Assembly (NCBI RefSeq): GCF_030269325.1
Contig: NZ_BSTD01000007.1
Coordinates: 372,001-436,000 of the forward strand
DNA from: Amycolatopsis sp. NBRC 101858
GTDB taxonomy: Bacteria > Actinomycetota > Actinomycetes > Mycobacteriales > Pseudonocardiaceae
Length of the DNA: 64,000 bases
Reading direction: 5' to 3'
Shown here: piece by piece, positions 1 to 64,000 of the stretch
Numbering within the stretch: position 1 is the stretch's first letter
Layout: every line of letters begins with the position of its first letter
The notes under the pieces: generated by a model
Told to the model about the DNA's origin: nothing
Databases searched by the model: none
Seen by the model: only the letters and a program-made list of their open reading frames with translations
Program-made: the position numbers and the translations under genes

Positions 1-607
1 GCACCGGCTCGGTGACGACCAGCCGGACTTTGCGGTAGATGCCGCTGCCCGAGTACCAGCGGCTGCTGGGCAGCGGGTTCACCGCCCGCACGGCGAGGGC
101 GTTCGGGGTCCGGCCGTCGGTGTGCAGGCGGCCGGTGAGGTCGAAGGCGAAGCCGGTGTAGGCGTACGGGTGGTTGCCGAGCAGCTCGCCGTTCACGTGA
201 ACATGCGCGTCCGAATAAACACCGTCGAACTCGACCGACACGCGTTTGCCGGCGACCGAGGGCGGCAGGGTGAACGTCTTGCGGTACCAGCCGAGGCCGC
301 CGCGGAAGAAGCCGGAGCCGCTCTGGGTGCCGTCCGCGGTGGGCGGAAGCTCGATGCTCCAGTCGTGGGGGACGTCGACGATCTGCCAGGCTTCGTCGCG
401 GAAGGCCGGGTTCGCGGCGTCGGCGAAGCGGCCGTCCGGGTCGCTGACGCCGTCGGGGTTCGCGAGGACGAAGCGCCACCCGGCGGTCAGGTCGATGCTG
501 CGGCCGGCACTCGTTCCGGCGGCCGCGGCGACCGGCGCGAGGGCCGAGGCCACGACGGCGGCGCCGGCTCCGCCCAGGACTTGACGTCTGCTCGGGGTCT
601 GCGGCAT
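1..607 (-). CDS. Secreted glycoside hydrolase family 2 protein, N-terminal part (cut by window edge)
   Basis: About 202 residues are visible; the gene runs off the left edge. It begins with a twin-arginine export signal (SRRQVLGGAG near residues 6-15, then an Ala-rich hydrophobic stretch), so the enzyme is probably exported folded by Tat. The mature part shows the jelly-roll sugar-binding domain of GH2 enzymes: WRF near the start, VPHDWSIELP, GWYRKTFTLP, and FDGVYSDAHVHVNGELLGNHPYAYTGF in pieces. GH2 contains beta-galactosidases, beta-mannosidases and beta-glucuronidases; the catalytic barrel lies outside the window, so the substrate is open. The start at 607 is preceded by a GGGA-type ribosome site. 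It is divergent from the enoyl-CoA hydratase gene. Confidence 0.85.
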   Translation of the reverse strand, partial: MPQTPSRRQVLGGAGAAVVASALAPVAAAAGTSAGRSIDLTAGWRFVLANPDGVSDPDGRFADAANPAFRDEAWQIVDVPHDWSIELPPTADGTQSGSGFFRGGLGWYRKTFTLPPSVAGKRVSVEFDGVYSDAHVHVNGELLGNHPYAYTGFAFDLTGRLHTDGRTPNALAVRAVNPLPSSRWYSGSGIYRKVRLVVTEPV

Positions 608-763
608 CGGAGAAGTCCCTTCCAGCGGCGTCGCGGGCGGAAAGGACTATCGCACAAGGGTTTCCCCAGGTCCAAAGGGTTCGATAATTTCGAACTCGCG
701 GTTCGGCTGGCCACGGCGCCAAGCGACCGCTTAGTATGGGCAGCGACCCCCGAGGAGGCAGTC

Positions 764-1561
764 ATGTCCACTGTGGACGGAGTCCGGTACGCGGCGGACG
801 GCCCGGTCGCCACGCTGACGTTCGACAAACCGGACCGCAGCAACGCGATGGACGTGCCGATGCAGGCCCGCTACGGCGGTCTCCTGCGGGAGGCGGACGC
901 GGACCCGGCGATCCGGGCGGTGGTCGTCACGGGCGCGGGCCGGGCGTTCTGCCCGGGAGCCGACCTGGGGTTGCTGGACGACATCGCCGCCGCTCCCCCG
1001 GCATCCGGCGGCGGGCACGAGAACTTCCTCGACGTCCTGGCGGCGTCGACGGTGGGCGTGCCGGTGGTGGCGGCGATCAACGGAGGCTGCGCGGGCCTGG
1101 GATTCGTGATCGCGTGCTCGGCGGACGTCCGGTTCGCCGCGGCGGGCGCGAAGTTCACCACGGCGTTCGCCCGCCGCGGGCTGATCGCGGAGTACGGGAT
1201 CGCGAAGCTCCTGCCTGCACTGGTGGGCGAGGGCCGGGCCCGCGACCTGCTGCTGTCGGGGCGGACGTTCACGGCGGAGCAGGCGCTGGAGTACGGGCTG
1301 GTCCAGGAGGTGGTCCCGGCGGAGGAGCTGCCCCTGCGGGCTCACGCGTACGCCACGGAGCTGGCGACGTACAGCGCGCCGCGGTCGATGGCGGTGATGA
1401 AGGAGCAGTTCTTGCGCGAGGCGCTGCTGCCGCTTCCGGACGCGGCTCGCGAGGCGACGGCGTTGATGATCGAGTCGTTCGGGCGTCCGGAGCTGGCCGA
1501 GGGGCTGGCCAGCTGGAACGAGCGCCGCGAGCCGAAGTTCCCGTCCTACCCGGCGGAGTGA
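764..1561 (+). CDS. Enoyl-CoA hydratase/isomerase family protein
   Basis: 265 residues, the usual length for a crotonase-fold enzyme. The oxyanion-hole segments are visible: GAGRAFCPGADLGLLDD around residues 60-75 and AAINGGCAGLGFVIACSADVRF around 105-125, with the region following typical of the family. These enzymes add water to, or isomerise, enoyl-CoA thioesters in fatty-acid or amino-acid breakdown; the exact substrate cannot be read from the sequence. I chose ATG 764 because GAGGAGG lies 6 bases upstream; the frame stays open upstream of it but that stretch is antisense to the GH2 gene. Its 3' end overlaps the convergent gene on the minus strand by 16 bp. Confidence 0.9.
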   Translation: MSTVDGVRYAADGPVATLTFDKPDRSNAMDVPMQARYGGLLREADADPAIRAVVVTGAGRAFCPGADLGLLDDIAAAPPASGGGHENFLDVLAASTVGVPVVAAINGGCAGLGFVIACSADVRFAAAGAKFTTAFARRGLIAEYGIAKLLPALVGEGRARDLLLSGRTFTAEQALEYGLVQEVVPAEELPLRAHAYATELATYSAPRSMAVMKEQFLREALLPLPDAAREATALMIESFGRPELAEGLASWNERREPKFPSYPAE

Positions 1562-2007
1562 GTGCGCCGGTTCGCTTCGCAGCGTTTGAACAGGTAGTAG
1601 CCGACGACCTCACCCTTGATGGCAACGTTCTGACCGGATGACATGAACTTGTCCCGGCTCTGCTGACCCTGCTCGACGAAGACGAATGAGCCGTTCACGA
1701 GCTCCCAGCCCTCCCGGCACACGGAGTTGAGGATCGCCACCGGGTCGCTCTCCCGCTGGCTCGTGGAGCTTCCCACCATGGCGACGATGACCGCCTTCTG
1801 GTTCATCACGTCCATGGAGTACTGGAACACGTGATCGCCCCGGCTGAACCCTGCCCGAGCGCGGCCGGCCGGAGATCGCTCGAAGGCCTCTCGCTCCTTC
1901 GCCGCCTGCTGGACGCGCTTGCGTTCCTCCAGCTCCTGGCGTTGCCGCTCCCTCGCGGCCGTCTCCGCCGCCAGCTCTTCAGGTGTCTTCTTCTTGAGCA
2001 GCGCCAC
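1546..2007 (-). CDS. Hypothetical protein with charged coiled-coil N-terminus
   Basis: 153 residues, not recognised as a named family. Residues 1-50 are almost all charged and helical (KKKTPEELAAETAARERQRQ followed by further E/R/Q-rich sequence), likely a coiled coil. Residues 55-140 form a compact domain with hydrophobic strands (HVFQYSMDVMNQKAVIVAMVG, VCREGWELVNGSFVFVEQG, EVVGYYLFKR), reminiscent of small proteins in which the GWELV segment recurs (DUF4177-like), but this is only a resemblance. There is no signal peptide or membrane helix. It is convergent with and overlaps the enoyl-CoA hydratase by 16 bp, and is divergent from the WXG-type pair to its right. Confidence 0.65.
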   Translation of the reverse strand: MALLKKKTPEELAAETAARERQRQELEERKRVQQAAKEREAFERSPAGRARAGFSRGDHVFQYSMDVMNQKAVIVAMVGSSTSQRESDPVAILNSVCREGWELVNGSFVFVEQGQQSRDKFMSSGQNVAIKGEVVGYYLFKRCEANRRTHSAG

Positions 2008-2155
2008 CCGGGACCTCCGACTACGTTCGCACCTCCGGCGGGTGCCGTCGTGATGTCGGTGATCAGGTCCCGCGAGTTACTCACCGTAGATCTCGATTCG
2101 GGCAAGGCCCGACTGTTACATTGCCGACAGATCGTGTCACACGGGGAGGAAGCCG

Positions 2156-2464
2156 GTGGGGTTCGAGGTCGACGTCGAAGGCATCAGCAAAGCCGCGGCC
2201 AAGCTCGGCGACGGACCGGCGCCCGCGCTCGCCGCGGGCGGGTCGCCGAATGTCGGGGCCACCGATCGGGCCGCCGGGTTCGCCGGGGACTACGACGTCT
2301 GGCTCACCACCCGGCGAGAAGACCTGCAGGCCGCGCAGCAGCAGGTCGCGAGCCTCGTCGAAAGCATCCGGACCGCCGCGAAGAGCTATCGCGCCACCGA
2401 CGCCGGAGCGCGTGACGCGTTCTTGAAAGCCCTCGACAGCGGCTTCGGACGGATCGACCGGTGA
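2156..2464 (+). CDS. Small ESX/WXG100-type secretion partner protein
   Basis: 102 residues, mostly helical, no signal peptide and no membrane helix. Size, helical composition and the motif YRATD near residue 81 (fits the YxxxD/E signal of type VII secretion substrates) point to a WXG100/EsxB-like protein. The start is GTG 2156 with GGGGAGGA six bases upstream. Its stop overlaps the start of the next gene (GTGA), so the two are translationally coupled, as is usual for type VII substrate pairs. No type VII ATPase or membrane component is in the window, so any secretion machinery would be elsewhere. Function is inferred from size, motif and context. Confidence 0.6.
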   Translation: MGFEVDVEGISKAAAKLGDGPAPALAAGGSPNVGATDRAAGFAGDYDVWLTTRREDLQAAQQQVASLVESIRTAAKSYRATDAGARDAFLKALDSGFGRIDR

Positions 2465-3780
2465 CCGGCGTCTTCGACCGGATCCACGACCTCGCCGGCC
2501 AGGTCGAACGCGGCAGCACGACCGAGCTGGACGACCGGGCCCGCGCCTGCCGGACCGCCAAGGACGCCGTCGAGGACGCGAAGGCGTTGATCGAGAGCGT
2601 CCGGGTCGAACTCAGCGAGGGCTGGCAGGGCGGCGCCGGCGAGGCCGCGCTGGATTCGCTCGACGCCTTCAAGAAGAACCGCGACGACCAGGCCGACGAC
2701 CTCGAGGAGTCGGCGAAGTCGTTCGAGGTGATCCGCGACGCGCTGGCGAAGGCCCAGTCGGAAGCGCGCGACAAGCGCGAGCGCGCCGATGCCCTCCGGA
2801 CGAAGCTCGACCGGGTCTGGCACGACCTGGGCAACGGCAAGGGGAACATCGTCTTCGCCTGGGGGCAGGACAAGATCCTCAAGGCCGAAGCCCTGGTTCT
2901 GCTCGCCGACCTGCAGCTGGCCGTCACCACCTATGACGCCGTCCTGCTCGCCGAAGGCCTGAAGCTGCGGAACAAGACCGGGCAGATCTGGGAGCTGGCG
3001 GGCTCCGAAAAGCGCAACCCGGCCGAGATCGCCGCGATCCTGCTCCGCGAGCTGCCGGCCCTCGCCGCGCTGGTGGCGAAGAACCCGGAACTGCGGCTCG
3101 CCCTGCTCGCGGGCGACTGGGACAAGATCATGCAGGACCCGGACGTCGCCCAGGTCATCTACGACTACTTCGGCTTCAAGTACGACGAAAACGGCGACTT
3201 CTACACCACCGGCGAGCACTCCGTGCAGAGCTACCTCGGCTGGCACGACCTCTACGACAAGCTCGAACCCGTCATCGGCGCGAAGCTCGACCACACCAGC
3301 GACGACGGCGACAACATGGAGTTCACCGACCCGAAGACCGGGAAGCAGTACCGGCTGGAACTGTGGAAGGGCAGCTACGGCTTCGGCGACGCGTTCGGCG
3401 GCGAAGTCGGCTTCTACACGCGAGAACCCGGCGACGACCACCCCGAGGGCTACTTCTCCGCCGCCCAGGGCGACGACCAGATCAAGGTCACCCAGCAGAT
3501 CTACGACAAGCAGACCGGCGAGGTCTACTTCACCAACGACGGCCAGGGCGCCGACGGCACCGACAAGAAGCACTTCTGGAACCTGGCCATCCGCACCGAC
3601 TCGAGCGTGAACCCCGACGCGCTCGGCCAGCGCGCCACGATCGAGGTCCGCGACACCGACATGCGCGACCGGATCTACGCCGAGATGACCCGGTACGCCG
3701 CGGCGCACCCCGACCAGCACCTCACGGTCACGAAGGGCACCGACGACCCGCCCACCCTGAGCTACGACTGGCGGAAGTGA
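2461..3780 (+). CDS. WXG-domain protein with C-terminal DUF4474 domain
   Basis: 439 residues. Residues 1-115 are helical with a WQG turn at 55-57 and a long second helix of alternating acidic and basic residues, the build of LXG/WXG N-terminal domains used for type VII export. Residues about 190-430 match the look of DUF4474: DYFGFKYDENGDFY, LGWHDLYDKLEPVIGAKLDH, YRLELWKGSYGFGDAFGGEVGFY and FWNLAIRTD, a domain seen in other bacteria with an WKGxYG core. The activity of DUF4474 is unknown to me. The gene overlaps its upstream neighbour by 4 bp. Possible roles are a secreted effector or a cell-surface protein; there is no adjacent obvious immunity gene, although the small minus-strand gene at 3787-4026 is next to it. 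Confidence 0.7.
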   Translation: MTGVFDRIHDLAGQVERGSTTELDDRARACRTAKDAVEDAKALIESVRVELSEGWQGGAGEAALDSLDAFKKNRDDQADDLEESAKSFEVIRDALAKAQSEARDKRERADALRTKLDRVWHDLGNGKGNIVFAWGQDKILKAEALVLLADLQLAVTTYDAVLLAEGLKLRNKTGQIWELAGSEKRNPAEIAAILLRELPALAALVAKNPELRLALLAGDWDKIMQDPDVAQVIYDYFGFKYDENGDFYTTGEHSVQSYLGWHDLYDKLEPVIGAKLDHTSDDGDNMEFTDPKTGKQYRLELWKGSYGFGDAFGGEVGFYTREPGDDHPEGYFSAAQGDDQIKVTQQIYDKQTGEVYFTNDGQGADGTDKKHFWNLAIRTDSSVNPDALGQRATIEVRDTDMRDRIYAEMTRYAAAHPDQHLTVTKGTDDPPTLSYDWRK

Positions 3781-3786
3781 CGCCCG

Positions 3787-4026
3787 TCAGTAGCCGGTCA
3801 GCGGCTTGAACTCCCACTCCCCGTCGTCCTCGCGCGCCGGAGCCGCGCGGTCGGCGAGGCCGTCGAACACCCCGTCGACGTCGACCAGGGCGGCAACCTC
3901 GTCGGCGACGGGGCGACCGTGCCGGGCTTCGATGTCTTCCAGCCCTTCGCGCAGGGCCGTGGTCGCGGCGCTGCGGGCCTGGCCCTGGAGGATGCGGGCC
4001 AGTTCCGCCGGGGTCGAGTCGGTCAT
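3787..4026 (-). CDS. Small acidic hypothetical protein
   Basis: 79 residues, soluble, mostly helical and acidic toward the C-terminus. Not recognised. It begins MTDSTPAELARILQGQ and has no signal peptide, membrane segment or cysteines. It lies tail-to-tail with the WXG/DUF4474 gene, 6 bp apart, and downstream of the strong hairpin at 4064-4105 that ends the mannosidase transcript, so it should have its own promoter in the narrow gap 4027-4063. An immunity role for the neighbouring WXG protein is possible only by position and is speculative, since the opposite orientation is not typical for such pairs. Confidence 0.5.
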   Translation of the reverse strand: MTDSTPAELARILQGQARSAATTALREGLEDIEARHGRPVADEVAALVDVDGVFDGLADRAAPAREDDGEWEFKPLTGY

Positions 4027-4063
4027 GCGCTCAGCCTAAAGGCCCGGGTCGGCCGCGGCTGCT

Positions 4064-4105
4064 CGTGAGTGGTGATCCGGACCGTAGCCCGGATCACCAC
4101 TCACG
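4064..4105 (-). terminator. Strong intrinsic-type hairpin after the GH92 gene
   Basis: Perfect 17-bp inverted repeat CGTGAGTGGTGATCCGG (4064-4080) and its complement (4089-4105) with an 8-base loop, starting 7 bases past the GH92 stop codon. There is no long T run, as is common in actinobacteria. It separates the mannosidase transcript from the small gene at 3787-4026. Confidence 0.85.
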
Positions 4106-4111
4106 ACGGCG

Positions 4112-6772
4112 TCAGCCGTGGGTCCACTTCTGGGCCGCGCTCTGGTTGCAGTCGTAGAGCTGCAGCTGGGTCCCGTCCGTCGTCGTGCTGCCCGGGTCGT
4201 CCAGGCACCTCCCCGACTGCGGGTTCACCAGCGCGCCGCCCGTGCCCGGCTGCCACGTCTGGGCGCCCGATCCGTTGCACTGCCACAGCTGGACCTTCGT
4301 GCCGTTCGCCGTGCCGCTGTTGCTCACGTCGAGGCAGCCGCCCTGGGCCTGGAACGTCCCGTCCGCTCCCGCGAACCACTTCTGCGCCCCCGTGCTGTTG
4401 CACGTGTACAGCTGCGCGTGCGTCCCGTTCGCCGTGCCGCTCTGCGCCACGTCCGCGCACTTGCCCGCGATGCCCGAGGTCAGCGGACCCAGGTGCGGCA
4501 GCGTCCCGTCGTAGGACGGCGGCGGGTTCGACGCCGCCCACGCCGTGTTCGGCGACGTGCCCAAGGTGAAGGCGAGCGTCCCGCCCGACGTCAGAGCCGA
4601 CGTCGGCGCATACGCGTTGTTCCACGCCCCGCCGTTCCACGACGCACTCTGGACGTACGGCGCGTTGTCCGCCGCCGCCGGGGCGTTCACGGTCAAGGTG
4701 TTGCCGCTCGGGAGCGTCACCACCGCCTGCGTGAACAGCGGGCTGCCCAGCGCCAGGTCCGCCGTGCCCGGCGTCATCGGGTAGAAACCCAGCGCGGAGA
4801 ACACGTACCACGCGCTCATCGCGCCGAGGTCGTCGTTACCGGCCAGCCCGCCCGGCGCGTCCGTCCAGATCTGGTCCTGCACCTGCCGGACGACCTTCTG
4901 CGTCTTGTACGGCTGCCCGACGTAGTCGTACTCCCACGGCAGCTCCAGGCTCGGCTCGTTGCCGAGGTCGGCCTGCGACCCGCCGCTGCCGTGGAACCCG
5001 GCCAGCACGCTGTCGAGGTAGCTGACCAGCGACGCGTTGCCGCCGCGCGCCGCGGCGAGGCCGGCCACGTTGAACGGCACCATGCCGGTGTACTGCCACG
5101 ACGTGCCCTCGACGAAGTTCGACCCGCTCGCCGGGTTGAAGCCGCCGGTCCAGCCGCCGCCCGCGTCCTTCGGCTGCATGAAGCCGCTGGCCGGGTTGAA
5201 AGTGTTCTTCCAGTTCTGCGCGCGCCCGGCGTAGAACTGCTGGTTCGCGGTGTCCCCCAGCGCCCCGGCGAACGCCGAGAGCGCGAAGTCCGCCGTGTCG
5301 TACTCCAGCTGCGTCGAGACCGGGCCGTAGAAGTTGCAGCACTGGTAGGTGCCGTTCGCCGGCAGGTAGCCCGGCGCGTTCGTCGCGTTGAGCCCCGGCC
5401 GGACGTTGTTGAGCGCGCTCGCTTCCTTCAGCATCGCCTGCAGCGCCGCCGAAGTGTCGAAGTTCCGCGCCCCGAAGGCGTAGTAGCTCGCGAGGATCGC
5501 CGTGCCGGGGTCACCGACCATCACGTACGTCTCGCCGTTGTTCTGCGACCACTTGGGCAGCCCGCCGCCCTGGGCGTAGTCGGCGATCATCGACTGCGCG
5601 ATGTCGCTCGTCTGCGCGGGAGCGAGCAGTGCGGACAGCTGCGCCTGCGTGCGGTAGATGTCCCAGCCGGAGAAGTTGGCGTAGTGCGCCGAGTGTCCAC
5701 TCGCGACGGTGTGCACCTGGTTGTCGAACCCGATGTACTGGCCGTTGCGGTCGGAGAACACGTTGGGGTGCAACAGCGAGTGGTACAGCGCGGTGTAGAA
5801 GACGCGCTGCTGCGCCGCGGTGCCGCCGGCGACCTGGATCCGGCCGAGCAGGGAGTTCCAGCTGTCGTGCGCAGCCTGCTTGGTGGCGGCGAAGTCGAAC
5901 GCCGGGATGTCGGCCGCGCGGTTCGCGACCGCGTTGGCCACCGAGACGTAGGAGATGCCGACCTTGGCCTGCACGGTGGGGTTGCTGGTCGTGTCGAACC
6001 GGACGTACGCGCTGCCCGGACCGGCGTCCGGCGCGGCGGCGGCTTTCGCGGCCGCGGTGCCGTGCAGCTTCCCGGGTGCCGCCTTCGGGGTCACCGCGGC
6101 CGCCGCGGCCGTGCCGCTGGAGCTGAACGCGCGGTCGAAGACGACGTCGAAGTAGAGCGTGTAGGTGAACCCGGCGCCGCAGAAGTGCCCGGAGGTGACC
6201 GAACCGGACACCTCGGTCGGGCTGACCACCGTCCACGTCTGGTTCGACGTGCCGTTCTGGCTGCCGTTGAGCTTGAACTGCAGGTTCGCCTGGGACGTCG
6301 AGGGGAACGTGAACCGGCCGATCCCGGACCGCAGCGCGGCGGTCAGCTCGGTGTTCACGCCGTTGGCGAGGTTCACCGAGTACGCGCCCGGGCTCGCGGA
6401 TTCGTTGCTGTGGCTGAAGGACACGCTCGCGCCGGTGTTCACCGCGCCGACCGTCGGCAGGATCGGGACGTCGCCGTCGGCGCCGCAGCCCGGGCCGGAC
6501 AGGTGCGTCAGGCTGAAGCCGGTGATGGACGAGTCCTTGTATTCGTACCCGCCGCCGTCGGGCCGGCTGGGCGTGTCGGGACTCCACTGGACCATGCCGA
6601 ACGGGACGTCCGCGCCGGGGAAGTCGTCGGCGGCGTTGGAGGTGCCGATGAACGGGTTCACCAGCGACGCCGGGTCGGTGACCAGCGGCGCCGCGGACGC
6701 GGGTACGGGGATCAGCCCGGCCAGAGCCAGGACGGTCACGGCGGTCAGCCGCGTGAGGGAACGCAAGACCAT
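4112..6772 (-). CDS. Secreted GH92 alpha-mannosidase with C-terminal ricin-type lectin domain
   Basis: 886 residues. A Sec signal peptide (MVLRSLTRLTAVTVLALAGL then PVPASA) is followed by the GH92 fold: VNPFIGTSNAADDFPGADVPFGMVQWSPD, the family hallmark HLSGPGCGADGDVPILPT around residues 90-110, and in the second half WNSLLGRIQV, RVFYTALYHSLLHPN, GWDIYRTQ, GNDDLGAMSAWYVFSALGFYP. GH92 enzymes are calcium-dependent exo-alpha-mannosidases acting on fungal, plant or host mannans. The last 125 residues are a beta-trefoil ricin B/CBM13 domain with three QKW/QTW repeats, giving carbohydrate binding. The start at 6772 was preferred over an upstream ATG because it begins the signal peptide. Transcription ends at the hairpin 4064-4105. 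Confidence 0.93.
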   Translation of the reverse strand: MVLRSLTRLTAVTVLALAGLIPVPASAAPLVTDPASLVNPFIGTSNAADDFPGADVPFGMVQWSPDTPSRPDGGGYEYKDSSITGFSLTHLSGPGCGADGDVPILPTVGAVNTGASVSFSHSNESASPGAYSVNLANGVNTELTAALRSGIGRFTFPSTSQANLQFKLNGSQNGTSNQTWTVVSPTEVSGSVTSGHFCGAGFTYTLYFDVVFDRAFSSSGTAAAAAVTPKAAPGKLHGTAAAKAAAAPDAGPGSAYVRFDTTSNPTVQAKVGISYVSVANAVANRAADIPAFDFAATKQAAHDSWNSLLGRIQVAGGTAAQQRVFYTALYHSLLHPNVFSDRNGQYIGFDNQVHTVASGHSAHYANFSGWDIYRTQAQLSALLAPAQTSDIAQSMIADYAQGGGLPKWSQNNGETYVMVGDPGTAILASYYAFGARNFDTSAALQAMLKEASALNNVRPGLNATNAPGYLPANGTYQCCNFYGPVSTQLEYDTADFALSAFAGALGDTANQQFYAGRAQNWKNTFNPASGFMQPKDAGGGWTGGFNPASGSNFVEGTSWQYTGMVPFNVAGLAAARGGNASLVSYLDSVLAGFHGSGGSQADLGNEPSLELPWEYDYVGQPYKTQKVVRQVQDQIWTDAPGGLAGNDDLGAMSAWYVFSALGFYPMTPGTADLALGSPLFTQAVVTLPSGNTLTVNAPAAADNAPYVQSASWNGGAWNNAYAPTSALTSGGTLAFTLGTSPNTAWAASNPPPSYDGTLPHLGPLTSGIAGKCADVAQSGTANGTHAQLYTCNSTGAQKWFAGADGTFQAQGGCLDVSNSGTANGTKVQLWQCNGSGAQTWQPGTGGALVNPQSGRCLDDPGSTTTDGTQLQLYDCNQSAAQKWTHG

Positions 6773-6962
6773 GTCACTTGTCCTTCGCTGCCAGAGCACA
6801 AGTTCAGCCGATGCGAATCGGAACGGTCCTCGCGGGCTGACACCGTTGTCAACGGTCCGTGGTGATCCTGTCGCGTTCCGGACACGACCGGGTGAAACCG
6901 ATGAGTTTCCCCGGCCGCCGACGTCGGTACTGAAGTCCGCGAACCGGCCCAAAGGAGACATC

Positions 6963-7481
6963 ATGGCGAAACTGCTCTACGGCTTCAGCTGCTCGGTCGA
7001 CGGCTTCATCGCCGGCCCGGGCGGCGACATGTCCTGGCTGACCCCATACCTCGGCCCGGACCCGCTGGTCGACGAGCTGATCCCGGAGATCGGCGCGCTG
7101 CTCGTCGGCCGCCGCACGTTCGGCGGCGACGACCCGCACCGCGGCGACCCGGAGCGCGAGGGCAAGGCCTTCGGTGGCGGCTGGGAGGGCCCGCAGGTCG
7201 TGCTCACCCACCGCCCGGCGGCGCCGGTCCCGGGCGTCACGTTCGCCGACAACCTTGTCGGTGCGGTCACGGCCGCGAAGGAAGCGGCGGGCGAGAAGTA
7301 CGTCAACGTCCTCGGCGCGGACGTCGCCCGGCAGTGCCTGGAGGCGGGTCTGCTCGACGAGATCCTGGCGATGCCGGTGCCGGTGCTGCTGGGGGACGGG
7401 GTCCGGATGTTCGACCGTCCTGGGGGCAAGCCGATCGGGCTGGAGGTGCTGCGGCCGAACTGGTACCGCGTGGTCCGCTAG
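6963..7481 (+). CDS. Dihydrofolate reductase-family (RibD C-terminal-like) protein
   Basis: 172 residues. The N-terminus KLLYGFSCSVDGFIAGPGGDMSWL and the later VLTHRPAAPVPGVTFADNLVGAV and VNVLGADVARQCLEAGLLDEI, PVLLGDGVRMF are characteristic of the RibD_C/DHFR-like reductase superfamily, NADPH-dependent enzymes often found alone as stand-alone reductases of unknown substrate. It is not the main folate enzyme, which has different substrate residues. ATG 6963 has AAAGGAG seven bases upstream. It is divergent from the GH92 gene and tail-to-tail with the AraC regulator, with 3 bp between stops. Physiological role not assignable. Confidence 0.85.
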   Translation: MAKLLYGFSCSVDGFIAGPGGDMSWLTPYLGPDPLVDELIPEIGALLVGRRTFGGDDPHRGDPEREGKAFGGGWEGPQVVLTHRPAAPVPGVTFADNLVGAVTAAKEAAGEKYVNVLGADVARQCLEAGLLDEILAMPVPVLLGDGVRMFDRPGGKPIGLEVLRPNWYRVVR

Positions 7482-7484
7482 GAC

Positions 7485-8465
7485 TCAGTCCCCGCGCGCT
7501 TCGGCGGACTGCCGGCGGAACTCCCGTGGCGACACGCCGTAGGCGCCGCGGAAGGCCTGGCTGAAGTGCGCGGGGCCGGTGAACCCCCACCGGGCCGCGA
7601 TCGCGCCGACCGGTCGGAGGCTCAGGCGGGGTTCGGCGAGGTCGCGGCGGCACTGTTCCAGGCGCAGGCGGCGGATCCAGCCGGCGACGGTCTGGCCGTC
7701 CTGGTGGAACAGCTTGTGCAGGTACCGCACGGAGATGTGGTGCGCCGCGGCGATCGTGTCCGGGGCCAAGCGCGCGTCACCGAGGTTCTCCAGGATGAAG
7801 GCGTGGATCCTGGCCACCAGCGCCCGGCGCCGGATGTGGGGTGGCACGCCGCTTTCGGCGTCCAGCGCGTGCGCCAGCGCGGCGGTCAGCACGTCGACCG
7901 TCAGCGTCGACAGCCGTGCGACGTCGGCCGGGCCGAGCTCGTGCAGGTGCCGGGCCAGGTGCAGCATGAACTGCGAGGACAGCGCGCCGACTCCCTCGGT
8001 ACCCGGGATGTGGGCCGACCCCAGCCGCCGCAGGTCTCCGGCCGGCAGCGGGAGCAACGAGCGCGGGAAGCGCAGGAGCAGCACCTGGCTCAGCGGGACG
8101 TCGGGCGCGAACTCACCGCCGAAGGGCCGCGAGGTGTCGTACAGCTTGAGGTCTCCGACGCCGTATTCGGTGGTCTTGCCGTCCTGGGTGACCACGACAC
8201 TGCCGTGCACGAAACAGCCCAGCTTGAACATTTCGGGATCGGCCTGCCGGATGAGCTTGGGGGTGCGGTGCACCGAGTGCGGCATCGTGGTCATCAGCGC
8301 CGCCTGCACGGCACCGAACTCGGTGACCCCCACCTGGGCCTGGAAGCCGCTTTCCCATTGTGGATCACAGTGCAGGACATACGGAGCCCAGAGCTTCGAA
8401 TTCACCTCCCGCCAGAAATCGAACCGGTCCCCCACCGAAACATTCGCCGTGCTGATCACGTCCAT
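7485..8465 (-). CDS. AraC-family transcriptional regulator
   Basis: 326 residues. Residues 1-190 form an AraC_binding_2-type sensor (VGDRFDFWREVNSKLWAPYVLHCDP, LGCFVHGSVVVTQDGKTTEYGVGDLKLYDTSRPF), as in FeaR-like regulators of aromatic or amine catabolism. Residues about 215-320 hold two helix-turn-helix motifs: RLAPDTIAAAHHISVRYLHKLF and the AraC signature WGFTGPAHFSQAFRGAYGVSPREFR. Its targets are not evident from position: it is convergent with the reductase gene and its other side faces a small secreted protein. The ligand is unknown. Confidence 0.92.
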   Translation of the reverse strand: MDVISTANVSVGDRFDFWREVNSKLWAPYVLHCDPQWESGFQAQVGVTEFGAVQAALMTTMPHSVHRTPKLIRQADPEMFKLGCFVHGSVVVTQDGKTTEYGVGDLKLYDTSRPFGGEFAPDVPLSQVLLLRFPRSLLPLPAGDLRRLGSAHIPGTEGVGALSSQFMLHLARHLHELGPADVARLSTLTVDVLTAALAHALDAESGVPPHIRRRALVARIHAFILENLGDARLAPDTIAAAHHISVRYLHKLFHQDGQTVAGWIRRLRLEQCRRDLAEPRLSLRPVGAIAARWGFTGPAHFSQAFRGAYGVSPREFRRQSAEARGD

Positions 8466-8520
8466 GATCCCCCCTGCGCGGACGCCTCAGCGCGGCCCCA
8501 CGGTCAGGGTAGACGATGAA

Positions 8521-8868
8521 TCAGCCTCCGATCGAGTTGTAGGTGGCGGTGCCGAGATTCGCCACGGCTCCGCCGCTCGGAATAGAAACGGGCGTGCCCG
8601 AGCAGTTGAAACCCTTGTAGAGCTTTTGCGTCCGGTTCGTCAGGTTGAACGCCGACAGAGCGCCGCGTACGCCGAGCAGGCCGGTGATCACGAACCCGGT
8701 GCAGGAGGACGGCGGCGTCACCCCGTACGTCTTCCAGCCGGCCACGGTGGAGCCGTTCGTTGCGCCGAACACGCACATCAACTGGGCAGGACAGTCGCTG
8801 AAGCTGTCCTCACTTGCCGAAGCGGTCGTGACACCGGCGGTGCTCAAGGCCATGACGACACCGGCCAC
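8521..8868 (-). CDS. Small secreted Cys-containing protein, peptidase-inhibitor I36-like; N-terminus probably frameshifted
   Basis: 115 residues as an open frame from GTG 8868. It starts inside a hydrophobic stretch and is followed by TTASASEDSFSDCPAQLMCVF, so it looks like a signal peptide lacking its positive n-region. The mature part has four cysteines and the CPxxxxCxF spacing seen in I36/beta-gamma-crystallin-like secreted proteins; that family link is tentative. Upstream in the same frame the codons would read ISRKIFRATTIG, an ideal n-region, but no normal start exists before a stop. In the neighbouring frame GTG 8915-8917 begins VKKANL; removing one base near 8899 joins these into a complete signal peptide. 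That GTG overlaps the stop of the carboxyltransferase gene. Confidence 0.6.
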   Translation of the reverse strand: MAGVVMALSTAGVTTASASEDSFSDCPAQLMCVFGATNGSTVAGWKTYGVTPPSSCTGFVITGLLGVRGALSAFNLTNRTQKLYKGFNCSGTPVSIPSGGAVANLGTATYNSIGG

Positions 8869-8913
8869 GCCGATTGTCGTCGCCCGGAAGATTTTCCTCG
8901 AGATTCGCCTTCT

Positions 8914-10494
8914 TCACTCCGCACGCACTATTGCGCGGTGAAACGCTAGGGCCGCATCCCGAAAGGACGGACGGCCCACCAGCTTCGGCAGCACCGCGTA
9001 GGCGTCCGGCACCCAGTCGCACAGCCGCGCGCGGGTCTCGCGCGGGTCGATGACGTCCTCCACCGAAAAGCGCTCTGCCGTGCGGAACGGTGAGCGCACC
9101 GCGTCCAGCCGCTCGCGGATCTCCTCGATCCGGGCCGCCCGGTCGTCGGCCGCGTCGAGTTCCGCTCGGTAGGCCGCCTCGATGCCGCCCTCGACCGGGA
9201 GCGATCCCCAGTCGCCCGACGGCCACGCCCAGCGGCGGACCAGGCGGTGGCGGTTGACCTGGCCCGCGCCGCCGACGCCGAACACGCGCCGGACGATCAC
9301 CTCGGCCATCGGGACGCGCGCCTGGTAGACCGCCGTCACCGCGCGGGCGCCGTGGCGGATCGCGCCCGCGCGCTCGGCGGCCGCGCCGATCACCATGCCC
9401 GCCTGGTCGGTCAGCGACACCAGCGGCAGGTGGAACGTCTCACAGAGGTCGACGAGCCGGGTCATGACGTCGGCACCTTCGGGCGTCAACGTCGCGCCGC
9501 GGTACGGGTCCGTCGCCAGGACGCCGACCGGGTGGCCGTTCAGCCGCGCGAGTCCCGCGTAGGCCGACCCGCCCGAAACGGCGTAGTCGAACACCGAACC
9601 TTCGTCGAAGACGCCGTCGAGCAGCGGCCGCAACCGGTAGGGGTGCCGCCGGTTGCGCGGCACCAGCGACAGCAGCGCCTCGTCGCGACGATCCACCGGG
9701 TCCGCAGTGGACCCGACCGGCGGCAGTGCGTCCACAGAGGACGGCAGGTACGCGAGGAACTGTTTCACGACCGCGAAAGCCTCGGCCTCCGACGCCACGA
9801 TCCGGTCGATCGCGCCGCTGCGCCGGTGGACGTCCGCGCCGCCCAGCTCCTCCTTGGTGAGGTCCTCCCCCGTCGCGTGCTTGACGACCGGCGGCCCGGC
9901 GACGAACAACTGCCCGACGTCCTCGACCAGGACGTTCAGGTGCGCCATCACCGCCCGCGCGGCACCGAGCCCGGCCACCGGGCCGAGGCAGAGCGCGACC
10001 ACCGGCACCGTCGAGAGGTTGTCCACCACGACGTCCCAGCCCGGGTTGACCGGGACGTAGGTGAACCCGTGCTGCTCCAGCATCTTGACGCTGCCGCCGC
10101 CCCCGGTGCCCTCGATGAGCCGCACCATCGGCAGGCCGAGCTCGTTCGCGAGCCGCTCGGCGTGGACCTGCTTCTCCATGATCGCCGCGTCGGCCGCGCC
10201 ACCGCGGACGGTGAAGTCGTCGCCGCCGATCGCGACGCGGCGCCCCTCGAGCCGGGCGGTGCCGATGACGAAGTTGGCCGGGGTGAACGACTCCAGCGAG
10301 CCGTCCACATAGGACGCCGTACCGGCGAGCGCGCCGATCTCGTCGAAGCTGCCGGGGTCGACGAGCGCCGCGATCCGCTCACGGACCGTCGAGCGCCCGG
10401 CGGCGTGCTGGCGGGCCACCTTCTCCGGCCCGCCCATGCGCTCGGCCAGCGCCCGCCGCCGCGCGATCTCGTCGACCTCCGGCTGCCAGCTCAT
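8914..10494 (-). CDS. Acyl-CoA carboxylase carboxyltransferase (beta) subunit
   Basis: 526 residues, normal length for a PccB/AccD-type carboxyltransferase or methylmalonyl-CoA decarboxylase alpha subunit. The two crotonase-like halves are visible: GGDDFTVRGGAADAAIMEKQVHAERLA with RLIEGTGGGGSVKMLEQHG and GPVAGLGAARAVMAHLNV in the first; VSGGSAYAGLARLNGHPVGVLATDPYRGATLTPEGADVMTRLVDLCE with LTDQAGMVIG and RRVFGVGGAGQVNRH in the second. It transfers CO2 from carboxybiotin to an acyl-CoA. No biotin carboxylase or biotin carrier is nearby, so it must borrow these or act as part of a degradation enzyme set. The start overlaps the stop of the SDR gene upstream (ATGA), placing it third in an operon. 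Confidence 0.88.
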   Translation of the reverse strand: MSWQPEVDEIARRRALAERMGGPEKVARQHAAGRSTVRERIAALVDPGSFDEIGALAGTASYVDGSLESFTPANFVIGTARLEGRRVAIGGDDFTVRGGAADAAIMEKQVHAERLANELGLPMVRLIEGTGGGGSVKMLEQHGFTYVPVNPGWDVVVDNLSTVPVVALCLGPVAGLGAARAVMAHLNVLVEDVGQLFVAGPPVVKHATGEDLTKEELGGADVHRRSGAIDRIVASEAEAFAVVKQFLAYLPSSVDALPPVGSTADPVDRRDEALLSLVPRNRRHPYRLRPLLDGVFDEGSVFDYAVSGGSAYAGLARLNGHPVGVLATDPYRGATLTPEGADVMTRLVDLCETFHLPLVSLTDQAGMVIGAAAERAGAIRHGARAVTAVYQARVPMAEVIVRRVFGVGGAGQVNRHRLVRRWAWPSGDWGSLPVEGGIEAAYRAELDAADDRAARIEEIRERLDAVRSPFRTAERFSVEDVIDPRETRARLCDWVPDAYAVLPKLVGRPSFRDAALAFHRAIVRAE

Positions 10495-11261
10495 TCGGCT
10501 TCGAGGGCCGCTTCGACCTTGCGCTGCAGCTTGTTCATCCCGCCGAGCCACCGGTCGGTCTGCGTCGCGCGGGCCGCGTAGTAGTCCGCGACCTCCGGGT
10601 GCGGCAGCACGAGGAACTGCTTCGCCTCGATGGCCGCGAACAGCGCGTCCGCGACCTGCTCGGGCTCGATCGCCGACGCGCCCATCAGCAGCTGGCCGGC
10701 GGTGCCGGTGCTCTCCAGCATCGCGGTGCGCACGCCCTGCGGGCAGATCGCCTGCACGGTGATGCCGCGGTGCCGGTAGGTCGCGGACAGGTACTCGGCG
10801 AACGCGAGCGCGCCGTGCTTGGTCACCGAGTACGGCGCCGAGCCGAGACTGGTCAGCAGCCCGGCGGCGGACACCGTCGCGATGAAATGGCCCTGGCCGC
10901 GTTCGAGCCACGCGGGCAGCAGCAGGTTGGCCGCGCGGACGTGCGCCATGACGTTGACGTCCCAGGTGCGCGCCCACACCTCTTCGGGGCTTTCCGGGCC
11001 GCCGAAGGGCGCGATGCCCGCGTTGGCGCAGAAGACGTCGATCTCGCCGAGGGTCTCGCGAGCGCTCTCGACGAGCTTCGCGACGCCGTCGACGCTCGCG
11101 ACGTCGCCGACGAACGCCGTCCCGCCGACCTCTTTCGCGATTTCCGCGGCCTTGTCCCCGTCGAGATCGGCGACCACGACCCGAGCACCGTCCGCGGCGA
11201 AGCGGCGGGCCAGCGCGGCACCGATGCCCCCGCCGCCCCCGGTGACGACGACGCCGGTCAC
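10491..11261 (-). CDS. Short-chain dehydrogenase/reductase (second gene of operon)
   Basis: 256 residues. NAD(P)-binding motif TGGGGGIGAALARRFAADGARVVVADLDGDK at the N-terminus (an unusually Gly-rich TGxxxGIG), NAG-type motif CANAGIAPFG near residue 85, catalytic Ser in ATVSAAGLLT and YSVTK (Tyr and Lys) near residues 150-154. Classical SDR enzymes oxidise secondary alcohols or reduce ketones; substrate unknown. GTG 11261 overlaps the stop of the upstream SDR (GTGA) and its own stop overlaps the carboxyltransferase start (ATGA), so all three genes are translated as a unit. The C-terminal tail of about 30 charged residues is longer than in typical SDRs. Confidence 0.9.
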   Translation of the reverse strand: MTGVVVTGGGGGIGAALARRFAADGARVVVADLDGDKAAEIAKEVGGTAFVGDVASVDGVAKLVESARETLGEIDVFCANAGIAPFGGPESPEEVWARTWDVNVMAHVRAANLLLPAWLERGQGHFIATVSAAGLLTSLGSAPYSVTKHGALAFAEYLSATYRHRGITVQAICPQGVRTAMLESTGTAGQLLMGASAIEPEQVADALFAAIEAKQFLVLPHPEVADYYAARATQTDRWLGGMNKLQRKVEAALEAE

Positions 11262-12010
11262 AGGCCACCGCCCAGGGTCACGCCGCCGTCGAGCACCATC
11301 GTCTGGCCGGTGATCCAGCCCGCGTCGTCGGACAGCAGGAACGCGACGGCGCCGGCGATGTCGGCCGGCACGCCGAGGCGCTTCATCGGGTAGGCCGCCG
11401 AGACCTCTTCTTCGCGGCCTTCGTAGAGCGCGGTGGCGAACTTCGTCTTGACGACGGCGGGCGCGACGGCGTTGACGCGGATCTTCGGGCCCAGTTCGGC
11501 GCCGAGCTCGACGGTCAGCCGGATCAGCGCGGCCTTGCTGACGCCGTACATGCCGATGCCGGGCGACGCGCCGAGGCCGGCGACGGAGGCGACGTTGACG
11601 ACGGCACCGCCGTGCTCCCCCATCCACGCGTCGCGGGCACGCTTGGTCCAGCCGAGCGGCGCGAGCACGTTGACGCCGAGGATCTTCGCCGCGGCGGCCG
11701 GGTCGATGTCCAGGGTCGGCCCGTAGACCGGGTTGATGCCGGTGTTGTTGACCAGGTAGTCGAGCCGGCCGAAGGTCTCGATCGTCTTCGCGATCGCCTC
11801 GTCCTGGTGGTCGGTGTCGTCGGACTTGCCGGGCACGAACATGGCGACGTCGGGCCCGCCGAGGGAGTTGACGGCCTCCTCGAGAGCTTCGGGCTTGCGC
11901 GCGGTGATGCACACCTTGGCCCCGCGCTCGACGAGCGTCTTCGCGATCCCGAGGCCGATGCCCCGGCTCGCCCCGGTGACGATCGCGACGCGATCCTTGA
12001 ACGAGTTCAC
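11258..12010 (-). CDS. Short-chain dehydrogenase/reductase, FabG-like (first gene of operon)
   Basis: 250 residues. All classical SDR elements are present: VAIVTGASRGIGLGIAKTLVERGAKVCITAR near residues 6-36, NNTGINPVYG (the usual NNAG with Thr in place of Ala), SVAGLGASPGIGMYGVSKAAL with YxxxK, and the closing SDDAGWITGQTMVLDGGVTLG typical of FabG relatives. GTG 12010 is the likely start; the open frame continues upstream without good ribosome sites. GGAG lies about ten bases before it. It heads the SDR-SDR-carboxyltransferase operon; the company suggests turnover of a hydroxyacyl or branched acyl-CoA, but no substrate can be assigned. Confidence 0.9.
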   Translation of the reverse strand: MNSFKDRVAIVTGASRGIGLGIAKTLVERGAKVCITARKPEALEEAVNSLGGPDVAMFVPGKSDDTDHQDEAIAKTIETFGRLDYLVNNTGINPVYGPTLDIDPAAAAKILGVNVLAPLGWTKRARDAWMGEHGGAVVNVASVAGLGASPGIGMYGVSKAALIRLTVELGAELGPKIRVNAVAPAVVKTKFATALYEGREEEVSAAYPMKRLGVPADIAGAVAFLLSDDAGWITGQTMVLDGGVTLGGGL

Positions 12011-12137
12011 GGCAGTGTGTCTCCTTCGCGGTGTGGTACCCGGCACATGCTAAGCGGTCGGTCAGGTGCTCATTATGCGCGATGCGGCCATCCTCTCAAG
12101 CCGACCCACGTCACACCGGCCGACGGCGGCCGGGTAC

Positions 12138-12601
12138 TCAGCGCCAGAACGGCAGGCAGGCCCAGTACGCGGCCGCCACGACGGGAACGAGCAGGAAGAG
12201 CACGGTCGCCGGAACACCGGTGACGCGCTTCGACGGCAGCCGGCCCGCCGCGGCGGCCGGCCGTCCGCGCATCCGCAGGCGGATCCTCGGCGAGGCGATC
12301 GCGGCGGACCAGCTCGCCTCGAGCCCGGCCTCGATCTCTTCGATGCGCCTGCTGATCTGCCGGACGGCCCGGATCCGCCACAGCATCGCCATCCGAGGGT
12401 CACCACGAACCCGAAGAAGGCGAACAGCACGAGCACGGCGGGCGGCAGCCGGGACACTTCACCGGACGCCGCGGAGACGGCGATCAGCGCGCTGTTCAGC
12501 GTGATGAGCAGGCCGCCCGTGCGGAAGTAGATCTGGTCTTCGTGGAAGTAGTGCGCGGAGAGCAGCCAGGCTTCTTCGCGCTCCGGCAACGGTGACGTCA
12601 T
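12138..12601 (-). pseudogene. Small membrane protein gene interrupted by a -1 frameshift
   Basis: Two frames must be joined to make one protein of about 154 residues. From ATG 12601 the first frame reads SPLPEREEAWLLSAHYFHEDQ, then two hydrophobic segments (GGLLITLNSALIAVSAASG and LPPAVLVLFAFFGFVVTLG) and degenerates into Arg/Gly/Pro-rich nonsense. At about 12393 the neighbouring frame continues with MAMLWRIRAVRQISRRIEEIEAGLEASW and ends with a further membrane segment (VPATVLFLLVPVVAAAYWACLPFW) at stop 12138. One base is missing between CTCGG and ATGGCG. It may be a sequence error, a recent mutation, or a rare frameshift; no slippery heptamer is visible. The intact protein would be a small multi-helix membrane protein; family not named. 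Confidence 0.7.
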
Positions 12602-12658
12602 GCCCGTGAGCCGCGGACCGTGGTCGCGGCGGAACACCACGCACTCGTTCGGAGCAGC

Positions 12659-12697
12659 GGCCGGGGGCGCCGCCCGGATCGGACAGCGCCCCCGGCC
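12659..12697 (-). terminator. Hairpin terminator after the Ala/Pro-rich membrane protein gene
   Basis: Perfect 12-bp inverted repeat GGCCGGGGGCGC (12659-12670) and complement (12686-12697), loop 15 bases. It begins 10 bases past the stop of the 12707-13465 gene, before the frameshifted membrane gene. Confidence 0.65.
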
Positions 12698-12706
12698 GGT
12701 CCGGCC

Positions 12707-13465
12707 CTACCGGGCCTTGTTCTCGGTCTTGCCCTTGCCCGCGGCCGCGTGGCCGTTGGCGCCGTTGGCCGGCTTCGGGGCCTCGGCCGGCTTGGGAGCC
12801 GCCGCAGCCGGTTTCGCGGGCGGCTTCGGGGCGTCGGCCGGCTCGGGGGCCGCGGCCACCGGCTTGGCCGGCGTCGGCGGCACCGCCTGGTCGGCCGGAG
12901 TCACCACCTTGTCGGCGGGCACCGGTGCCTTGTCCTCCTCCACCAGCGGGTTCGACCGCTTGACCTGCACGACGGCCACGATCGCGGCGGCTACCGCGCC
13001 GAAGGCGAGCACCCACGGCCAACGGGCCCGCCGGGTGCGCTCCCCGCGTGCCACGCTCTTCGCTTCCTCCAGCGCCACGGCCAGGTCCCGCTTCGCCGTC
13101 GCGACGGCCTTGCGCCGCTTGCGGTTCGAGTCGTTGGCCGAACCCGCCACCGTCGCGATCGCCTGCGCCGCCTTGCGGCCCGGGTCACGCAGCTTCACCG
13201 CGCGGGAGAGCACCTCGTCGCGGGCGGCGACCGAGTGCTTCCGCACGTCCCGGCGCGAAGACCGGGTGCTCTTGTCGAAGTCCTTGGACGCCGAGCGGCC
13301 GACCTTCGCCAGCTCGTCCGCGCCTTCGGTCAGCTTCCGATCGGTGATCTCCACCGCGCGCGCGGCCGCGGCCGCACCGACCCGCGCCGCCTCCGCGGCG
13401 AGATCCCGGACACCGGCCGCCGCTGTCTTCACCGATCGCCCGACCGGAGCATCGCCCTGGCCCAT
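12707..13465 (-). CDS. Single-pass membrane protein with basic helical N-terminus and Pro/Ala/Lys-rich tail
   Basis: 252 residues, no recognised family. Residues 1-150 are helical, rich in Ala, Lys and Arg with no signal peptide; a single membrane helix lies at about 153-172 (WPWVLAFGAVAAAIVAVVQV), flanked by ERTRRAR on the N-side and KRSN on the C-side. The last 75 residues are a low-complexity tail with repeated P/A/K units (PAKPVAAAPEPADAPKPPAK and similar), resembling cell-wall-spanning or histone-like tails of actinobacterial proteins. ATG 13465 follows AGAGGTGA. The repeats and charge suggest a cell-envelope role, but nothing defines its activity. Transcription appears to stop at the hairpin 12659-12697. 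Confidence 0.7.
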   Translation of the reverse strand: MGQGDAPVGRSVKTAAAGVRDLAAEAARVGAAAAARAVEITDRKLTEGADELAKVGRSASKDFDKSTRSSRRDVRKHSVAARDEVLSRAVKLRDPGRKAAQAIATVAGSANDSNRKRRKAVATAKRDLAVALEEAKSVARGERTRRARWPWVLAFGAVAAAIVAVVQVKRSNPLVEEDKAPVPADKVVTPADQAVPPTPAKPVAAAPEPADAPKPPAKPAAAAPKPAEAPKPANGANGHAAAGKGKTENKAR

Positions 13466-13571
13466 GTGATCACCTCTCACTAGTCCGGCAGGCAGGGGCC
13501 TGCTCAGTCTCACTCCTGTGGGCTACCCACCAATCCGCCTTCCGGAACCTCGGACCACCCGTCGGTGTCGG

Positions 13572-14456
13572 TCAGGCCCGCACGTCGGGCAGGCTCTTGC
13601 CGCGCTGGAGGCGCCACGCGTCGCCGGATTCGCCGTCGTCGGTCGAACTGCTCAGGTGGGCCCACTTCGCGTCGGTGTCGACGCGGTGCTGCCACGCCTC
13701 GCGGCCGTACTCGTAGGCGTCGCTGCCCGCCAGCAGGCGCAGCGGCGGCTCGTCGAGGCCCGCGACCGTGAGCACCAGGTCGGCGACCTTCCGCGGGTCG
13801 CTGTTCGCGTGCTTTTCGAAGTCGGCCATCGCGCGGGCGGACGCGCCGACCGTCGCCTCGTACGGCTCGCTGATCGGCGGTGTGGCCATCGACGCGCCGC
13901 CCCAGTCGGTGCGCATGCCGCCCGGCTCGAGGACCGTGAGCTTGATGCCCAGTGGGGCGACCTCCGCGGCGAGCGCTTCGGTGAAGCCGCCGACCGCCCA
14001 CTTCGCCGACTGGTACGCCGTCATCCCCGGGCTGCCGACGCGGCCGCCGACGGACGAGATCTGGATGATCCGCCCGCCGCCTTGCTTGCGCAGCACCGGA
14101 ATCGCCGCCTTGGTGACGTAGACCGTGCCGAGGAAGTTCGTCTCGATCTGCCGGCGGAAGACGTCGAGCGTCGTGTCCTCCAGGGACACCCGGTCGCCCT
14201 GGCCGGCGTTGTTGACCACGACGTCGATCCGGCCGAACGCGGCGACGCCGGCCGCCACCGCGGCTTCGGCGGCCGAGGCGTCGGTGACGTCGAGCGGCTC
14301 GACGTGGACGCGGTCGCCGTAGCGGGCCACGAGGTCGTCCAGGGCCCGCGGGTCCCGCGCGGTCGCGACGACGCGGTGCCCGGCGTCGAGGGCCCGCTCG
14401 GCGATGCGCCGGCCGAGGCCGCGCGACGAACCGGTCACGAAAAACACTGAACTCAT
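13572..14456 (-). CDS. Short-chain dehydrogenase/reductase under TetR control
   Basis: 294 residues. SDR motifs: FFVTGSSRGLGRRIAERALDAGHRVVATARD, NNAGQGDRVSLEDT, ISSVGGRVGSPGMTAYQSAKWAVGG with Tyr and Lys of the active site. The extended C-terminus (LRLLAGSDAYEYGREAWQHR) is typical of oxidoreductases annotated as SDR family with NADP preference (Arg after the first strand, TARD). Divergent from the TetR gene at 14550; the gap between them holds the palindromic operator 14470-14494, 13-40 bases upstream of its start, so the SDR is the likely regulated target, perhaps for detoxifying the aldehyde or ketone ligand sensed by the TetR. Confidence 0.92.
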   Translation of the reverse strand: MSSVFFVTGSSRGLGRRIAERALDAGHRVVATARDPRALDDLVARYGDRVHVEPLDVTDASAAEAAVAAGVAAFGRIDVVVNNAGQGDRVSLEDTTLDVFRRQIETNFLGTVYVTKAAIPVLRKQGGGRIIQISSVGGRVGSPGMTAYQSAKWAVGGFTEALAAEVAPLGIKLTVLEPGGMRTDWGGASMATPPISEPYEATVGASARAMADFEKHANSDPRKVADLVLTVAGLDEPPLRLLAGSDAYEYGREAWQHRVDTDAKWAHLSSSTDDGESGDAWRLQRGKSLPDVRA

Positions 14457-14469
14457 CGGAAGCTCCTTC

Positions 14470-14494
14470 GTTAACGCAACGTCTTTGCGTTAAC
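14470..14494. promoter_or_regulatory. Predicted TetR operator (perfect inverted repeat)
   Basis: GTTAACGCAA (14470-14479), 5-base spacer, TTGCGTTAAC (14485-14494): a perfect 10-bp inverted repeat between the divergent SDR and TetR genes. Extra half sites GCGTTAA (14515-14521) and TTGCGTTA (14532-14539) lie closer to the TetR start. The arrangement fits autoregulation plus control of the SDR. Confidence 0.8.
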
Positions 14495-14549
14495 TCGAAC
14501 ATAGCTCCGCCTCCGCGTTAAGTCAAAGCCGTTGCGTTATCGTGGACGC

Positions 14550-15203
14550 GTGCCCCAGCCCCGCCAGCGCGCCCGCTCCGACCAGGACAAAGAGGTGCGC
14601 AAGACCGCCCTGCTGACCGCCGCGCGCGAGCTCGCGGTCGAGCGGGGCGTGCGCGAGGTCACGCTCACCGAGGTGACGAGCCGGGTGGGCCTGCACCCCT
14701 CGGCGCTGCGGCGGTACTTCGAATCCCGCGAGGAGCTGCTGCTCGAACTGGCGGAGCAGGGCTGGGCCGACTGGCGCGCGCGGCTGCTGGCGGACCTCGA
14801 CGGCCGTCGCCTGGGCCCGGTCGAGGTCGCCGAGGTCGTCGCCGGGTCACTGGACGCACTCCCCCTGTTCTGCGACCTGCAGACGCACGTCGGTCTCAGC
14901 CTGGAGGGCGCGGTCCGGCTGGAGCGGGCGCGGGCCTACAAGACCGCGGCCTCGGCGGCGTTCGACGCGATGACGGCGTCCCTGGTCGAGACGGGTGCCG
15001 GCCTGGACACCGAGGGCGCCCGGACACTCCTGACGGCGGCGATGAGCTGCGCGGCGTACCTGTTCCAGCTGTCCCGGCCGTCGCCGACCCTGCGCCGGCT
15101 GTACGACGAGGTGCCGCGGTGGGCCCACAGCGCGCTGCGGTTCCGGGAGCAGCTGACGACGTTGCTGAAAGCCGTGGCGTTGGGCGTGGCCGGGGGGCCG
15201 TGA
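14550..15203 (+). CDS. TetR-family repressor
   Basis: 217 residues from GTG 14550; an upstream TTG would add six residues and lies inside the operator region, so it is less likely. The N-terminal helix-turn-helix is clear: KTALLTAARELAVERGVREVTLTEVTSRVGLHPSALRRYFESREELLLELAE near residues 20-70. The C-terminal ligand domain is not similar to a regulator of known ligand that I recognise. Divergent from the SDR with a shared palindromic operator. Its stop lies 4 bp from the stop of the convergent kinase gene. Confidence 0.9.
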   Translation: MPQPRQRARSDQDKEVRKTALLTAARELAVERGVREVTLTEVTSRVGLHPSALRRYFESREELLLELAEQGWADWRARLLADLDGRRLGPVEVAEVVAGSLDALPLFCDLQTHVGLSLEGAVRLERARAYKTAASAAFDAMTASLVETGAGLDTEGARTLLTAAMSCAAYLFQLSRPSPTLRRLYDEVPRWAHSALRFREQLTTLLKAVALGVAGGP

Positions 15204-15207
15204 CCGG

Positions 15208-16809
15208 TCAGGGGCCGCCCGGGCCCTTGCCCTTACCCGGGCCGTTCTCCCGGGGCTTGCCCTTGGCTTTGTCGATGGCTTTGTCGATGGCCTTGTCGGC
15301 GGGCTTTTCGAGGTCCGCGGCCGGACCTCGCACCGCGTCGGACGGGACCGGCTGCGGCCGGGGTATCGCCGCCACCGGGGGCGCTTCCTGCCGCGACCCG
15401 ACCAGCACGGCCGCCGCGGACGGTGACGCGGGGACCGGCGACGGGCTGTTCGGGGCGACCGACCCCGCGACGGGCTCCCCGGACCCGGCGGGCGCCGTGG
15501 TGTCCGGCTGGGTGAGCAGCACCCCGAGCACGACAGCCGCGGCCGCGGTGGCGAGGCCGCCGGCGGCGACCAGCTTGCGCCGGCGCGGCGCGGGTGGCTT
15601 CCGCCCAGGCAAGGGGGTCGCCGCCGGCACCACGGCGGTGGCAGCGAGATCACCCACCGGCTGCCCCCGGCGCCGGGCGCGCGCGGTGGCCATGACCGTG
15701 GCGGCAACCAGCTTGCGCCGGCGCGGCGCGGGCGGCTTCCGCCCACGCGAGGGGGTCGCCGCCGGCACCACGGCGGTGGCAGCGAGATCACCCACCGGCT
15801 GCCCCCGGCGCCCGGCGCGCGCGGTGGCCATGACCGCGGCGGCGAGTCCCCTGGCGGCAGCGAGACTCCGCCCGTGCGGTCCAGGCGCTGCAAGCTCGCG
15901 CTCGGGCGGTGCAGGTGTCACCACGGTCTCCGCGGCGGTCACCGCAAGCCCACCCCCGGCCGGCGCGGGTGTCACCACCGTCTCGGGCGGCTCCCTCAGC
16001 AGCCGCGCGACCTCCCCCGCCGTCGGGCGCTGCCCCGGCTCACGGGCGGTCATCCGTTCGAGGACCTGCGCCAGCCAACCGGGCAGACCGTCCGGAATCC
16101 GGGGTGGCCGGCGCAACCGGGCCGTCGCCGACTCGGCCAGGGTTCCCGGGTACTCGCGCTCTGCCGTCATGCACTCCAGCACGATCAAGCCGAGCGCGTA
16201 CACGTCGGCCGCCGGGGTGGCTTCCTCGCCCTCGACCTGCTCCGGGGCCAGGTACGCCGCCGTGCCCGTCACCAGGCCCGTGCCGGTCACGTGCGTCGAC
16301 CCCAGCTCGTGGGCGATGCCGAAGTCCGAGATCAGCGGGCCGTCGCCGTCGAGGAGGATGTTGGCGGGCTTCAAGTCGCGGTGGACGATCCGGCGGTCGT
16401 GGATGCAGGCCAGCGCCCCGGCGAGCTCGGCCGCCACCTCCGTGACCTGCCCGGCCGGCATCGGCCCGGCAAGCAGGCGTTGCGCGAGGTTCTCCCCCGT
16501 CACCAGCCGCATCACGAGGAAGGGCCAGTCGCCGTCCGTGCCGCTGTCGTACACCGCGACGACGCCGGGGTGGTCGATGCTGGCTTGGATCGCCTTCTCC
16601 CGCAGCCGGCGCAGCCCTTCGACGGCCACCGTGCCCCGTTCGTACACCTTCACCGCGACGTCCCGGCTCAGCAGCCGGTCGAACGCCTGGTAGACGCGGG
16701 CGGTGCCGCCGGTGCCGATCAGGCCGCCGATCTCGTAGCGCCCGGCGATCACGTCCGGCGGCTCGTCGCGGGCCCACCACGGCTGTCTGTCCGGTGATCC
16801 GGGGAGCAC
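15208..16809 (-). CDS. Membrane Ser/Thr protein kinase (PknB-like) with duplicated juxtamembrane segment
   Basis: 533 residues from GTG 16809, which has GGAGG nine bases upstream; a GTG 33 bases earlier is possible. Cytosolic kinase domain at about residues 20-275: glycine loop GTGGTARVYQAF, Lys54 in VAVKVYE, catalytic loop HRDLKPAN with Asp145, DFG at 162-164, activation segment and APEQVEG. It phosphorylates Ser/Thr on unknown partners. A tandemly repeated 46-residue unit precedes the single membrane helix (LVAAGGLATAAAAVVLGVLL). The extracellular part is short, low-complexity (Pro/Ala/Ser, then DKAIDKAIDKAKGKPREN and Gly/Lys) and lacks PASTA or other sensor domains. It is convergent with the TetR gene and transcribed alone. 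Confidence 0.93.
   Translation of the reverse strand: MLPGSPDRQPWWARDEPPDVIAGRYEIGGLIGTGGTARVYQAFDRLLSRDVAVKVYERGTVAVEGLRRLREKAIQASIDHPGVVAVYDSGTDGDWPFLVMRLVTGENLAQRLLAGPMPAGQVTEVAAELAGALACIHDRRIVHRDLKPANILLDGDGPLISDFGIAHELGSTHVTGTGLVTGTAAYLAPEQVEGEEATPAADVYALGLIVLECMTAEREYPGTLAESATARLRRPPRIPDGLPGWLAQVLERMTAREPGQRPTAGEVARLLREPPETVVTPAPAGGGLAVTAAETVVTPAPPERELAAPGPHGRSLAAARGLAAAVMATARAGRRGQPVGDLAATAVVPAATPSRGRKPPAPRRRKLVAATVMATARARRRGQPVGDLAATAVVPAATPLPGRKPPAPRRRKLVAAGGLATAAAAVVLGVLLTQPDTTAPAGSGEPVAGSVAPNSPSPVPASPSAAAVLVGSRQEAPPVAAIPRPQPVPSDAVRGPAADLEKPADKAIDKAIDKAKGKPRENGPGKGKGPGGP
15564..15839. repeat. Direct tandem repeat, 2 x 138 bp, inside the kinase gene
   Basis: Copy 1 is 15564-15701 and copy 2 is 15702-15839, nearly identical apart from a few substitutions and in frame (46 residues). 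Each unit encodes VMATARAxRRGQPVGDLA, AATP, GRKPPAPRRRKLVAA. The unit ends at the Arg/Lys cluster just before the membrane helix, so duplication doubled the juxtamembrane linker of the kinase. Confidence 0.9.
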
Positions 16810-16988
16810 GGGAAGCGACCTCCGCAGGCTGGGCGCGAACACCGGCCGCGAAGGCTCGGCGCTGGGCTACGGCTGCTGGGCTGAACCGCGGGAACGACTT
16901 CGCACCCTACGCCGCGGCCCGGCGCCCGCGCCGATGCTGTGCGGATCCCGACATCCCCGTTTCAGCCGCGCCCCGGCCGGGAACCACG

Positions 16989-17867
16989 TCAGCTCGCCAG
17001 CACCACCGACCGGGTCAGGTGGGCGGGCCGGTCCGGATCGCGGCCCGCCCGCTCCGCCAGGACGACCGCCAGCCGCTGGATCGCGACCAGCTCGGCCAGC
17101 GGGTCCAGCCCGCCCTGGCGGAGGAACGCGCCCGTCGCCTCGATGCGCGACACCAGGTCGGCGTCGAGCGGGGCCAGGCTCCAGACCGCGCGGCCCGGGG
17201 CCGCCACCGCGATCGGGCCGTGGCGGTACTCCATCGCCGAGTACGACTCCGTCCACCACGCCGCTGCCTCGCGGACCTTCAGCGCCGCCTCGTTCGCCAG
17301 CCCGACGGACCATTCGGTACCCAGGAAGGAAATCTGGGACGCCGTCACGAAGGCGTCGAGCGGCTCGGCCAGCGCCCGCGTGACGTCGCCGAGGGCCCGC
17401 TCGACCGGCAACCCCAGGTGGGCGCGCAGGAGCAGCAGCTGGGTCGTCGGGAAGCGGGTCTGCACCACCGAAACCTCGTCGGCGTACGGCAGGCAGACGA
17501 CGTCGCCGGACAGCCGGGCCGCCGGCGAATCGGCCACCGCGGTGATCGTCGTGACGCGGGCGCCCGGGCGGACGCGGGCCAGCGCGTCGAGGATCTCGGT
17601 CGTCGTGCCGGAGCGGGTCATCGCCAGCACCCGGTCGTAGGGCCGCCCGAGTTTCGCCTCCGACGCCGCGAAGACGTCGGTGACGCCCTGGCCCGCGTCT
17701 TCGCGCAGCCGCGCGTAGCTCTGGGCCATGAACAACGACGTCCCGCAGCCGATGACCACCACGCGCTCGCCCGGCGCGGGCAGCTTGGGCGCGTGCTCCG
17801 GCAGCTCCCGCAGGACGCGCGCCCAGCACGCGGGCTGGCTGGTGATCTCGTCGAGGGTGTGCGACAT
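16989..17867 (-). CDS. SIS-domain sugar isomerase/deaminase (AgaS/GlmS-like)
   Basis: 292 residues, two SIS (phosphosugar-binding) halves: VVVIGCGTSLFMAQSYARLRE near residues 36-56 and MTRSGTTTEILDALARVRPGA with the SGxT sugar-phosphate loop around 84-100, then QISFLGTEWSVGLANEAALKVREAAAWWTESYSAMEYRHGPIA, the stretch that carries the catalytic Glu and His in GlmS/AgaS-type isomerases. Members convert amino-sugar 6-phosphates (glucosamine- or galactosamine-6-phosphate) to keto sugars. It is the last gene of the GH114/ABC/GH4 operon, 20 bp after the GH4 gene, consistent with the final step of amino-sugar catabolism. It lacks the glutaminase domain of GlmS, so a biosynthetic role is unlikely. 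Confidence 0.85.
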   Translation of the reverse strand: MSHTLDEITSQPACWARVLRELPEHAPKLPAPGERVVVIGCGTSLFMAQSYARLREDAGQGVTDVFAASEAKLGRPYDRVLAMTRSGTTTEILDALARVRPGARVTTITAVADSPAARLSGDVVCLPYADEVSVVQTRFPTTQLLLLRAHLGLPVERALGDVTRALAEPLDAFVTASQISFLGTEWSVGLANEAALKVREAAAWWTESYSAMEYRHGPIAVAAPGRAVWSLAPLDADLVSRIEATGAFLRQGGLDPLAELVAIQRLAVVLAERAGRDPDRPAHLTRSVVLAS

Positions 17868-17887
17868 GGTTCTCCCGGTCTCGAGGG

Positions 17888-19195
17888 TCAGCGGCCGAGG
17901 GTGGCGCGCAGGGCGGGCTGGAGGCGGTCGCCGTGCGCGCGGACGAGGTCGTCGCACAGCTCGAAGATCCGCTCGACCGGCAACGCGGCCGCCGTCGCCG
18001 GATCGGTCATCGCGGCGTGCCGGATGTGGCGCGGGTCGTCCTCGACGGCCGCGCGCACGACGAGGTCGTTGACGCTCAGGTACGTCCGGTTGAGCGCCGC
18101 GAGCTGCGGCGGCAACGCCCCGATCCGGGTCGGCCGGACGCCGGTGGCGTCGGCCAGGCACGGCACCTCGACCACGCCGCCGGCGGGCAGGTTCTCGATC
18201 AGGCCCCGGTTGACGACGTTGCCGTAGACGGTCCGCGGGGTGCCGGTGAGGACACTGTGGACGATCTGCGGCGCGTATTCGCCGGTGCCTTCGACGGGCA
18301 GCGGCTCGTCGGCCGCGATCGCGTGCCGGGTGCGTTCGTACTCGGCTTCGTTCTCCGCGACGATGCCGAGGTAAGCCCCGACCGGCAGCCGCAGGCGCTC
18401 GATTTCGGAGTCGTGCCCGAGGTACCAGGGCACGTACTCCGCGGAGTGTTCGCTGGTCTCCGTCGGGTAGTAGCCGAGCCGCCGCAGCATGTCGAACCGG
18501 ACGCGCCGCCGCAGCTGCCCGTCGGTGGCGGCCAGCTCCCGCAGCCGCGGGTAGAGGTCGGCGCCCGCGTGCTCCAGCCGCAGGATCCATGCCTGGTGGT
18601 TGACGCCGGCGGCGACGTAGGTGACCTCGCCGAACGGCACCCCGACGAGCTCGGCGAGCCCGTGCACCGTCCAGTACACCGAGTGGCAGAGCCCGACGAC
18701 CCGGGTCAGCCCGGTGACCTCGCTCAGGTACTGGACGTTCATCGCCATCGGGTTGGTGTAGTTCAGCAGCCACGCTTCCGGGCAGACGTCGGCGATGTCT
18801 TCGCCGAGCGCCTTCAGGAACGGGAACGTCCGCAGCGCGCGGAAGATCCCGCCGATGCCGAGGGTGTCGCCGATGGTCTGGCGCAGGCCGTAGCGCGCCG
18901 GGACGTCGAAGTCGGTGCGCGTCGCCTCCCCCATCCCGATCTGGACCATGTTCACGACGAAGTCCGCGCCCGACAACGCTTCGCGGCGGTCCGGGTGCGC
19001 GGTGAGCACCGGCTTGACGCCCCGGGCGGCGGCGATCCGCCGGGCCGCGGCCAGAGCCGTCGCCAGCCGGTCCGGGTCGATGTCGTGCAGGGCGATGTGC
19101 ACGCCGTCCAGCTCCGGGTAGGCGAACAGGTCGGCGAGCAGGCCCTGGGTGAACACGACGCTGCCCGCGCCGACGAAGGTGATCTTGGGGGTCAT
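17888..19195 (-). CDS. Family 4 glycosidase (GH4, NAD- and metal-dependent)
   Basis: 435 residues, usual GH4 length. NAD-binding GAGSVVFTQGLLADLF at residues 9-24, DIDPDRL, NMVQIGMGEATRTDF, the metal/substrate motif GLCHSVYW with Cys170 and His171, NYTNPMAMN, and GVNHQAWIL with His200 are as in alpha-galactosidase/alpha-glucosidase GH4 enzymes (MelA/AglA-like). These work by an oxidation-elimination mechanism in the cytosol on imported saccharides. In its operon the expected substrate is an oligosaccharide released by the GH114 enzyme; alpha-galactosaminidase activity is a possible specificity but is inference. Followed 20 bp later by the SIS isomerase. Confidence 0.92.
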   Translation of the reverse strand: MTPKITFVGAGSVVFTQGLLADLFAYPELDGVHIALHDIDPDRLATALAAARRIAAARGVKPVLTAHPDRREALSGADFVVNMVQIGMGEATRTDFDVPARYGLRQTIGDTLGIGGIFRALRTFPFLKALGEDIADVCPEAWLLNYTNPMAMNVQYLSEVTGLTRVVGLCHSVYWTVHGLAELVGVPFGEVTYVAAGVNHQAWILRLEHAGADLYPRLRELAATDGQLRRRVRFDMLRRLGYYPTETSEHSAEYVPWYLGHDSEIERLRLPVGAYLGIVAENEAEYERTRHAIAADEPLPVEGTGEYAPQIVHSVLTGTPRTVYGNVVNRGLIENLPAGGVVEVPCLADATGVRPTRIGALPPQLAALNRTYLSVNDLVVRAAVEDDPRHIRHAAMTDPATAAALPVERIFELCDDLVRAHGDRLQPALRATLGR

Positions 19196-19231
19196 GCGAG
19201 GTCCGATCCGGTTGTGCGAAGGGGAGGAGGG

Positions 19232-20110
19232 TCAGCCCTTGAGCCCGCTGGAGGTCACGGACTGGACGAACGTCTTCTGCGCGCCGAGGAAGGCCAGCAG
19301 CACGGGCAGGACGGTGATGACGTTGCCCGCCATCACCGCGGCCCAGTTCGTGTGGTGCTGGCCCTGGAACGTGGTGAGCCCCAGCTGCAGGGTGTAGGTC
19401 GTGTCGTGGTTGAGCGCGATCAGCGGCCAGGTCAGGTCGTTCCAGGTGGTCAGGAACGTCAGCACCGCCACCGTGGCCAGCGCGGGCCGGGACAGCGGCA
19501 GCACGATGGTGAACAGCACGCGCAGCCGCGAGCAGCCGTCGATCCACGCGGCTTCTTCGAGTTCCCGGGGCAGCGACAGGAAGAACTGGCGCAGCAGGAA
19601 CACCGCGAACGGCGTCACCAGCGACGGCACGATGAGCGCGCCCAGGCTGTCGATCAGGCCGAGCTTCTTCATCACCAGGAACGTCGGGATCATGGTGAGC
19701 TGGAACGGGATCGCCATCGTCGCGACCATCAGCGCGAGCAGTGCCCGTGAACCGGCGAACCGCATCCGCGCGAACGCGTACCCGCCCAGCGCGCCGAACA
19801 GCAGGTTCGACACCACGGTGACCGCCGAGACGATCAGCGAGTTCCCGAACCAGCGCAGGAACAGCGCGTTCTCGAGGACGTAGCGGTACCCGGCGAAGTC
19901 CACATGGGACGGCCACAGCGCGGGCGGGAACCGGTTGATCTCGGCGTTGCTCATCACCGAGCTGAGCAGCAGCCACACCAGCGGCGCGGCGAACACCAGC
20001 GCCAGCGGCACGAGCAGCAGGTGCCACGGGCTGAACGGCAGCCGGGGCCGGCGCGGCACGGGCAGCACGCGGGTCGCGGGTACTTCGAGCTGCGCGGGCG
20101 GTGTGGTCAT
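19232..20110 (-). CDS. Sugar ABC transporter permease, MalG/UgpE type
   Basis: 292 residues with about six membrane helices (HLLLVPLALVFAAPLVWLLLSS, FGNSLIVSAVTVVSNLLFG and others). The EAA loop that contacts the ATPase is visible: EEAAWIDGCSRLRVLFTIVLPLSRPALATVAV near residues 195-225. It follows the partner permease with a 4-bp overlap (start at 20110, upstream stop at 20107). The operon has no ATP-binding subunit, as is common in actinobacteria where one MsiK-like ATPase serves several sugar importers. Confidence 0.92.
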   Translation of the reverse strand: MTTPPAQLEVPATRVLPVPRRPRLPFSPWHLLLVPLALVFAAPLVWLLLSSVMSNAEINRFPPALWPSHVDFAGYRYVLENALFLRWFGNSLIVSAVTVVSNLLFGALGGYAFARMRFAGSRALLALMVATMAIPFQLTMIPTFLVMKKLGLIDSLGALIVPSLVTPFAVFLLRQFFLSLPRELEEAAWIDGCSRLRVLFTIVLPLSRPALATVAVLTFLTTWNDLTWPLIALNHDTTYTLQLGLTTFQGQHHTNWAAVMAGNVITVLPVLLAFLGAQKTFVQSVTSSGLKG

Positions 20111-21084
20111 CGGAGGGCCTTCCCGGGCCGGCGCAGCACGCGCAGGACGACCACGGCGACGAGCAGGGCGAGCGCGAGCACGTAGGCCGACGCCGCGCCG
20201 TAGCCGGCCGTGAAGTTCTTGAACGCCTGCTCCCAGACGAAGTAGACGATGACCGTCGTGGAGCCGAGCGGGCCGCCCTTGGTCGTCACGTAGACCAGGT
20301 CGAACACCTGCAGCGACGTGATGAGCTGCCACAGCACGAGGAACAGCGTCACCGGCGTGACCGCGGGCAGCGTCACGTGCCGGAGCACGCGCCAGGTGCC
20401 GGCACCGTCCAGCCGCGCGGCCTCGACCAGCGACGGCGGCACGTCCTGCAGCGCGGCCAGGTACACCACGACGCAGAAGCCCGTGCCGCTCCACAGCGTG
20501 ATGCCGACCAGCACCAGCAGTGCCTGCGCCGGATCGGTCAGGAACCCCTGCGGGGACACGCCGAGGTGGTGCAGCAGCGAGTTGGCCGCGCCGAACTGCG
20601 GGTCGAGGATGAAGGAGAACAGCACGCCCTGGGCGGTCGCCGACAGCACGAACGGGACCAGCACCAGCGTGCGGTAGAGCCCGGCCAGGCGGATGCGCCG
20701 GTTCAGCGCCTGGGCCAGCAGGAACCCGAACAGGATGCTGAGCGGGACGTAGAGCACCGTGTACAGCACGGTGTTCCCGACCGCCTGGGCGAAGTGCGGG
20801 TCCTGGGCGAGGGCCGCGTAGTTGTCCAGGCCGGTCCAGCGGCTGGGGGTCACCAGGTCGTCGACCTGGAAGGAGAGCACCAGCGACCAGGCGACGGGCA
20901 CCACGCCGAGGCCGAGGATGATGAGGACGGCGGGCGAGACGTAGGCCCAGGCCGCCGCGGTTTCGCGGCGCCGCCTGCGTTGGACGGGTGTGACCGGGGT
21001 TTTCGGGGGTTCCGGGTGGCGGAGCCCCCGGCCCGAGGCGGAGCCTCGGCTTGGCACGGTGATGGGCCTCGGCAGTCCGGGCAT
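20107..21084 (-). CDS. Sugar ABC transporter permease, MalF/UgpA type
   Basis: 325 residues. A Pro/Arg-rich cytosolic N-terminus of about 45 residues precedes six membrane helices (AYVSPAVLIILGLGVVPVAWSLVLSF is the first). EAA loop SLVEAARLDGAGTWRVLRHVTLPAVTPVTLFLV near residues 230-260. Start 21084 is ATG with GGGAGCC upstream. It lies 9 bp after the binding-protein gene and overlaps the second permease by 4 bp. Confidence 0.92.
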   Translation of the reverse strand: MPGLPRPITVPSRGSASGRGLRHPEPPKTPVTPVQRRRRRETAAAWAYVSPAVLIILGLGVVPVAWSLVLSFQVDDLVTPSRWTGLDNYAALAQDPHFAQAVGNTVLYTVLYVPLSILFGFLLAQALNRRIRLAGLYRTLVLVPFVLSATAQGVLFSFILDPQFGAANSLLHHLGVSPQGFLTDPAQALLVLVGITLWSGTGFCVVVYLAALQDVPPSLVEAARLDGAGTWRVLRHVTLPAVTPVTLFLVLWQLITSLQVFDLVYVTTKGGPLGSTTVIVYFVWEQAFKNFTAGYGAASAYVLALALLVAVVVLRVLRRPGKALR

Positions 21085-21093
21085 GGCGGCTCC

Positions 21094-22359
21094 CTATCGC
21101 GGAATGATCAGGGCGGCGTTCGCGGCCGCGGCGCAGTCGCGCAGCGCGTCGGCCGGGGTCGCCTGGCCGAGCAGCACGGCGACGATCGCGGTGCCGACGG
21201 CGGCCGACACCTGGGGGTAGGCCGGGTGCACCGGCCGGACGCGGGCGTTCTCCAGCGCGTCGACGAAGACCGGCAGACCGGGGGTCTCCGCGGTTTTCTC
21301 CTGCCACGCCGGCAGTTGCTGCGTCGCGCGGCTCAGCGGGAGGCTGCCCGCGCCGTCGTCCCAGCGGACGTCCTGGGCCGGGTCGGCCAGCCAGGACAGG
21401 AAGGTGCGCGCCGCCTCGACGCGCTCCTCGCCGTTGTCGAACAGCGTCCACGTGTCCGGGCCCGAAATGGTCACCGGCCGGCCGCTGAAGCTGGGCAGCG
21501 GCACGATCGCGTAGTCGACCCCGGCGTCGGCGATGTCGGGCAGCTGCCACGGGCCGGTCGGGACCATGCCGATGTGGCCGGCTTCGAACGCCTGGTACAT
21601 CTGCTCGCTGCCGGTCTTCGGGTCGAGGTAGACGGCCTTCGCCGCGGCGAGGTCGCGGACGACCTCCAGCGCCCGCACGCCCTGGTCGGCGAACCCGATG
21701 CCGCGCCCGCCCGCGCCGATGACGTCACCGCCGAGGTCCCACACCATCGGCCACAGCCGCCACACGGTGTCCTCGTCACCGGTGGCGGGCCAGGCGGTGC
21801 CGAAGGTGCCGTTGCCCGCGTCGGTGAGTTTCCTCGCCGTATCGACGAAGTCGGCCCACGTCCAGCCCGCGGCGGGCAACGGGATGCCCGCCTGCTCGAA
21901 CAGCGCCTTGTTGCACACCACGGCCAGCGAATCGAGCAGCGCCGGGACCGCGCGGACCCGGCCGTTGACGGTGACCGCTTCCCGGGCGGGTGCCCAGAAA
22001 CCGGGGCCGGCGTCGACGAGGTCGGTGACGTCGACGACGCTCGGGCTGCGCGCGACGCTGGCGAGGTCCGAGCCGAAGACGTAGGCGATGTCCGGGAACG
22101 ACCCCGACGCGAGCGCCGCGGTGATCTTCTGGAGCATCGCGTCGGCGAGGACACCGCCACCCAGGTCGATCCGGATGCCGGGGTGCGTCCGGTGGAAGTC
22201 CGCGACGAGCGCGTCGAGGACCTTCTTGCCGGTGTCGGTCTGGCCGTGCCAGACCTCGACGGTGACGGGGCCGCCGGTGGCCCGCGCCGGGCCGCAGCCG
22301 GCGACGGCCGCTCCCAGCGCGAGACCACCGGCGCCGCGCAGGAATCCGCGGCGGTCCAT
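21094..22359 (-). CDS. Sugar ABC transporter substrate-binding lipoprotein (Tat signal)
   Basis: 421 residues. The signal MDRRGFLRGAGGLALGAAVAGC combines a twin-arginine motif and a lipobox (AVAGC), so a lipid-anchored protein exported by Tat is expected. The mature chain is a family-1 extracellular binding protein: VEVWHGQTDTGKKVLDALVADFHRTHPGIRI, SGSFPDIAYVFGSDLASVA, and GPWQLPDI with MVPTGPW typical of maltose-type solute binders. It should capture oligosaccharides for the two permeases that follow. The ATG shares its A with the TGA of the GH114 gene (TGATG), so translation is coupled to it. Confidence 0.92.
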   Translation of the reverse strand: MDRRGFLRGAGGLALGAAVAGCGPARATGGPVTVEVWHGQTDTGKKVLDALVADFHRTHPGIRIDLGGGVLADAMLQKITAALASGSFPDIAYVFGSDLASVARSPSVVDVTDLVDAGPGFWAPAREAVTVNGRVRAVPALLDSLAVVCNKALFEQAGIPLPAAGWTWADFVDTARKLTDAGNGTFGTAWPATGDEDTVWRLWPMVWDLGGDVIGAGGRGIGFADQGVRALEVVRDLAAAKAVYLDPKTGSEQMYQAFEAGHIGMVPTGPWQLPDIADAGVDYAIVPLPSFSGRPVTISGPDTWTLFDNGEERVEAARTFLSWLADPAQDVRWDDGAGSLPLSRATQQLPAWQEKTAETPGLPVFVDALENARVRPVHPAYPQVSAAVGTAIVAVLLGQATPADALRDCAAAANAALIIPR

Positions 22360-23162
22360 CAGCAGGTCTTGCGGACGTAGCCGGCTTCGCCCTTCGGGAC
22401 GACGTCGAGGTCGCGGCGCACGATGCTCAGCGAGCTCCACCGGCTGCAGGCGGTCTTGAGCCCGCTGTCGGTGTACTCGATGACGATCACGTGGTCGCCG
22501 AACGCGGGCGTGAACTCGCCGCAGTTCTTCTGCTGCCCGCACTCTTCGGCGATGGCGAAGTCGAGGCCGTTCGCCTGGCGCTGGTCGGACAGCTCGGAGG
22601 TGTTCTTCTGGGCGATCGCCAGGCCCTTTCCGTGGGCGTGGGCGGACAGCAGGCGGATGTAGGCCTGCGCGTTGGCGTCGCTCAGAAGTCCCTTGGAGCG
22701 CGTGTAACTGTCGTAGTTGTCGGGCTCGATCGCCTGGTAGCCCCGGGCCGCGCAGTCGTCGACCCAGGCGTTCACCTTGGCCGCGACGCGGGTCCGCTTG
22801 TCCGCGGTGCGCAGGTCGAGGAGGGCCTCGTCCCAGTCCTTGTCGATGACGACGTTGCCGTTGGCGTCGCGGAGAAGCAGGTCGCCCCACTCCCCCTCGG
22901 CGCCGGGCTGGGCCTGGAAAGCGTTGACGTAGCAGATGTTGTAGAGGCCCGCGGCGGGCGAGGCGGTGTGGTCGCGGCTGACGACCTTGACGTCGCTTGC
23001 CGGGGTGTAGGCGCCGCCGATCTGGTAGTCGAAGCCGGCCTTGACCGGCGGGGGCGTGACGGTGGCTGCCGGTGCCGCGGAGGCGGAACACGCGGTTCCG
23101 GCCACGACCATGACCGCCAGGGCGGCGCCGGCGAGGAACTGAACGCGGGAAGAGGGCATCAT
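22359..23162 (-). CDS. Endo-alpha-1,4-polygalactosaminidase-like secreted protein (GH114)
   Basis: 267 residues from ATG 23162 (ATG 23159 is equally possible; GGAG lies just upstream). A signal peptide ends near VMVVAGTACSAS, perhaps lipidated at Cys. The mature domain has GH114 features: FDYQIGGAYTPA near its start, YNICYVNAFQAQPG, VIDKDWDEALLDLRTADKRTRVAAKVNAWVDDCAARGYQAIEPDNYDSY, and GLAIAQKNTSEL, FAIAEECG. GH114/DUF297 enzymes cut alpha-1,4-linked galactosamine polymers such as those in fungal galactosaminogalactan or Pel. As the first gene of the sugar ABC operon it would act outside the cell on the polymer imported as fragments. Assignment rests on family resemblance, not on a search. 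Confidence 0.82.
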   Translation of the reverse strand: MMPSSRVQFLAGAALAVMVVAGTACSASAAPAATVTPPPVKAGFDYQIGGAYTPASDVKVVSRDHTASPAAGLYNICYVNAFQAQPGAEGEWGDLLLRDANGNVVIDKDWDEALLDLRTADKRTRVAAKVNAWVDDCAARGYQAIEPDNYDSYTRSKGLLSDANAQAYIRLLSAHAHGKGLAIAQKNTSELSDQRQANGLDFAIAEECGQQKNCGEFTPAFGDHVIVIEYTDSGLKTACSRWSSLSIVRRDLDVVPKGEAGYVRKTC

Positions 23163-23435
23163 CGGGCTCCGGATGATGGTGGGCACGACCCCGCCTCGGA
23201 CCACGAGCGCGTCCTGGCGACTCAGTCCGGGCTCGCGGCGGGGGCCGACATACCGGCTGGGCGTACCTCTGACGTCGGGCGTCCGTTCCGACGTGCTCAG
23301 CAGTAAAGCGAGCAACACCGGGCATGTCAAGTGCTCGATAGTGCAGGAAGTCCGGCCTTATTGGACAGAATTGCGCGTGACGGGCGGCCTGGTAGCGTCC
23401 GATTTCCGTAGTTCGACCAGGTTCCCGGGGGTGTG

Positions 23436-24524
23436 ATGACGGCCAGCGCGCCGGGGCCGGTCGAGGCGCAGTTCCGGGCGTCGGTCGCCCGGTTCGCCGG
23501 GCCCGCGCGAGCCGTCGCCACCGCGGCCGTCGGCGTCTTCGGGGTGGTCGCGGCCCCGGGCGCGTTCCCGGCTTTCGGGTTGCTCGCGGTGACTCTCGTC
23601 GCGGGCGCCGCCGACGTCTTCGCCGGGCGGCGCACGTCGTTCGCGCTGGGGGTGGTGCGGGCCGGGGCGGTGGGTGCGTGCCAGCCGTGGATCACGTCGG
23701 TGCCCGGCGAGGCGAGCCTGTGGGCGGTGAACGTCCTCACGATCACGGCGATCACGTGGCAGTGGGAGCACCCGCCGCGGCTGACCGGGCCGGCGCTGGT
23801 GGTGCTGCTGGCCGTGGGGATCACCGCGGGCGGCGGGGACTGGCTGCCGGTGGCGCTGCGGGTCGTGGTGGAGACCGTGCTGGCGCGGCTGGCGTTCGTG
23901 CTGCTCATCCGCTCGACGTCCCGCACGGACACGGCACGCGCCGAGCAGGCGGCGCTCGAGCGGGCGGCGGCGCTCGACCGGGACCGCCGCCGCCGCGAGC
24001 GCGAGTACCTGGCGCTGCTGCACGACACGGCATCGGCGACGTTCCTGACGGTGGCATCCGGCGCGGCGGCGGATCCTTCCGCGGTAGCCGGGTACGCGGC
24101 CCGCGACTTGGCGATCCTGACCGGTTCACCGCGGGAGGAGGACACCCCGGCCGACCTGGAGGCGGGTCTGCGCGCGACGCTGGCGGGGCGTGCGCTGCCG
24201 GTCGAGGCGGTGTGGGAGCCGGTGCCGCTGATCCCGGCATCGGCGGCGTTGGCGTTGGTGCGCGCGGCGGAGGAGGCGTTGCGGAACGCCGAACGCCATT
24301 CGGGCGCGGACTCGGTTTCGCTGCGGTTGGGTGCTTCGCCGGACGGAGTGGCGGTGACGATCACCGACGACGGCGCGGGCTTCGACCCGGCCTCGGTTCC
24401 CTTGGCGCGACGCGGGGTGCGGGGGTCGGTGGTCGAGCGGATGCGCGCGGCGGGCGGGACGGCGGAGGTGACGTCGAGCCCCGGCGCGGGGACGGTCGTG
24501 ACGTTGAGGTGGTCCCGTGGCTGA
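23436..24524 (+). CDS. Membrane histidine kinase (HisKA_3 type)
   Basis: 362 residues from ATG 23436 (GTG 23433 immediately before it is an alternative). Residues 20-165 contain about five hydrophobic membrane segments with no extracellular sensor domain. A helical linker with RDRRRREREYLALLHDTASATFL supplies the phosphorylatable His (about 196), in the slot of the NarL-partner kinases, and the ATPase part shows EEALRNAERHS (N box), DDGAGFDP (G1) and RGVRGSVVERM (G2). It should phosphorylate the response regulator encoded downstream. Its end overlaps the next gene by 8 bp. It is divergent from the GH114 operon. Confidence 0.88.
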   Translation: MTASAPGPVEAQFRASVARFAGPARAVATAAVGVFGVVAAPGAFPAFGLLAVTLVAGAADVFAGRRTSFALGVVRAGAVGACQPWITSVPGEASLWAVNVLTITAITWQWEHPPRLTGPALVVLLAVGITAGGGDWLPVALRVVVETVLARLAFVLLIRSTSRTDTARAEQAALERAAALDRDRRRREREYLALLHDTASATFLTVASGAAADPSAVAGYAARDLAILTGSPREEDTPADLEAGLRATLAGRALPVEAVWEPVPLIPASAALALVRAAEEALRNAERHSGADSVSLRLGASPDGVAVTITDDGAGFDPASVPLARRGVRGSVVERMRAAGGTAEVTSSPGAGTVVTLRWSRG

Positions 24525-25710
24525 GCCGGCGGGCGAAAAGCCGGCCGGTCCGGGTTCCCCGGGCGCTGCCGCACCTGCGAACGCGACCACCGCCGCCGAA
24601 ACCGCGTCCCCAGCCGACCCCGCCACCTCCGGCGATCCTGCTGTCCGGCTTGCCGCCGCCATCCGGGTCGTGCTGCTCGGAGTCACCGGCATCATCCAGC
24701 TCGGCCTCGGGCTCGCTCCCCTTCTCCGGCACCACTCCGCCTACCGGCCGCCCTTTCTCGCCGATCTCGCCTACGCCGCCCTTGCCGGGGTCACCGCCCT
24801 CTGTGCCCTCTGGGTGCTGCGTCGCAAGCCCCTTCCCACCGCGGTGGCCGTCGGCGGGACGCTTGTCGTTCTGCTCGCCTCCTCCGCCGCGACCGCCGCG
24901 TTGCCGCCGGACTCCTTCTTCCGGGAGCCGCACTGGTCCTTCGGGCTCGTCGGGTGGCATCTGCTCGTCCTGCTCGCCGATCGGCCGCCCGCCCTGCTCA
25001 CCGCGCTCGGCGCCCACACCGCCGCCAGCGTCACGCAGTTCCTGCTCGGCGGGACTCCCACGCGCACCGAGCTCGGCGATGCCGCGATCGTGCTCTTCGG
25101 CGTCACCGTCTTCCAGCTCGCCATCGCCGGGCTGATCCGGCTGCTCGACCGCCGTGCCGGGGAAGCCGCCGCGGCCGCCGCCGGACGGGAGCGCCTCGCC
25201 ATCCGGGCCGCCCTCGCCGCGCAGGCCGGGCGGGACCTGCGCGCCGGGTTCGCCGAACAGCTCGGGGCCACCCTGCCGCTGCTGGCCGGTCTCGCCGACG
25301 GCACCGTCGACCCCCGCACGCCCGACGCCCGCGCCCGCTGTGCGCTCGCCGCCGCGCAGCTGCGACGGCTCTTCGCCGAAAACGACGACGTGCCCGATCC
25401 GCTGGTGCACGAGGTCACCGCGTGCCTCGACGTCGCCGAGCGGCGCGGGGTCGCCGTGACGCTCGCCGTGAGCGGGGACGTCGTCGACGTCCCGGCGCCG
25501 GCCCGCCGCGCCCTGACCGGCCCGGTGCTCACCGCACTGGCCGCCGCCCGCACCCGGGCCCGCGTGAGCGTGCTGCGCACCCCCGAGCTGGTGCGCGTCG
25601 CCGTGGTCGCGGACGGCTCCGCGGAAGTGACCGGATCCGCGGCGGTCCCCGTCACGTCCCACTCCCGGGACGGGCAGACCTGGATGGAGGCGCGGTGGCG
25701 ACCCGAGTGA
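24517..25710 (+). CDS. Membrane kinase-like partner without catalytic residues
   Basis: 397 residues, starting at GTG 24517 and overlapping the kinase upstream by 8 bp. After a Pro/Ala/Thr-rich stretch it has about five membrane segments (AAIRVVLLGVTGIIQLGLGL, LAYAALAGVTALCALWVL, TAVAVGGTLVVLLASSAATAAL and so on) and a cytosolic half laid out like a kinase (helical linker QAGRDLRAGFAEQLGATLPLLAGL, then HEVTACLDVAERRGVAVTLAVSGDV), but it has no His at the expected position and no N or G boxes. It is best read as a catalytically dead kinase that pairs with or modulates the upstream kinase. It overlaps the response regulator by 16 bp. Confidence 0.8.
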   Translation: MAEPAGEKPAGPGSPGAAAPANATTAAETASPADPATSGDPAVRLAAAIRVVLLGVTGIIQLGLGLAPLLRHHSAYRPPFLADLAYAALAGVTALCALWVLRRKPLPTAVAVGGTLVVLLASSAATAALPPDSFFREPHWSFGLVGWHLLVLLADRPPALLTALGAHTAASVTQFLLGGTPTRTELGDAAIVLFGVTVFQLAIAGLIRLLDRRAGEAAAAAAGRERLAIRAALAAQAGRDLRAGFAEQLGATLPLLAGLADGTVDPRTPDARARCALAAAQLRRLFAENDDVPDPLVHEVTACLDVAERRGVAVTLAVSGDVVDVPAPARRALTGPVLTALAAARTRARVSVLRTPELVRVAVVADGSAEVTGSAAVPVTSHSRDGQTWMEARWRPE

Positions 25711-26345
25711 CGGCCGTCGTGGTCGACGACCACCCGGCGGTGCGCGCCGGCGTGGCGTACTGGCTGGCGGCCGGCGACCCGCCGATCGACGTCGTCGCCG
25801 AGGGCGAGGACGTCAAGGCCGCCTGGCTCGGCCCGGGCGCCGCCGCCGACGTGGTGATCTTCGACCTGCACCTGGGCGGCCCCGCGCCCGCGTTCGGCGA
25901 CCTGCGGCGGCTGGCCGAGGCCGGGCGCCGGGTGGTCGTCTACTCGATGCGCTCGGACGACGACGTCGCGTTGCAGTGCCTCGAACTGGGTGCGCTGTGC
26001 TACCTGACGAAGGCCGAAGGCGCCGGGCACCTGGTGGAAGCGACGCGGGCCGCGGCGCAGGACCGGCCCTACACCCCGCCGTCGCTGGCCGGGGCGCTCG
26101 CCGGCGACCGGTCGGAGACGCGGCCCGCGCTCTCGGCGCGCGAGGCCGAGGTGCTCGTCGAGTGGTTCCAGTCGGAGTCGAAGGAGTTCGTCGCGCACCG
26201 GCTCGGGATCTCGGCCAGCACGGTGAACTCCCACCTGGAGCGGATCCGGGTCAAGTACGCGCGCATCGGCCGCGAGGCGCCGACCAAGGCCGCGCTCGTC
26301 GCCCGCGCCATCCAGGACGGCCTGATCGGCGTCGACGATCTGTGA
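25695..26345 (+). CDS. NarL/LuxR-type response regulator
   Basis: 216 residues. Receiver domain: VVVDDHPAVRAGVAYWL (acidic pair at 11-12), phospho-acceptor Asp57 in VVIFDLHL, Lys106 in CYLTKAEG. C-terminal LuxR helix-turn-helix LSAREAEVLVEWFQSESKEFVAHRLGISASTVNSHLERIRVKYA. Start GTG 25695 has GGAGG four bases upstream; GTG 25707, which makes a GTGA overlap with the previous gene, is the alternative. Third gene of a kinase-pseudokinase-regulator operon. Likely controls a local target; the lipoprotein gene at 26513 is the nearest candidate. Confidence 0.92.
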   Translation: MATRVTAVVVDDHPAVRAGVAYWLAAGDPPIDVVAEGEDVKAAWLGPGAAADVVIFDLHLGGPAPAFGDLRRLAEAGRRVVVYSMRSDDDVALQCLELGALCYLTKAEGAGHLVEATRAAAQDRPYTPPSLAGALAGDRSETRPALSAREAEVLVEWFQSESKEFVAHRLGISASTVNSHLERIRVKYARIGREAPTKAALVARAIQDGLIGVDDL

Positions 26346-26512
26346 CCTCCGTGTGGTGCGAACGGCCCACACCGCCGGTGCGGCGTCCGGGTTAGCTTCC
26401 CGCTGACGGAGCCGCGAGGGCGCGCCGTTCCCGGCCGCCGCGACCGACCTGGGGGCGGCCGCGGCGCTCGGCTCCGGCCGGAACCCGTCCGGCAGCTTTT
26501 CCGAGGAGATCC

Positions 26513-27133
26513 ATGAAGCACGTCCGCATTCCCGCCCTGCTCGCCGCCTGCGCCGTCGGCCTCCTGCTGTCCGCGTGCGGCGGGGAGTCCGGCCAGGCCG
26601 CGCCCGCCGCCCCGACCAGCGCCCCCGCCGCCCCGGCGTCGGAGTCCCCCGAGTCGTCGACGGCCGCGGCCGCCCCGGTCGGCGACGTCACGAAGCCCGG
26701 CACCGAACTCAAGCTCGGCGAGCGCGCGGTGGTCCCGTTCAAGTACGGCACCAGCAAGTCCGGCACGATCGCCATCACCGTGACCGCGATCGAGAAGGGC
26801 GACAACGCCGACCTCGCGAAGTACGGCGACAAGGCGAAGGGCATCACGCCGTTCTACCTGCGCGCGACGGTCGAGAACGTCGACGGCGCCGACCTGGCCT
26901 ACTCCTCGGTGAGCCTGCGCGCCCTCGGCGCCGACGGCCGCTCGACCGGCGTGATCATCACCGGCAGCACGGATCAGTGCAAGTCCGGCACGGCGGGCAA
27001 GGACTTCACCAAGGCGGGCGCGAAGTTCGAGACGTGCACGCTGCAGGGCGCCCGCGAAGGCAGCGAGGTCGGCGCCGCGACGTTCGACAAGGGCGACGGC
27101 TACGACAAGTCCCCGCTGGTCTGGAAGAACTGA
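26513..27133 (+). CDS. Secreted lipoprotein, DUF4352-like
   Basis: 206 residues. Signal peptide with lipobox LLSAC (Cys22), followed by a low-complexity Ala/Pro/Ser linker to about residue 58. The folded part has strand patterns such as IAITVTAIEKGDNADLAKYG, FYLRATVENVDGADLAYSSVSLRALGADG and two Cys (QCKSG and ETCTL) that may form a disulfide, as in DUF4352-type immunoglobulin-like lipoproteins. Surface-anchored role unknown. The gene is preceded by the two-component system and followed by the hairpin 27141-27177. Confidence 0.8.
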   Translation: MKHVRIPALLAACAVGLLLSACGGESGQAAPAAPTSAPAAPASESPESSTAAAAPVGDVTKPGTELKLGERAVVPFKYGTSKSGTIAITVTAIEKGDNADLAKYGDKAKGITPFYLRATVENVDGADLAYSSVSLRALGADGRSTGVIITGSTDQCKSGTAGKDFTKAGAKFETCTLQGAREGSEVGAATFDKGDGYDKSPLVWKN

Positions 27134-27140
27134 CCCACGC

Positions 27141-27177
27141 GCGGGCACCACGGCCGGGTCGCGGCCGTGGTGCCCGC
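27141..27177 (+). terminator. Strong hairpin terminator after the lipoprotein gene
   Basis: Perfect 15-bp inverted repeat GCGGGCACCACGGCC (27141-27155) and complement (27163-27177), 7-base loop, starting 7 bases past the stop at 27133. It insulates the lipoprotein transcript from the six-gene cluster that follows. Confidence 0.88.
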
Positions 27178-27484
27178 CCTCGTCACGGCGTGGCCGAACA
27201 CACCCGCAGCGGCCCGCCGGGCGTGCGGCTACCCGGCCACGGCCCGCGACCGCCCGGGCCCGCGAACGGGCGATCGCGATCTGCGCCGAGCTGGAGCTGG
27301 CGGCCGCCGACGGGACACGCGCGGAACTGGCCGCCCTCGGCTGACGACGTTGCACGCGGCCTTTCCCTTCCACGGCAACGATCATGTACACCGTCGCTCC
27401 CGAACTCACTGTCGACGAATTGTCGACGGGCGCTGGAACCGTGGTCCGGTACCAGAGGAGTCCGGCGAGGCGAGGGAGTTCCAG
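27178..27484 (+). promoter_or_regulatory. Upstream region of the six-gene uncharacterised cluster
   Basis: Together with the hairpin before it this is a gap of 351 bp with no supported gene. One reading frame is open through it in phase with the 737-aa gene, but its sequence (Arg/Gly/Pro-rich) and lack of a good start argue against coding. It holds a tandem direct repeat TGTCGACG at 27410-27417 and 27421-27428 (11-bp period, about one helical turn), 57 bases before the ATG, a possible regulator site. No clear -10/-35 pair could be fixed. Confidence 0.45.
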
Positions 27485-29698
27485 ATGAGCATGCCAGTGC
27501 TCAGGCCGTACGGTCCGGGCGGCGAGGCCGTGACGACCGAAGCGGGCGCGATTTCGCCCTTCGCACCGGTGACCCTGTCGGGCGACGCCGAGCCGAGACC
27601 GGCCCCGCCGCCCGGGCAGGTGCTGCACTCCCCGTTCGCCGAGGCCGCGTCCGCGGTGGGTGCGTCCGACCTGGGTGCCGAGGCGACCGGGGCGTTGCTG
27701 GCCGAGCTCGACGACGCCCGGTTCGCCGAAGCCCTGGAGATGCTGGAGGACGACGTCGCCGCGCGGCACCTCCGGTCGATCGGCACCTGGTCGAGCGAAT
27801 CCGCGGCGCCCGTCCTCGCCACCGCCGACACCGCGCAGTGGATGGCGGAACTGGCCGAAGAAGCCGACCGCATGCTCGGCGCCCTCGAAGCACACTTCGG
27901 GGACCGGCTGGCGGATTCCGTGCAGGCGAGCGAAATCGACGCGGTCGCCGGCTACCGCGAGGCGGACGGATTCACCAATCCGCTGACCTCCCAGCAGCTT
28001 TTCCTCGGCGGGTTGCTGGACAAGGCGAAGAAACTGGCGAAGGGCGTGGGCAAGCTCGCGCGCAAGGGGCTCGCCTTCGCCGGCAAGCTCGCGCTGGGAC
28101 CGCTGTTCGGGATCCTCCGCAAGCTCGTCCGGCCGCTGCTGCGGAAGGTGCTCGACAGCGCCATCGGCCGGCTGCCCGAGTCCCTGCGCCCGCTGGCCAC
28201 GCAGCTGGCGGCCAAGCTGCGGGGCAGCGGCGAACTGTCCACCGAGGACACCTTCGCGGAGGAGTTCGACCGCGAGCTCGCCACGGCCGTCACCTCTCCC
28301 GGCGAGACCGGTCAGCCGGCCGGGGACCCGGAGTTCACCGGCGACGACCCCGGACCGGGCCACGACCTGGACGACGCCCGGGCCCGGCTGTCGCGCGAGC
28401 TGGCCACCGCCGACCCCGGCGTGCCCCCGACCGAGCAGCTGGAGCAGTTCATCCCCGTGGTGATGGCGGCGCTGCCGCTGATCCGGACGGGCATCGGCAT
28501 CATCGGCCGCGACAAGATCGTCGACGCGATCGCCGGCCCCCTCTCCCAGCTGATCTCGGGCATGGTCGGCGCGGACGCCGCCCAGCTGCTGTCCCGGCAC
28601 ATCGCCGGCGCCGGGCTGGGGCTGCTCGGACTCGAGGCCGGCGGGGACGGCACCCTCGGCGGCGAGGCCCTGGTGGCCGCGGCCGAGGACACCGTCCGGC
28701 AGGTCATGACGCTGCCGCCCGAATCGCTGGGGCACGAGCTGCTCGTCGAGACCGAGGTGCAGGACGCCTTCGCCGAAGCGGCCGCCCGGCACCTGCCCGC
28801 GGCGGTGCTGCGCGCCGAGCTGGTGGGGCCGGAGCACGGGGTGTGGGTCATGATGCCGCGCGCGACCCGGCCCTGCTTCCGCTACAAGAAGTACGGCCGC
28901 GTCATCCCGGTCCGGCTCACCCGGCCGATGGCCCGCGCGGTCGTCCTGGCCGGCGGCGACACGCTCGAACGGCGGCTGCTCGAATCCGGCGTCCAGGCGT
29001 GGCCGGTCGAGGGCGAGGTGGAGCTGTACGAGCTGCTGGCCGGCGGCCGGCCGGGCCACATCGCCGCGTACGAGTCGGCCGACGGCGCGAACGCGGCCGA
29101 GTTCGAAGAGCTGACGCAGACCGCCGCGACGCTGCTGACCGGCAATCCCCGCTTGGCCGGGCCCCACCGGCACGGGCACCACCGCCGGGCGGGCGGCCGG
29201 TACTTCCGGTTCCGCCGGCAGGGGCGTCCGCTGCACCGCGGGTACCGGCAGGGCTTCGTCGTGGGGTTCGACCTGACCGCGCCGCAGCCGGTGCTGCGGG
29301 TGAACCTGCTGATCGGCGAGCGGGACAGCCACGAGCTCGCGGCCCAGCTCCAGCGCCGGCAGCTCGTCCAGGTCGTCTCGACCGTGCGGCGGCTGCTCGA
29401 CGACGCCGCGCTCCAGGCGATGACGACCCGGCTGGAACGGCTGCTGACCAAGCACGGCATCACCGCCCCGGCCGGCGCCGGCAGGCAGCTGGCCCAGCGG
29501 CTCGCCGACGGGATGCTGCGGACGGTGTCGGAGCAGCTGCCCGCCTCGGCCCAGACGCTCGCCCAGGCGGCCCAGGACCCCGCCCCTGGGGCGACGCTGA
29601 CCTTCACGTTCTCCTTCGCCGACCGCGCCGCGGTCGCCGCGGGCACGCCGGCCGGCGACCCGGCCGTCACCATCCGGCCGGGACTGCACCGTGACTGA
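27485..29698 (+). CDS. Cluster protein A: large protein with basic amphipathic stretch, function unknown
   Basis: 737 residues from ATG 27485 (GAGGGAG about six bases upstream). No signal peptide. Residues 1-60 are flexible and Pro-rich; 60-165 are acidic and helical; 170-246 are strongly basic and amphipathic (LLDKAKKLAKGVGKLARKGL and GPLFGILRKLVRPLLRKVL); 321-383 are a second hydrophobic helical stretch (FIPVVMAALPLIRTGIGIIG). The C-terminal 300 residues look folded, with RPCFRYKKYGRVIPVRLTRPMARAV, VELYELLAGGRPGHIAAYES, a His/Arg-rich segment and FVVGFDLTAPQPVLRVNLLIGERDSHELAAQL. From memory similar large proteins occur in unrelated bacteria in clusters of unknown function, but I cannot verify this. 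It overlaps the next gene by 8 bp. The membrane-active look of residues 170-246 suggests contact with a membrane. Confidence 0.75.
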   Translation: MSMPVLRPYGPGGEAVTTEAGAISPFAPVTLSGDAEPRPAPPPGQVLHSPFAEAASAVGASDLGAEATGALLAELDDARFAEALEMLEDDVAARHLRSIGTWSSESAAPVLATADTAQWMAELAEEADRMLGALEAHFGDRLADSVQASEIDAVAGYREADGFTNPLTSQQLFLGGLLDKAKKLAKGVGKLARKGLAFAGKLALGPLFGILRKLVRPLLRKVLDSAIGRLPESLRPLATQLAAKLRGSGELSTEDTFAEEFDRELATAVTSPGETGQPAGDPEFTGDDPGPGHDLDDARARLSRELATADPGVPPTEQLEQFIPVVMAALPLIRTGIGIIGRDKIVDAIAGPLSQLISGMVGADAAQLLSRHIAGAGLGLLGLEAGGDGTLGGEALVAAAEDTVRQVMTLPPESLGHELLVETEVQDAFAEAAARHLPAAVLRAELVGPEHGVWVMMPRATRPCFRYKKYGRVIPVRLTRPMARAVVLAGGDTLERRLLESGVQAWPVEGEVELYELLAGGRPGHIAAYESADGANAAEFEELTQTAATLLTGNPRLAGPHRHGHHRRAGGRYFRFRRQGRPLHRGYRQGFVVGFDLTAPQPVLRVNLLIGERDSHELAAQLQRRQLVQVVSTVRRLLDDAALQAMTTRLERLLTKHGITAPAGAGRQLAQRLADGMLRTVSEQLPASAQTLAQAAQDPAPGATLTFTFSFADRAAVAAGTPAGDPAVTIRPGLHRD

Positions 29699-30956
29699 CC
29701 TCGCCGCGGACCGGCAGACCGAGGCCGAGCTGGTGCACTGGCAGCTCGCGGTCGAAGCACTGGCCGATCTCGACACGGTGGCCGCGCCCGAGGCGTGGCA
29801 GGCGCTGGAGGACTACCTGCAGCGCCAGGTCCGGGGCCGGCTGTCGGAGGTGGTCGCGGTGCTGGTCGCCGAGGGCCGGGCGCTGCACCGCAGGCTGGGC
29901 GCGGACGGCGATCCCGCCGGGATCCGGCAGGCGGTCCTGCGGCTGCGCGCCCGGTACCTCCAGGTGGAGACGATCCTCGACTTCTACGGCGACGCGGTGA
30001 ACAGCCGGACGAACCCGGCGCTGCGAGCGCTGTTGCGCGGGTACGACACGCTGGCGGGCGACAGCATGGCCGCCGTCCTGAACCGGCTGGGCATCGAGTC
30101 CCCGCCCGCGCTGATCTACCTGGACCGCGGGCTGGGCGCGGCGATCCTGCGCGCCGGGATCCGGCTGTGGGACCACAGCCACCCGTCGCCGGCCGCGGCG
30201 ATCAAGCTGACCCGGCACAACCTCGCCTACCCGACCGCGCTGCTGCACGAAACCGGCCACCAGGTGGCGCACCTGACCGGCTGGACCACCGAGCTGGCCG
30301 ACTCCCTGGCCGCCGTGCTCGCGCCGCGCTCGACGGAGCTGGCCGAGCTGTGGCGGGGCTGGGCCGGGGAGATCGCCGCCGACGTCCACGCCTTCGCGCA
30401 GGCCGGGTGGGCGCCGGTGGCCGCGCTGGCCAACGTCGTCGACGGCCCGCCGCAGGCCGTGTTCCGGGTCCGCTTCAACGATCCGCACCCCTTCCCGTAC
30501 CTGCGGGTGATGCTCAACGCCGAGCTGTGCCGCAGCTGGTTCGGGGCCGGGCCGTGGGACGACGTCGCCGCCGTCTGGCGGCAGCGGAACCCGCTGGCCG
30601 ACGCCCCCGGCGACGTGGCCGCGCTGACCCGCCTCAGCCTCGCCGCGCTGCCGGACGTCGTCGACGTCTGCACCCGCCGGCCGATGGCCGCTTTCGGCGG
30701 CGCACCGCTGTCGGCACTGCTCGATCCGCGTCGCGTTTCCCCCACCGCGCTGGAGTCCCTCGCCCGGCAGGCCGGTCCGTCGCTGCTGGCTTCGGCGTAC
30801 CTGAGGCGGCGTGAACCGCTGCGGATCCTCGCCCACCTCTCCACGCGCGCGGTGCTCGAACCGGCCAGTGCGGCCGAGCACCAGGCCCGGCTCCTGGCCT
30901 GGGTCACCGATGTCGGTGCCGACGCCGCACCGCGCTCCCACCACCAAGCCGCTTGA
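29691..30956 (+). CDS. Cluster protein B: putative zinc metalloprotease (HExxH)
   Basis: 421 residues from GTG 29691. The motif LLHETGHQVAHLTGW holds HETGH at 186-190 (two zinc ligands and the catalytic Glu187) and 37 residues later GEIAADVHAF offers Glu227 as the third ligand with Asp231 behind it, the ExxAD arrangement of gluzincin-like proteases. The N-terminal 100 residues are helical and charged. No signal peptide or pro-domain is evident. The later sequence (HPFPYLRVMLNAELCRSWFG, VWRQRNPLAD) is unrecognised. It overlaps protein A by 8 bp, so the protease and A are made together; A, C-F or a processed target of another cell are candidate substrates. Protease function is inferred from the motif only. 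Confidence 0.75.
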   Translation: MTDLAADRQTEAELVHWQLAVEALADLDTVAAPEAWQALEDYLQRQVRGRLSEVVAVLVAEGRALHRRLGADGDPAGIRQAVLRLRARYLQVETILDFYGDAVNSRTNPALRALLRGYDTLAGDSMAAVLNRLGIESPPALIYLDRGLGAAILRAGIRLWDHSHPSPAAAIKLTRHNLAYPTALLHETGHQVAHLTGWTTELADSLAAVLAPRSTELAELWRGWAGEIAADVHAFAQAGWAPVAALANVVDGPPQAVFRVRFNDPHPFPYLRVMLNAELCRSWFGAGPWDDVAAVWRQRNPLADAPGDVAALTRLSLAALPDVVDVCTRRPMAAFGGAPLSALLDPRRVSPTALESLARQAGPSLLASAYLRRREPLRILAHLSTRAVLEPASAAEHQARLLAWVTDVGADAAPRSHHQAA

Positions 30957-30980
30957 CCCGGAGGGGAACAGGAAACCGCC

Positions 30981-31577
30981 ATGACCAATCCGAAGACAGC
31001 CGAATCCCGCGCCACCGCGGGACGGCCGAAACCGGCCACCGCGCCGGCGGCCAAGACCGGGAAGCCGCCCGCCACCACGTCCACGGAGGACAGACCGGCG
31101 CCCGGCCCGGCGCACAACGGGCAGAACCCGGTGCTCGACCAGCTGGTCGCGCTCACCCGCTCGATCGGCGACCTCGTCCAGCAGAACGTCGGAACCCGCG
31201 ACGACCAGCTCACCACCGCGGACACCGACGCCGAGGAGCAGGCCCGAGTCGTCTTCGCCTACGACTTCCTCGGCGTCGTGCTCGGCCGGCGCGCGCCGAG
31301 TGTGTTCCAGCTGACGACCGTGACCGTCGTGCGCGACTTCGGCACCCTGACCTTCACCGGCCTCGGCGCGGCGACGGCGGCCAAGATCCGGGCCGCCGAC
31401 AACACCGTCCAGTTCCTGGAAGGACTGCGGGACGGCATGCCCGTCACCATCGACGAGGGGCCCAAGGCCATCTCCGACAACCTGCGGATCGACTCGATCA
31501 TCACGTTCACCGCCCTCGGCGGCACGCCGGTGGCGATCGGGCCGTGCCTCGGCCCGGTCGTCGGGGGCGTCGGATAG
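30981..31577 (+). CDS. Cluster protein C: small protein with Pro/Ala-rich N-terminus, unknown
   Basis: 198 residues; ATG 30981 with GGAGGGGAACAGG upstream. Residues 1-48 are disordered (Pro, Ala, Thr, Lys). The rest is a compact domain with VLDQLVALTRSIGDLVQQN, EEQARVVFAYDFLGVVLGRR, then beta-like segments APSVFQLTTVTVVRDFGTLTFTG and a glycine-rich end (IGPCLGPVVGGVG). No family recognised. It lies 24 bp after protein B and 18 bp before protein D in the same operon. Could be a structural or chaperone-like component; nothing decides this. Confidence 0.65.
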   Translation: MTNPKTAESRATAGRPKPATAPAAKTGKPPATTSTEDRPAPGPAHNGQNPVLDQLVALTRSIGDLVQQNVGTRDDQLTTADTDAEEQARVVFAYDFLGVVLGRRAPSVFQLTTVTVVRDFGTLTFTGLGAATAAKIRAADNTVQFLEGLRDGMPVTIDEGPKAISDNLRIDSIITFTALGGTPVAIGPCLGPVVGGVG

Positions 31578-31595
31578 ACGACAGGAGACATCGTC

Positions 31596-32909
31596 ATGTT
31601 CTTCCCACTGGCCAAGGCCCTCGGCAACCAGAACGCCGAACTCGGGGCCCAGCGCGTGTTCCGCCTCCACCCGAACCAGATCGCCGCCCTCCTCGACGAA
31701 ATCTGGGGTTCGGCGCGAAGAACGCCCCAGATCCCCGATCCGTCCGGGGAGAAGGACCTGGTCTTCTTCGCCCGGTTCTTCGACGACACCGTGCTCGACG
31801 CGCTGGACCTGCCGACCCAGCCGGGCGACGACCCGTTCCTCTCGACCGACGGGCTCGACGCCTTCCTCGCCCCGTCCGGGGTGAGCACCGCCGGGTCGTT
31901 CGAGTGGAGCGGCCGGCCGAACGAGCTGTTCTGCCCGCCGCTGCTGTGGCACCACCTCGCCTACGCCTACGTCCTGGAGAGCACCGGCATCGTCGAGATC
32001 TTCGCCGAGGTGGTCCGGCGGCTGGTCGTCGGCGAGACGATGGGGGTCCTGTCCCCGGACAGCATCGCCTGGCTGCGCGCGACCGAGCAGCTGTTCTTCC
32101 GCGACCTGCCGACCTTCTCGGTGGCGAGCGTGCTGAGCCAGGTCCGCCCGTTCGACCGGACCAACCGCCGCAACGCCTACTGGCGGATGTTCGGGCTCGA
32201 CCTCGCGCACGCGGTGCCGCCGCTGTGGGCCGGGTCCGGGCCGCTGGCCGACTGGAAGGACCTGACCGGTCCGGTGAACCACGACTTCCGGCAGAAGTGG
32301 AGCGAACTGCTGCGGCAGATCTGGATCGGCGTGGAGAACCGGGCGAACAACAGCGGTGCCAACCCGACCGACCCGAGCTACATCGCGCTGCTTTCCCGTG
32401 CGCTCAAGGACCTGCTCGGCAACCGCCGCCGCGGCGGCGCGCTCGCCCGTGAAGAGTTCGCCTACGTGACGATGCTGAACTGGTTCCACCTGACCGTGGA
32501 CAGCGACACGTCGCTGATCGTCGACCTGCAAGCGCAGGCGAGCAGTGCGGCCGACCGGCTGGGAGCGCTGGGCCAGAAGGTCGGGATCACGCCCGCGTTG
32601 CGGTCCCGGGAGCTGTTCGACCTGGCCGAGCCGATGTCGACGCTGCTGCGCGGGATCGAGCTCGGGCTGTTCGACACCGAGTCGACCGCGGCCACGCTGT
32701 TCACCGGCGGGACGAACATCTTCCGGGACGTCCTCGACACGATCAACAACTGGCAGTCGGCCACCGGTGAGCGGGTCAAGGAAAGCCCCGCGCGCCAGGT
32801 CACGACCGCGACCGGCGGGCAGCCGCTGCGCGTGCCGGTCCCGGCGGCGTCGCCCGCGGCGATGGCACCGCTGAACGGTTCGGCGCCGGCCCTGTCCCCG
32901 AAGGGCTGA
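31596..32909 (+). CDS. Cluster protein D: unknown 437-aa protein
   Basis: 437 residues, ATG 31596 preceded by GACAGGAGACATCGTC. A mainly helical soluble protein with many aromatic residues: MFFPLAKALGNQNAELGAQRVF, LVFFARFFDDTVLDALDLPTQ, ELFCPPLLWHHLAYAYVLESTGIVEIFAEVVRRLVVG, YWRMFGLDLAHAVPPLW. Residues about 385-437 are a Pro/Ala-rich tail. No catalytic motif, signal peptide or membrane helix. Not recognised. Sits between protein C and protein E, 5 bp before E, so it is expected at similar levels and probably acts with them. Confidence 0.65.
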   Translation: MFFPLAKALGNQNAELGAQRVFRLHPNQIAALLDEIWGSARRTPQIPDPSGEKDLVFFARFFDDTVLDALDLPTQPGDDPFLSTDGLDAFLAPSGVSTAGSFEWSGRPNELFCPPLLWHHLAYAYVLESTGIVEIFAEVVRRLVVGETMGVLSPDSIAWLRATEQLFFRDLPTFSVASVLSQVRPFDRTNRRNAYWRMFGLDLAHAVPPLWAGSGPLADWKDLTGPVNHDFRQKWSELLRQIWIGVENRANNSGANPTDPSYIALLSRALKDLLGNRRRGGALAREEFAYVTMLNWFHLTVDSDTSLIVDLQAQASSAADRLGALGQKVGITPALRSRELFDLAEPMSTLLRGIELGLFDTESTAATLFTGGTNIFRDVLDTINNWQSATGERVKESPARQVTTATGGQPLRVPVPAASPAAMAPLNGSAPALSPKG

Positions 32910-32914
32910 GCGCC

Positions 32915-34453
32915 GTGCCGGCCGCGAGCCAGCCGACCTGGGCGTGGACACCGCCCGATCCGCTGGCGGAAGGAGAGGATTCGGGCTACGAGCCCGAATG
33001 GCACGACGAGCCGGACGGCTCGCTCACCGAGGAGGAGCCGCGGCGGTGGGCGGGCGAGCTGACCAGCCCGTTCGCGGCCGCTCCCGAGGCCGATCCGGTG
33101 GTGCCCGAGGAGGCGGGCCCGTTCTCCGTCGAGGGCGAGCTCCTGCGGTGGGCCACCGAGCTGGCCCAGGCACCGCAGCGGGTCCGGGCGGCTTTCGACC
33201 GGCAGGAGGAGACCGAAGCCGTGCGCTTGCTGGTCGGCAGCGGGGTCCGGGACGCGGAGTGGCTGACCGACCTCGTCTTCCACACCCGGCACCGCGAGCT
33301 AGGCGGCCAGGCGGTCTCCGGCGATGCCCTGCTGGAGGAGGAACGGCAGGCCATCCACGACGAGGAGATCCGGCCCCGGCTCGCCGGCGACCCGGCGGAG
33401 CTGCTCGAAGGCGAGGGCTTCTTCGGTGCTCTCGTCGGCGATGTGCTGGCGACGAACGCCGTCCACGCCGCGTTCGCCGGGGGTGAGCGCGACGAGAACA
33501 AGCTCACGGACATCGGCTACCGGGCGGTCCCGGGCACGGCCGCGAAGATCAAGCCGGGTGATCCGCCCGAGCTGAAGGAGCGGTGGACCCGGATCCGGGA
33601 CCGCATCGTGCGGCCGTTCCTCCGGTTGAAGAAGACCGGTCTCGACCGGCTGGTGCCGAGGGGAAAGCCGTTCGTGCGCCTGTGCTGCCTGCTGTTCGGG
33701 CCCGCGGTCCTCGACCTGGCCGGCCTCGGCACGCACGGGACCGCCCCGGTCGACGCGCTCGGCGAGGTCTACACGCGCAAGCTCGGCTTCGTCGACCTCG
33801 GCCACGCCCGCGAGACCGCGGACGTGACGCTGTGGGCTCTGAACCAGCTCCAGCACCAGGCGACGGCCGGCGCCACCGTCGCCCTGTTCCACGGTTCGGC
33901 CCGCCTGCTGCGCGACGTCCCGCTCGAGCGGCGGCTGGCGCTCGCGCAGCAGCTGGCGTACGTCGATGCGGTCGAGCACGAGATCGCGACGTTCGGCGTC
34001 CCCGGGCCGGGCCTGGACAACTCGTCGTTCTCGCCGGAAGACCTGCCGTCCAACCTGTTCGGCACGCTCGTCGCCGCGGCCGCCTTCCGCGCCGACGGCG
34101 GTACCGACGCCGCGATCACGCAGCAGCTCAAGCAGCAGCTGACGGCCGCCGGTGCGCAGCCCGTGGCCGTGGCGGTGCAGGTGCAGCAGGCCGCGGCCGG
34201 CCGGGGCTGGTGGGGCCCCGCGACGGCGTGGTGGGCGGATGCCCCGCTGCGCAAGCGGAACTTCACCGCGGACCCCTGGCTCATCGACGAGCAGGGCGCG
34301 GTGCGGATCGCCCAGGGCGCGCTGCCCGCGGCGCCGCCCCTGGTCGGCGCGGACTTCGAGTACGAGTCGGCGGCGCACCTCAAGAACACCGAGTTCGCGC
34401 AGAAGATCGCTGCCATCCGCGCGCAGGTCCCGGCCTCGGCGAGGACGCCGTGA
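32915..34453 (+). CDS. Cluster protein E: shared N-terminal domain plus DUF4056-like region
   Basis: 512 residues from GTG 32915. Residues 1-66 are acidic and disordered. Residues 69-156 match the start of protein F closely (PFSVEGEL, VRAAF..., EAVRLLVGSG, WLTDLVFHTRH), then two helices (EEIRPRLA). Residues about 240-330 resemble DUF4056: RLCCLLFGPAVLD, GLGTHGTAP and EVYTRKLGFVDLGHARETADVTLWALNQL, where the last segment matches the GFIDxxHxRDxADxT pattern I recall for that family. The DUF4056 link is from memory and unverified. No signal peptide. Stop overlaps F's GTG by 4 bp, so E and F are made together; the shared domain suggests a common docking partner. Confidence 0.65.
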   Translation: MPAASQPTWAWTPPDPLAEGEDSGYEPEWHDEPDGSLTEEEPRRWAGELTSPFAAAPEADPVVPEEAGPFSVEGELLRWATELAQAPQRVRAAFDRQEETEAVRLLVGSGVRDAEWLTDLVFHTRHRELGGQAVSGDALLEEERQAIHDEEIRPRLAGDPAELLEGEGFFGALVGDVLATNAVHAAFAGGERDENKLTDIGYRAVPGTAAKIKPGDPPELKERWTRIRDRIVRPFLRLKKTGLDRLVPRGKPFVRLCCLLFGPAVLDLAGLGTHGTAPVDALGEVYTRKLGFVDLGHARETADVTLWALNQLQHQATAGATVALFHGSARLLRDVPLERRLALAQQLAYVDAVEHEIATFGVPGPGLDNSSFSPEDLPSNLFGTLVAAAAFRADGGTDAAITQQLKQQLTAAGAQPVAVAVQVQQAAAGRGWWGPATAWWADAPLRKRNFTADPWLIDEQGAVRIAQGALPAAPPLVGADFEYESAAHLKNTEFAQKIAAIRAQVPASARTP

Positions 34454-35544
34454 CCGTCCCGTTCTCCGTCGAGGGTGAGCTGGAAAGCTGGGCGGACACG
34501 CTGCTGCGGCTGCCGGCCGGGGTCCGGGCGGCGCTCCTGGCCGGGCACCCCGAGGAAGCCGTCCGCCTGCTCGCCGCCGGGGGCAAGCGGGACGAGGCCT
34601 GGCTGACCGACGTCGTCTTCCACACCCGCCACCCCGAGCTGCGCGGGCGGGCGATCCGCCGCACCGAGCGGGCCTTGGCCCAGGAGTGGCGGGACCTCCG
34701 CACCACCGTCGTGCACGCGGCGCTGACGGCCCCGCCCGCTCCCCCACCGGCCCCGGCGGTTCCCGCCGCACCGGCCCGGCCGGTGACGGACTGGCGGCTG
34801 CGCGCACTGCGGTCCGCCGGGATCGATCCGGCCAAGTGGGACCCGGACGCGGGGTTCACGGCGATGAAGCCGATCGTCGAGCGGGTCTACGCCTACGACA
34901 TGGACTTGTTCAACCACAACGAAAATCTCCTATGGGCCGGGATGGCGAAACTGGCCGGCGGTCAGGTCTACCGCGGGCTGAGCGTCACCCAGGCGACCAT
35001 CGACGCCGCCGCGATGACGGCCGACCAGGTCGTCACGGCCGACGTCCTCATCACCTACGCGCAGAGCGTTCAGGTGAAGCTGCTCTTCGCGCAGCGGGCG
35101 ATCTTCGGCGACCTGGCGTGGCAGCACCAGGCTTTCGTGGAGGGCGGCCTGCCGGCGCTGGAGGCCGTCTCCCCCGCCGCGCCGGTCGACGCCTGGCGGG
35201 ACATCGCCTCCGGCGATCCCGGGCGGGTCCGGCGGGGCAACCGGGCGCTGCTGCGCCGCGAGCAGGAAGTGGTGCTGGCGCCGTTCTACGCGTCGATCCG
35301 CGACATCCCGGACTTCGACCAGATCCCGAAGCGCATGTCCGCCGAGGCGCTTTCGCCGGTCACCGGCGGGAAACCGTTCCGGGACGTGGTGCCGGGTGGC
35401 GACATCACGGTGTTCGCGGACCGGTGGAAGTGGATCGAGACCGACATGCTGCCGGCCTACGAGGTGCTGACGCCGGCGCGCCGCCGTCAGCTCGTCAACG
35501 CTCCGCTGGCCGACCTCGCCGCCCGGCGCTGGCCACCCGGCTGA
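34450..35544 (+). CDS. Cluster protein F: shares N-terminal domain with E, unknown C-terminal domain
   Basis: 364 residues from GTG 34450, coupled to E by a GTGA overlap. Residues 4-90 align with residues 69-156 of E: PFSVEGELESWADTLLRLP, VRAALL, EAVRLLAAGGKRDEAWLTDV, VFHTRHPEL. A Pro/Ala linker (about 95-120) leads to a C-terminal domain with FTAMKPIVERVYAYDMDLFNHNENLLWAGMAKLAGGQVYRGL, VQVKLLFAQRAIFGDLAWQHQAFVEGGLPALEA and FADRWKWIETDMLPAYEVLTP, which has no name I can give it. Last gene of the six-gene run, with convergent quiC 15 bp beyond. Possibly a secreted or delivered effector sharing a targeting domain with E. Confidence 0.65.
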   Translation: MTVPFSVEGELESWADTLLRLPAGVRAALLAGHPEEAVRLLAAGGKRDEAWLTDVVFHTRHPELRGRAIRRTERALAQEWRDLRTTVVHAALTAPPAPPPAPAVPAAPARPVTDWRLRALRSAGIDPAKWDPDAGFTAMKPIVERVYAYDMDLFNHNENLLWAGMAKLAGGQVYRGLSVTQATIDAAAMTADQVVTADVLITYAQSVQVKLLFAQRAIFGDLAWQHQAFVEGGLPALEAVSPAAPVDAWRDIASGDPGRVRRGNRALLRREQEVVLAPFYASIRDIPDFDQIPKRMSAEALSPVTGGKPFRDVVPGGDITVFADRWKWIETDMLPAYEVLTPARRRQLVNAPLADLAARRWPPG

Positions 35545-35559
35545 CGGTGGCGGGCTCGG

Positions 35560-37401
35560 TCAGGCTTCGCGCCGCCGGGCCTCGCGTTGCCTGCGGTGCG
35601 CCGCCATCCGCACCGGGGAGTTCACCGCACCGTCGCCCGCGTACCCGCCGATGCGGTGCACCACCTCGAAGAACACCCGGCCGCCGAGCACCACCGTGAA
35701 GAAGTGCAGCAGCTCGCCACCCTCGTCGCGGTCGTAGAGCACCGACTGCTGCCGCAACCGCGCCAGCAGCGCGGGATCCGGAGCCAGCCGGGCATCGAGG
35801 TCGTCGTAGTAGTTGCCGGGGATCTCCAGCAGCGGTGCCCCCAGCTCGCGCATCCGGCGGGCGCTCGCCAGCGCGTCACCGGTCGTCAACGCGACCCGCT
35901 GCGGCTCGCGCACCCCCGGCGCCCACTCCCCCCGCCGGAGCAGGGCCGATTCCAGCGCGATGCGGACGCGGCCGGACGGGTCGGCCACCGTGCGGCTGCG
36001 CACCAGCCCGAACGGGGCGGCGAACTCCGTCACCGGTTCCGGCTCCAGGCCGAGGACCGCCCGGTAGAACAACGCCGCCTCGTCGAAGTGGTCGAACGGC
36101 TGGGTCAGCGCCAGGTGGTCGATCCCGGTCACCCCGGCTTCGCCGCCCGCCGCCGGGGTCTGGGTGAAGTCGCCGAGCCAGCTGTCGGCCGTGTCGGCGC
36201 CGGTGCGGCAGAAGAAGACCGACGTCCCGTCGGGCGCGGCGATCGCCGAGAGGTCCGCCTCGTCCGCGCGGTGGGTGCGCGGCAGGATCGGAGCGAGCAG
36301 CCGCTGCGCGCGCCGGGCCGAGGCGACCGGGTCGGCGCTCTCGACCGCGACCGCGCCGACCGACGCGCCCCCGGGGCCGGAAGCGTTGAGCAGGATCCGC
36401 GCGTCCCCCTGCTGCCACAGCCGGACGGGCTTGGACCGGTGCCGGCCGGTCTCCGCGAACCCGAGGCCCCGCAACGCCTCCGCCATGGTGGGTTCCGTTT
36501 CGCCGTCGACGGCCAGCTCGACGAACGCGTGCCCGGCGAGGGCCGGCGCGGGCGGCAGGTCCGTGACCCCGAGCGTCTCCTGCAGGCCGAGCAGGGAGCG
36601 CATCGCGTCGACCGCCGCCGGTCCCGGGTCGGCCTGGCGGAAGACGTCGTTGAACACCTCGAGCGACAGCGGCCCGCGGTAGCCGGCCGCCAGCACGTGC
36701 CCGGTGAACGCGGTCAGGTCGAACGCGCCCTGGCCGGGGAAGAGCCGGTGGTGGCGGCTCCACTGCAGGACGTCCATCTGCAGCCGCGGCGCGTCGGCCA
36801 GCTGCAGGAAGAACAGCTTCTCGCCGGGGATCGTGCGGATCGCGGCCGGGTCGCTGCCCCGCGACAGGATGTGGAAGCTGTCCAGGCACAGCCCGAGCGC
36901 GGGGTGGGCGGCGCGGCGCACGATCCGCCACGAGTGTTCGTAGGTGTTGACGAACCGGCCCCACGCCAGCGCTTCGTAGGCGATCCGGATGCCCCGCGCC
37001 GCGGCGCGGTCGGCGAGCAGGTGCAGCTGCTCGGCGGCGAGGTCGTCGTCGTCGACCGCGTCCGGGGAGACCGACGAGCACACCAGCATCGTGTCGGCGC
37101 CGAGCTGGTCCATGACGTCGAACTTGAGCTCCGCGCGCCGCAGGTTGCGCGCGAGCACGTCCGGCGGGACCGCTTCGAAGTCGCGGAACGGCTGGTACAG
37201 GTCGATCGACAACCCCAGCTCGGCGCAGTGTTCGCCGATCTCCTTCGCCGGCCACGACGAAGCGACGAGGTCGTTCTCGAAGATCTCCACCCCGTCGAAC
37301 CCGGCGCGGGCGGCGGCGGTCAGCTTGTCTTCCAGGGTCCCGGACAGGCAGACGGTGGCGATCGAGCGGCGGGCTTCGGCTGCGGTTTCAGTCGAGGACA
37401 T
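35560..37401 (-). CDS. qsuB: 3-Dehydroshikimate dehydratase, two-domain QsuB/QuiC type
   Basis: 613 residues, close to the usual length of bacterial two-domain dehydroshikimate dehydratases. Residues 1-285 are a TIM barrel (AP-endonuclease family 2-like): ATVCLSGTLEDKLTAAARAGFDGVEIFEND, LCLDSFHILSRGSD, LFFLQLADAPRL, GYRGPLSLEVFNDVFR, carrying the metal ligands. Residues 290-600 are an HPPD-like double VOC domain (TGIDHLALTQPFDHFDEAALFYRAVLGLEPEP, VVLGGRVFFEVVHRIGGYAGDG). The enzyme turns 3-dehydroshikimate into protocatechuate for aromatic-acid catabolism. ATG 37401 is 14 bp inside the shikimate dehydrogenase gene, so the two are co-translated. Expected to work with the transporter and MBL protein to the right. 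Confidence 0.9.
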   Translation of the reverse strand: MSSTETAAEARRSIATVCLSGTLEDKLTAAARAGFDGVEIFENDLVASSWPAKEIGEHCAELGLSIDLYQPFRDFEAVPPDVLARNLRRAELKFDVMDQLGADTMLVCSSVSPDAVDDDDLAAEQLHLLADRAAARGIRIAYEALAWGRFVNTYEHSWRIVRRAAHPALGLCLDSFHILSRGSDPAAIRTIPGEKLFFLQLADAPRLQMDVLQWSRHHRLFPGQGAFDLTAFTGHVLAAGYRGPLSLEVFNDVFRQADPGPAAVDAMRSLLGLQETLGVTDLPPAPALAGHAFVELAVDGETEPTMAEALRGLGFAETGRHRSKPVRLWQQGDARILLNASGPGGASVGAVAVESADPVASARRAQRLLAPILPRTHRADEADLSAIAAPDGTSVFFCRTGADTADSWLGDFTQTPAAGGEAGVTGIDHLALTQPFDHFDEAALFYRAVLGLEPEPVTEFAAPFGLVRSRTVADPSGRVRIALESALLRRGEWAPGVREPQRVALTTGDALASARRMRELGAPLLEIPGNYYDDLDARLAPDPALLARLRQQSVLYDRDEGGELLHFFTVVLGGRVFFEVVHRIGGYAGDGAVNSPVRMAAHRRQREARRREA

Positions 37402-38605
37402 CGGCGGGCTGCCTTTCCAGGGAAGCGGTTCCGGTGAGGACGGCGAAGTGCCGCAGCATCCGCGCGGCATCGGGTTCGGAGCCGGTGAAGAGGCGGAAGG
37501 CTTCGGCGGCCTGGAAAACGGCCATGCGGCCGCCGTCCAGCACGCGGGCCCCGACGGCGCGCGCGGCGCGGACGAGGTCGGTTTCGAGCGGCCGGTAGAC
37601 AACCTCGGCGACCCACAGGTCCGGGCGGAGGAGGCCGGCGGGCACCGGGAGTCCGGGGTGGGCGGCCATGCCGGTAGGGGTGGCGTGCACAAGCCCATCC
37701 GCGGCACGCATGGCGGCTGCGAGATCGGTGCCCGCCGACGCGCGGCCGGTCCCGAGTCGGCCACCCACTGCGGCCTCGATGTCCGCCGACCCGCGCCCCT
37801 CGAAGCCCGGCCCCACCGACCCGCGGCCGCCGACCCCCTTCTCGGGATCCGATCCCGCTGCCCCGCACCCCTCCCCAGCTCGGCCGCCCATCCCTGCCTC
37901 AGACCCCGGCCCCGCCGAAGCGCGACCGGACCCGAACTGACCGCCCACCGGCGTCCCCGCATCCGACCCCGCCGACCCGCGACCCTCCACCGCGGCCCCG
38001 AGCCCCGCCCCTGCCGCCGCCCGGCCCGACCCGAACCGGTCAGCCAAGGCAGCCGCCAGCTCCGCCGCCCGGCCGGTGTCGAGGTCGAAGACCCGGACGT
38101 GGCCCGCGCCCGCCGTGAGCAACCCGTGGGCCACCGCGGCTCCCGCGCCGCCCGCGCCGAGCAGCACCACCGACTCCAGTTCGGCTTCCGGCAGGCCGGT
38201 CCGCAGGCCCCGGGCGAAGCCGGACCAGTCGGTGTTGTGGCCGATCGCGCGGCCGTTCTCGAACACCACCGTGTTGACCGCCGCCAGCGCCGCCGCGTCC
38301 GGGGACAGCTCGTCCAGGTGCTCCAGCACCACCTGCTTGCACGGGTGCGTGATGTTCAGCCCGCGGAACCCGGCGTCGCGGCCCGCCGCCAGCAGGGGCC
38401 CGACGGCGGTCGCCGGCACGCCGAGTTCGTCGAGGTCGAAGCGGGCGTAGACCAGCTCCACCCCGAGCCGGCGGGCCTCGGTCTCGTGCAGCGGCGGGCT
38501 CAGCGACGGCCCGATGCCCGCGCCGATCAGCCCGGTGAGCACCGTGCCCGGGGTCGCCCGCGCGGCGTGCGCGCGGATCGCGTCGATCGCTGAAGACAAG
38601 GTCAC
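37388..38605 (-). CDS. aroE: Shikimate dehydrogenase with a large low-complexity insertion
   Basis: 405 residues from GTG 38605 (GGGAG six bases upstream; GTG 38611 would add two residues). Typical enzymes have about 280. The substrate domain has SLSPPLHETEARRLG, GLNITHPCKQ (catalytic Lys90) and HNTDWSGFARG (Asp126); the NADP domain has VVLLGAGGAGAAV. After DLDTGRAAELAAALADRF comes about 104 residues of Gly/Ala/Ser/Arg repeat (191-294), then the fold resumes at DLAAAMRAADGLVHATPTGM. All active-site and cofactor residues are intact on both sides, so activity may survive. It overlaps qsuB by 14 bp, fitting catabolic shikimate use rather than the biosynthetic aroE; it heads the operon and faces the TetR gene. 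Confidence 0.88.
   Translation of the reverse strand: MTLSSAIDAIRAHAARATPGTVLTGLIGAGIGPSLSPPLHETEARRLGVELVYARFDLDELGVPATAVGPLLAAGRDAGFRGLNITHPCKQVVLEHLDELSPDAAALAAVNTVVFENGRAIGHNTDWSGFARGLRTGLPEAELESVVLLGAGGAGAAVAHGLLTAGAGHVRVFDLDTGRAAELAAALADRFGSGRAAAGAGLGAAVEGRGSAGSDAGTPVGGQFGSGRASAGPGSEAGMGGRAGEGCGAAGSDPEKGVGGRGSVGPGFEGRGSADIEAAVGGRLGTGRASAGTDLAAAMRAADGLVHATPTGMAAHPGLPVPAGLLRPDLWVAEVVYRPLETDLVRAARAVGARVLDGGRMAVFQAAEAFRLFTGSEPDAARMLRHFAVLTGTASLERQPADVLD
37724..38035. repeat. Low-complexity repeat insertion in shikimate dehydrogenase
   Basis: About 312 bp coding for roughly 104 residues rich in Gly, Ala, Ser and Arg, with imperfect units of the form GSGRAxAGxG (FGSGRAAAGAG, FGSGRASAGPG, LGTGRASAGTD) and GRGSAG. 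Unit period is near 33-35 residues (VGGQFGSGRASAG and VGGRLGTGRASAG share frame). It sits within the Rossmann domain between two strands of the NADP-binding fold. Confidence 0.85.
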
Positions 38606-38616
38606 GAGCACTCCCG

Positions 38617-38638
38617 TAATGTACGAACCAGTACGTTA
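38617..38638. promoter_or_regulatory. Predicted TetR operator between aroE and TetR genes
   Basis: TAATGTAC (38617-38624), 6-base centre GAACCA, GTACGTTA (38631-38638): an inverted repeat with one mismatch in the arms, placed 12 bases upstream of the aroE GTG and 85 bases upstream of the TetR GTG. It would let the TetR protein control both divergent transcripts. A further TTGTAC half site follows at 38640-38645. Confidence 0.7.
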
Positions 38639-38722
38639 TTTGTACCTCATGGTGTCGCCGCCGTGAAGGGCCCCGGCGAGGTCCTACAGTGGGAACACCA
38701 CCTGCAGCGAGGAAGGAAGTCC

Positions 38723-39385
38723 GTGGCCGCACCCTCGTCGGACGCCGTGGCGAACGGCGGACCCGCGCGCATCCGCGACGCGGACCGCACGCGCGCCGAG
38801 ATCCTCGACACCGCCGCCCGCGAGTTCGCCGAGAAGGGCTTCGACGGCGCCCGGGTGGACGAGATCGCCGCGAAGACCCGCACCACCAAGCGGATGATCT
38901 ACTACTACTTCACCAACAAGGACCAGCTGTTCGTCGAGGTGCTCGAGCGGGCCTACACAGTCATCCGCTCCCTCGAGCAGGACCTCGACGTCGACCACCT
39001 CGACCCCGCCGAGGCGATCCGGCAGCTCGCCGGGCTCACCTTCGACCACCACGAGTCCCACCCGGACTTCGTGCGGCTGGTCAGCATCGAGAACATCCAC
39101 CGCGCCGAGCACATCGGCCGGTCGAACGCGCTGTCCAACCTGGCCAACCCGGCGCTCGACGTGCTCACCCGCATCCTCGCGCGCGGCCGCGAAGCCGGGC
39201 AGTTCCGCGACGACGTCGACGCGCTCGACGTGCACATGGCCATCAGCGCGTTCTGCGTGTTCCGCACCGCGAACCGCTACACGTTCAACGCCATCTTCGA
39301 CCGCGACATGCTCGACCCCGCCTTCCGCGACCACCACCGGCGCATGGTCGCCGACATGCTCGTCAGCTACCTGACGGCGCGCTGA
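38723..39385 (+). CDS. TetR-family regulator of the shikimate catabolic locus
   Basis: 220 residues from GTG 38723, which has GGAAGGAAG upstream; an earlier frame start would add 20 residues but lacks a ribosome site. DNA-binding part: DRTRAEILDTAAREFAEKGFDGARVDEIAAKTRTTKRMIYYYFTNKDQLFVEVLE near residues 22-76. The ligand domain contains FDHHESHPDFVRLVSIENIHRAEHIGRS, a stretch that recurs in QsuR-like and other aromatic-acid regulators. Divergent from aroE-qsuB and convergent with the MBL gene, overlapping it by 23 bp. Likely derepressed by shikimate or quinate. Confidence 0.88.
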   Translation: MAAPSSDAVANGGPARIRDADRTRAEILDTAAREFAEKGFDGARVDEIAAKTRTTKRMIYYYFTNKDQLFVEVLERAYTVIRSLEQDLDVDHLDPAEAIRQLAGLTFDHHESHPDFVRLVSIENIHRAEHIGRSNALSNLANPALDVLTRILARGREAGQFRDDVDALDVHMAISAFCVFRTANRYTFNAIFDRDMLDPAFRDHHRRMVADMLVSYLTAR

Positions 39386-40133
39386 GCCGCACGACCCGGT
39401 CGGCGACGGGCGGGTACCGGGCCAGCACCTCCGGATCGTGGCCCGGGACGACCGGACCGCCCCCGGCCAGCTCCTTGACCCGGTCGAAGGCGTCGTACAC
39501 GCCGGTCATCGAGTGCAGCAGCGGCGCCGGGCGGTCGTCGTCGAGGTTCTCGTGGAAGTGACTGGCGTCCGAGGCCAGCACGACCGGCCCGGCGGCGGTC
39601 TCGACCCGCACGACCTGCATGCCCGCGGTGTGCCCGCCGACGAGGTGGACGCTGAGCCCCGGCACCACCTCGGCGTCCCCGTCGACCAGGTCGACCGGAC
39701 CCGCCCGCACATGGTCGAGAGCCACGTCGTCGAGCAGCCACCGCTCCCGCTCGATTCGCTTGGCCCACGGGCCGGTCCAATAGTCCACTTCGGACTGCTG
39801 GACCACGAACCGCGCGCCCGGGAAGTCCGCCACCGTGCCGCAGTGGTCGTAGTGCAGGTGCGTGAGGACGACGTGGCCGACCTCCCCCGGATCGACCCCG
39901 AGCGCGGCGAGCAGCCGGCCGGGCTCGACGTACTCGAGCCCGGCCACCTCCCTCGCCCGCGCCGCCCGGATGCCCGCGTCGACGAGCACCGTGTGCTCCG
40001 GCGACACCGCCAGCCAGACGTAGTAGGCGGTCGGGTGGGGTGCCGCGGAATCCCGGTCGTGGCCCAGGAAATGCTCGCCGCGGAACCCCGTGCGCCGGCC
40101 GTAGCAGAGCGCGTAGACCTCGAACGCGCTCAT
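39363..40133 (-). CDS. Metallo-beta-lactamase-fold hydrolase, AHL-lactonase-like
   Basis: 256 residues. The zinc motif THLHYDHCG gives His92, His94, Asp96, His97; further ligands are plausible in VGGHTAGMQ (His near 168), ASDASHFHENL (Asp and His near 190) and VPGHDPE. Most similar in build to N-acyl homoserine lactonase and related lactone hydrolases. In this operon a role on quinate or shikimate lactones, or on a signal, is possible, but the substrate is not readable. Its start overlaps the stop of the MFS gene (ATGA), so it is translated with the transporter. The 3' end overlaps the TetR gene by 23 bp tail to tail. Confidence 0.85.
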   Translation of the reverse strand: MSAFEVYALCYGRRTGFRGEHFLGHDRDSAAPHPTAYYVWLAVSPEHTVLVDAGIRAARAREVAGLEYVEPGRLLAALGVDPGEVGHVVLTHLHYDHCGTVADFPGARFVVQQSEVDYWTGPWAKRIERERWLLDDVALDHVRAGPVDLVDGDAEVVPGLSVHLVGGHTAGMQVVRVETAAGPVVLASDASHFHENLDDDRPAPLLHSMTGVYDAFDRVKELAGGGPVVPGHDPEVLARYPPVADRVVRLSAPSGS

Positions 40134-41473
40134 TGCGGGACGCTGACCTCGCCGCGCACCGGTTCCTTGAGGCCCAGTCGCGCGGTCGGCACCCGGTAGG
40201 TTTCCTTCCCGGTCGCCACGGCGATCACGTTCACCAGGCACAGCGCGGCGGTGAAGACGGCGACGCCGAGCCACGCGCCCCGGCCCGTGCCCGTGACGCC
40301 GACCGCGATGGTGGGCAGGAACCCGCTGATCGCGAACCCGATCTGCGTCCCGATCGCGGTGCCCGACAACCGCACCCGCGCCGGGAACATCTCGCCGTAG
40401 AACGACGGCCACACGGCACTCGTGGCGGTGTAGACGATGCCGAACATCCCGATGCCGACGACGAAGATCCAGAGGTAGCTGCCGGCCGAAATGGCGCCCA
40501 GGTAAGGGAAGATCAGGATCGCGCAGCCCAGCGAACCGGCCATGAAGATCCGCTTGCGCCCGATGCGGTCGGAGAACTTGGCCCACAGCGGGATCGTGAT
40601 CACCGCGGCGACGTTGGCCAGCACGCCGACCCACAACATCGGCGTCTTGCTCAGGCCCACCGTGTTCACGGCGTAGCTGAGCGCGTAGACGGTGAAGATC
40701 GTGCTGACGGAAGCGATCAAGGCGGCCACGACCACGCGCAGGACGTCGGCCCAGTGGTCGCGTAGCAGCACGGCCAGCGGCAGCTTCACCACTTCGCCAC
40801 TGGCGACCTCTTCCTGGAACACCGGCGTCTCGTCCAGCGAGCGGCGGATGTAGTACCCGACCAGCACCACGACGGCGCTCAGCCAGAACGGCACCCGCCA
40901 GCCCCACGACAGCAGCTCTTCCTGCGGCAACGCGGCCACCGGCAGGAACACGGCGGTCGCCAGGATCTGCCCGGCCTGCGTGCCGCTGAGGGTGAAGCTC
41001 GTGTAGTACGCGCGCCGGTGTTCGGGAGCGTGTTCGAGGCTCATGGAGTTCGCGCTGGCCTGCTCGCCGCCGGCGGACAGGCCCTGCAGCAACCGCAGGG
41101 CCACCAGCAGGATCGGCGCGGCCACGCCCAGCGTCCCGTAGCCCGGCAGGCAGCCGACGAGCACAGTGGACAGTCCCATCAGCAGCAAGGTGATCAGCAG
41201 CACCCGTTTGCGGCCGAACTTGTCCCCCAGGTGCCCCAGCAGCAGTGCGCCGAGCGGCCGCGAGACGTAGCCGACGCCGAACGTCGACAGGGCCAGCAGG
41301 GTGCCGGTCGCCGGGGAGGAGGCCGGGAAGAAGATCTTGTTGAAGACCAGTGCCGCGGCCGTGCCGTAGATGAAGAAGTCGTAGTACTCGAGTGCGCTGC
41401 CGATCCACGCGGCCAAAGCCGCCTTGGCGGGCCTGCCCACGGGCGCGGCTGCGCCATCCGGACGATCGGTCAC
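40130..41473 (-). CDS. MFS/MHS-family metabolite:proton symporter (shikimate-permease-like)
   Basis: 447 residues, 12 membrane helices. Opening ALAAWIGSALEYYDFFIYGTAAALVFNKIFF, LALSTFGVGYVSRPLGALLLGHLGDKFGRKRVLL (the GxLxDxxGRK motif), RLLQGLSAGGEQASANSMSLEHAP and SFTLSGTQAG match the metabolite/H+ symporter group that contains ShiA and ProP relatives. In this locus shikimate or dehydroshikimate is the probable cargo. GTG 41473 has GGAGGAG seven bases upstream. The promoter region 41511-41547 holds an inverted repeat. MBL gene overlaps downstream. Confidence 0.9.
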   Translation of the reverse strand: MTDRPDGAAAPVGRPAKAALAAWIGSALEYYDFFIYGTAAALVFNKIFFPASSPATGTLLALSTFGVGYVSRPLGALLLGHLGDKFGRKRVLLITLLLMGLSTVLVGCLPGYGTLGVAAPILLVALRLLQGLSAGGEQASANSMSLEHAPEHRRAYYTSFTLSGTQAGQILATAVFLPVAALPQEELLSWGWRVPFWLSAVVVLVGYYIRRSLDETPVFQEEVASGEVVKLPLAVLLRDHWADVLRVVVAALIASVSTIFTVYALSYAVNTVGLSKTPMLWVGVLANVAAVITIPLWAKFSDRIGRKRIFMAGSLGCAILIFPYLGAISAGSYLWIFVVGIGMFGIVYTATSAVWPSFYGEMFPARVRLSGTAIGTQIGFAISGFLPTIAVGVTGTGRGAWLGVAVFTAALCLVNVIAVATGKETYRVPTARLGLKEPVRGEVSVPQ

Positions 41474-41510
41474 GTCAATCTCCTCCGTGGGTGCGCCGGT
41501 GCAGTCCAGG

Positions 41511-41547
41511 TAACTAACCGGTCAGGTATGTACCGTACGGTTAATTA
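41511..41547. promoter_or_regulatory. Inverted repeat in the promoter of the transporter gene
   Basis: TAACTAACCG (41511-41520) and CGGTTAATTA (41538-41547), 9 of 10 bases complementary, with ATGTAC and GTACGG between them. The inner ATGTAC...GTAC resembles the operator at 38617-38638, so the same TetR may bind both. It is 38 bases upstream of the MFS start. Confidence 0.5.
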
Positions 41548-41605
41548 GAGAGATTGAACGGCGGCCGCGGGCTTGTCAAGTACCGATTTCCGGCGCGACC
41601 GGCCG

Positions 41606-43756
41606 TCAGCCCAGCCGCCGGCGAGCCTGCTCCCGGAACCGGTCGGGTGTCCGCGGATCATCGAAGATCCGCTGCATCGCCGGCCGCGCGAGCCGCACGT
41701 CGTAGTCCATCGCGGTGTCCGCGGCCTCGATGCGGATGGCGTGGCTGCGGTCGTGCCGCGCCACGTAGACGAGAGCTTCGGCGATCGACGAGTGTCCCGG
41801 CAACGCGAGCGCCGCGCGGATCCGGATCTGTCCCTCGGCGTCCCGGACGATGGCCCGCAGCGCGGTCTTGGCTGCCGACCGATCGTGGGGCAGCAACGCT
41901 TTCGCGGCGGTGAACCGGGCTTGGACCGGACGGGCGGTCGTCGCGAGCCCCCGCAGCGCCCGCACTCCCTCGGCCCCGGCTTCGGTCGCGGCGGTGATCC
42001 GCAGGGTGACGTCCGCCTTCGGCCGTTCGGCCACCTTCGCCAGCAGCCGGAGCCCGGCCGGCCCGTACAGTTCGGCCGCTTCTCGGGCGGCGGCCAGCGC
42101 CGCCTGATCGTCGGCGTCGCCGACCACGGTGCCGTACCAGGCGACGGCCTGGTCACGGGACAGCTCGGGCCGCGCCACCGCCACGGCCTGCAGCCGGACT
42201 TTGCCCGGGACGTGCCGGTCCCGCACGACCTCCGCGAGCGCGGGCACGGCCTGCCCGGGATCGCACTCGTAAGCCTCGCGCAACCAGTTCAGCCCGGCGA
42301 CGTGAGTGGTCGAGCCGGTTCTCCAGATGGCGATGAACAGCCGGGCCGCCAACGGCCGGTCCACCGCGCGCACCGCCTTCGCCGCGTCACCTCGGCAGGA
42401 CGTCTCGAGTTCGGCGTCGGCGGCCAGGCGAACCAGCGTGTCCGGGGACCCGCCGTGCGCTTCGACGATTCGCTTGCCCGCCATGACACGCAGCCCGCCC
42501 GGCACCCTCGGCAATGCCGCGAACCGCTCCAGCGCGGGAATGGCCACCAGGGGGTCGATCTCCCCGGCGAGGACGGCCGCGCGGAAGCCCGCCTTGCCGT
42601 CGGTGAGGTCTTCACGCGCGAGCAGCGCTTTGAGGATCCGCAGTGCCACCGCGGCGTCCCGGCCGCGCACCCGCTCGACGATCCGCACCGCCGTGCCCGC
42701 CTCCGCCGCGGCCGCGAACCGCTCGGCCGCCTCGCTCCACTCGGCGCCCGGCAACCCCAGCAAGGCGGACAGGATCTCCGCCCGCTTCGAGTCCGGCAAG
42801 CCGTACCCGGCCGTGACGAACTCGCGCATCAGCTCGGCGGAACCGATGAGGACGACGGCCTCCGCACGCAAGTCCCCCATGTCCTCGTCCCCGGCGAAGT
42901 ACCGCAGCGCGCGGTCACCCAGCGCCGGGTCACGCTCCTGGATCCGGACCGCGGTGGCGAGCCGGTCGGCCGGTTCGCCCGCCAGGCTCCGCGCCAGGAC
43001 GGCGAGGTTCTTCGCGCCCCGGACCTCGTCGTGGCGCGTGATCTCGACGACCGCGTCCAGCCGGAGCCGGTCCGTGGCTCCCGGACCGGGGTTGGCGACC
43101 AGCGACTCCAGTTCGACGAGCGCCTGCCCGGCGTCGAGGTCGACCATCCAGCCGAGCGTCGCCGCCCAGCGGCCGGGCTCGGTGAGCGCGCCGCGTAGCA
43201 CTTCGAGGACCAGCTCACGGACCCGGTCGTCCGGGAGCAGGCCTCGCCGCACGAGGTCGATCACGAACCGGATGTTCGGGTCGCGGTGCCGTTCCTCCAG
43301 CAGGCGGCGGATCCGCCGCTCGACCACGGGCCGGGCCGGGCGCCACCACAACGCCGCCAGGATCTGCTGCATCCCGGCGTCCGGCCACGGCCGGACCCCT
43401 TGCGGCGCCAGGTACTTCAGCGCCCGCAGCGACCGCGCACGCGGGTACCGCCGGAACAGGTGATCCGCGACGAGGTAGTCCGCCACTTCCGGACGGCCGA
43501 ACCGGAACCCGCTCCCGTCGGCCACGACGAGACCCGTCGTGCGCAGGTGCGCGGCCACCCGCTCCCGGCGTTCGGCGTCGGGCATCTCCCGCGGCCAGTC
43601 GAACCGGGCCAGCCCATCCCGTTGGCGCGCGACGTCTTCCAGGACCGCCCGCGCCTCCCCCGCCCGCAGGAACGACGCGGTGGCGAGCGCGCGGACCGCG
43701 GCCTGCACCACGTGCTCCAGCTCTTCCAACTCGCGGGGCAAGCCGTCGGCGGTCAC
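41606..43756 (-). CDS. Large helical-repeat protein resembling the C-terminal part of a NACHT/STAND protein
   Basis: 716 residues from GTG 43756 (GTG 43810 would add 18 residues of doubtful sequence; TAGCAT lies a few bases before 43756, so the mRNA may be leaderless). The N-terminal 110 residues look like the end of a STAND NTPase arm: VQAAVRALATASFLRAGEARAVLEDVARQRDG, WPREMPDAERRERVAAHLRTTGLVVADGSGFRFGRPEVADYLVADHLFRRYP. The rest is about 500 residues of HEAT/ARM-like helical pairs. There is no Walker A or B, no nuclease, no membrane helix. Either a solo repeat-scaffold protein or a gene shortened from a STAND ancestor. Single gene; strands face trpB. Confidence 0.7.
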   Translation of the reverse strand: MTADGLPRELEELEHVVQAAVRALATASFLRAGEARAVLEDVARQRDGLARFDWPREMPDAERRERVAAHLRTTGLVVADGSGFRFGRPEVADYLVADHLFRRYPRARSLRALKYLAPQGVRPWPDAGMQQILAALWWRPARPVVERRIRRLLEERHRDPNIRFVIDLVRRGLLPDDRVRELVLEVLRGALTEPGRWAATLGWMVDLDAGQALVELESLVANPGPGATDRLRLDAVVEITRHDEVRGAKNLAVLARSLAGEPADRLATAVRIQERDPALGDRALRYFAGDEDMGDLRAEAVVLIGSAELMREFVTAGYGLPDSKRAEILSALLGLPGAEWSEAAERFAAAAEAGTAVRIVERVRGRDAAVALRILKALLAREDLTDGKAGFRAAVLAGEIDPLVAIPALERFAALPRVPGGLRVMAGKRIVEAHGGSPDTLVRLAADAELETSCRGDAAKAVRAVDRPLAARLFIAIWRTGSTTHVAGLNWLREAYECDPGQAVPALAEVVRDRHVPGKVRLQAVAVARPELSRDQAVAWYGTVVGDADDQAALAAAREAAELYGPAGLRLLAKVAERPKADVTLRITAATEAGAEGVRALRGLATTARPVQARFTAAKALLPHDRSAAKTALRAIVRDAEGQIRIRAALALPGHSSIAEALVYVARHDRSHAIRIEAADTAMDYDVRLARPAMQRIFDDPRTPDRFREQARRRLG

Positions 43757-44189
43757 GATCGACCATGCTAATCGCGCGGGAATCCCCGGCACAGGACAGA
43801 AAACGGACACTCCGTGGACAAGCCGGCAACGTCCGCCCTCGGCCGCGAACCGGTCGCCGGAGCGCGACCTCCGTCACCGGCGAACGGTAATTCCTGCCGG
43901 GACCGGCCGTCCGCGGGTTAAGCTGCCGTCGTGCCCCTCACCATCCGCTTCGCCCGTGGCCGCCGGCCGCGTGGCTGCCAGGCGCCCGCTCGGCGTGTGC
44001 GCGGGCGGCGGGTGCGGTACGCGATCGGCTCCGAGGCGGGCCAGGTCGACGGGATGCGATGGCCGCGTGCGCCGCGCACCACGCCGGATCACTGAACGAC
44101 CCTTCGTGATTCCGCGTGTTCGTGCGCTCCGGTGATCCCCGACCAGCCACGAACCCACCCGGGACCGCCCGGGTCAGGAGCACATCGCC
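43757..44189. promoter_or_regulatory. Divergent intergenic region before trpB
   Basis: About 433 bp without a convincing gene. A short frame at 44054-44095 (MRWPRAPRTTPDH, one Trp codon) could be a leader peptide but is not compelling. A small hairpin, ACCCGGG (44157-44163) and CCCGGGT (44168-44174) with a 4-base loop, lies just before the CAGGAG ribosome site of trpB and might influence its translation. The left half holds the promoter of the STAND-like gene. Confidence 0.5.
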
Positions 44190-45419
44190 ATGGAGCACGC
44201 CTTTTTCTTCCCGGCCGCGCCGGGAACCCCGCCGACCGCCGAGGGGTACTTCGGTGCCTTCGGCGGCCGGTTCGTCCCGCAGGCGCTCGTCGCCGCCGTC
44301 GACCAGGTCGCCGCCGAGTACGAGCGGGCCAAGACCGATCCCGCCTTCGTCGCCCGGTTCGAGGACCTGCTCGCCCACTACGTCGGGCGCCCGAGCGCGC
44401 TCACCGAAGTGCCCCGCTTCGGCGGGCACGCCGGGGGCGCGCGGGTCTTCCTCAAACGCGAAGACCTCAACCACACCGGCTCGCACAAGGTCAACAACGC
44501 GCTCGGGCAGGCGTTGCTGGCCGTGCGGATGGGCAAGACCCGTGTCATCGCCGAGACCGGCGCGGGCTCGCACGGCGTCGCGACCGCCACCGCGTGCGCG
44601 CTGACCGGCCTCGCCTGCACCGTCTACATGGGAGAGACGGACATCCGCCGCCAGGCCGTCAACGTGGCGCGGATGCAGCTGCTCGGCGCCGAGGTCGTCC
44701 CGGTGACGTCGGGCTCGCGCACCCTCAAGGACGCCATCAACGAGACGTTCCGCGACTGGGTCGCCCACGTCGGCGACACGCACTACCTGTTCGGCACCGT
44801 CGCCGGGCCGCACCCGTTCCCCGCCATGATCCGCGACTTCCAGCGCGTCATCGGCGTCGAAGCCCGCCGCCAGCTCCGGGAACGCACCGGGCGGCTGCCC
44901 GACGCCGCCATCGCTTGCGTCGGCGGCGGATCCAACGCGATCGGCCTGTTCCACGCCTTCCTCGGCGACCCCGGTGTGCGCCTGATCGGCTGCGAAGCCG
45001 CCGGCCACGGCGTGGCGAGCGGGCAGCACGCGGCGTCGCTGTCGGCCGGCGAACCGGGTGTCCTGCACGGCTCCCGCTCCTACGTCCTGCAGGACGACGA
45101 AGGCCAGATCCTCGAAGCCTGGTCGATCTCGGCCGGGCTCGACTACCCCGGTGTCGGCCCGGAACACGCGCACCTGCACGACTCCGGCCGCGCCGAGTAC
45201 CGCCCGGTCACCGACGACGAGGCGATGCGCGCGTTCCGCCTGCTCGCCGAGACCGAGGGCATCGTCCCGGCGATCGAAAGCGCGCACGCGCTGGCCGGCG
45301 CCCTCGAGGTCGGCGCCGAGCTGGGCCCGGACGCCGTCCTCCTGGTGAACCTCTCCGGCCGCGGGGACAAGGACCTGGACACCGCGTCCGTCCACTTCGG
45401 ACTGGAGGGGGCGCGATGA
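44190..45419 (+). CDS. trpB: Tryptophan synthase beta chain
   Basis: 409 residues, normal TrpB length. [13 protein letters not shown], the PLP-lysine loop [15 protein letters not shown] (Lys100), AETGAG with Glu122, [13 protein letters not shown] as phosphate cradle, and [10 protein letters not shown] are all present. The enzyme joins indole and serine to tryptophan with the alpha chain. The stretch after GAG reads SHG where nearly all TrpB proteins have QHG (Ser127 in place of the active-site Gln114 of E. coli). ATG 44190 follows CAGGAG. Stop overlaps trpA by ATGA. No other trp gene is nearby, so this is either a satellite pair or a second tryptophan synthase. Confidence 0.95.
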
Positions 45420-46210
45420 GCCTGCGGTTGCTGACCGAAACCCTCGCCGGGGCGAACCGGGCCGGCCGGGCCGCGCTCATCACGTACCTGCCGGCCGGGT
45501 TCCCCACCGTCGACGGCGGGATCGCCGCGCTCCGGGCCACCCTCGACGCCGGCGCGGACATCGTCGAAGTCGGCCTGCCGCACAGCGACCCGGTGCTGGA
45601 CGGCCCGGTCATCCAGGCCGCCGACGACCTCGCGCTGCGCGGCGGGGTCCGGATCGCCGGAGTCCTGCGCACGGTGCGCGAAGTCCACGCCGCCACGGGC
45701 AAGCCGGTGCTGGTGATGTCGTACTGGAACCCGGTGTCCCGCTACGGCGTCGAGCGGTTCGCCCGCGAGCTGGCCGAGGCCGGGGGCTCGGGGTGCGTGC
45801 TGCCGGACCTGCCGGTGGCGGAGTCCGCGGCGTGGCGCCGGCACGCCGCGGCGCACGAGCTGGCCACGGTGTTCGTCGTCGCGCCGAGCAGCACGGACGC
45901 GCAGCTGGCGGAAACCGCCGCGGCCGGGACCGGGTTCGTCTACGCGGCCGCGCTGATGGGCGTCACGGGAACGCGGGCGTCGGTGGACGACGCTGCCGCC
46001 GTCTTGGTGCGCCGCCTCCGCGCGGTCACCGGCCTGCCGGTCTGCGTCGGGATGGGCATCGCGGACGCCGGTCAGGCGGCCGAGGTCGCCGGGTTCGCGG
46101 ACGGCGTGATCGTCGGCTCGGCGTTGGTCGAGACGCTCCTCGGCACCGGCGACCGGGCCGCGCTCGAGCGGCTGACGGAGCAGCTCGCGGCCGGGGTGCG
46201 CGGGGCCTGA
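45416..46210 (+). CDS. trpA: Tryptophan synthase alpha chain
   Basis: 264 residues, TIM-barrel alpha subunit. Catalytic residues Glu51 in [12 protein letters not shown] and Asp62 in VLDGPVIQ match Glu49 and Asp60 of E. coli; the phosphate site [33 protein letters not shown] follows. It releases indole from indole-3-glycerol phosphate for TrpB. ATG 45416 overlaps trpB by 4 bp, so subunit ratio is coupled. Followed 3 bases later by a strong hairpin. Confidence 0.95.
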
Positions 46211-46212
46211 CG

Positions 46213-46248
46213 GCGGCCGGGCCGCGCCACGACGCGCGGCCCGGCCGC
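46213..46248 (+). terminator. Hairpin terminator after trpBA
   Basis: Perfect 15-bp inverted repeat GCGGCCGGGCCGCGC (46213-46227) and complement (46234-46248) with a 6-base loop, starting 3 bases after the trpA stop. Confidence 0.85.
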
Positions 46249-46332
46249 CCGCTCCGGCCCGGCCACGGGACGCGGTGACCGGAGTCGTTGCGGTACGGTG
46301 GAATCCGGCTGGCCGAAGGGGGCGGGTCAACA

Positions 46333-47778
46333 GTGGGCCCTGCCGGAACCCCGCGCACCGACCGCACCGGAGACCTCGTCACCCTGGCCCGGCTGTCCGC
46401 CGGAACCGCCGCGGTCGAAGAGATCCTCGGCTGGCTCGCCGGGCGCACCGGTGGGGCGGTGGCCCTGCTCGACAGCGACGGCGATGTCGTGGCCGCGCCG
46501 CCGGGCCAGCCCCCTCCCCACCCCGCGGCCGCCACCGCGGTGACCGGAATGCACCGGCGCGGGACCCCGTCGGCCGTTCTCGGCGATGGGCCGGAAACCG
46601 TCGACCTCGTCCGGCTCGGCGCGGACTCCCGGACGTTCCTAGTGGTCACGGGATCGGCGGAGCGCCGGCACGGGGTCCTGCTCGCCGACGCCGCCCGCAT
46701 CCTGGGCCTGTGCTGGCGCCTCCAGGAGGCCGAACGGGCCAGCCGCCAGGTCGCCTCGGCGATGGCGCACAGCCGCGAGGCCGTGCTCCACCTGCTCATG
46801 GTCGGCAGCCTGGCCGCCGCCCGGCGGATCGCCGCGACGCTGGGCCCGCACCTGCCCGACCAATCCCGCGTGTACGTCGTGGAGTGCCCGGCCGGCCGGC
46901 GCAGCCGCGTCGCGGACCGCATCGAGCGCTTCGCCGGGCGGCGGGCGTGGATCGTGCCGTGTCCCGTCCACGCCCGTCACCTGATCGCGCTCGTCCCGAC
47001 CGGGCGCGCCGCCACCCTGGACCGGCTGATCGCCGAAACCGTTCCCGAGGCCCGGGTCGGCGCGAGTGACGAGCTGCCGCTGAGCGAGACGGCGATCGGC
47101 TACGAGCAGGCGTTCCACGCCCTCGCGGTGGCCCGCGGCGTTCCCGGCCGGTACGCCCGGTTCGACCGGCACACCGACCTCACGCCACTCGTCGAGGACT
47201 CCGGGCACGCCTGGGCGGCCGGGTTCCTGGCCCCCTGCCTGGCCCACACCCCCGCCCGGCGCGCCGATCCCGGCGCCGAAGAGCTTCTGGCCACCCTGTA
47301 CTCCTGGCTCACCTTCGACAGCGGCGCGAGCCGCCACCTCAAGATCCACCGCAACACGCTCTCGGCCCGTCTGCACCTGCTCGACGGGCTGCTCGGCGTC
47401 GACCTGACACGGGTGGCCGACCAGTCGGCCGCCTGGCTCGCGGTGCGCCTGCACGCCGCGCCTCGCGCCACTCCCGCGGCGCCGGGCCGGACCGTCACCC
47501 TCGACCGGGTGCTGGCCACCCCGGCGGCGAAAGTCTGGGCCCGGTCCCGGCTCAGTCCCCTCGAACGCGCCGGGTCGCCGGCCGGCATCGAGACGCTCAC
47601 GGCCTGGCTGCGCACCGACACCCGGCTTTCCGCGACCGCCGCCGCGCTCGGCATCTCCGTTCCGGCCGTGCGCAAGCGGCTGGCCCGGATCGAACAGGTC
47701 CTCGGCCGGTCCCTGCTGCACGCGCCGAGCGCCAAGCACGAGCTCTGGCTGGCCATGCGGGCGGCCGGCTCGTTGTGA
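46333..47778 (+). CDS. PucR/CdaR-type transcriptional regulator with two HTH motifs
   Basis: 481 residues from GTG 46333, which follows a G-rich stretch; an upstream frame start exists but lacks a good ribosome site. The N-terminal half is a sensor domain without a named family (LVTLARLSAGTAAVEEILGWLAG, SRTFLVVTGSAERRHGVLLADAARILGL). Near residues 300-385 lies the PucR-like C-terminal HTH (LATLYSWLTFDSGASRHLKIHRNTLSARLHLLDGLLGVDL). A second HTH_30-like element closes the chain (RLSATAAALGISVPAVRKRLARIEQVLGRSLL). Monocistronic, separated from trpA by the hairpin; possible targets are neighbours but nothing shows it. Confidence 0.8.
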   Translation: MGPAGTPRTDRTGDLVTLARLSAGTAAVEEILGWLAGRTGGAVALLDSDGDVVAAPPGQPPPHPAAATAVTGMHRRGTPSAVLGDGPETVDLVRLGADSRTFLVVTGSAERRHGVLLADAARILGLCWRLQEAERASRQVASAMAHSREAVLHLLMVGSLAAARRIAATLGPHLPDQSRVYVVECPAGRRSRVADRIERFAGRRAWIVPCPVHARHLIALVPTGRAATLDRLIAETVPEARVGASDELPLSETAIGYEQAFHALAVARGVPGRYARFDRHTDLTPLVEDSGHAWAAGFLAPCLAHTPARRADPGAEELLATLYSWLTFDSGASRHLKIHRNTLSARLHLLDGLLGVDLTRVADQSAAWLAVRLHAAPRATPAAPGRTVTLDRVLATPAAKVWARSRLSPLERAGSPAGIETLTAWLRTDTRLSATAAALGISVPAVRKRLARIEQVLGRSLLHAPSAKHELWLAMRAAGSL

Positions 47779-48043
47779 GCGCTCGTCCTGCCTCGCCGGC
47801 TTCCCCGATCACCGGGCACCGGGAAACCACCGCGGCCGCTCACTGTGCACTCTGTGACTCGCCGCACCGCGCGACGCCCGGCTACCGTCGGAGACTCGGC
47901 AACCGGGGAAGGTCGCCGCTCGCCGGCCGTCCTGGGGGTGCGGCCGGAGAGCGTTCGCCCCGCCCCGCGCCGGTCTCCGCGACCAGTACGCTGGTGACGG
48001 CCTGACGGAGTGGGCGTCCGGCCCGTTCAGCCGAGGAGACCGC

Positions 48044-48445
48044 GTGGATCAGCAGGGCTTGGTGACCGTCGCGAGCAAGTGGCCGGTGGACACGACCGTC
48101 GACCGGTTCGAGCAGGCCATCGCCACCGCCGGGCTCGTCGTGTTCGCCCGGGTCGACCACGCGCGCAACGCCCGCGAGGTCGACCTCGACCTCCGCCCGA
48201 CGTTCCTGCTCATCTTCGGCAACCCGCGCGGCGGCACCCTGCTCATGCAGGAGAACCAGGTCACCGGCATCGACCTGCCGCTGAAGTTCCTCGTCTGGGA
48301 GGACGAGCACGGCCAGGCCCGGGTGACCTACGACGACGTCGCCTGGATCGCGCGACGCCACGGCCTGTCCCCGGAGACGGCCGGCGTCGTCACGGCGACC
48401 GCCTCCGCCGTCGAGAACCTGGCGCGCCAGGCGACCCAGGACTGA
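48044..48445 (+). CDS. DUF302 domain protein
   Basis: 133 residues from GTG 48044. DUF302 pattern: VTVASKWPVDTTVDRFEQAIATAGLVVFARVDHARNAREVDLDLRPTFLLIFGNPRGGTLLMQENQVTGIDLPLKFLVWEDEHGQARVTYDD in fragments is the family core. DUF302 proteins are small cytosolic folds of unclear function, sometimes linked to redox or lipid metabolism. No signal peptide. Tail-to-tail with the ABC permease, 3 bp apart. Confidence 0.85.
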   Translation: MDQQGLVTVASKWPVDTTVDRFEQAIATAGLVVFARVDHARNAREVDLDLRPTFLLIFGNPRGGTLLMQENQVTGIDLPLKFLVWEDEHGQARVTYDDVAWIARRHGLSPETAGVVTATASAVENLARQATQD

Positions 48446-48448
48446 CCT

Positions 48449-49144
48449 TCAGGCCGTCGCGCGCCGGAGCACCAGCCACGCCACGCCGCCGAGGGCCAGC
48501 GCGAGCACCAGCGGATACGCCGTGTACAGCGCGAACGACGGCTGCCCGCCGAGGAAGTCGCCGATCGCGGGCCACCAGCTCCGCTGCGACACCAGGAGCT
48601 TGATCCCGGCGAGCAGCGCGACGGCCCCGGCGAGGGCGAGGTAGATCCCGGTCTGCCGCCAGCGCTGGAACACCACGCCCGCCAGCACGCCGATCGCCGA
48701 CACCGCGACCAGCGGTCCACTGTAGACGAACCACAGCGCGGCCGGGCCGTGCTGCCCCAGCACGTCCAGCCCGAAGATCCGCGCCTCCCGGCCCCAGCCG
48801 CCGGTCGACCGCTCGACGACGGCGAGCGCCACCATCACGAGCCCGAGGAGCAGGGCCTGCCCGAGGACGACCAGCGCGGTCGCGGCGGCGAACGTCCGGC
48901 GGGTCACGCCGAGCCCCAGTGCGAAGGGGAACACCTGCGTCATCGACTGCAGGTGCGCGGGGGCGACCACGCCCCACAGCGCCGGCAGCAGGTAGAGCTC
49001 GTGCGCGCCGAGCGCGCCTGCGCCGTTGGAGACGTCGATGCCCCAGCCCAGCAGCGGCAGCACGGCCAGCAGACCCAGCGGGTAGGCGAGCAGCACCGGC
49101 CAGTTGACCAGCTGGATCCGCGCGACGTCGAGCACGCGTGTCAT
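48449..49144 (-). CDS. ABC transporter permease (YtrC/D-like)
   Basis: 231 residues with six to seven membrane helices (VLLAYPLGLLAVLPLLGWGIDV, LALALGGVAWLVLRR and others). Sequence is otherwise featureless, as is usual for these permeases. It overlaps the ATPase gene (start 49144, ATPase stop 49141). With the GntR gene upstream it makes a regulator-ATPase-permease operon like ytrABC of Gram-positives, which responds to cell-envelope stress. Confidence 0.85.
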   Translation of the reverse strand: MTRVLDVARIQLVNWPVLLAYPLGLLAVLPLLGWGIDVSNGAGALGAHELYLLPALWGVVAPAHLQSMTQVFPFALGLGVTRRTFAAATALVVLGQALLLGLVMVALAVVERSTGGWGREARIFGLDVLGQHGPAALWFVYSGPLVAVSAIGVLAGVVFQRWRQTGIYLALAGAVALLAGIKLLVSQRSWWPAIGDFLGGQPSFALYTAYPLVLALALGGVAWLVLRRATA

Positions 49145-50025
49145 CGGGCTTCCTTCCCGGCGGCGACCGGCCCGCCGTGGCCTTGGGTGGTGCGGACGAC
49201 CAGCTGCTGCAACGAAACCGGCTCGAAGTCCAGCCCGGGCTCGTACCGGTCCCGGACCCTGGTGAGGGTGACGCGCAGGGAGCCGCCGAACCGTTCGCGG
49301 TGCAGTTCCCGGTGGCCGGCGGCGAAGCGCTCGACGGCCTCGGCGGGCCCGGTCACCGCGACGGCCTCGCCGCGCAGCGACTCGGCGTCGGTGTCGATGA
49401 GCACCCGGCCCCGGTCGAGCAGCACGACGTGCTCGATCAGCTTGTCGACCTCGTCGATCAGGTGCGTGGAGAGCACGATCGTGCGCGGGTGCTCGGCGAA
49501 GTCGGCGAGCAGGCGGTCGTAGAACAGCTGGCGCGCAACGGCGTCGAGGCCGAGGTAGGGCTCGTCGAACAGGGTCAGCGGGGCCCGCGAAGCCAGCCCG
49601 ATGATCACCCCGACCGCCGACAGCTGCCCGCGCGAGAGCCGGCCGACCCGGCTGCCTGCCGGGACGGCGAAGTCCGCCAGCAGCGCCGCGGCGAAGGCGT
49701 CGTCCCAGTTCGGGTAGAGCAGTCCGGCGGCCCGCAGCGCGTGCTTGACGCGGAACTTCTCCGGGTACTGCTGGCTTTCCTTGATGAAGCAGACCCGGGA
49801 GAGCACGTCGGCGTTCTCGTACGGGTGCTGCCCGAAGACCTCCACCGTGCCGCCGGTTTCGAAGGCCTGCCCGGTGAGGATCCGCATCAGCGTGGTCTTG
49901 CCGGCGCCGTTGCGGCCCAGCAGGCCGTGGATCGTGTTCCCGGCGAGCTCCACGCTCACCCCGTCGAGCGCGGCGAGCGGGCCGTAGCGCTTCGTCACCC
50001 CGGTTGTGCGCACCACGTTCGTCAC
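49141..50025 (-). CDS. ABC transporter ATP-binding protein
   Basis: 294 residues from GTG 50025. Walker A GRNGAGKTT, a Q-loop region, a divergent signature LSRGQLSAVG (normally LSGGQ), Walker B LTLFDEPYLGLDAVA and switch His in STHLIDEV. Drives the adjacent permease. It overlaps both the GntR gene (GTGA at the start) and the permease gene (ATGA at the end). Confidence 0.93.
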   Translation of the reverse strand: MTNVVRTTGVTKRYGPLAALDGVSVELAGNTIHGLLGRNGAGKTTLMRILTGQAFETGGTVEVFGQHPYENADVLSRVCFIKESQQYPEKFRVKHALRAAGLLYPNWDDAFAAALLADFAVPAGSRVGRLSRGQLSAVGVIIGLASRAPLTLFDEPYLGLDAVARQLFYDRLLADFAEHPRTIVLSTHLIDEVDKLIEHVVLLDRGRVLIDTDAESLRGEAVAVTGPAEAVERFAAGHRELHRERFGGSLRVTLTRVRDRYEPGLDFEPVSLQQLVVRTTQGHGGPVAAGKEAR

Positions 50026-50390
50026 TGCGGCTCCCAGACGTCGATCAGCTTCTTGATCTCCTCGGCGTCCATGCCGAGCTTGCCCGCCTCCGCCATCAGC
50101 GGGGCGAGGAACTGCCGCGTGAAGTCCCGGCGCCGCCGCTCCAGCAGCTGCGCGCGGGCGTCCGGCGCGACGAACATGCCGATGCCCCTTCGCTTGTAGA
50201 GGATCCCGTCGGCGACGAGCTGGTTGATGCCCTTGGCCGCGGTCGCCGGGTTGATCCGGTGGAAGGCCGCGAGCTCGTTGGTCGAGGGCGCCTGCGTGTC
50301 CGCGGCCAGGCTGCCGTCGACGATCGAGTTCTCGATCCCCGCGGCGATCTGCAGGAACAGCGGCCGCCCGTCGTCCTTCACGCCGACCAC
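50022..50390 (-). CDS. GntR-family regulator, YtrA subgroup
   Basis: 122 residues: winged-helix domain DGRPLFLQIAAGIENSIVDGSLAADTQAPSTNELAAFHRINPATAAKGINQLVADGILYKRRGIGMFV in pieces, then a short helical dimerisation tail (RRRRDFTRQFLAPLMAEAGKLGMDAEEIKKLIDVW). Such short-tailed GntR proteins repress the ABC operon they head. GTG 50390 has no ribosome site, so a leaderless message is possible. Upstream sequence has GTTAGTTACATGAGTAATG, which could hold its operator. Confidence 0.9.
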   Translation of the reverse strand: MVGVKDDGRPLFLQIAAGIENSIVDGSLAADTQAPSTNELAAFHRINPATAAKGINQLVADGILYKRRGIGMFVAPDARAQLLERRRRDFTRQFLAPLMAEAGKLGMDAEEIKKLIDVWEPQ

Positions 50391-50478
50391 CGCACGCGGC
50401 GGTTCGTCGGTTCATTACTCATGTAACTAACCATGGAGGCTCAGGAGGGTCCTGTCAAGGCGGACGTCGACGCCGACG

Positions 50479-50506
50479 GTGGCCGGCCCCCGCTGGGGCC
50501 GGCCGC
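50479..50506 (-). terminator. Hairpin terminator after the enolase-superfamily gene
   Basis: GTGGCCGGCCCC (50479-50490) pairs with GGGGCCGGCCGC (50495-50506), 4-base loop CGCT, one G-U pair, just downstream of the stop at 50513. Confidence 0.75.
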
Positions 50507-50512
50507 CTCCCT

Positions 50513-51640
50513 TCAGCCCGTCAAGTCGCCTTCCCGCTCGTTGCGTCCGGCGTAGTGAGCCAGCTTCTCTTCGTCCACCGTCACGCCCAGCCCCGGCCCG
50601 GACGGCACCCGCAGCCGGCCCGCCGTGAGCTCAAGTGGCTCCACGATGTCGTCCTCGTGCAGGTAGTACATGCTGTCGATCGCCCGGGACAGCACCGGGG
50701 TGCTCGCCACCACCGCCAGGTGCGCCGCCGTCGCGATGCCGAGCTCGCCGCCGCTGTGCAGGTTCATCCCGAGGCCGAACGTCTCGCAGTGCGCGGCCAG
50801 TGCCTTCGTCGGCGCGATCCCGCCCCACTTGTAGACGTCCCCGTGGATCACGTCGACCGCGCCGAGGCGGACCGCCGGCGCGAACTCCTCGAAGCGGACC
50901 ACGCACATGTTGGTGCACAACGGGATCCGGACCTTCGCGCGCACCTGGGCCATCCCCTCGATGCCGGTGCAGGGGTCCTCGAGGTACTCCAGGTCCAGCT
51001 CCTCCAGCGCCAGCCCGGCGCGGATCGAGTCGGGGACCGACCACGCCGCGTTCGGGTCGACGCGCAGCTCGACCTCGGGCAGGGCGCGCCGCAGCTCGCG
51101 CATGATCGCGACGTCGCCGCGGACGTCGGTGGTGCCTTTGAGCTTCACCGCCGTGAACCCGCCCTGCGCGACCACCTTCGCCGCGTGTTCGGCGATGCCC
51201 TGGGCCAGCTCGCGGCCCGACGCGCCGGGGGCGTCGGCGCGCGTGACGAGCGCGGTGATCGGCACGTCGTCGCGGACCCGGCCGCCGAGCAGGTCGGTCA
51301 CGGACTGGCCGGTGGCGTGCCCCATCAGGTCCCAGCACGCGACGTCGAGGGCGGCCAGCGCCGCGTAGCCGAGGTAGCCGTGGAAGAACGGCACCATGTG
51401 GTGGCGCCGGTGGAACGCCTCGAGCGCGAACGGGCTCTGCCCGACCAGCTCCGCGCCGAGCTTGCGGACCAGCTCGGCGACCGGGCGGCCCCACATGGTC
51501 TCGCCCCAGCCGGTCAGGCCGGTGTCGGTGCGCAGCCGCACCACCGTGCGGGTCTCGCCCGTCTTGGTCTCGAACGAGCTGGTGAACGGGTTGGTCAACG
51601 GCAGGTTCACGACCCAGGCGTCGACTTCGGTGATCTTCAT
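50513..51640 (-). CDS. Mandelate racemase/muconate-lactonising (enolase) superfamily enzyme
   Basis: 375 residues. N-terminal capping domain from MKITEVDAWVVNLPLTNPF, then the barrel with KxK at 166-168 (AVKLKGT), metal ligands Asp195 (RVDPNAAW), Glu221 (EYLEDP) and Asp263/Asp268 region (VDVIHGDVYKWGG), and His295 in NLHSGGELG. This set fits sugar-acid dehydratases or racemases of the MR/GlucD group. Substrate not readable; a glucarate- or galactarate-type acid is a candidate. ATG 51640 overlaps the creatininase stop (ATGA). First gene to the left ends at the hairpin 50479-50506. Confidence 0.88.
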   Translation of the reverse strand: MKITEVDAWVVNLPLTNPFTSSFETKTGETRTVVRLRTDTGLTGWGETMWGRPVAELVRKLGAELVGQSPFALEAFHRRHHMVPFFHGYLGYAALAALDVACWDLMGHATGQSVTDLLGGRVRDDVPITALVTRADAPGASGRELAQGIAEHAAKVVAQGGFTAVKLKGTTDVRGDVAIMRELRRALPEVELRVDPNAAWSVPDSIRAGLALEELDLEYLEDPCTGIEGMAQVRAKVRIPLCTNMCVVRFEEFAPAVRLGAVDVIHGDVYKWGGIAPTKALAAHCETFGLGMNLHSGGELGIATAAHLAVVASTPVLSRAIDSMYYLHEDDIVEPLELTAGRLRVPSGPGLGVTVDEEKLAHYAGRNEREGDLTG

Positions 51641-52386
51641 GCCTCCCCTTCGGCGTGGGTTGCGCGGGTGGCCGCGTCGAACGCGCGGATCGCGTCGACG
51701 AGGGTGGTCACCCGGTTTTCGAGCAGGCCGGCGCCGCCCTCGGCGGTCGCGCCGGTGGCGTCGTCGGTGCTGCCGCCGGCGCGGGCCCATTCGCCGTGGC
51801 GTTCGGCGGTCAGGCCCGGGTACGGCGGTTCGGCGAACAGCGGCGGTGGCGTCACGCCGGGCCGCGGCCCGGGCGGGCGGACGAGGTCCGGGTGCGAGGC
51901 GAGCATCAGCGACGTCTCGTAGTGCCCCGCGTGCCCGGGCGAGCCGCTGTGCTCGCCGAGCGAGAAGTAGGAGCACGCCCCGAGCGCGACGTCGGCGCGC
52001 AGCGCGTACTCCTTGACCGCCAGGCGCATGATCTCGTCGTTGCCGCCGTGGCCGTTGACCACGAGGACGCGCCGGAACCCGCTGGTGGCCAGGGAGTCCA
52101 GGACGTCGGCGAGCACGGCCTGCAGCGTCGCCGCGCGCAGCGACACCGCGGCGGCGAACAGGTGGTGCGGGCTGTGGCCGAACGGCAGCGCGGGCAGCCG
52201 CACCGCGGCCGGGTCGCCGCCGAGGCGCTCGAGCGCCCGGTCGGTGACGGCCTCGGCCAGCATCGTGTCGGTGCCCATGGGCAGGTGACCGGCGTGCTGT
52301 TCCTGCGAGCCGATCGGTACCACGGCGATCGCCGTGCGCGCTGCCGCACGCACGTCTCGCCAGGTCATCCGCGTCAGTTCGGGCAC
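51637..52386 (-). CDS. Creatininase-family amidohydrolase
   Basis: 249 residues from GTG 52386. The family core is visible: VVPIGSQEQHAGHLPMGTDTMLAEAVTDRAL (metal ligands in the EQHAGHLP area and Asp), LPFGHSPHHLFAAAVSLRAATL, RVLVVNGHGGNDEIMRL, and GHAGHYETSLMLA. Family members cleave amide rings such as creatinine, formamides or lactams. Here it may cut an amide of the imported substrate of the neighbouring transporter. Overlaps the enolase gene by 4 bp and shares its transcript. Confidence 0.88.
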   Translation of the reverse strand: MPELTRMTWRDVRAAARTAIAVVPIGSQEQHAGHLPMGTDTMLAEAVTDRALERLGGDPAAVRLPALPFGHSPHHLFAAAVSLRAATLQAVLADVLDSLATSGFRRVLVVNGHGGNDEIMRLAVKEYALRADVALGACSYFSLGEHSGSPGHAGHYETSLMLASHPDLVRPPGPRPGVTPPPLFAEPPYPGLTAERHGEWARAGGSTDDATGATAEGGAGLLENRVTTLVDAIRAFDAATRATHAEGEA

Positions 52387-52427
52387 CTTGTCTCCCCTCT
52401 CGTCGCCGGTCGTGGCATCGTGGGCCC

Positions 52428-53357
52428 ATGAGCACCGGCGAACGCCCGGCCCTGCGGCTGGTCCCGGCGCCCGCCGCGGCCGACGACGGCGGGCCGCTGC
52501 TGGGGGCCGTCGAACTGCTGCCCGGGCGGGTGCGGGCCGCGCTGGTCGAGCTGTCCGGCGCGGTCGTGTGGCGCGCGGAGGCGACGTACCCGCGCGGCAC
52601 GGCGGACCGGGCCGAGATCGACGCCGCGCTGGCCGAGGTCGCGCGGTTCCCGACGCGGCCGGTGGGGGTCGGCGTGGCCGCCGCCGGGCTGGTCGACGCC
52701 GAGGCGGGCGTCATCATCGAAGTCAACGAAGTGCCCGCGCTGCACGGCTACCCGGTCGCGGATGTGCTGTCCACTGTGGCCGGTGCGCCGGTCCACATCG
52801 AACACCGGGCGCGGCTGCAGGTCCTGGGCGACCGCTGGTTCGGCGAAGGCCGCGGCCGCACCGCGTTCGCGTCCGTCTCCACCGGCGAGGTGCTGGGCGT
52901 GGGGATCCTCTACGGCGGCGAGGTGCTGGCCCCACCGGGCGGCCGCAGCGGCGCGCACATGACGGTCGCCGCGAGCGGGCGCCCGTGCACCTGCGGGGCG
53001 CGGGGCTGCTGGAAGACCGTGGCGACAACGCCGTGGCTGCGTGCCGAGGCATCGCGGCGGGGGCTGACCGCGCAGTCGGTGCGCGAGCTGGCCGGGCACC
53101 CGTTGCTCGACGAGTACGCGGCCAACATCGCGCTCGGGCTGGTGAACGTCCAGCAGCTGTTCGCGCCGGGCCTGTTCGTCCTGCACGGCGAGGCCGCGGA
53201 CGGCGGCGAGCACTTCCGCTCCCGCATCGAGGAGCGGCTGCGGGAGGACTCGTCGTGGGCGAGCGGGGCGGAGCCGCCCCGGGTGGTGGTGAGCCCCGGC
53301 CCAGCGGATGACGTGGCATTGCTGGGCGGCGCCGGGCTCGTGCTTTCCCACCACTGA
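52428..53357 (+). CDS. ROK-family protein lacking kinase residues and HTH
   Basis: 309 residues. ROK zinc motif PCTCGARGCWK (Cys187, Cys189, Cys194 with Lys196 where ROK proteins have Glu) and GAHM (His178) are clear, and TVAGAPVHIEHRARLQVLGDRWFGEGRG matches the ROK core, but the catalytic Asp of the NDAN segment is His126 and the N-terminal phosphate-binding DxGGT is not visible. There is also no N-terminal winged helix: the chain starts only about 25 residues before the ROK fold. It is thus a kinase-dead, HTH-free ROK protein, perhaps a sugar-binding modulator. Divergent from the creatininase gene and convergent with the peptide ABC operon. Confidence 0.8.
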   Translation: MSTGERPALRLVPAPAAADDGGPLLGAVELLPGRVRAALVELSGAVVWRAEATYPRGTADRAEIDAALAEVARFPTRPVGVGVAAAGLVDAEAGVIIEVNEVPALHGYPVADVLSTVAGAPVHIEHRARLQVLGDRWFGEGRGRTAFASVSTGEVLGVGILYGGEVLAPPGGRSGAHMTVAASGRPCTCGARGCWKTVATTPWLRAEASRRGLTAQSVRELAGHPLLDEYAANIALGLVNVQQLFAPGLFVLHGEAADGGEHFRSRIEERLREDSSWASGAEPPRVVVSPGPADDVALLGGAGLVLSHH

Positions 53358-53362
53358 CCCCC

Positions 53363-54163
53363 TCACGCCGACACCCGCCGGCGCGCCAGCCGCGGGTCCG
53401 GGTTCGGCACCGCGTCCAGCAGACTCCGCGTGTACTCGTGCGACGGCGAACGGAACAACTCCCCCGCTGGCGCCAGCTCGACGATCTTCCCCGCGCGCAT
53501 CACCGCGACCCGGTCGGCGATCTGCTGCACCACCGCGAGGTTGTGCGACACGAACACGTACGTCAGGTCCAGCCGCTGCTGCAGACCCGCCAGCAAATCG
53601 AGGACCTGCGCCTGCACCGACACGTCCAGCGCGCTCGTCGGCTCGTCGAGCACCACCAGCCGGGGCTCCAAAGCCAAGGCGCGCGCGATCGAAATCCGCT
53701 GGCGTTGCCCGCCCGAGAACTCGTGCGGGTAGCGGTCCTGCACCTGCGGTGGCAGGCCGACCGCGTCGAGCAGCTCCGCCACGCGGTCGCGCACCCGGGC
53801 CCGGCCGCGGCGGCCGCGCAGGGCCGGGTCGTGCGTCACCAGTGGCTCGCCCACGATCTCCGTCACGCGCAGGCGCGGGTTCATGCTCGAATACGGGTCC
53901 TGCAGCACCACCTGCATCTCGCGCCGCACCTTCCGCAGCCGGCGCGGTGGCAGCGTCGCCAGGTCGGCGCCGTCGAAGCGGACCGTGCCCGCGGTCGGTT
54001 CGGCCAGCCGCAGCAGGAGCCGGGTCAGGGTCGTCTTGCCGCTGCCGGACTCCCCCACCACCGCCAGGGTTTCGCCCGCGACGACGTCGAGGTCGACCCC
54101 GTCCACCGCCGCCAGCGCGCCGTAGTCCTTGCGCAGCCCGCGGATCTCGACCAGGTTCGTCAT
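53363..54163 (-). CDS. Dipeptide/oligopeptide ABC transporter ATP-binding protein (DppF-type)
   Basis: 266 residues. Walker [11 protein letters not shown]-loop with [13 protein letters not shown], signature [16 protein letters not shown], Walker [19 protein letters not shown] and His switch [10 protein letters not shown]-terminal [16 protein letters not shown] is the usual oligopeptide ATPase ending. Last gene of the ABC operon; ATG 54163 overlaps the stop of the other ATPase (ATGA). Confidence 0.94.
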
Positions 54164-54954
54164 ACCCGCTCCAGCTTCGGTGTCGCACGCAGCAGCTCGC
54201 GCGTGTAGTCCTCCCGCGGTGCCTCGAACAGCGGCACCACGTCGCCGGTCTCCACGACCCGCCCGGAGTTCAGGACCACGACCCGGTCGGCCACTTCGGC
54301 GACGACGCCGAGGTCGTGGGTGATGAGCAGGATCGCCATGCCGTGGCGCCGTTGCAGGTCCACCAGCAGGTCGAGGATCTGGGCCTGCACGGTGACGTCC
54401 AGCGCCGTCGTCGGCTCGTCGGCGATGAGCACCCGCGGCCGGCCGACCAGCGCCATCGCGATCATCACGCGCTGGCGCAGCCCGCCGGAAAGCTGGTGCG
54501 GGTACTGGGAAGCCCGGCCCTCGGGATCCGGGATCCCGGCTTCCCGCAGCGCGGAGACGGCCGCCGCACGCGCTTCGGCCCGCGACGCGCCCCGGTGCTT
54601 CCGGACGACTTCGGCGACCTGGGCACCGACCCGCTTCACCGGGTTCAGGCTCGTCATCGGGTCCTGGAACACCATGGCGACGTCGTTGCCGCGGATCTTC
54701 CGAAGCTCCTTTTCCGGCAGCCGCAGGACATCGCGGCCGTCCAGGAGCACCGAACCGCCCGCGTAGACGCACGGCGGTTCGGGGTTGAGCCGCAGGACCG
54801 ACAGCGCCGTCGCCGTCTTGCCGCTGCCGGACTCCCCCACCAGCGCCAGGGTTTCGCCTTCGGCCACCGCCAGGCTGACGCCGTCGGTGGCGGTCACCGC
54901 GCCGGTGTCCAGGTGGAACTCGACGCGCAGGTCGTTGATCTCGAGCAGGCTCAT
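54160..54954 (-). CDS. Dipeptide/oligopeptide ABC transporter ATP-binding protein (DppD-type)
   Basis: 264 residues. Walker [26 protein letters not shown], signature [15 protein letters not shown], Walker [23 protein letters not shown], switch [13 protein letters not shown]. Forms a heterodimer with the other ATPase below two DppB/C permeases. Overlaps both neighbours by 4 bp. Confidence 0.94.
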
Positions 54955-55838
54955 GAGCGGTACGCCTTCGGGTCCGCGACGTCGCGCAGCACGTCGCCGG
55001 TGATGTTGACGGCCAGCGCGGTGAGCATCAGCGCGACGCCGGGGAACACGGCCACCCACCACGACGTGCCGAGGTAGAGCTGGCCGTCGGCGAGCATGCC
55101 GCCCCAGGTCACGGTCCGCTTCGGCACGCCGAGGCCGAGGTAGCTCAGGGACGCCTCCGCGACGATCGCCGCGGCGACGTGCAGGGTGCCGATGGTCGCC
55201 AGCGGCGCCATGACGTTGGGCAGCAGGTGCCGCCGCATGATCGTGAAGTCGGTGACGCCGATCGCGCGTGCCTCGGTGACGAACTCCCTGGTGCGCAACG
55301 AAAGCACCTCGGAGCGGATCACGCGGGCGTAGGAGACCCAGCCGGTGAAGCCGAGCACCAGGACGACGTACCAGAGGCCGGAGCCGAGGAACCCGACGAT
55401 GGCCAGGGCCAGCAGGATCGACGGGAACGCGAGCTGGATGTCGGCGATCCGCATCAGGATCCGGTCGAACCAGCCGCCGAGGAACCCGGCGACCAGGCCG
55501 ATCGCCGCGCCGACGATGCCCGCGAGCAGCGCCGCGCACGCGCCGACGAGCAGCGAGACGCGGGCGCCGTAGCAGAGCCGGGACAGGATGTCGCGGCCCA
55601 GCTGGTCGGTGCCGAGCAGGTGGGATGCGTCGCCGCCGGCGGTCCACGCGGGTGGGTGCAGCCGCACCAGCAGGTCCTGCGCGCCCGGGTCGTACGGCGC
55701 GATCAGCGGCGCGAACAGGGCCACCAGCACCATCAAGGTCAGCACGGCGAGCGCGACGACGCCGAGCTTGCTGCGCAGCACCGCGCGCACGACGTTCGGG
55801 CGCGCGGCCCGGGCGGTGGGAAGCGCGATGGCGGTCAT
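54951..55838 (-). CDS. Dipeptide/oligopeptide ABC transporter permease (DppC-type)
   Basis: 295 residues. N-terminal cytosolic tail, then six helices; the DppC landmarks are [48 protein letters not shown] and [25 protein letters not shown]. Overlaps the DppB gene (stop/start at 55835-55838). Confidence 0.94.
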
Positions 55839-56800
55839 CCGGTCACCCTCACCCTCGGGTCGAGCAGCGTGTAGGACAGGTCCACCAGCAGGTTCACCAC
55901 GACGAACGTGGCGGCGAAGAACAGCACCGCGGCCTGCACCAGCGGGAAGTCGCGGTTCTGGATGGCCTCCACGGTGAGCCGGCCGAGGCCGGGCCAGGAG
56001 AACACCTGCTCGGTGAGGATTGCCCCGCCGAGCAGCGAGCCGACCTCCAGCCCGACGACCGTGACCACCGGCAGCGCGGCGTTGCGCAGGCCGTGGGCGA
56101 GCACGACCCCGCCGGTGCCGAGGCCCTTCGCGCGGGCGGTGCGGATGTAGTCGGCGCCGAGCACGTCGATCAGCGACGTCCGCAGCAGCCGCGCGATCAC
56201 CGCGACCGAGTACACGGCCAGCGTCACCGCGGGCAGCACCAGGTGCTCGAAGCCGCCGTAGCCGGAGGCGGGCAGCACCTGCAGCCGGACGGCGAAGACG
56301 AGGATCAGCAGGATCCCGACCCAGAACGCCGGGGTCGACTGGCCGACCAGGACCCCGGTCATCACGCCGGTGTCGCCCGCGCGGCCCCGGCGCAGCGCGG
56401 CGAACGTGCCGGCCGGGATCGCGATCAGCAGGGCCAGCAGCAGGGCCGCGCCGGCCAGCTCCAGCGTCGCCGGGACGCGGGCGAGCAGCACGTCGGCGAC
56501 CGGCTGGTCGTAGACGAGCGACGTGCCCAGGTGCAGCCGCGGCAGGCCGCCGAGGTAGTCGAGGTACTGGGTGAGCAGCGGCCGGTCGAGCCCGAGGCTC
56601 GCGCGCAGCGTGGCCTCCTGCTGCGCGGTGGCGTCCGGCGGCAGGATCAGCTTCACCGGGTCGCCGGAGAGGCGGACCAGGAAGAACGCTGCGGTGGCGA
56701 CGAAGAACAGCACGACGAGGGCGGTCAGCACCTTGCCGGCGACCGTGCGCAGCACGCCGGCCCCGGCCGCCGGGCGGCGCGTGAGGGCGACGGTGGTCAT
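55835..56800 (-). CDS. Dipeptide/oligopeptide ABC transporter permease (DppB-type)
   Basis: 321 residues with six helices. DppB landmarks: [52 protein letters not shown] and [30 protein letters not shown] 56800 overlaps the stop of the binding-protein gene (ATGA). Confidence 0.94.
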
Positions 56801-58332
56801 GCGGTCACCTCGGCTTTCGCCATGTTCAGCACGCCGACCACGCCCGGAGTCCACTGTGGACGCGTGTTGACCGCGCAGACGTTGTCGATCTGGTAGAGGA
56901 ACACGAACGGCGCCTCCTGCTTCAGAAGTTGCTGCAGGCCGGTGAAGGCCCGCTGCCGGTCGGCGGGCACGAGCGAGAGCTCCTCGCCGTCGACCAGGCG
57001 GTCGGCTTCGGCGTTGTGCCAGCGGCTCTGCCGCCGGTCGTGGCGGACGTTGGACTGCACGAGGCTTTCGGCGTCGAGCGTCCAGCCGGTGCTGGCGGCC
57101 AGGTAGATCGGGCCGAGGGCACCGCGGTTGTTCGAAGTGAGCCGGCTGCTGTACGTGCCGGCGTCGATCAGGTCGACCCGGACGCGGACGCCGGCGCGGG
57201 CGAGCAGGCCGGAGATCGCCTCGGCGAGGTTGCCGTCGGCGGTCTGGGCGGTGAGCGAAGTGTCGAAACCGTCCGGGAAGCCCGCCTCGGCGAGCAATTG
57301 CTTCGCCAGGCCGACGTCGCGGGTGAACGGCGCGATGGACGGGTCGAAGCCGAACGACTCGCGCGGGAACATCGTCGGCACCTCGCGCGCCTTGCCGTCG
57401 AGCACCGCCTTGATCAGCAGCGGCACGTCGACGGCGTGGTTGAGCGCCCGGCGGACGCGCACGTCGCGCAGCGGGCCGCTGGTGGTGTCGAGCGAGAGGT
57501 AGGAGGTGCGGATGCCGGGGAAGTTCCGGATGGCGACGCCCTTGTAGCCCTGCAGCTGCAGGGCCGCGTCCGGGGTCAGGTTGGCGACGATGTCCACCTC
57601 GTCGCTCTGCAGGGAGGCCAGCGCCGACGACGCGTCGGGCATCGGGAGGAACACCAGTTCGTCGTAGGCCGGCTTGCCGCCCCAGTACGCGGGGTTCGCG
57701 CGCATCCGCAGCCGGTGGTCGCGCTGGAACTCGACGAAGGTGAACGGGCCGGTGCCGACCGGGTGCTTCGCGAACCCGGCGTTGCCGACCTGCTTGAGGT
57801 ACCCCGGCGGCACGGCGACACCGCCGAACAGCGACACCTTCGCCGGGATGATCGGGTCGGGCTGGGCACAGCGCAAGTCCACGGTCAGGGCGTCGACGGC
57901 CACCGCCTGCTTGACGTAGCGCAGCTCGACGATCGGCGACTTCGTGGCGGGGTCGAGCAGGCGGTTGATGCTGAAGGCGACGGCCTTCGCGTCGCACGGC
58001 TCGCCGTTGTGGAACGCGACGCCGGGACGCAGCTTGAACCGCCAGGTGAGCGGATCGGGCGAAGACCACTCGAGCGCGAGACCGGGCGCGAGCCGGTTGT
58101 CCGGCCCGCGGGTGGTGAGCGTGTCGAACATGTTGGTCAGCACGTTCATCGAGGTCATGTCGCCCTGCTTCTGCGGGTCGAGCGTCTTGGGGTCCGCCGT
58201 CTGCGCGACCCGCAGCACGCTGCCGGTGGCGCCGGCGGCGGTGCCGCACGCGGACAGCAGTCCCGGCAGGGCCAGTGCGGGGAGCGCGAGCCCGCCGAGC
58301 CGTAGGGCGTCGCGGCGCGACAGTCGGGACAC
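56797..58332 (-). CDS. ABC transporter substrate-binding lipoprotein, family 5 (peptide-type)
   Basis: 511 residues from GTG 58332, which follows AAGGAGG; an earlier in-frame ATG would include the operator region. Signal SRLSRRDALRLGGLALPALALPGLLSAC combines twin-arginine motif and lipobox. Mature part: LRVAQTADPKTLDPQKQGDMTSMNVLTNMFDTL, WRFKLRPGVAFHNGEPCDAKAVAFSINRLLDP, GTGPFTFVEFQRDHRL and GWTLDAES match the SBP_bac_5 group, which binds di/oligopeptides, nickel or related cargo. Head of the five-gene importer and divergent from IclR, so IclR is its likely regulator. Confidence 0.93.
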   Translation of the reverse strand: MSRLSRRDALRLGGLALPALALPGLLSACGTAAGATGSVLRVAQTADPKTLDPQKQGDMTSMNVLTNMFDTLTTRGPDNRLAPGLALEWSSPDPLTWRFKLRPGVAFHNGEPCDAKAVAFSINRLLDPATKSPIVELRYVKQAVAVDALTVDLRCAQPDPIIPAKVSLFGGVAVPPGYLKQVGNAGFAKHPVGTGPFTFVEFQRDHRLRMRANPAYWGGKPAYDELVFLPMPDASSALASLQSDEVDIVANLTPDAALQLQGYKGVAIRNFPGIRTSYLSLDTTSGPLRDVRVRRALNHAVDVPLLIKAVLDGKAREVPTMFPRESFGFDPSIAPFTRDVGLAKQLLAEAGFPDGFDTSLTAQTADGNLAEAISGLLARAGVRVRVDLIDAGTYSSRLTSNNRGALGPIYLAASTGWTLDAESLVQSNVRHDRRQSRWHNAEADRLVDGEELSLVPADRQRAFTGLQQLLKQEAPFVFLYQIDNVCAVNTRPQWTPGVVGVLNMAKAEVTA

Positions 58333-58341
58333 GGCGCCTCC

Positions 58342-58380
58342 TTTCCGTCTTGCGGAAGAGCGTTCCGTCACATGGAACGC
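58342..58380. promoter_or_regulatory. Inverted repeats between the peptide ABC operon and IclR genes
   Basis: GCGTTCC (58360-58366) and GGAACGC (58374-58380) with a 7-base spacer, and TTCCG (58343-58347) with CGGAA (58353-58357) next to it. The stacked TTCCG/CGGAA elements match the usual two-site layout of IclR operators and would cover both divergent promoters. Confidence 0.7.
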
Positions 58381-58401
58381 GATTGCGCTAAGCTAGGCCC
58401 C

Positions 58402-59190
58402 GTGAACAACGCTGTCAACGCTTCCCCCGGCTCGCGGGGCGCGGTCGAGAAGGCCTTGGAGGTGCTCGCGACGCTCGCGGGCCCCGGCGGGCCGCACCGG
58501 CTGGCCGACCTGGCGCAGGCCTGTGACCTGCCGAAACCGACCGTGCACCGGATGCTGCAGACGTTCGCCGAGGCCGGGTACGCCGTCGGCGCGGGGAGCG
58601 GGCACTACGCCGTGGGACCGCGGCTGCTGGGGCTCTCGGCCGCGGCGCTGGCGAGCACGCGACCGCTGCGGCCGGTGCTGGCCGAGCTGCAGCGGCGGAC
58701 CGGGCACACGGTGCACTACGCGGTGCGCCACGGCGACCGGGCGGTGTACGTCGAGAAGCTCGAGCCGGAGCAGGCCTACCAGCTCAACACCCGGCCCGGC
58801 GGCGAGGTGCCGCTGCACTGCACGGCCGTCGGCCGCGCGATCCTGTCGCGCCTGCCCGAGGCCGAGGTGGACGCCGTGCTCCGCGTGCCTCTCGCGGCGC
58901 GCACGGCCAAGACGCTGACGGACCCGGCAGCGCTGCGGGCCGAGCTGGCCACCGCGGACAGCGCCGGTTACGTGGTGGACGACGAGCAGTTCGAAGCGCA
59001 CGTGCGCTGCCTGGGCGCTCCAGTACTGGACGCCGGCGGCGCGGTGCTGGGCGCGGTGAGCGTGTCCGGGCTGACGTTCACGCTGCAGCCGTCGAGCTTC
59101 GCCGTGCTGGGCCCGCTGGTGGCCGAGGCGGCGAACCGGCTCTCGGCGGTGCTCGCCGGGACGCCGTTGCGAGCGGTCGATGCTCGCTGA
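58402..59190 (+). CDS. IclR-family transcriptional regulator
   Basis: 262 residues from GTG 58402 (an upstream in-frame ATG at 58372 lies inside the operator). Winged helix GAVEKALEVLATLAGPGGPHRLADLAQACDLPKPTVHRMLQTFAEAGYA at residues 12-60, then the IclR effector domain ending in APVLDAGGAVLGAVSVSGLTFTLQP. Divergent from the dpp-like operon; the ATG of the beta-lactamase-like gene overlaps its end by 11 bp, so that enzyme is part of its own transcript. Confidence 0.92.
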   Translation: MNNAVNASPGSRGAVEKALEVLATLAGPGGPHRLADLAQACDLPKPTVHRMLQTFAEAGYAVGAGSGHYAVGPRLLGLSAAALASTRPLRPVLAELQRRTGHTVHYAVRHGDRAVYVEKLEPEQAYQLNTRPGGEVPLHCTAVGRAILSRLPEAEVDAVLRVPLAARTAKTLTDPAALRAELATADSAGYVVDDEQFEAHVRCLGAPVLDAGGAVLGAVSVSGLTFTLQPSSFAVLGPLVAEAANRLSAVLAGTPLRAVDAR

Positions 59191-60181
59191 GCTGCTGGCC
59201 CGGGCGCGGGAAGAACGAGTCTTCTCCGCGGTGGCGTGGGAGGTCGGCACCGCGGACGACGTGCTCGACCGCGGCGTGCTGGGCACGCGCTGGTGGGACG
59301 GACCACCGGTCACCGAGGCGAGCCGCTGGGACCTGGCGTCGGTGACCAAGCCGATCGTGGGCTTGGTGGTCGCCGCACTGGCCGAGCGCGGCGAGCTTTC
59401 ACTGGACGCCCCGCTCCCGGAGTTCCTGCCGTCCTACGCGGGCACCGACAAGGCGTCGATCACCGTGCGCCGGCTGCTGACCCACACGTCGGGCCTGCCG
59501 GGCGGGACACCGCTGTGGCGCACGTTCCCGACGCGAGCGGCGTTGCTGGAAGCGATCCGGACGACGCCGTTGCCCGCCCCGCCCGGAAGCCGGGTGGAGT
59601 ACTCGTCGCAGGGGTTCATCCTGCTGGGCCTGATCGCCTCGGCGGCTTCGGGGCGGCCGCTGGACCGCCTGGTCGCGGACCTGGTGACGACCCCGGCGGG
59701 GATGCGGGACACGACGTTCGGCCCGGTGGACGACGCGGTGGCCACCGAGGACTGCCCGTGGCGCGGCCGGGTCGTGACCGGCGAGGTCCACGACGAGAAC
59801 GCGGTGGTACTGGGCGGCATCTGCGGGCACGCGGGCTTGTTCGCACCGCTGTCGGACGTCGCCCGCCTGGGCCGGATCCTGGCGGCGGGCGCGTCCCCGC
59901 TGCTGAAGCCGCAGACGCACGCGGAGATGATCGCCTGCCACACCCACGGGCTGCGCCGCGGCCTGGCGTGGCAGGGCCTGGACGTCCCCGGCTCCCCCGT
60001 CGGGACCGCGCTGCAGCCGGATTCCTACGGCCACACGGGGTTCACGGGCACGAGCCTGTGGGTGGAGCCCGCCCGCCGGCGGTACTACGTCCTGCTGACG
60101 AACCGGGTCCACCCGCGCCGGACCCAGGACATCTCGGCAATCCGCGCCGCGTTCCACGACACCGCGGCCCGCCTCGGGTGA
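59180..60181 (+). CDS. Serine beta-lactamase-family hydrolase
   Basis: 333 residues, no signal peptide, so cytosolic. Ser-x-x-Lys at 54-57 (LASVTKPIVGL), YSSQGF as the second motif and HTGFTGTSLW near the C-terminus as the third, the usual trio of class C/serine-hydrolase relatives. Family members include D-aminopeptidases, esterases and penicillin-binding-like enzymes. Overlaps IclR by 11 bp and therefore is likely co-regulated; a D-amino-acid peptide or muropeptide from the ABC importer is a reasonable substrate guess. Confidence 0.87.
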   Translation: MLAELLARAREERVFSAVAWEVGTADDVLDRGVLGTRWWDGPPVTEASRWDLASVTKPIVGLVVAALAERGELSLDAPLPEFLPSYAGTDKASITVRRLLTHTSGLPGGTPLWRTFPTRAALLEAIRTTPLPAPPGSRVEYSSQGFILLGLIASAASGRPLDRLVADLVTTPAGMRDTTFGPVDDAVATEDCPWRGRVVTGEVHDENAVVLGGICGHAGLFAPLSDVARLGRILAAGASPLLKPQTHAEMIACHTHGLRRGLAWQGLDVPGSPVGTALQPDSYGHTGFTGTSLWVEPARRRYYVLLTNRVHPRRTQDISAIRAAFHDTAARLG

Positions 60182-60224
60182 CCGGTCTGACAGGGTGAGT
60201 GCCGGGGAAAACGGAGGGGGAAAC

Positions 60225-61340
60225 GTGGTCGTCCAGTGGGACGAGGGCGGCGAACGGCTGACCGCCGAGTGGCGGTCGGAGAACAACGCGCCGCCGCCGG
60301 CGGAAATCGTCGTGGCGGGCGACGAGCTCACCGCGGACGAGGCCTACCGCCTGGCCGTCGAGGGCAAGGCCGTGTTGTGGCGCGGTGACTTCCAGAACGC
60401 GCGGCAGCTGCTGAAGGCCGTGGGCAAGCGGATCGACCGGGCCGGCAAGCGACGTCCGGCGAAGGACGCGACCGAGGCGTTCCACCTCCACCGCCAACGG
60501 CAGGCCCGGCAGGCCCAGCTGCTGGGCCGGCTGCTCGTGCCCGTCGACCCCGGGCACGTCGTCCCCCTGCGCCGAGCGCCCGACGTGCGGGAGGCGTGCA
60601 CGGAGGCCTACGGCCCGGCGGAGGGGCCGTCGGTCGTGTCGTTGCGCGAGCTGCTCGGCGTGATCGGCGCGCACGAGTGGCGGCGCAAGGGGGTCGAGGT
60701 GCCCGGGCTCGGCGCCCGGATCCACCCGCACTACGGGGTGTTCTCGCCGGCCCGCGGCGAGTACGTCGACCTCGTGGCGACGGCACCGCTGCCGTCGAGC
60801 AGGCTCGCGTTCGACATCGGCACCGGCTCCGGCGTGCTCGCCGCGGTGCTGCTCGCCCGCGGGGTGGAGTCGGTCGTGGCCACGGACCAGGACCAGCGGG
60901 CGCTGGACTGCGCCCAGGACAACCTCGAGCGGCTCGGGTTCGCCGAGCGCGTGCGGTTCGAGCGGACCGACCTGTTCCCGGCGGGCGAGGCACCCCTGGT
61001 CGTCTGCAACCCGCCGTGGCTGCCGGCCAAGCCGACCTCGCCGATCGAGCACGCGGTCTACGACCCGGGCAGCCGGATGCTCCGGGGCTACCTGGACCGG
61101 CTGGGCAAGCACCTCGAGCCCGGCGGCGAGGGGTGGCTGGTGCTGTCGGACCTCGCCGAGCACCTCGGACTGCGGTCCCGCGCCGAGCTCCTCGAAGCGA
61201 TCGACGCCGCCGGGCTGACGGTGGCCGGGAAGACCGACACCCGGCCGCGCCACCCCCGAGCGTCCGATCCGGACGATCCGCTGCACGCCGCGCGCGCGGC
61301 CGAGGTCACCTCGCTCTGGCGGCTCGCCGTCCAGCGCTGA
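60225..61340 (+). CDS. SAM-dependent methyltransferase (PrmC/RsmC-like, NPPW motif)
   Basis: 371 residues from GTG 60225 with GGAGG six bases upstream (a GTG 30 bases earlier is weaker). The N-terminal 190 residues form an extra helical domain (TADEAYRLAVEGKAVLWRGDF, ATEAFHLHRQRQARQAQLLGRLL). The Rossmann part has LAFDIGTGSGVLAAVLLARG, VVATDQDQRALDCAQDNLERLG and the catalytic VVCNPPWLP motif of glutamine- or nucleic-acid-N-methylating enzymes. Substrate could be an RNA base or a protein Gln. Downstream of the beta-lactamase gene and upstream of the TetR operator. Confidence 0.88.
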   Translation: MVVQWDEGGERLTAEWRSENNAPPPAEIVVAGDELTADEAYRLAVEGKAVLWRGDFQNARQLLKAVGKRIDRAGKRRPAKDATEAFHLHRQRQARQAQLLGRLLVPVDPGHVVPLRRAPDVREACTEAYGPAEGPSVVSLRELLGVIGAHEWRRKGVEVPGLGARIHPHYGVFSPARGEYVDLVATAPLPSSRLAFDIGTGSGVLAAVLLARGVESVVATDQDQRALDCAQDNLERLGFAERVRFERTDLFPAGEAPLVVCNPPWLPAKPTSPIEHAVYDPGSRMLRGYLDRLGKHLEPGGEGWLVLSDLAEHLGLRSRAELLEAIDAAGLTVAGKTDTRPRHPRASDPDDPLHAARAAEVTSLWRLAVQR

Positions 61341-61344
61341 GCAC

Positions 61345-61368
61345 TTTTCGCATCGATCGATGCGAAAA
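61345..61368. promoter_or_regulatory. TetR operator in front of its own gene
   Basis: Perfect 24-bp palindrome with arms TTTTCGCATCGA and TCGATGCGAAAA. TAGACT at 61372-61377 is a good -10 just downstream, and the GTG start is at 61384, so the transcript may be leaderless. Confidence 0.85.
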
Positions 61369-61383
61369 AGGTAGACTGCGGCC

Positions 61384-61992
61384 GTGGAGAGCGGTAAGCG
61401 GCGCCCGACCGGCCGGCCGCGGGGGTTCGACCCCGACGCGGCCCTCGAGCGCGCCCTGATGGTGTTCTGGGAGCAGGGCTACGAGGGGGCCAGCCTGGCC
61501 ACCCTGACCGAGGCGATGGGCATCTCGACCACGAGCATGTACGCGACCTTCGGCAACAAGGAAGAGCTGTTCCGCAAGGCCCTGGAGCGCTACACCGAAG
61601 GCCCGAGCGCGTACGTGGTGCGCGCCCTGGAAGAGCCGACCGCGTTAGCCGTCGCCACGGCGATCATCGCGGGCACCATCGCCACGACCACCCGGCCGGC
61701 CGGGCCGAACGGGTGCCTGGGCGTCCAGGGCGCGCTGGCCACGGGTGACGCCGGCCGCGGCGCGCGCGACCTGCTGATCGGCTGGCGCGACGACGGTTAC
61801 GCCACGCTCCGCGACCGGTTCGACCGAGCCGTCGACGACGGGGACCTGCCACCGGAGGCCGATCCGGCGCTCCTCGCCCGCTATCTCACCGCGTTGGCGT
61901 ACGGCATCGCCGTGCAGGCGGCGAGCGGTGTCGGCCGGCAAGAACTGCAAGAGATGGCCGACGCCGCCCTGCGTGCCTGGCCGCTCGTCTGA
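61384..61992 (+). CDS. TetR-family repressor of the adjacent SnoaL/SDR operon
   Basis: 202 residues. HTH near residues 12-55: [61 protein letters not shown]. The C-terminal domain holds [18 protein letters not shown], a Cys-containing loop seen in redox-sensing TetR relatives of this group. Operators lie before it and before the next operon. Confidence 0.92.
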
Positions 61993-62000
61993 CCATTTTT

Positions 62001-62055
62001 GTATCGATCGATGCGGAATCTGCTAGGGTCGAGTTCTGCATCGATCGATGCAGAA
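62001..62055. promoter_or_regulatory. Two operator copies upstream of the SnoaL/SDR operon
   Basis: A perfect 22-bp palindrome at 62034-62055 with arms TTCTGCATCGA and TCGATGCAGAA, and an imperfect copy at about 61996-62020 around ATCGATCGAT (62003-62012). TAGGGT at 62024-62029 between them looks like a -10, so repressor at either site would block it. Confidence 0.8.
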
Positions 62056-62078
62056 GTGGACGAGATCGGAGGCCGCCG

Positions 62079-62480
62079 ATGTCCGACCTGTGTGCGTTCT
62101 ACCTGCGCTACCTGCACGAGCTCAACGCCCACCGGTTCGACCGGATGGCCGGGTTCATCGCCGACCGGACCACCCTCAACGGCGAGCCGGCCACCCGGGA
62201 CGACCTCATCGCCGTCCAGCGGGCCGACGTCGACGCGGTTCCCGACCTGCACTGGGAGCTCAAGGACCTCCTCTTCGACGGCGACCGCCTGGCCGCGCGC
62301 CTGGTCAACACGGGCACTCCGGTGAAGGAGTGGCTCGGCGTCGCACCGTCCGGCGCCTCGTTCGAGATCGACGAGTACGCCATCTATGAGGTCCGCGACG
62401 GACGGTTCGTCCACATGACGGCCCTCCACGACGCCGACGGGCTCCGCCGGCAGCTGACCGAACGAAAGGACACCCCATGA
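62079..62480 (+). CDS. SnoaL-like (NTF2-fold) protein
   Basis: 133 residues. Start [96 protein letters not shown] and closing helix are typical of SnoaL-like ester-cyclase/NTF2 folds, small enzymes or binding proteins for small organic molecules. Its ATG lies 24 bases after the operator at 62034-62055. Overlaps the SDR gene by 4 bp. Confidence 0.85.
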
Positions 62481-63163
62481 CCGTCACCCTGATCACCGGA
62501 GCCAACAAGGGCATCGGTTTCGAGACGGCGAAACAGCTTCTGGCCCAGGGACACACCGTCTACCTCGGCGCCCGCGACGTCGAGCGCGGCGAGAAGGCCG
62601 CGGCCGAGCTCGGCGCCCGGTTCGTGCACCTCGACGTGACCGACGACGCGTCGGTGGCCACCGCACTGGCCACGATCGACGCCGCCGAGGGCAGGCTCGA
62701 CGTCCTGGTCCACAACGCGGGCGTCCTCGGCAGCGAAGCCCTCGACGGCCCCACCGCACTGCGGGTCTTCGACACCAACGCCGTGGGGATCGTGCGCGTC
62801 ACCGAAGCCGCGCTTCCGGTGCTGCGCAAGTCGTCGAACCCCACCGTGGTCACGGTGTCGAGCAGCGCCGGGTCGTTCTGGGCGGTGACCAACCCCGACC
62901 GGCCGGAGTTCGGGCTGCCGCTCGCGCTCTACTCCGCGTCCAAGGCGGCGGCCACCATGCTGACGGTCCAGTACGCGAAGTCCCAGCCGGGCATCAAGTT
63001 CAACGCCGTCGAGCCCGGCACGACCGCCACCGACATGACCGCGGCCTTCGGGATCGGCCGCTCCCCGGAAGAGAGCGCCCGGGTCGTGGTGCGCCTGGCC
63101 ACCCTCCCCGCGGACGGCCCCACGGGGACCCTGCAGGACGAAACCGGGGAGCTGCCCTGGTAG
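62477..63163 (+). CDS. Short-chain dehydrogenase/reductase
   Basis: 228 residues. [79 protein letters not shown] with the Tyr/Lys pair and a shorter C-terminus than classical enzymes, as in carbonyl-reductase-like SDRs. ATG 62477 overlaps the SnoaL stop. The pair may detoxify a small carbonyl compound sensed by the TetR protein. Confidence 0.9.
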
Positions 63164-63474
63164 TCATCCGCGGCGCAGGCCGGTTCCGGCCGTCCCGGTG
63201 AGCACCGAGCCGAACAGCATTCCCGGCAGGGATCGGTGGCTCCGGGCCGCGGCCTCCTCAGCGAGGCCGACCGCCGCCGCGACCTTGCGCATCGCCCAGC
63301 ACGCGCCGGCCGCGGGCAGCCTCGCCGCGCAGTTCCGCCGGCCGACGCGGCCGGACTTGGCGAGCACCGTCCACCTCGGCTCCTGGGAGCGCCCGGTTTC
63401 CACATCCTGAGCAGCCGTGCGGTGACGGCCGCGCTCGGGCTAGCTGTGGAGTACCCGAACCCCAGGGGGCCCGC
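63164..63474. other. Intergenic region with no supported gene
   Basis: About 311 bp. A frame from GTG 63198 to 63410 (70 residues) and an opposite one over 63164-63403 are open, but both read as Arg/Ala/Ser-rich shadow sequence with no ribosome site, so neither is called. GGGGG before ATG 63475 is the ribosome site for the next gene; the last 60 bases probably hold its promoter. Confidence 0.55.
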
Positions 63475-64000
63475 ATGGCATCCGGCGAAGTCGACGCCTT
63501 CGACTCCGTGCTCGACGCGATCGGCGGGACCCCGCTGATCCGGCTGGCCCGGATCGCGCCGCGCGTCTACGTCAAGGCCGAGTTCCTCAACCCGGGCGGG
63601 AGCGTGAAGGACCGGGCCGCGCTGGCGATGGTGCTCGCCGCGGAACGCTCGGGTGCGCTGCCGCCCGGCGGCCTCATCGTGGAAGGCACCTCCGGCAACA
63701 CGGGCATCGGGCTGGCGATCGTCGCGGCCCAGCGCGGCTACCGGCTCACGGTCGTGGTGCCGGACAAGACCAGCGCGGAGAAGACCGCGATCCTGCGCGC
63801 CTACGGGGCGGAGGTCGTGGTCACCCCCGGTGCGGTGGCGCGCGAAGACCCGGCGCACGTCCGGCAGGTGGCGCGCCGCCTCGCCGCCGAACGCGGGGGC
63901 TGGCTCGCCGACCAGTACGACAACCCCGCGAACCCGGCCGCGCACCGCGAGACCACCGGGCCGGAGATCTGGCGGCAGACGCGCGGCCGGATCACCCACT
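63475..64000 (+). CDS. Cysteine synthase/CBS-type PLP enzyme, N-terminal part (cut by window edge)
   Basis: 175 residues visible. [30 protein letters not shown] (PLP Lys in SVKDR), [54 protein letters not shown] and [17 protein letters not shown] match cysteine synthase and cystathionine beta-synthase, but also 2,3-diaminopropionate synthases. The family's substrate-specifying C-terminal half lies outside. ATG 63475 follows CAGGGGG. Confidence 0.88.

Follow-up and report, generated by a model that had tools for sequence, protein, structure and literature searches.

Effectors of extracellular contractile injection systems (eCIS) carry N-terminal loading signals. For the lipocone proteins, related CapCone and TelC domains have been read as envelope-targeting effectors, and some lipocone toxins have been proposed to travel via dedicated trafficking domains (Burroughs, Nicastro, Aravind, eLife 2025, PMC12419801). 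The toxin list in the excerpted text of that paper contains CapCone-1 and CapCone-2 and does not include CapCone-DUF4056; in the excerpt of a Salmonella study, a DUF4056 ORF is given as a candidate type VI effector (PMC11669294). Here we describe an operon of six genes, A–F, found in a stretch of 64,000 nucleotides from Amycolatopsis sp. NBRC 101858 (the whole stretch analyzed, referred to below as the window), in which one gene encodes a DUF4056 domain (Table 1). The operon probably represents a weapon or wall-remodelling system that has not been described before. We favor, with a probability of roughly one half, its interpretation as a self-contained envelope-attack conflict system, in which a core of A, B, C, and D would process, hold, and deploy exchangeable effectors. 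Its export, its target, and the roles of A–D are what we infer below, and it may operate as a secreted delivery machine.

Table 1. Features of the six-gene operon and its upstream region in the window.
Feature	Position	Strand	Characteristics
GC hairpin, 16-bp stem, 5' of operon	27141..27177	+	-40.1 kcal/mol, z -5.1
Candidate operator/promoter element CACTGTCGACGAATTGTCGACGG, 5' of A	27407..27429	+	alignment of 3 upstream regions
Gene A, 737 aa	27485..29698	+	acidic N-terminus, cationic amphipathic segment, large C-terminal region
A residues 173-250, FLGGLLDKAKKLAKG...	28001..28234	+	net +13, top hydrophobic moment within A
Gene B, 421 aa, probable zincin-type metallopeptidase	29691..30956	+	invariant motif residues
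HExxH of B (HETGH, residues 186-190)	30246..30260	+	alignment of relatives
Gene C, 198 aa, small	30981..31577	+	fast-evolving
Gene D, 437 aa, conserved core protein	31596..32909	+	homologues in other loci
Gene E, 512 aa, variable effector (predicted)	32915..34453	+	tail with SPFA, two N-domain copies, CapCone-DUF4056
E first N-domain copy	33116..33397	+	
E second N-domain copy, partial	33422..33637	+	
DUF4056/CapCone lipocone domain, E residues 281-434	33755..34216	+	G291, D294, H297, S370, S373, D376, N380
Gene F, 364 aa, variable effector (predicted)	34450..35544	+	N-domain and DUF2515-like domain
F N-domain	34450..34734	+	
F C-terminal domain	34783..35541	+	elsewhere behind T7SS_signal or apparent signal peptides

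An earlier, sequence-only reading of this DNA had listed six ORFs, all of which were recovered at the same coordinates, with overlaps of 8 bp (A/B) and 4 bp (E/F) and gaps of 24, 18, and 5 bp (B/C, C/D, and D/E, respectively). According to our analysis, A, B, a gene in the C position, and D are collinear in eight loci, namely the window, A. vancoresmycina, A. sacchari, and five genomes of another family. Since homologues of A, B, and D are collinear in the seven loci besides the window and the 8-bp A/B overlap is present in 8/8, A–F are judged to be genes and not chance ORFs; the fixed order and the kept overlap also bear out the earlier proposal of a single functional unit. As the search that revealed the five loci of the second family used A alone, the presence of B and D next to A there is an independent finding. 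Genes in the unannotated loci were called with a codon-usage script, their starts being approximate.

Upstream of the operon, the hairpin that had been taken for a strong terminator is real, although, with no T run after the stem, it falls short of a textbook intrinsic terminator. In the three upstream regions aligned, the element CACTGTCGACGAATTGTCGACGG has one mismatch in A. sacchari and is not preserved in A. vancoresmycina; it might serve as an operator or promoter. No sigma-54 promoter was found upstream of the window operon. None of the six proteins matched the PADLOC models, and an identity as an anti-phage defence system was rejected on this ground.

The HExxH motif noticed earlier in B was confirmed. 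H186, E187, H190, W224, E227, and D231 are invariant in all 15 relatives, the most distant of which have about 20% identity, and the pattern HExxH...ExxxD is likewise kept in 15/15. The residues E227 and D231 are consistent with a predicted, gluzincin-like third metal ligand downstream of HExxH, and, judging by these motifs, B is probably a zincin-type metallopeptidase. It matched no peptidase family in Pfam, and sequence searches of the PDB with A, B, D, E, and F gave no usable match (for B, none with its sequence alone and a best profile match with E 0.43). The core proteins lack annotation, as had been stated. For C, no homologue was matched in L067–L071 at E 0.1, and only its position is kept in the second family. 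The proteins A and D show identities across the other loci of 31–73% and 35–85%, respectively.

In A, the basic amphipathic stretch proposed previously was recovered (residues 173-250), and its profile weakly matches that of amphipathic proteins from related clusters. The most basic 70-mer coincides with this segment in the window and A. sacchari alone; the other six of the eight A proteins have it in their C-terminal half. The N-terminus of A contains two SPFA motifs. An MgtE_N match (E 0.066, below the cut-off) was set aside. Hydrophobic stretches with Kyte-Doolittle values >1.6 were detected in A (residues 322-340) and in E (residues 253-271), and therefore A or E may be membrane-bound in the producer. 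The earlier statement that families resembling A occur in unannotated clusters of other bacteria also proved correct, with 6/6 of the strong A matches lying inside clusters of the A-B-D type.

Relatives of B are also present in two further cluster types, type 2 (L025–L028 and L043–L045) and type 3 (L029–L042 and L046), whose make-up was confirmed from family membership. When profiles were compared across types, shallow alignments linked only the B types above 20%, and deeper ones added links for A and D, including a weak profile match between D and the type 3 protein P4. Two clusters from Proteobacteria that contain a B relative encode either a PG_binding/DUF2272/glucosaminidase or a PG_binding/GIY-YIG protein.

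The gene or genes after D differ among the loci: the window has the DUF4056 protein E and the DUF2515-like protein F, four loci have an OmpA-like protein, and one has a VanY carboxypeptidase. The OmpA matches in L067–L070 range from 4e-10 to 2e-8, and these proteins are 94–96% identical to that of L067. The VanY match in L071 has an E of 6e-14, and residues 51-149 of this protein match the F model (1e-19). OmpA-like domains are wall-binding and not toxic. Neither a family match nor an SPF motif was found for the extra gene of A. vancoresmycina (L002:15387-16406), and an SH3-like C-terminus seen in it by eye found no support in Pfam (KOW, E 0.077) or NCBIfam. Effector swapping at this variable end is well supported, and it is here that the expectation of envelope- or toxin-type proteins was borne out.

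The statement that no protein except B carried a named catalytic domain needed correction. The protein E matches Pfam DUF4056 with 52.7 bits against a curated cut-off of 23.6 (E 5e-14), and F has a DUF2515 match of 23.8 bits, just below the cut-off of 24.3. In the excerpted text describing the CapCone active site, the H2 histidine has a Gly six residues upstream and an xD starting four upstream, and S/GxxSxx precedes the H4 Asp, with an Asn four residues downstream of it preceded by a small residue (PMC12419801). Both rules fit E, the first with G291, V293-D294, and H297, aligned with a DUF4056 protein of Rahnella, and the second with S370, S373, D376, and S379-N380, for which the Rahnella counterpart reads SAFSPEDLYSN. 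The assignment of H297 as the H2 histidine was made by fit to the rule, the alternative H355 having no such Gly. By its published motif residues, E is therefore a predicted CapCone lipocone, that is, an enzyme expected to act on lipid head groups. The Rahnella gene adjoins porin and BamA-family genes, a setting that is possibly housekeeping and counts against the effector reading, as does the absence of CapCone-DUF4056 from the lipocone toxin list; the Salmonella candidate speaks for it.

The domain reported to be common to E and F was confirmed as an N-terminal domain, of which E has an extra partial copy, and it is shared by the VanY protein; it was not detected in the OmpA-like variable proteins. 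Homologues scattered singly in genomes would have spoken against a common system, and on this point the outcome is mixed: relatives of B and of the F C-terminal domain do occur elsewhere, while the six strong A matches are all inside such clusters, and neither D nor the N-domain was found beyond the known carrier genomes, except for the N-domain of one cyanobacterial (Leptolyngbya) protein with an apparent signal peptide. Because the N-domain and D profiles were built from these clusters, their co-occurrence with the core is circular and only the absence elsewhere is informative.

An N-terminal SPF[ASV] motif is present in 7/8 A proteins and in 6/10 variable proteins. These make up 13 of the 42 cluster proteins (a set that includes the four near-identical loci L067–L070), compared to 0/24 for B, C-position, and D proteins and 1/134 for flanking proteins. 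In a control of 584 proteins, which contains overlapping loci, 14 had the motif, nine of these being copies of either one 105-aa family or one type 2 protein. The looser motif [SATE]PF[ALVS] was also found in D at four loci and in 7/134 flanking proteins. The VanY protein and the F of the window lack SPF[ASV], and no universal tag is recognizable on the variable proteins.

In the envelope-attack system that we favor, the N-domain and the SPF motif would act as loading or processing signals, and B may cut at or near the acidic tails. The protein A would be the membrane-active component, its acidic N-terminus masking the cationic helices until processing, with C and D as structural partners. E would cleave lipid-linked head groups, with lipid II as a possible substrate, and F might deliver a second hit on the envelope of a neighboring cell. 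More tentatively, A–D might represent a new Gram-positive export or delivery apparatus that needs no signal peptide, composed of a metallopeptidase and a masked amphipathic scaffold, using effectors tagged by the N-domain and SPF, and forming one class with the type 2 and type 3 clusters shared with Proteobacteria.

It is unlikely, in our estimation, that the operon is instead directed at its producer, with effectors acting inside the cell or after lysis in timed envelope remodelling or lysis (hyphal lysis, sporulation, or release of contents). Such a role would agree with the inspection of A–F, in which no signal peptides were seen by eye and no adjoining immunity gene was recognized (nor was any secretion machinery seen among the six, which together count against the envelope-attack reading), as well as with the recognized variable domains, which bind or act on the wall or lipid-linked precursors, and with OmpA-like proteins that are non-toxic by themselves. 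However, if the system were developmental, most species should have it, whereas carriage is patchy: type 1 B was found in 2/80 Amycolatopsis genomes, A in 1/60 genomes of relatives, and D in 5/22 genomes of the second family. The swapping of unrelated effectors, moreover, typifies conflict systems. Across the phylum, A was found in 1/296 genomes, and a shorter A profile added five carriers among 296 genomes from the class; absence in these searches is weak evidence, since few candidates per genome were scored (three for A across the phylum). A plasmid collection contained no relatives of the window or L071 versions of A or D.

We consider it quite improbable that the operon encodes type VII (ESX) substrates, in which case the N-domain would be a divergent T7SS signal and both E and F would be ESX effectors. 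The C-terminal domain of F does follow T7SS_signal in two other genomes (4e-24 and 2e-25), in one of which a WXG100 gene lies on the same 4-kb locus. On the other hand, WXG100, LXG, and T7SS_signal are all absent from A–F according to Pfam, and further relatives of the F domain begin with an apparent signal peptide (by eye).

There is also little likelihood that A is itself the weapon, a bacteriocin-like, membrane-permeabilizing protein which B matures and to which E and F are accessory. The acidic-then-cationic layout of A recurs in the type 2 and type 3 amphipathic proteins and not in the B, D, P24, P3, and P4 families (up to nine proteins per family, with 2/8 type 2 proteins not significant at 0.05), and an ELxxFLGG-like motif precedes the cationic helix in several relatives. 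Yet the position after FLG varies (G, K, N, or D), so that processing at a double-glycine leader is unlikely and such a leader was rejected; furthermore, A spans 726–858 aa across the loci with conserved blocks along its entire length, unlike bacteriocins.

That A–F are cargo of an eCIS, as the suggested link to DUF4157 or phage-tail genes would imply, is very improbable: sheath and eCIS_core genes occur elsewhere in the genomes G000, G394, and G634, but both (PF04984 and PF13699) are absent in 4/7 carriers, for which dependence on contractile injection is refuted, while 11/23 non-carriers have a sheath, and A–F have no usable phage or eCIS family match (best PHROG E 0.013). A phage origin was rejected by the same PHROG result and by the lack of D-profile relatives in viral contigs.

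If the proposed envelope-attack function is correct, a genus known for antibiotics would gain a conflict-type system whose envelope-attacking effectors are exchangeable, one of them being a lipocone enzyme with a predicted action on lipid head groups. Several unannotated families would receive a testable role, further effectors could be traced through their association with the N-domain and SPF tag, and the B family would link Actinobacteria and Proteobacteria in a wider, unnamed class of clusters.

Overall, the operon resembles several known systems in part. The glycine-rich amphipathic proteins of type 2 clusters are similar, by eye, to the Caulobacter glycine-zipper contact-dependent killing proteins, which are not known to us to be connected with B, D, or envelope enzymes. 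The idea of N-terminal loading is similar to that of eCIS, although A–F include no sheath or eCIS_core match. In two genomes, the C-terminal part of T7SS_signal proteins falls into one family with the C-terminal domain of F, but F has the N-domain in place of the T7SS signal and adjoins A–D rather than WXG100 genes. As in polymorphic toxins, variable effector domains mostly stand behind a common N-terminal module or tag, whereas here no secretion marker or immunity gene was recognized on inspection. E has both the Pfam domain of the lipocone CapCone-DUF4056 family and the active-site motifs listed for it, while the A–D core, the N-domain, and the SPF motif are not described in the excerpted text of the lipocone paper (PMC12419801). 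The type 2 and type 3 clusters differ from the window in their weakly similar A-like and D-like proteins (D-like proteins were not detected in type 2) and, for type 2, in an extra PLP enzyme, an amidohydrolase, and sigma-54 parts; like the window, they combine a B relative beside an acidic-then-cationic amphipathic protein with long core proteins, and some of them encode peptidoglycan-binding or peptidoglycan-cutting proteins.

The six open reading frames A-F (window 27485..35544) are present where the sequence-only reading had placed them, and the operon that they form is one unit. A search with A gave homologues with 70% identity in A. vancoresmycina and 65% in A. sacchari, and both species keep the order A, B, C, D, F; the lipocone part of E is absent from both, and in A. 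vancoresmycina a different gene occupies its place. Of 60 relatives one had A, and so did one of 296 phylum genomes (that of the window). When a shorter A profile, made from the three Amycolatopsis loci, was run against 296 genomes of the class, 13 matched. Besides the window genome these comprise five strong carriers (E <= 2.4e-33), all of one genus from another family; eight further matches were weak (E 8e-4 to 8e-3; one in a genome also having a strong match) and were excluded. L072, the sole weak-match locus whose surroundings were inspected, contained no such cluster. All five strong carriers (L067-L071) have A, B and D together with a gene in the slot between B and D, in which C was not recognisable. 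The D profile, which includes sequences of these carriers, revealed no additional carrier in the other 17 genomes of the second family or the other 128 of the phylum sample. The end of A and the start of B share 8 bp in 8/8 loci, even in L071, whose A is only 31% identical to that of the window.

A hairpin with a 16-bp stem, not followed by a T run, precedes the operon, and no sigma-70 consensus promoter was found in window 27100-35700. Located 5' of A is a 23-bp element containing two GTCGAC boxes; it differs by one base in A. sacchari and is not conserved in A. vancoresmycina. By eye, a response-regulator-like and a lipoprotein-like gene lie upstream of A, response-regulator-like genes likewise precede A in L067-L070, and regulator-like gene starts adjoin several A-D clusters (see table).

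The operon end behind D is exchangeable. The window has E then F, A. vancoresmycina an uncharacterised gene and F, and A. sacchari F. In L067-L070 the place is taken by OmpA-like proteins (4e-10 to 2e-8), those of L068-L070 being 94-96% identical to that of L067, which NCBIfam places closest to Pal and other peptidoglycan anchors, at scores below the cut-off; in L071 a VanY-domain protein (6e-14) of 739 aa stands there. Those end proteins that were recognised are directed at wall or lipid, and the variable genes look like those of envelope proteins or effectors.

Most end proteins bear a common N-terminal module or tag. The N-domain (consensus G-RD--LTD-VF--RHPEL-G--I...L--EW--IR--VRP) occurs in F, in E (two copies), in F of A. 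vancoresmycina and A. sacchari, and in the VanY protein, whose residues 51-149 match the F model at 1e-19. Its profile was made from six sequences of the genomes G000, G394 and G602, so that the matches obtained (G000 and G394 among 80 Amycolatopsis genomes, G000 and G602 among 246 of the class) arise by construction; the informative part of the search is that the domain was not found in the other 78 and 244 genomes, respectively. One cyanobacterial protein from the plasmid collection, with an apparent signal peptide, also matched (tblastn E 4e-3; 28 bits in a four-protein test). The second tag, SPF[ASV], occurs 20 times in 13/42 cluster proteins (7/8 A proteins and 6/10 variable proteins), never beyond residue 55, and in 0/24 B, C-slot and D proteins, against a background of 1/134 flanking proteins and 14/584 proteins of other loci. 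A looser pattern gave 18/42 cluster versus 7/134 flanking proteins, D of four loci then being included.

E carries the Pfam domain DUF4056, which the accessible text of Burroughs and colleagues (PMC12419801) assigns to the lipocone superfamily, with a predicted action on phospholipid or polyisoprenoid head groups. If H297 is the H2 histidine, E has the CapCone residues described there (G291, D294, S370-S373-D376, and N380 following a small residue), and a DUF4056 protein of a soil Rahnella aligns with E at the same motif places. According to the same text, TelC, the only lipocone toxin characterised by experiment, attacks lipid II. A DUF4056 ORF was named a candidate type VI effector in the accessible part of a Salmonella genome study (PMC11669294). 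Two observations count against E as an effector: the toxin list in the accessible lipocone text holds CapCone-1 and -2 only (PMC12419801), and the Rahnella gene adjoins porin and BamA-family genes. The C-terminal domain of F is a DUF2515 relative with matches in 8/148 genomes of the class, counting that of the window. Such domains appear to be exported elsewhere, because two relatives are fused to T7SS_signal (4e-24, 2e-25) and further ones start, by eye, with an apparent signal peptide; in an Arthrobacter relative EspA_EspE and WXG100 match weakly, below the cut-off. F itself has the N-domain in that place.

B has a metallopeptidase motif, HExxH with a downstream ExxxD, invariant in 15/15 relatives. 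It matched in 17/80 Amycolatopsis genomes, and the 18 B loci inspected besides the two carriers of window-like (type 1) clusters comprise four of type 2 (L025-L028) and 14 of type 3 (L029-L042). A broader B profile, run over 396 phylum genomes with four candidates scored in each, gave no convincing match other than the window. In a tblastn search of plasmids, relatives of B turned up in seven records, from Paraburkholderia, Rhizobium, Ensifer, Bradyrhizobium and Sinorhizobium; of the six inspected (L043-L048), L043-L046 have a layout of the same kind as types 2 and 3, and in L047 and L048 the B relatives adjoin CHAT-domain genes and other enzymes. A relative of the type 3 protein P4 lies in a similar setting (L049); the peptidases at these three loci are S8, C25 or M4, and the settings look like further conflict systems.

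Profile comparison joined the three B types at 98.6-99.7%. A second comparison (ten families, 45 pairs) gave 54% for A with the type 2 amphipathic protein, 36% for A with that of type 3, 74% for these two with each other and 44% for D with P4; the other 41 pairs, including D with the long type 2 protein, reached <=0.8%. Given the weakness of these values and the biased composition of A-like sequences, a shared origin of the A and D families between cluster types is plausible at most. An acidic-then-cationic layout is common to A and its counterparts and absent from five other families. L044 encodes a PG_binding/GIY-YIG protein and L045 a PG_binding/DUF2272/glucosaminidase protein. Several clusters of type 2 and of proteobacteria also encode an aminotransferase-like PLP enzyme, an Amidohydro_2 protein or both, a hint that they include a modification or small-molecule step which the window cluster lacks.

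An rpoN (sigma-54) gene adjoins the type 2 clusters in 4/4 Amycolatopsis loci (Pfam Sigma54_DBD and CBD); Actinobacteria are said to lack the sigma-54 system in the accessible text of PMC3162934. Textbook -24/-12 promoters (TGGCACGGA-N2-TTGC) lie 59-76 bp upstream of the first cluster gene in L025, L044 and L045. A slightly looser motif, searched on both strands, matched 11 times in 2.17 million bases, a total that counts overlapping loci, and none was found in L026-L028, L043, L046, L049, L031, L033 or the window.

Positions of features at the compared loci
Feature	Locus and position	Remark
LuxR-type response-regulator-like gene	window 25707-26345	by eye
Lipoprotein-like gene	window 26513-27133	by eye
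BTAD/SARP-type regulator-like gene	L069:15367-16086; L071:11931-12686; L003:16613-18730	by eye
rpoN	L025:6631-7866; L026:12699-13973; L027:6614-7855; L028:12394-13674	
Sigma-54 activator	L026:5856-7079	1e-56; one locus tested
-24/-12 promoter	L025:7967; L044:12382; L045:12278	Amycolatopsis; Ensifer; Rhizobium
PLP / Amidohydro_2 genes	L025:12682-14578; L044:17288-18364, 20092-20841; L045:17308-18405; L043:17571-18371; L046:20164-20964	
B relative near CHAT, patatin, phospholipase D, amidase and peptidase genes	L047:8402-28447; L048:6923-16750	Bradyrhizobium; Sinorhizobium
P4 relative, similar setting	L049:5743-26312	Burkholderia pyrrocinia

We propose that B would activate A, until then kept quiet by its acidic tail, that C and D would build or hold an assembly, and that E and F would be loaded via the N-domain and the SPF tag; the target would be the envelope of a competitor. 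The main rival is a self-directed remodelling or lysis of the envelope. On the Kyte-Doolittle scale A and E each exceed 1.6 over one stretch, so that membrane contact inside the producer is possible. Delivery of the products by an extracellular contractile injection system does not fit the sheath and eCIS_core tests, in which both were missing from four of seven carrier genomes.

No usable match to A-D came from Pfam, NCBIfam, PHROGs or PADLOC, and sequence comparison with the PDB gave none for A, B or D. The literature searches, with most subscription papers outside their coverage, listed no description of the cluster; DUF2515 occurred in no paper covered and DUF4056 in four. The cluster is filed among the effector systems with exchangeable toxins: its effectors are of known kinds, the core A-D and the tags (N-domain and SPF) appear to be new, and a bold reading would make the core a new export apparatus.
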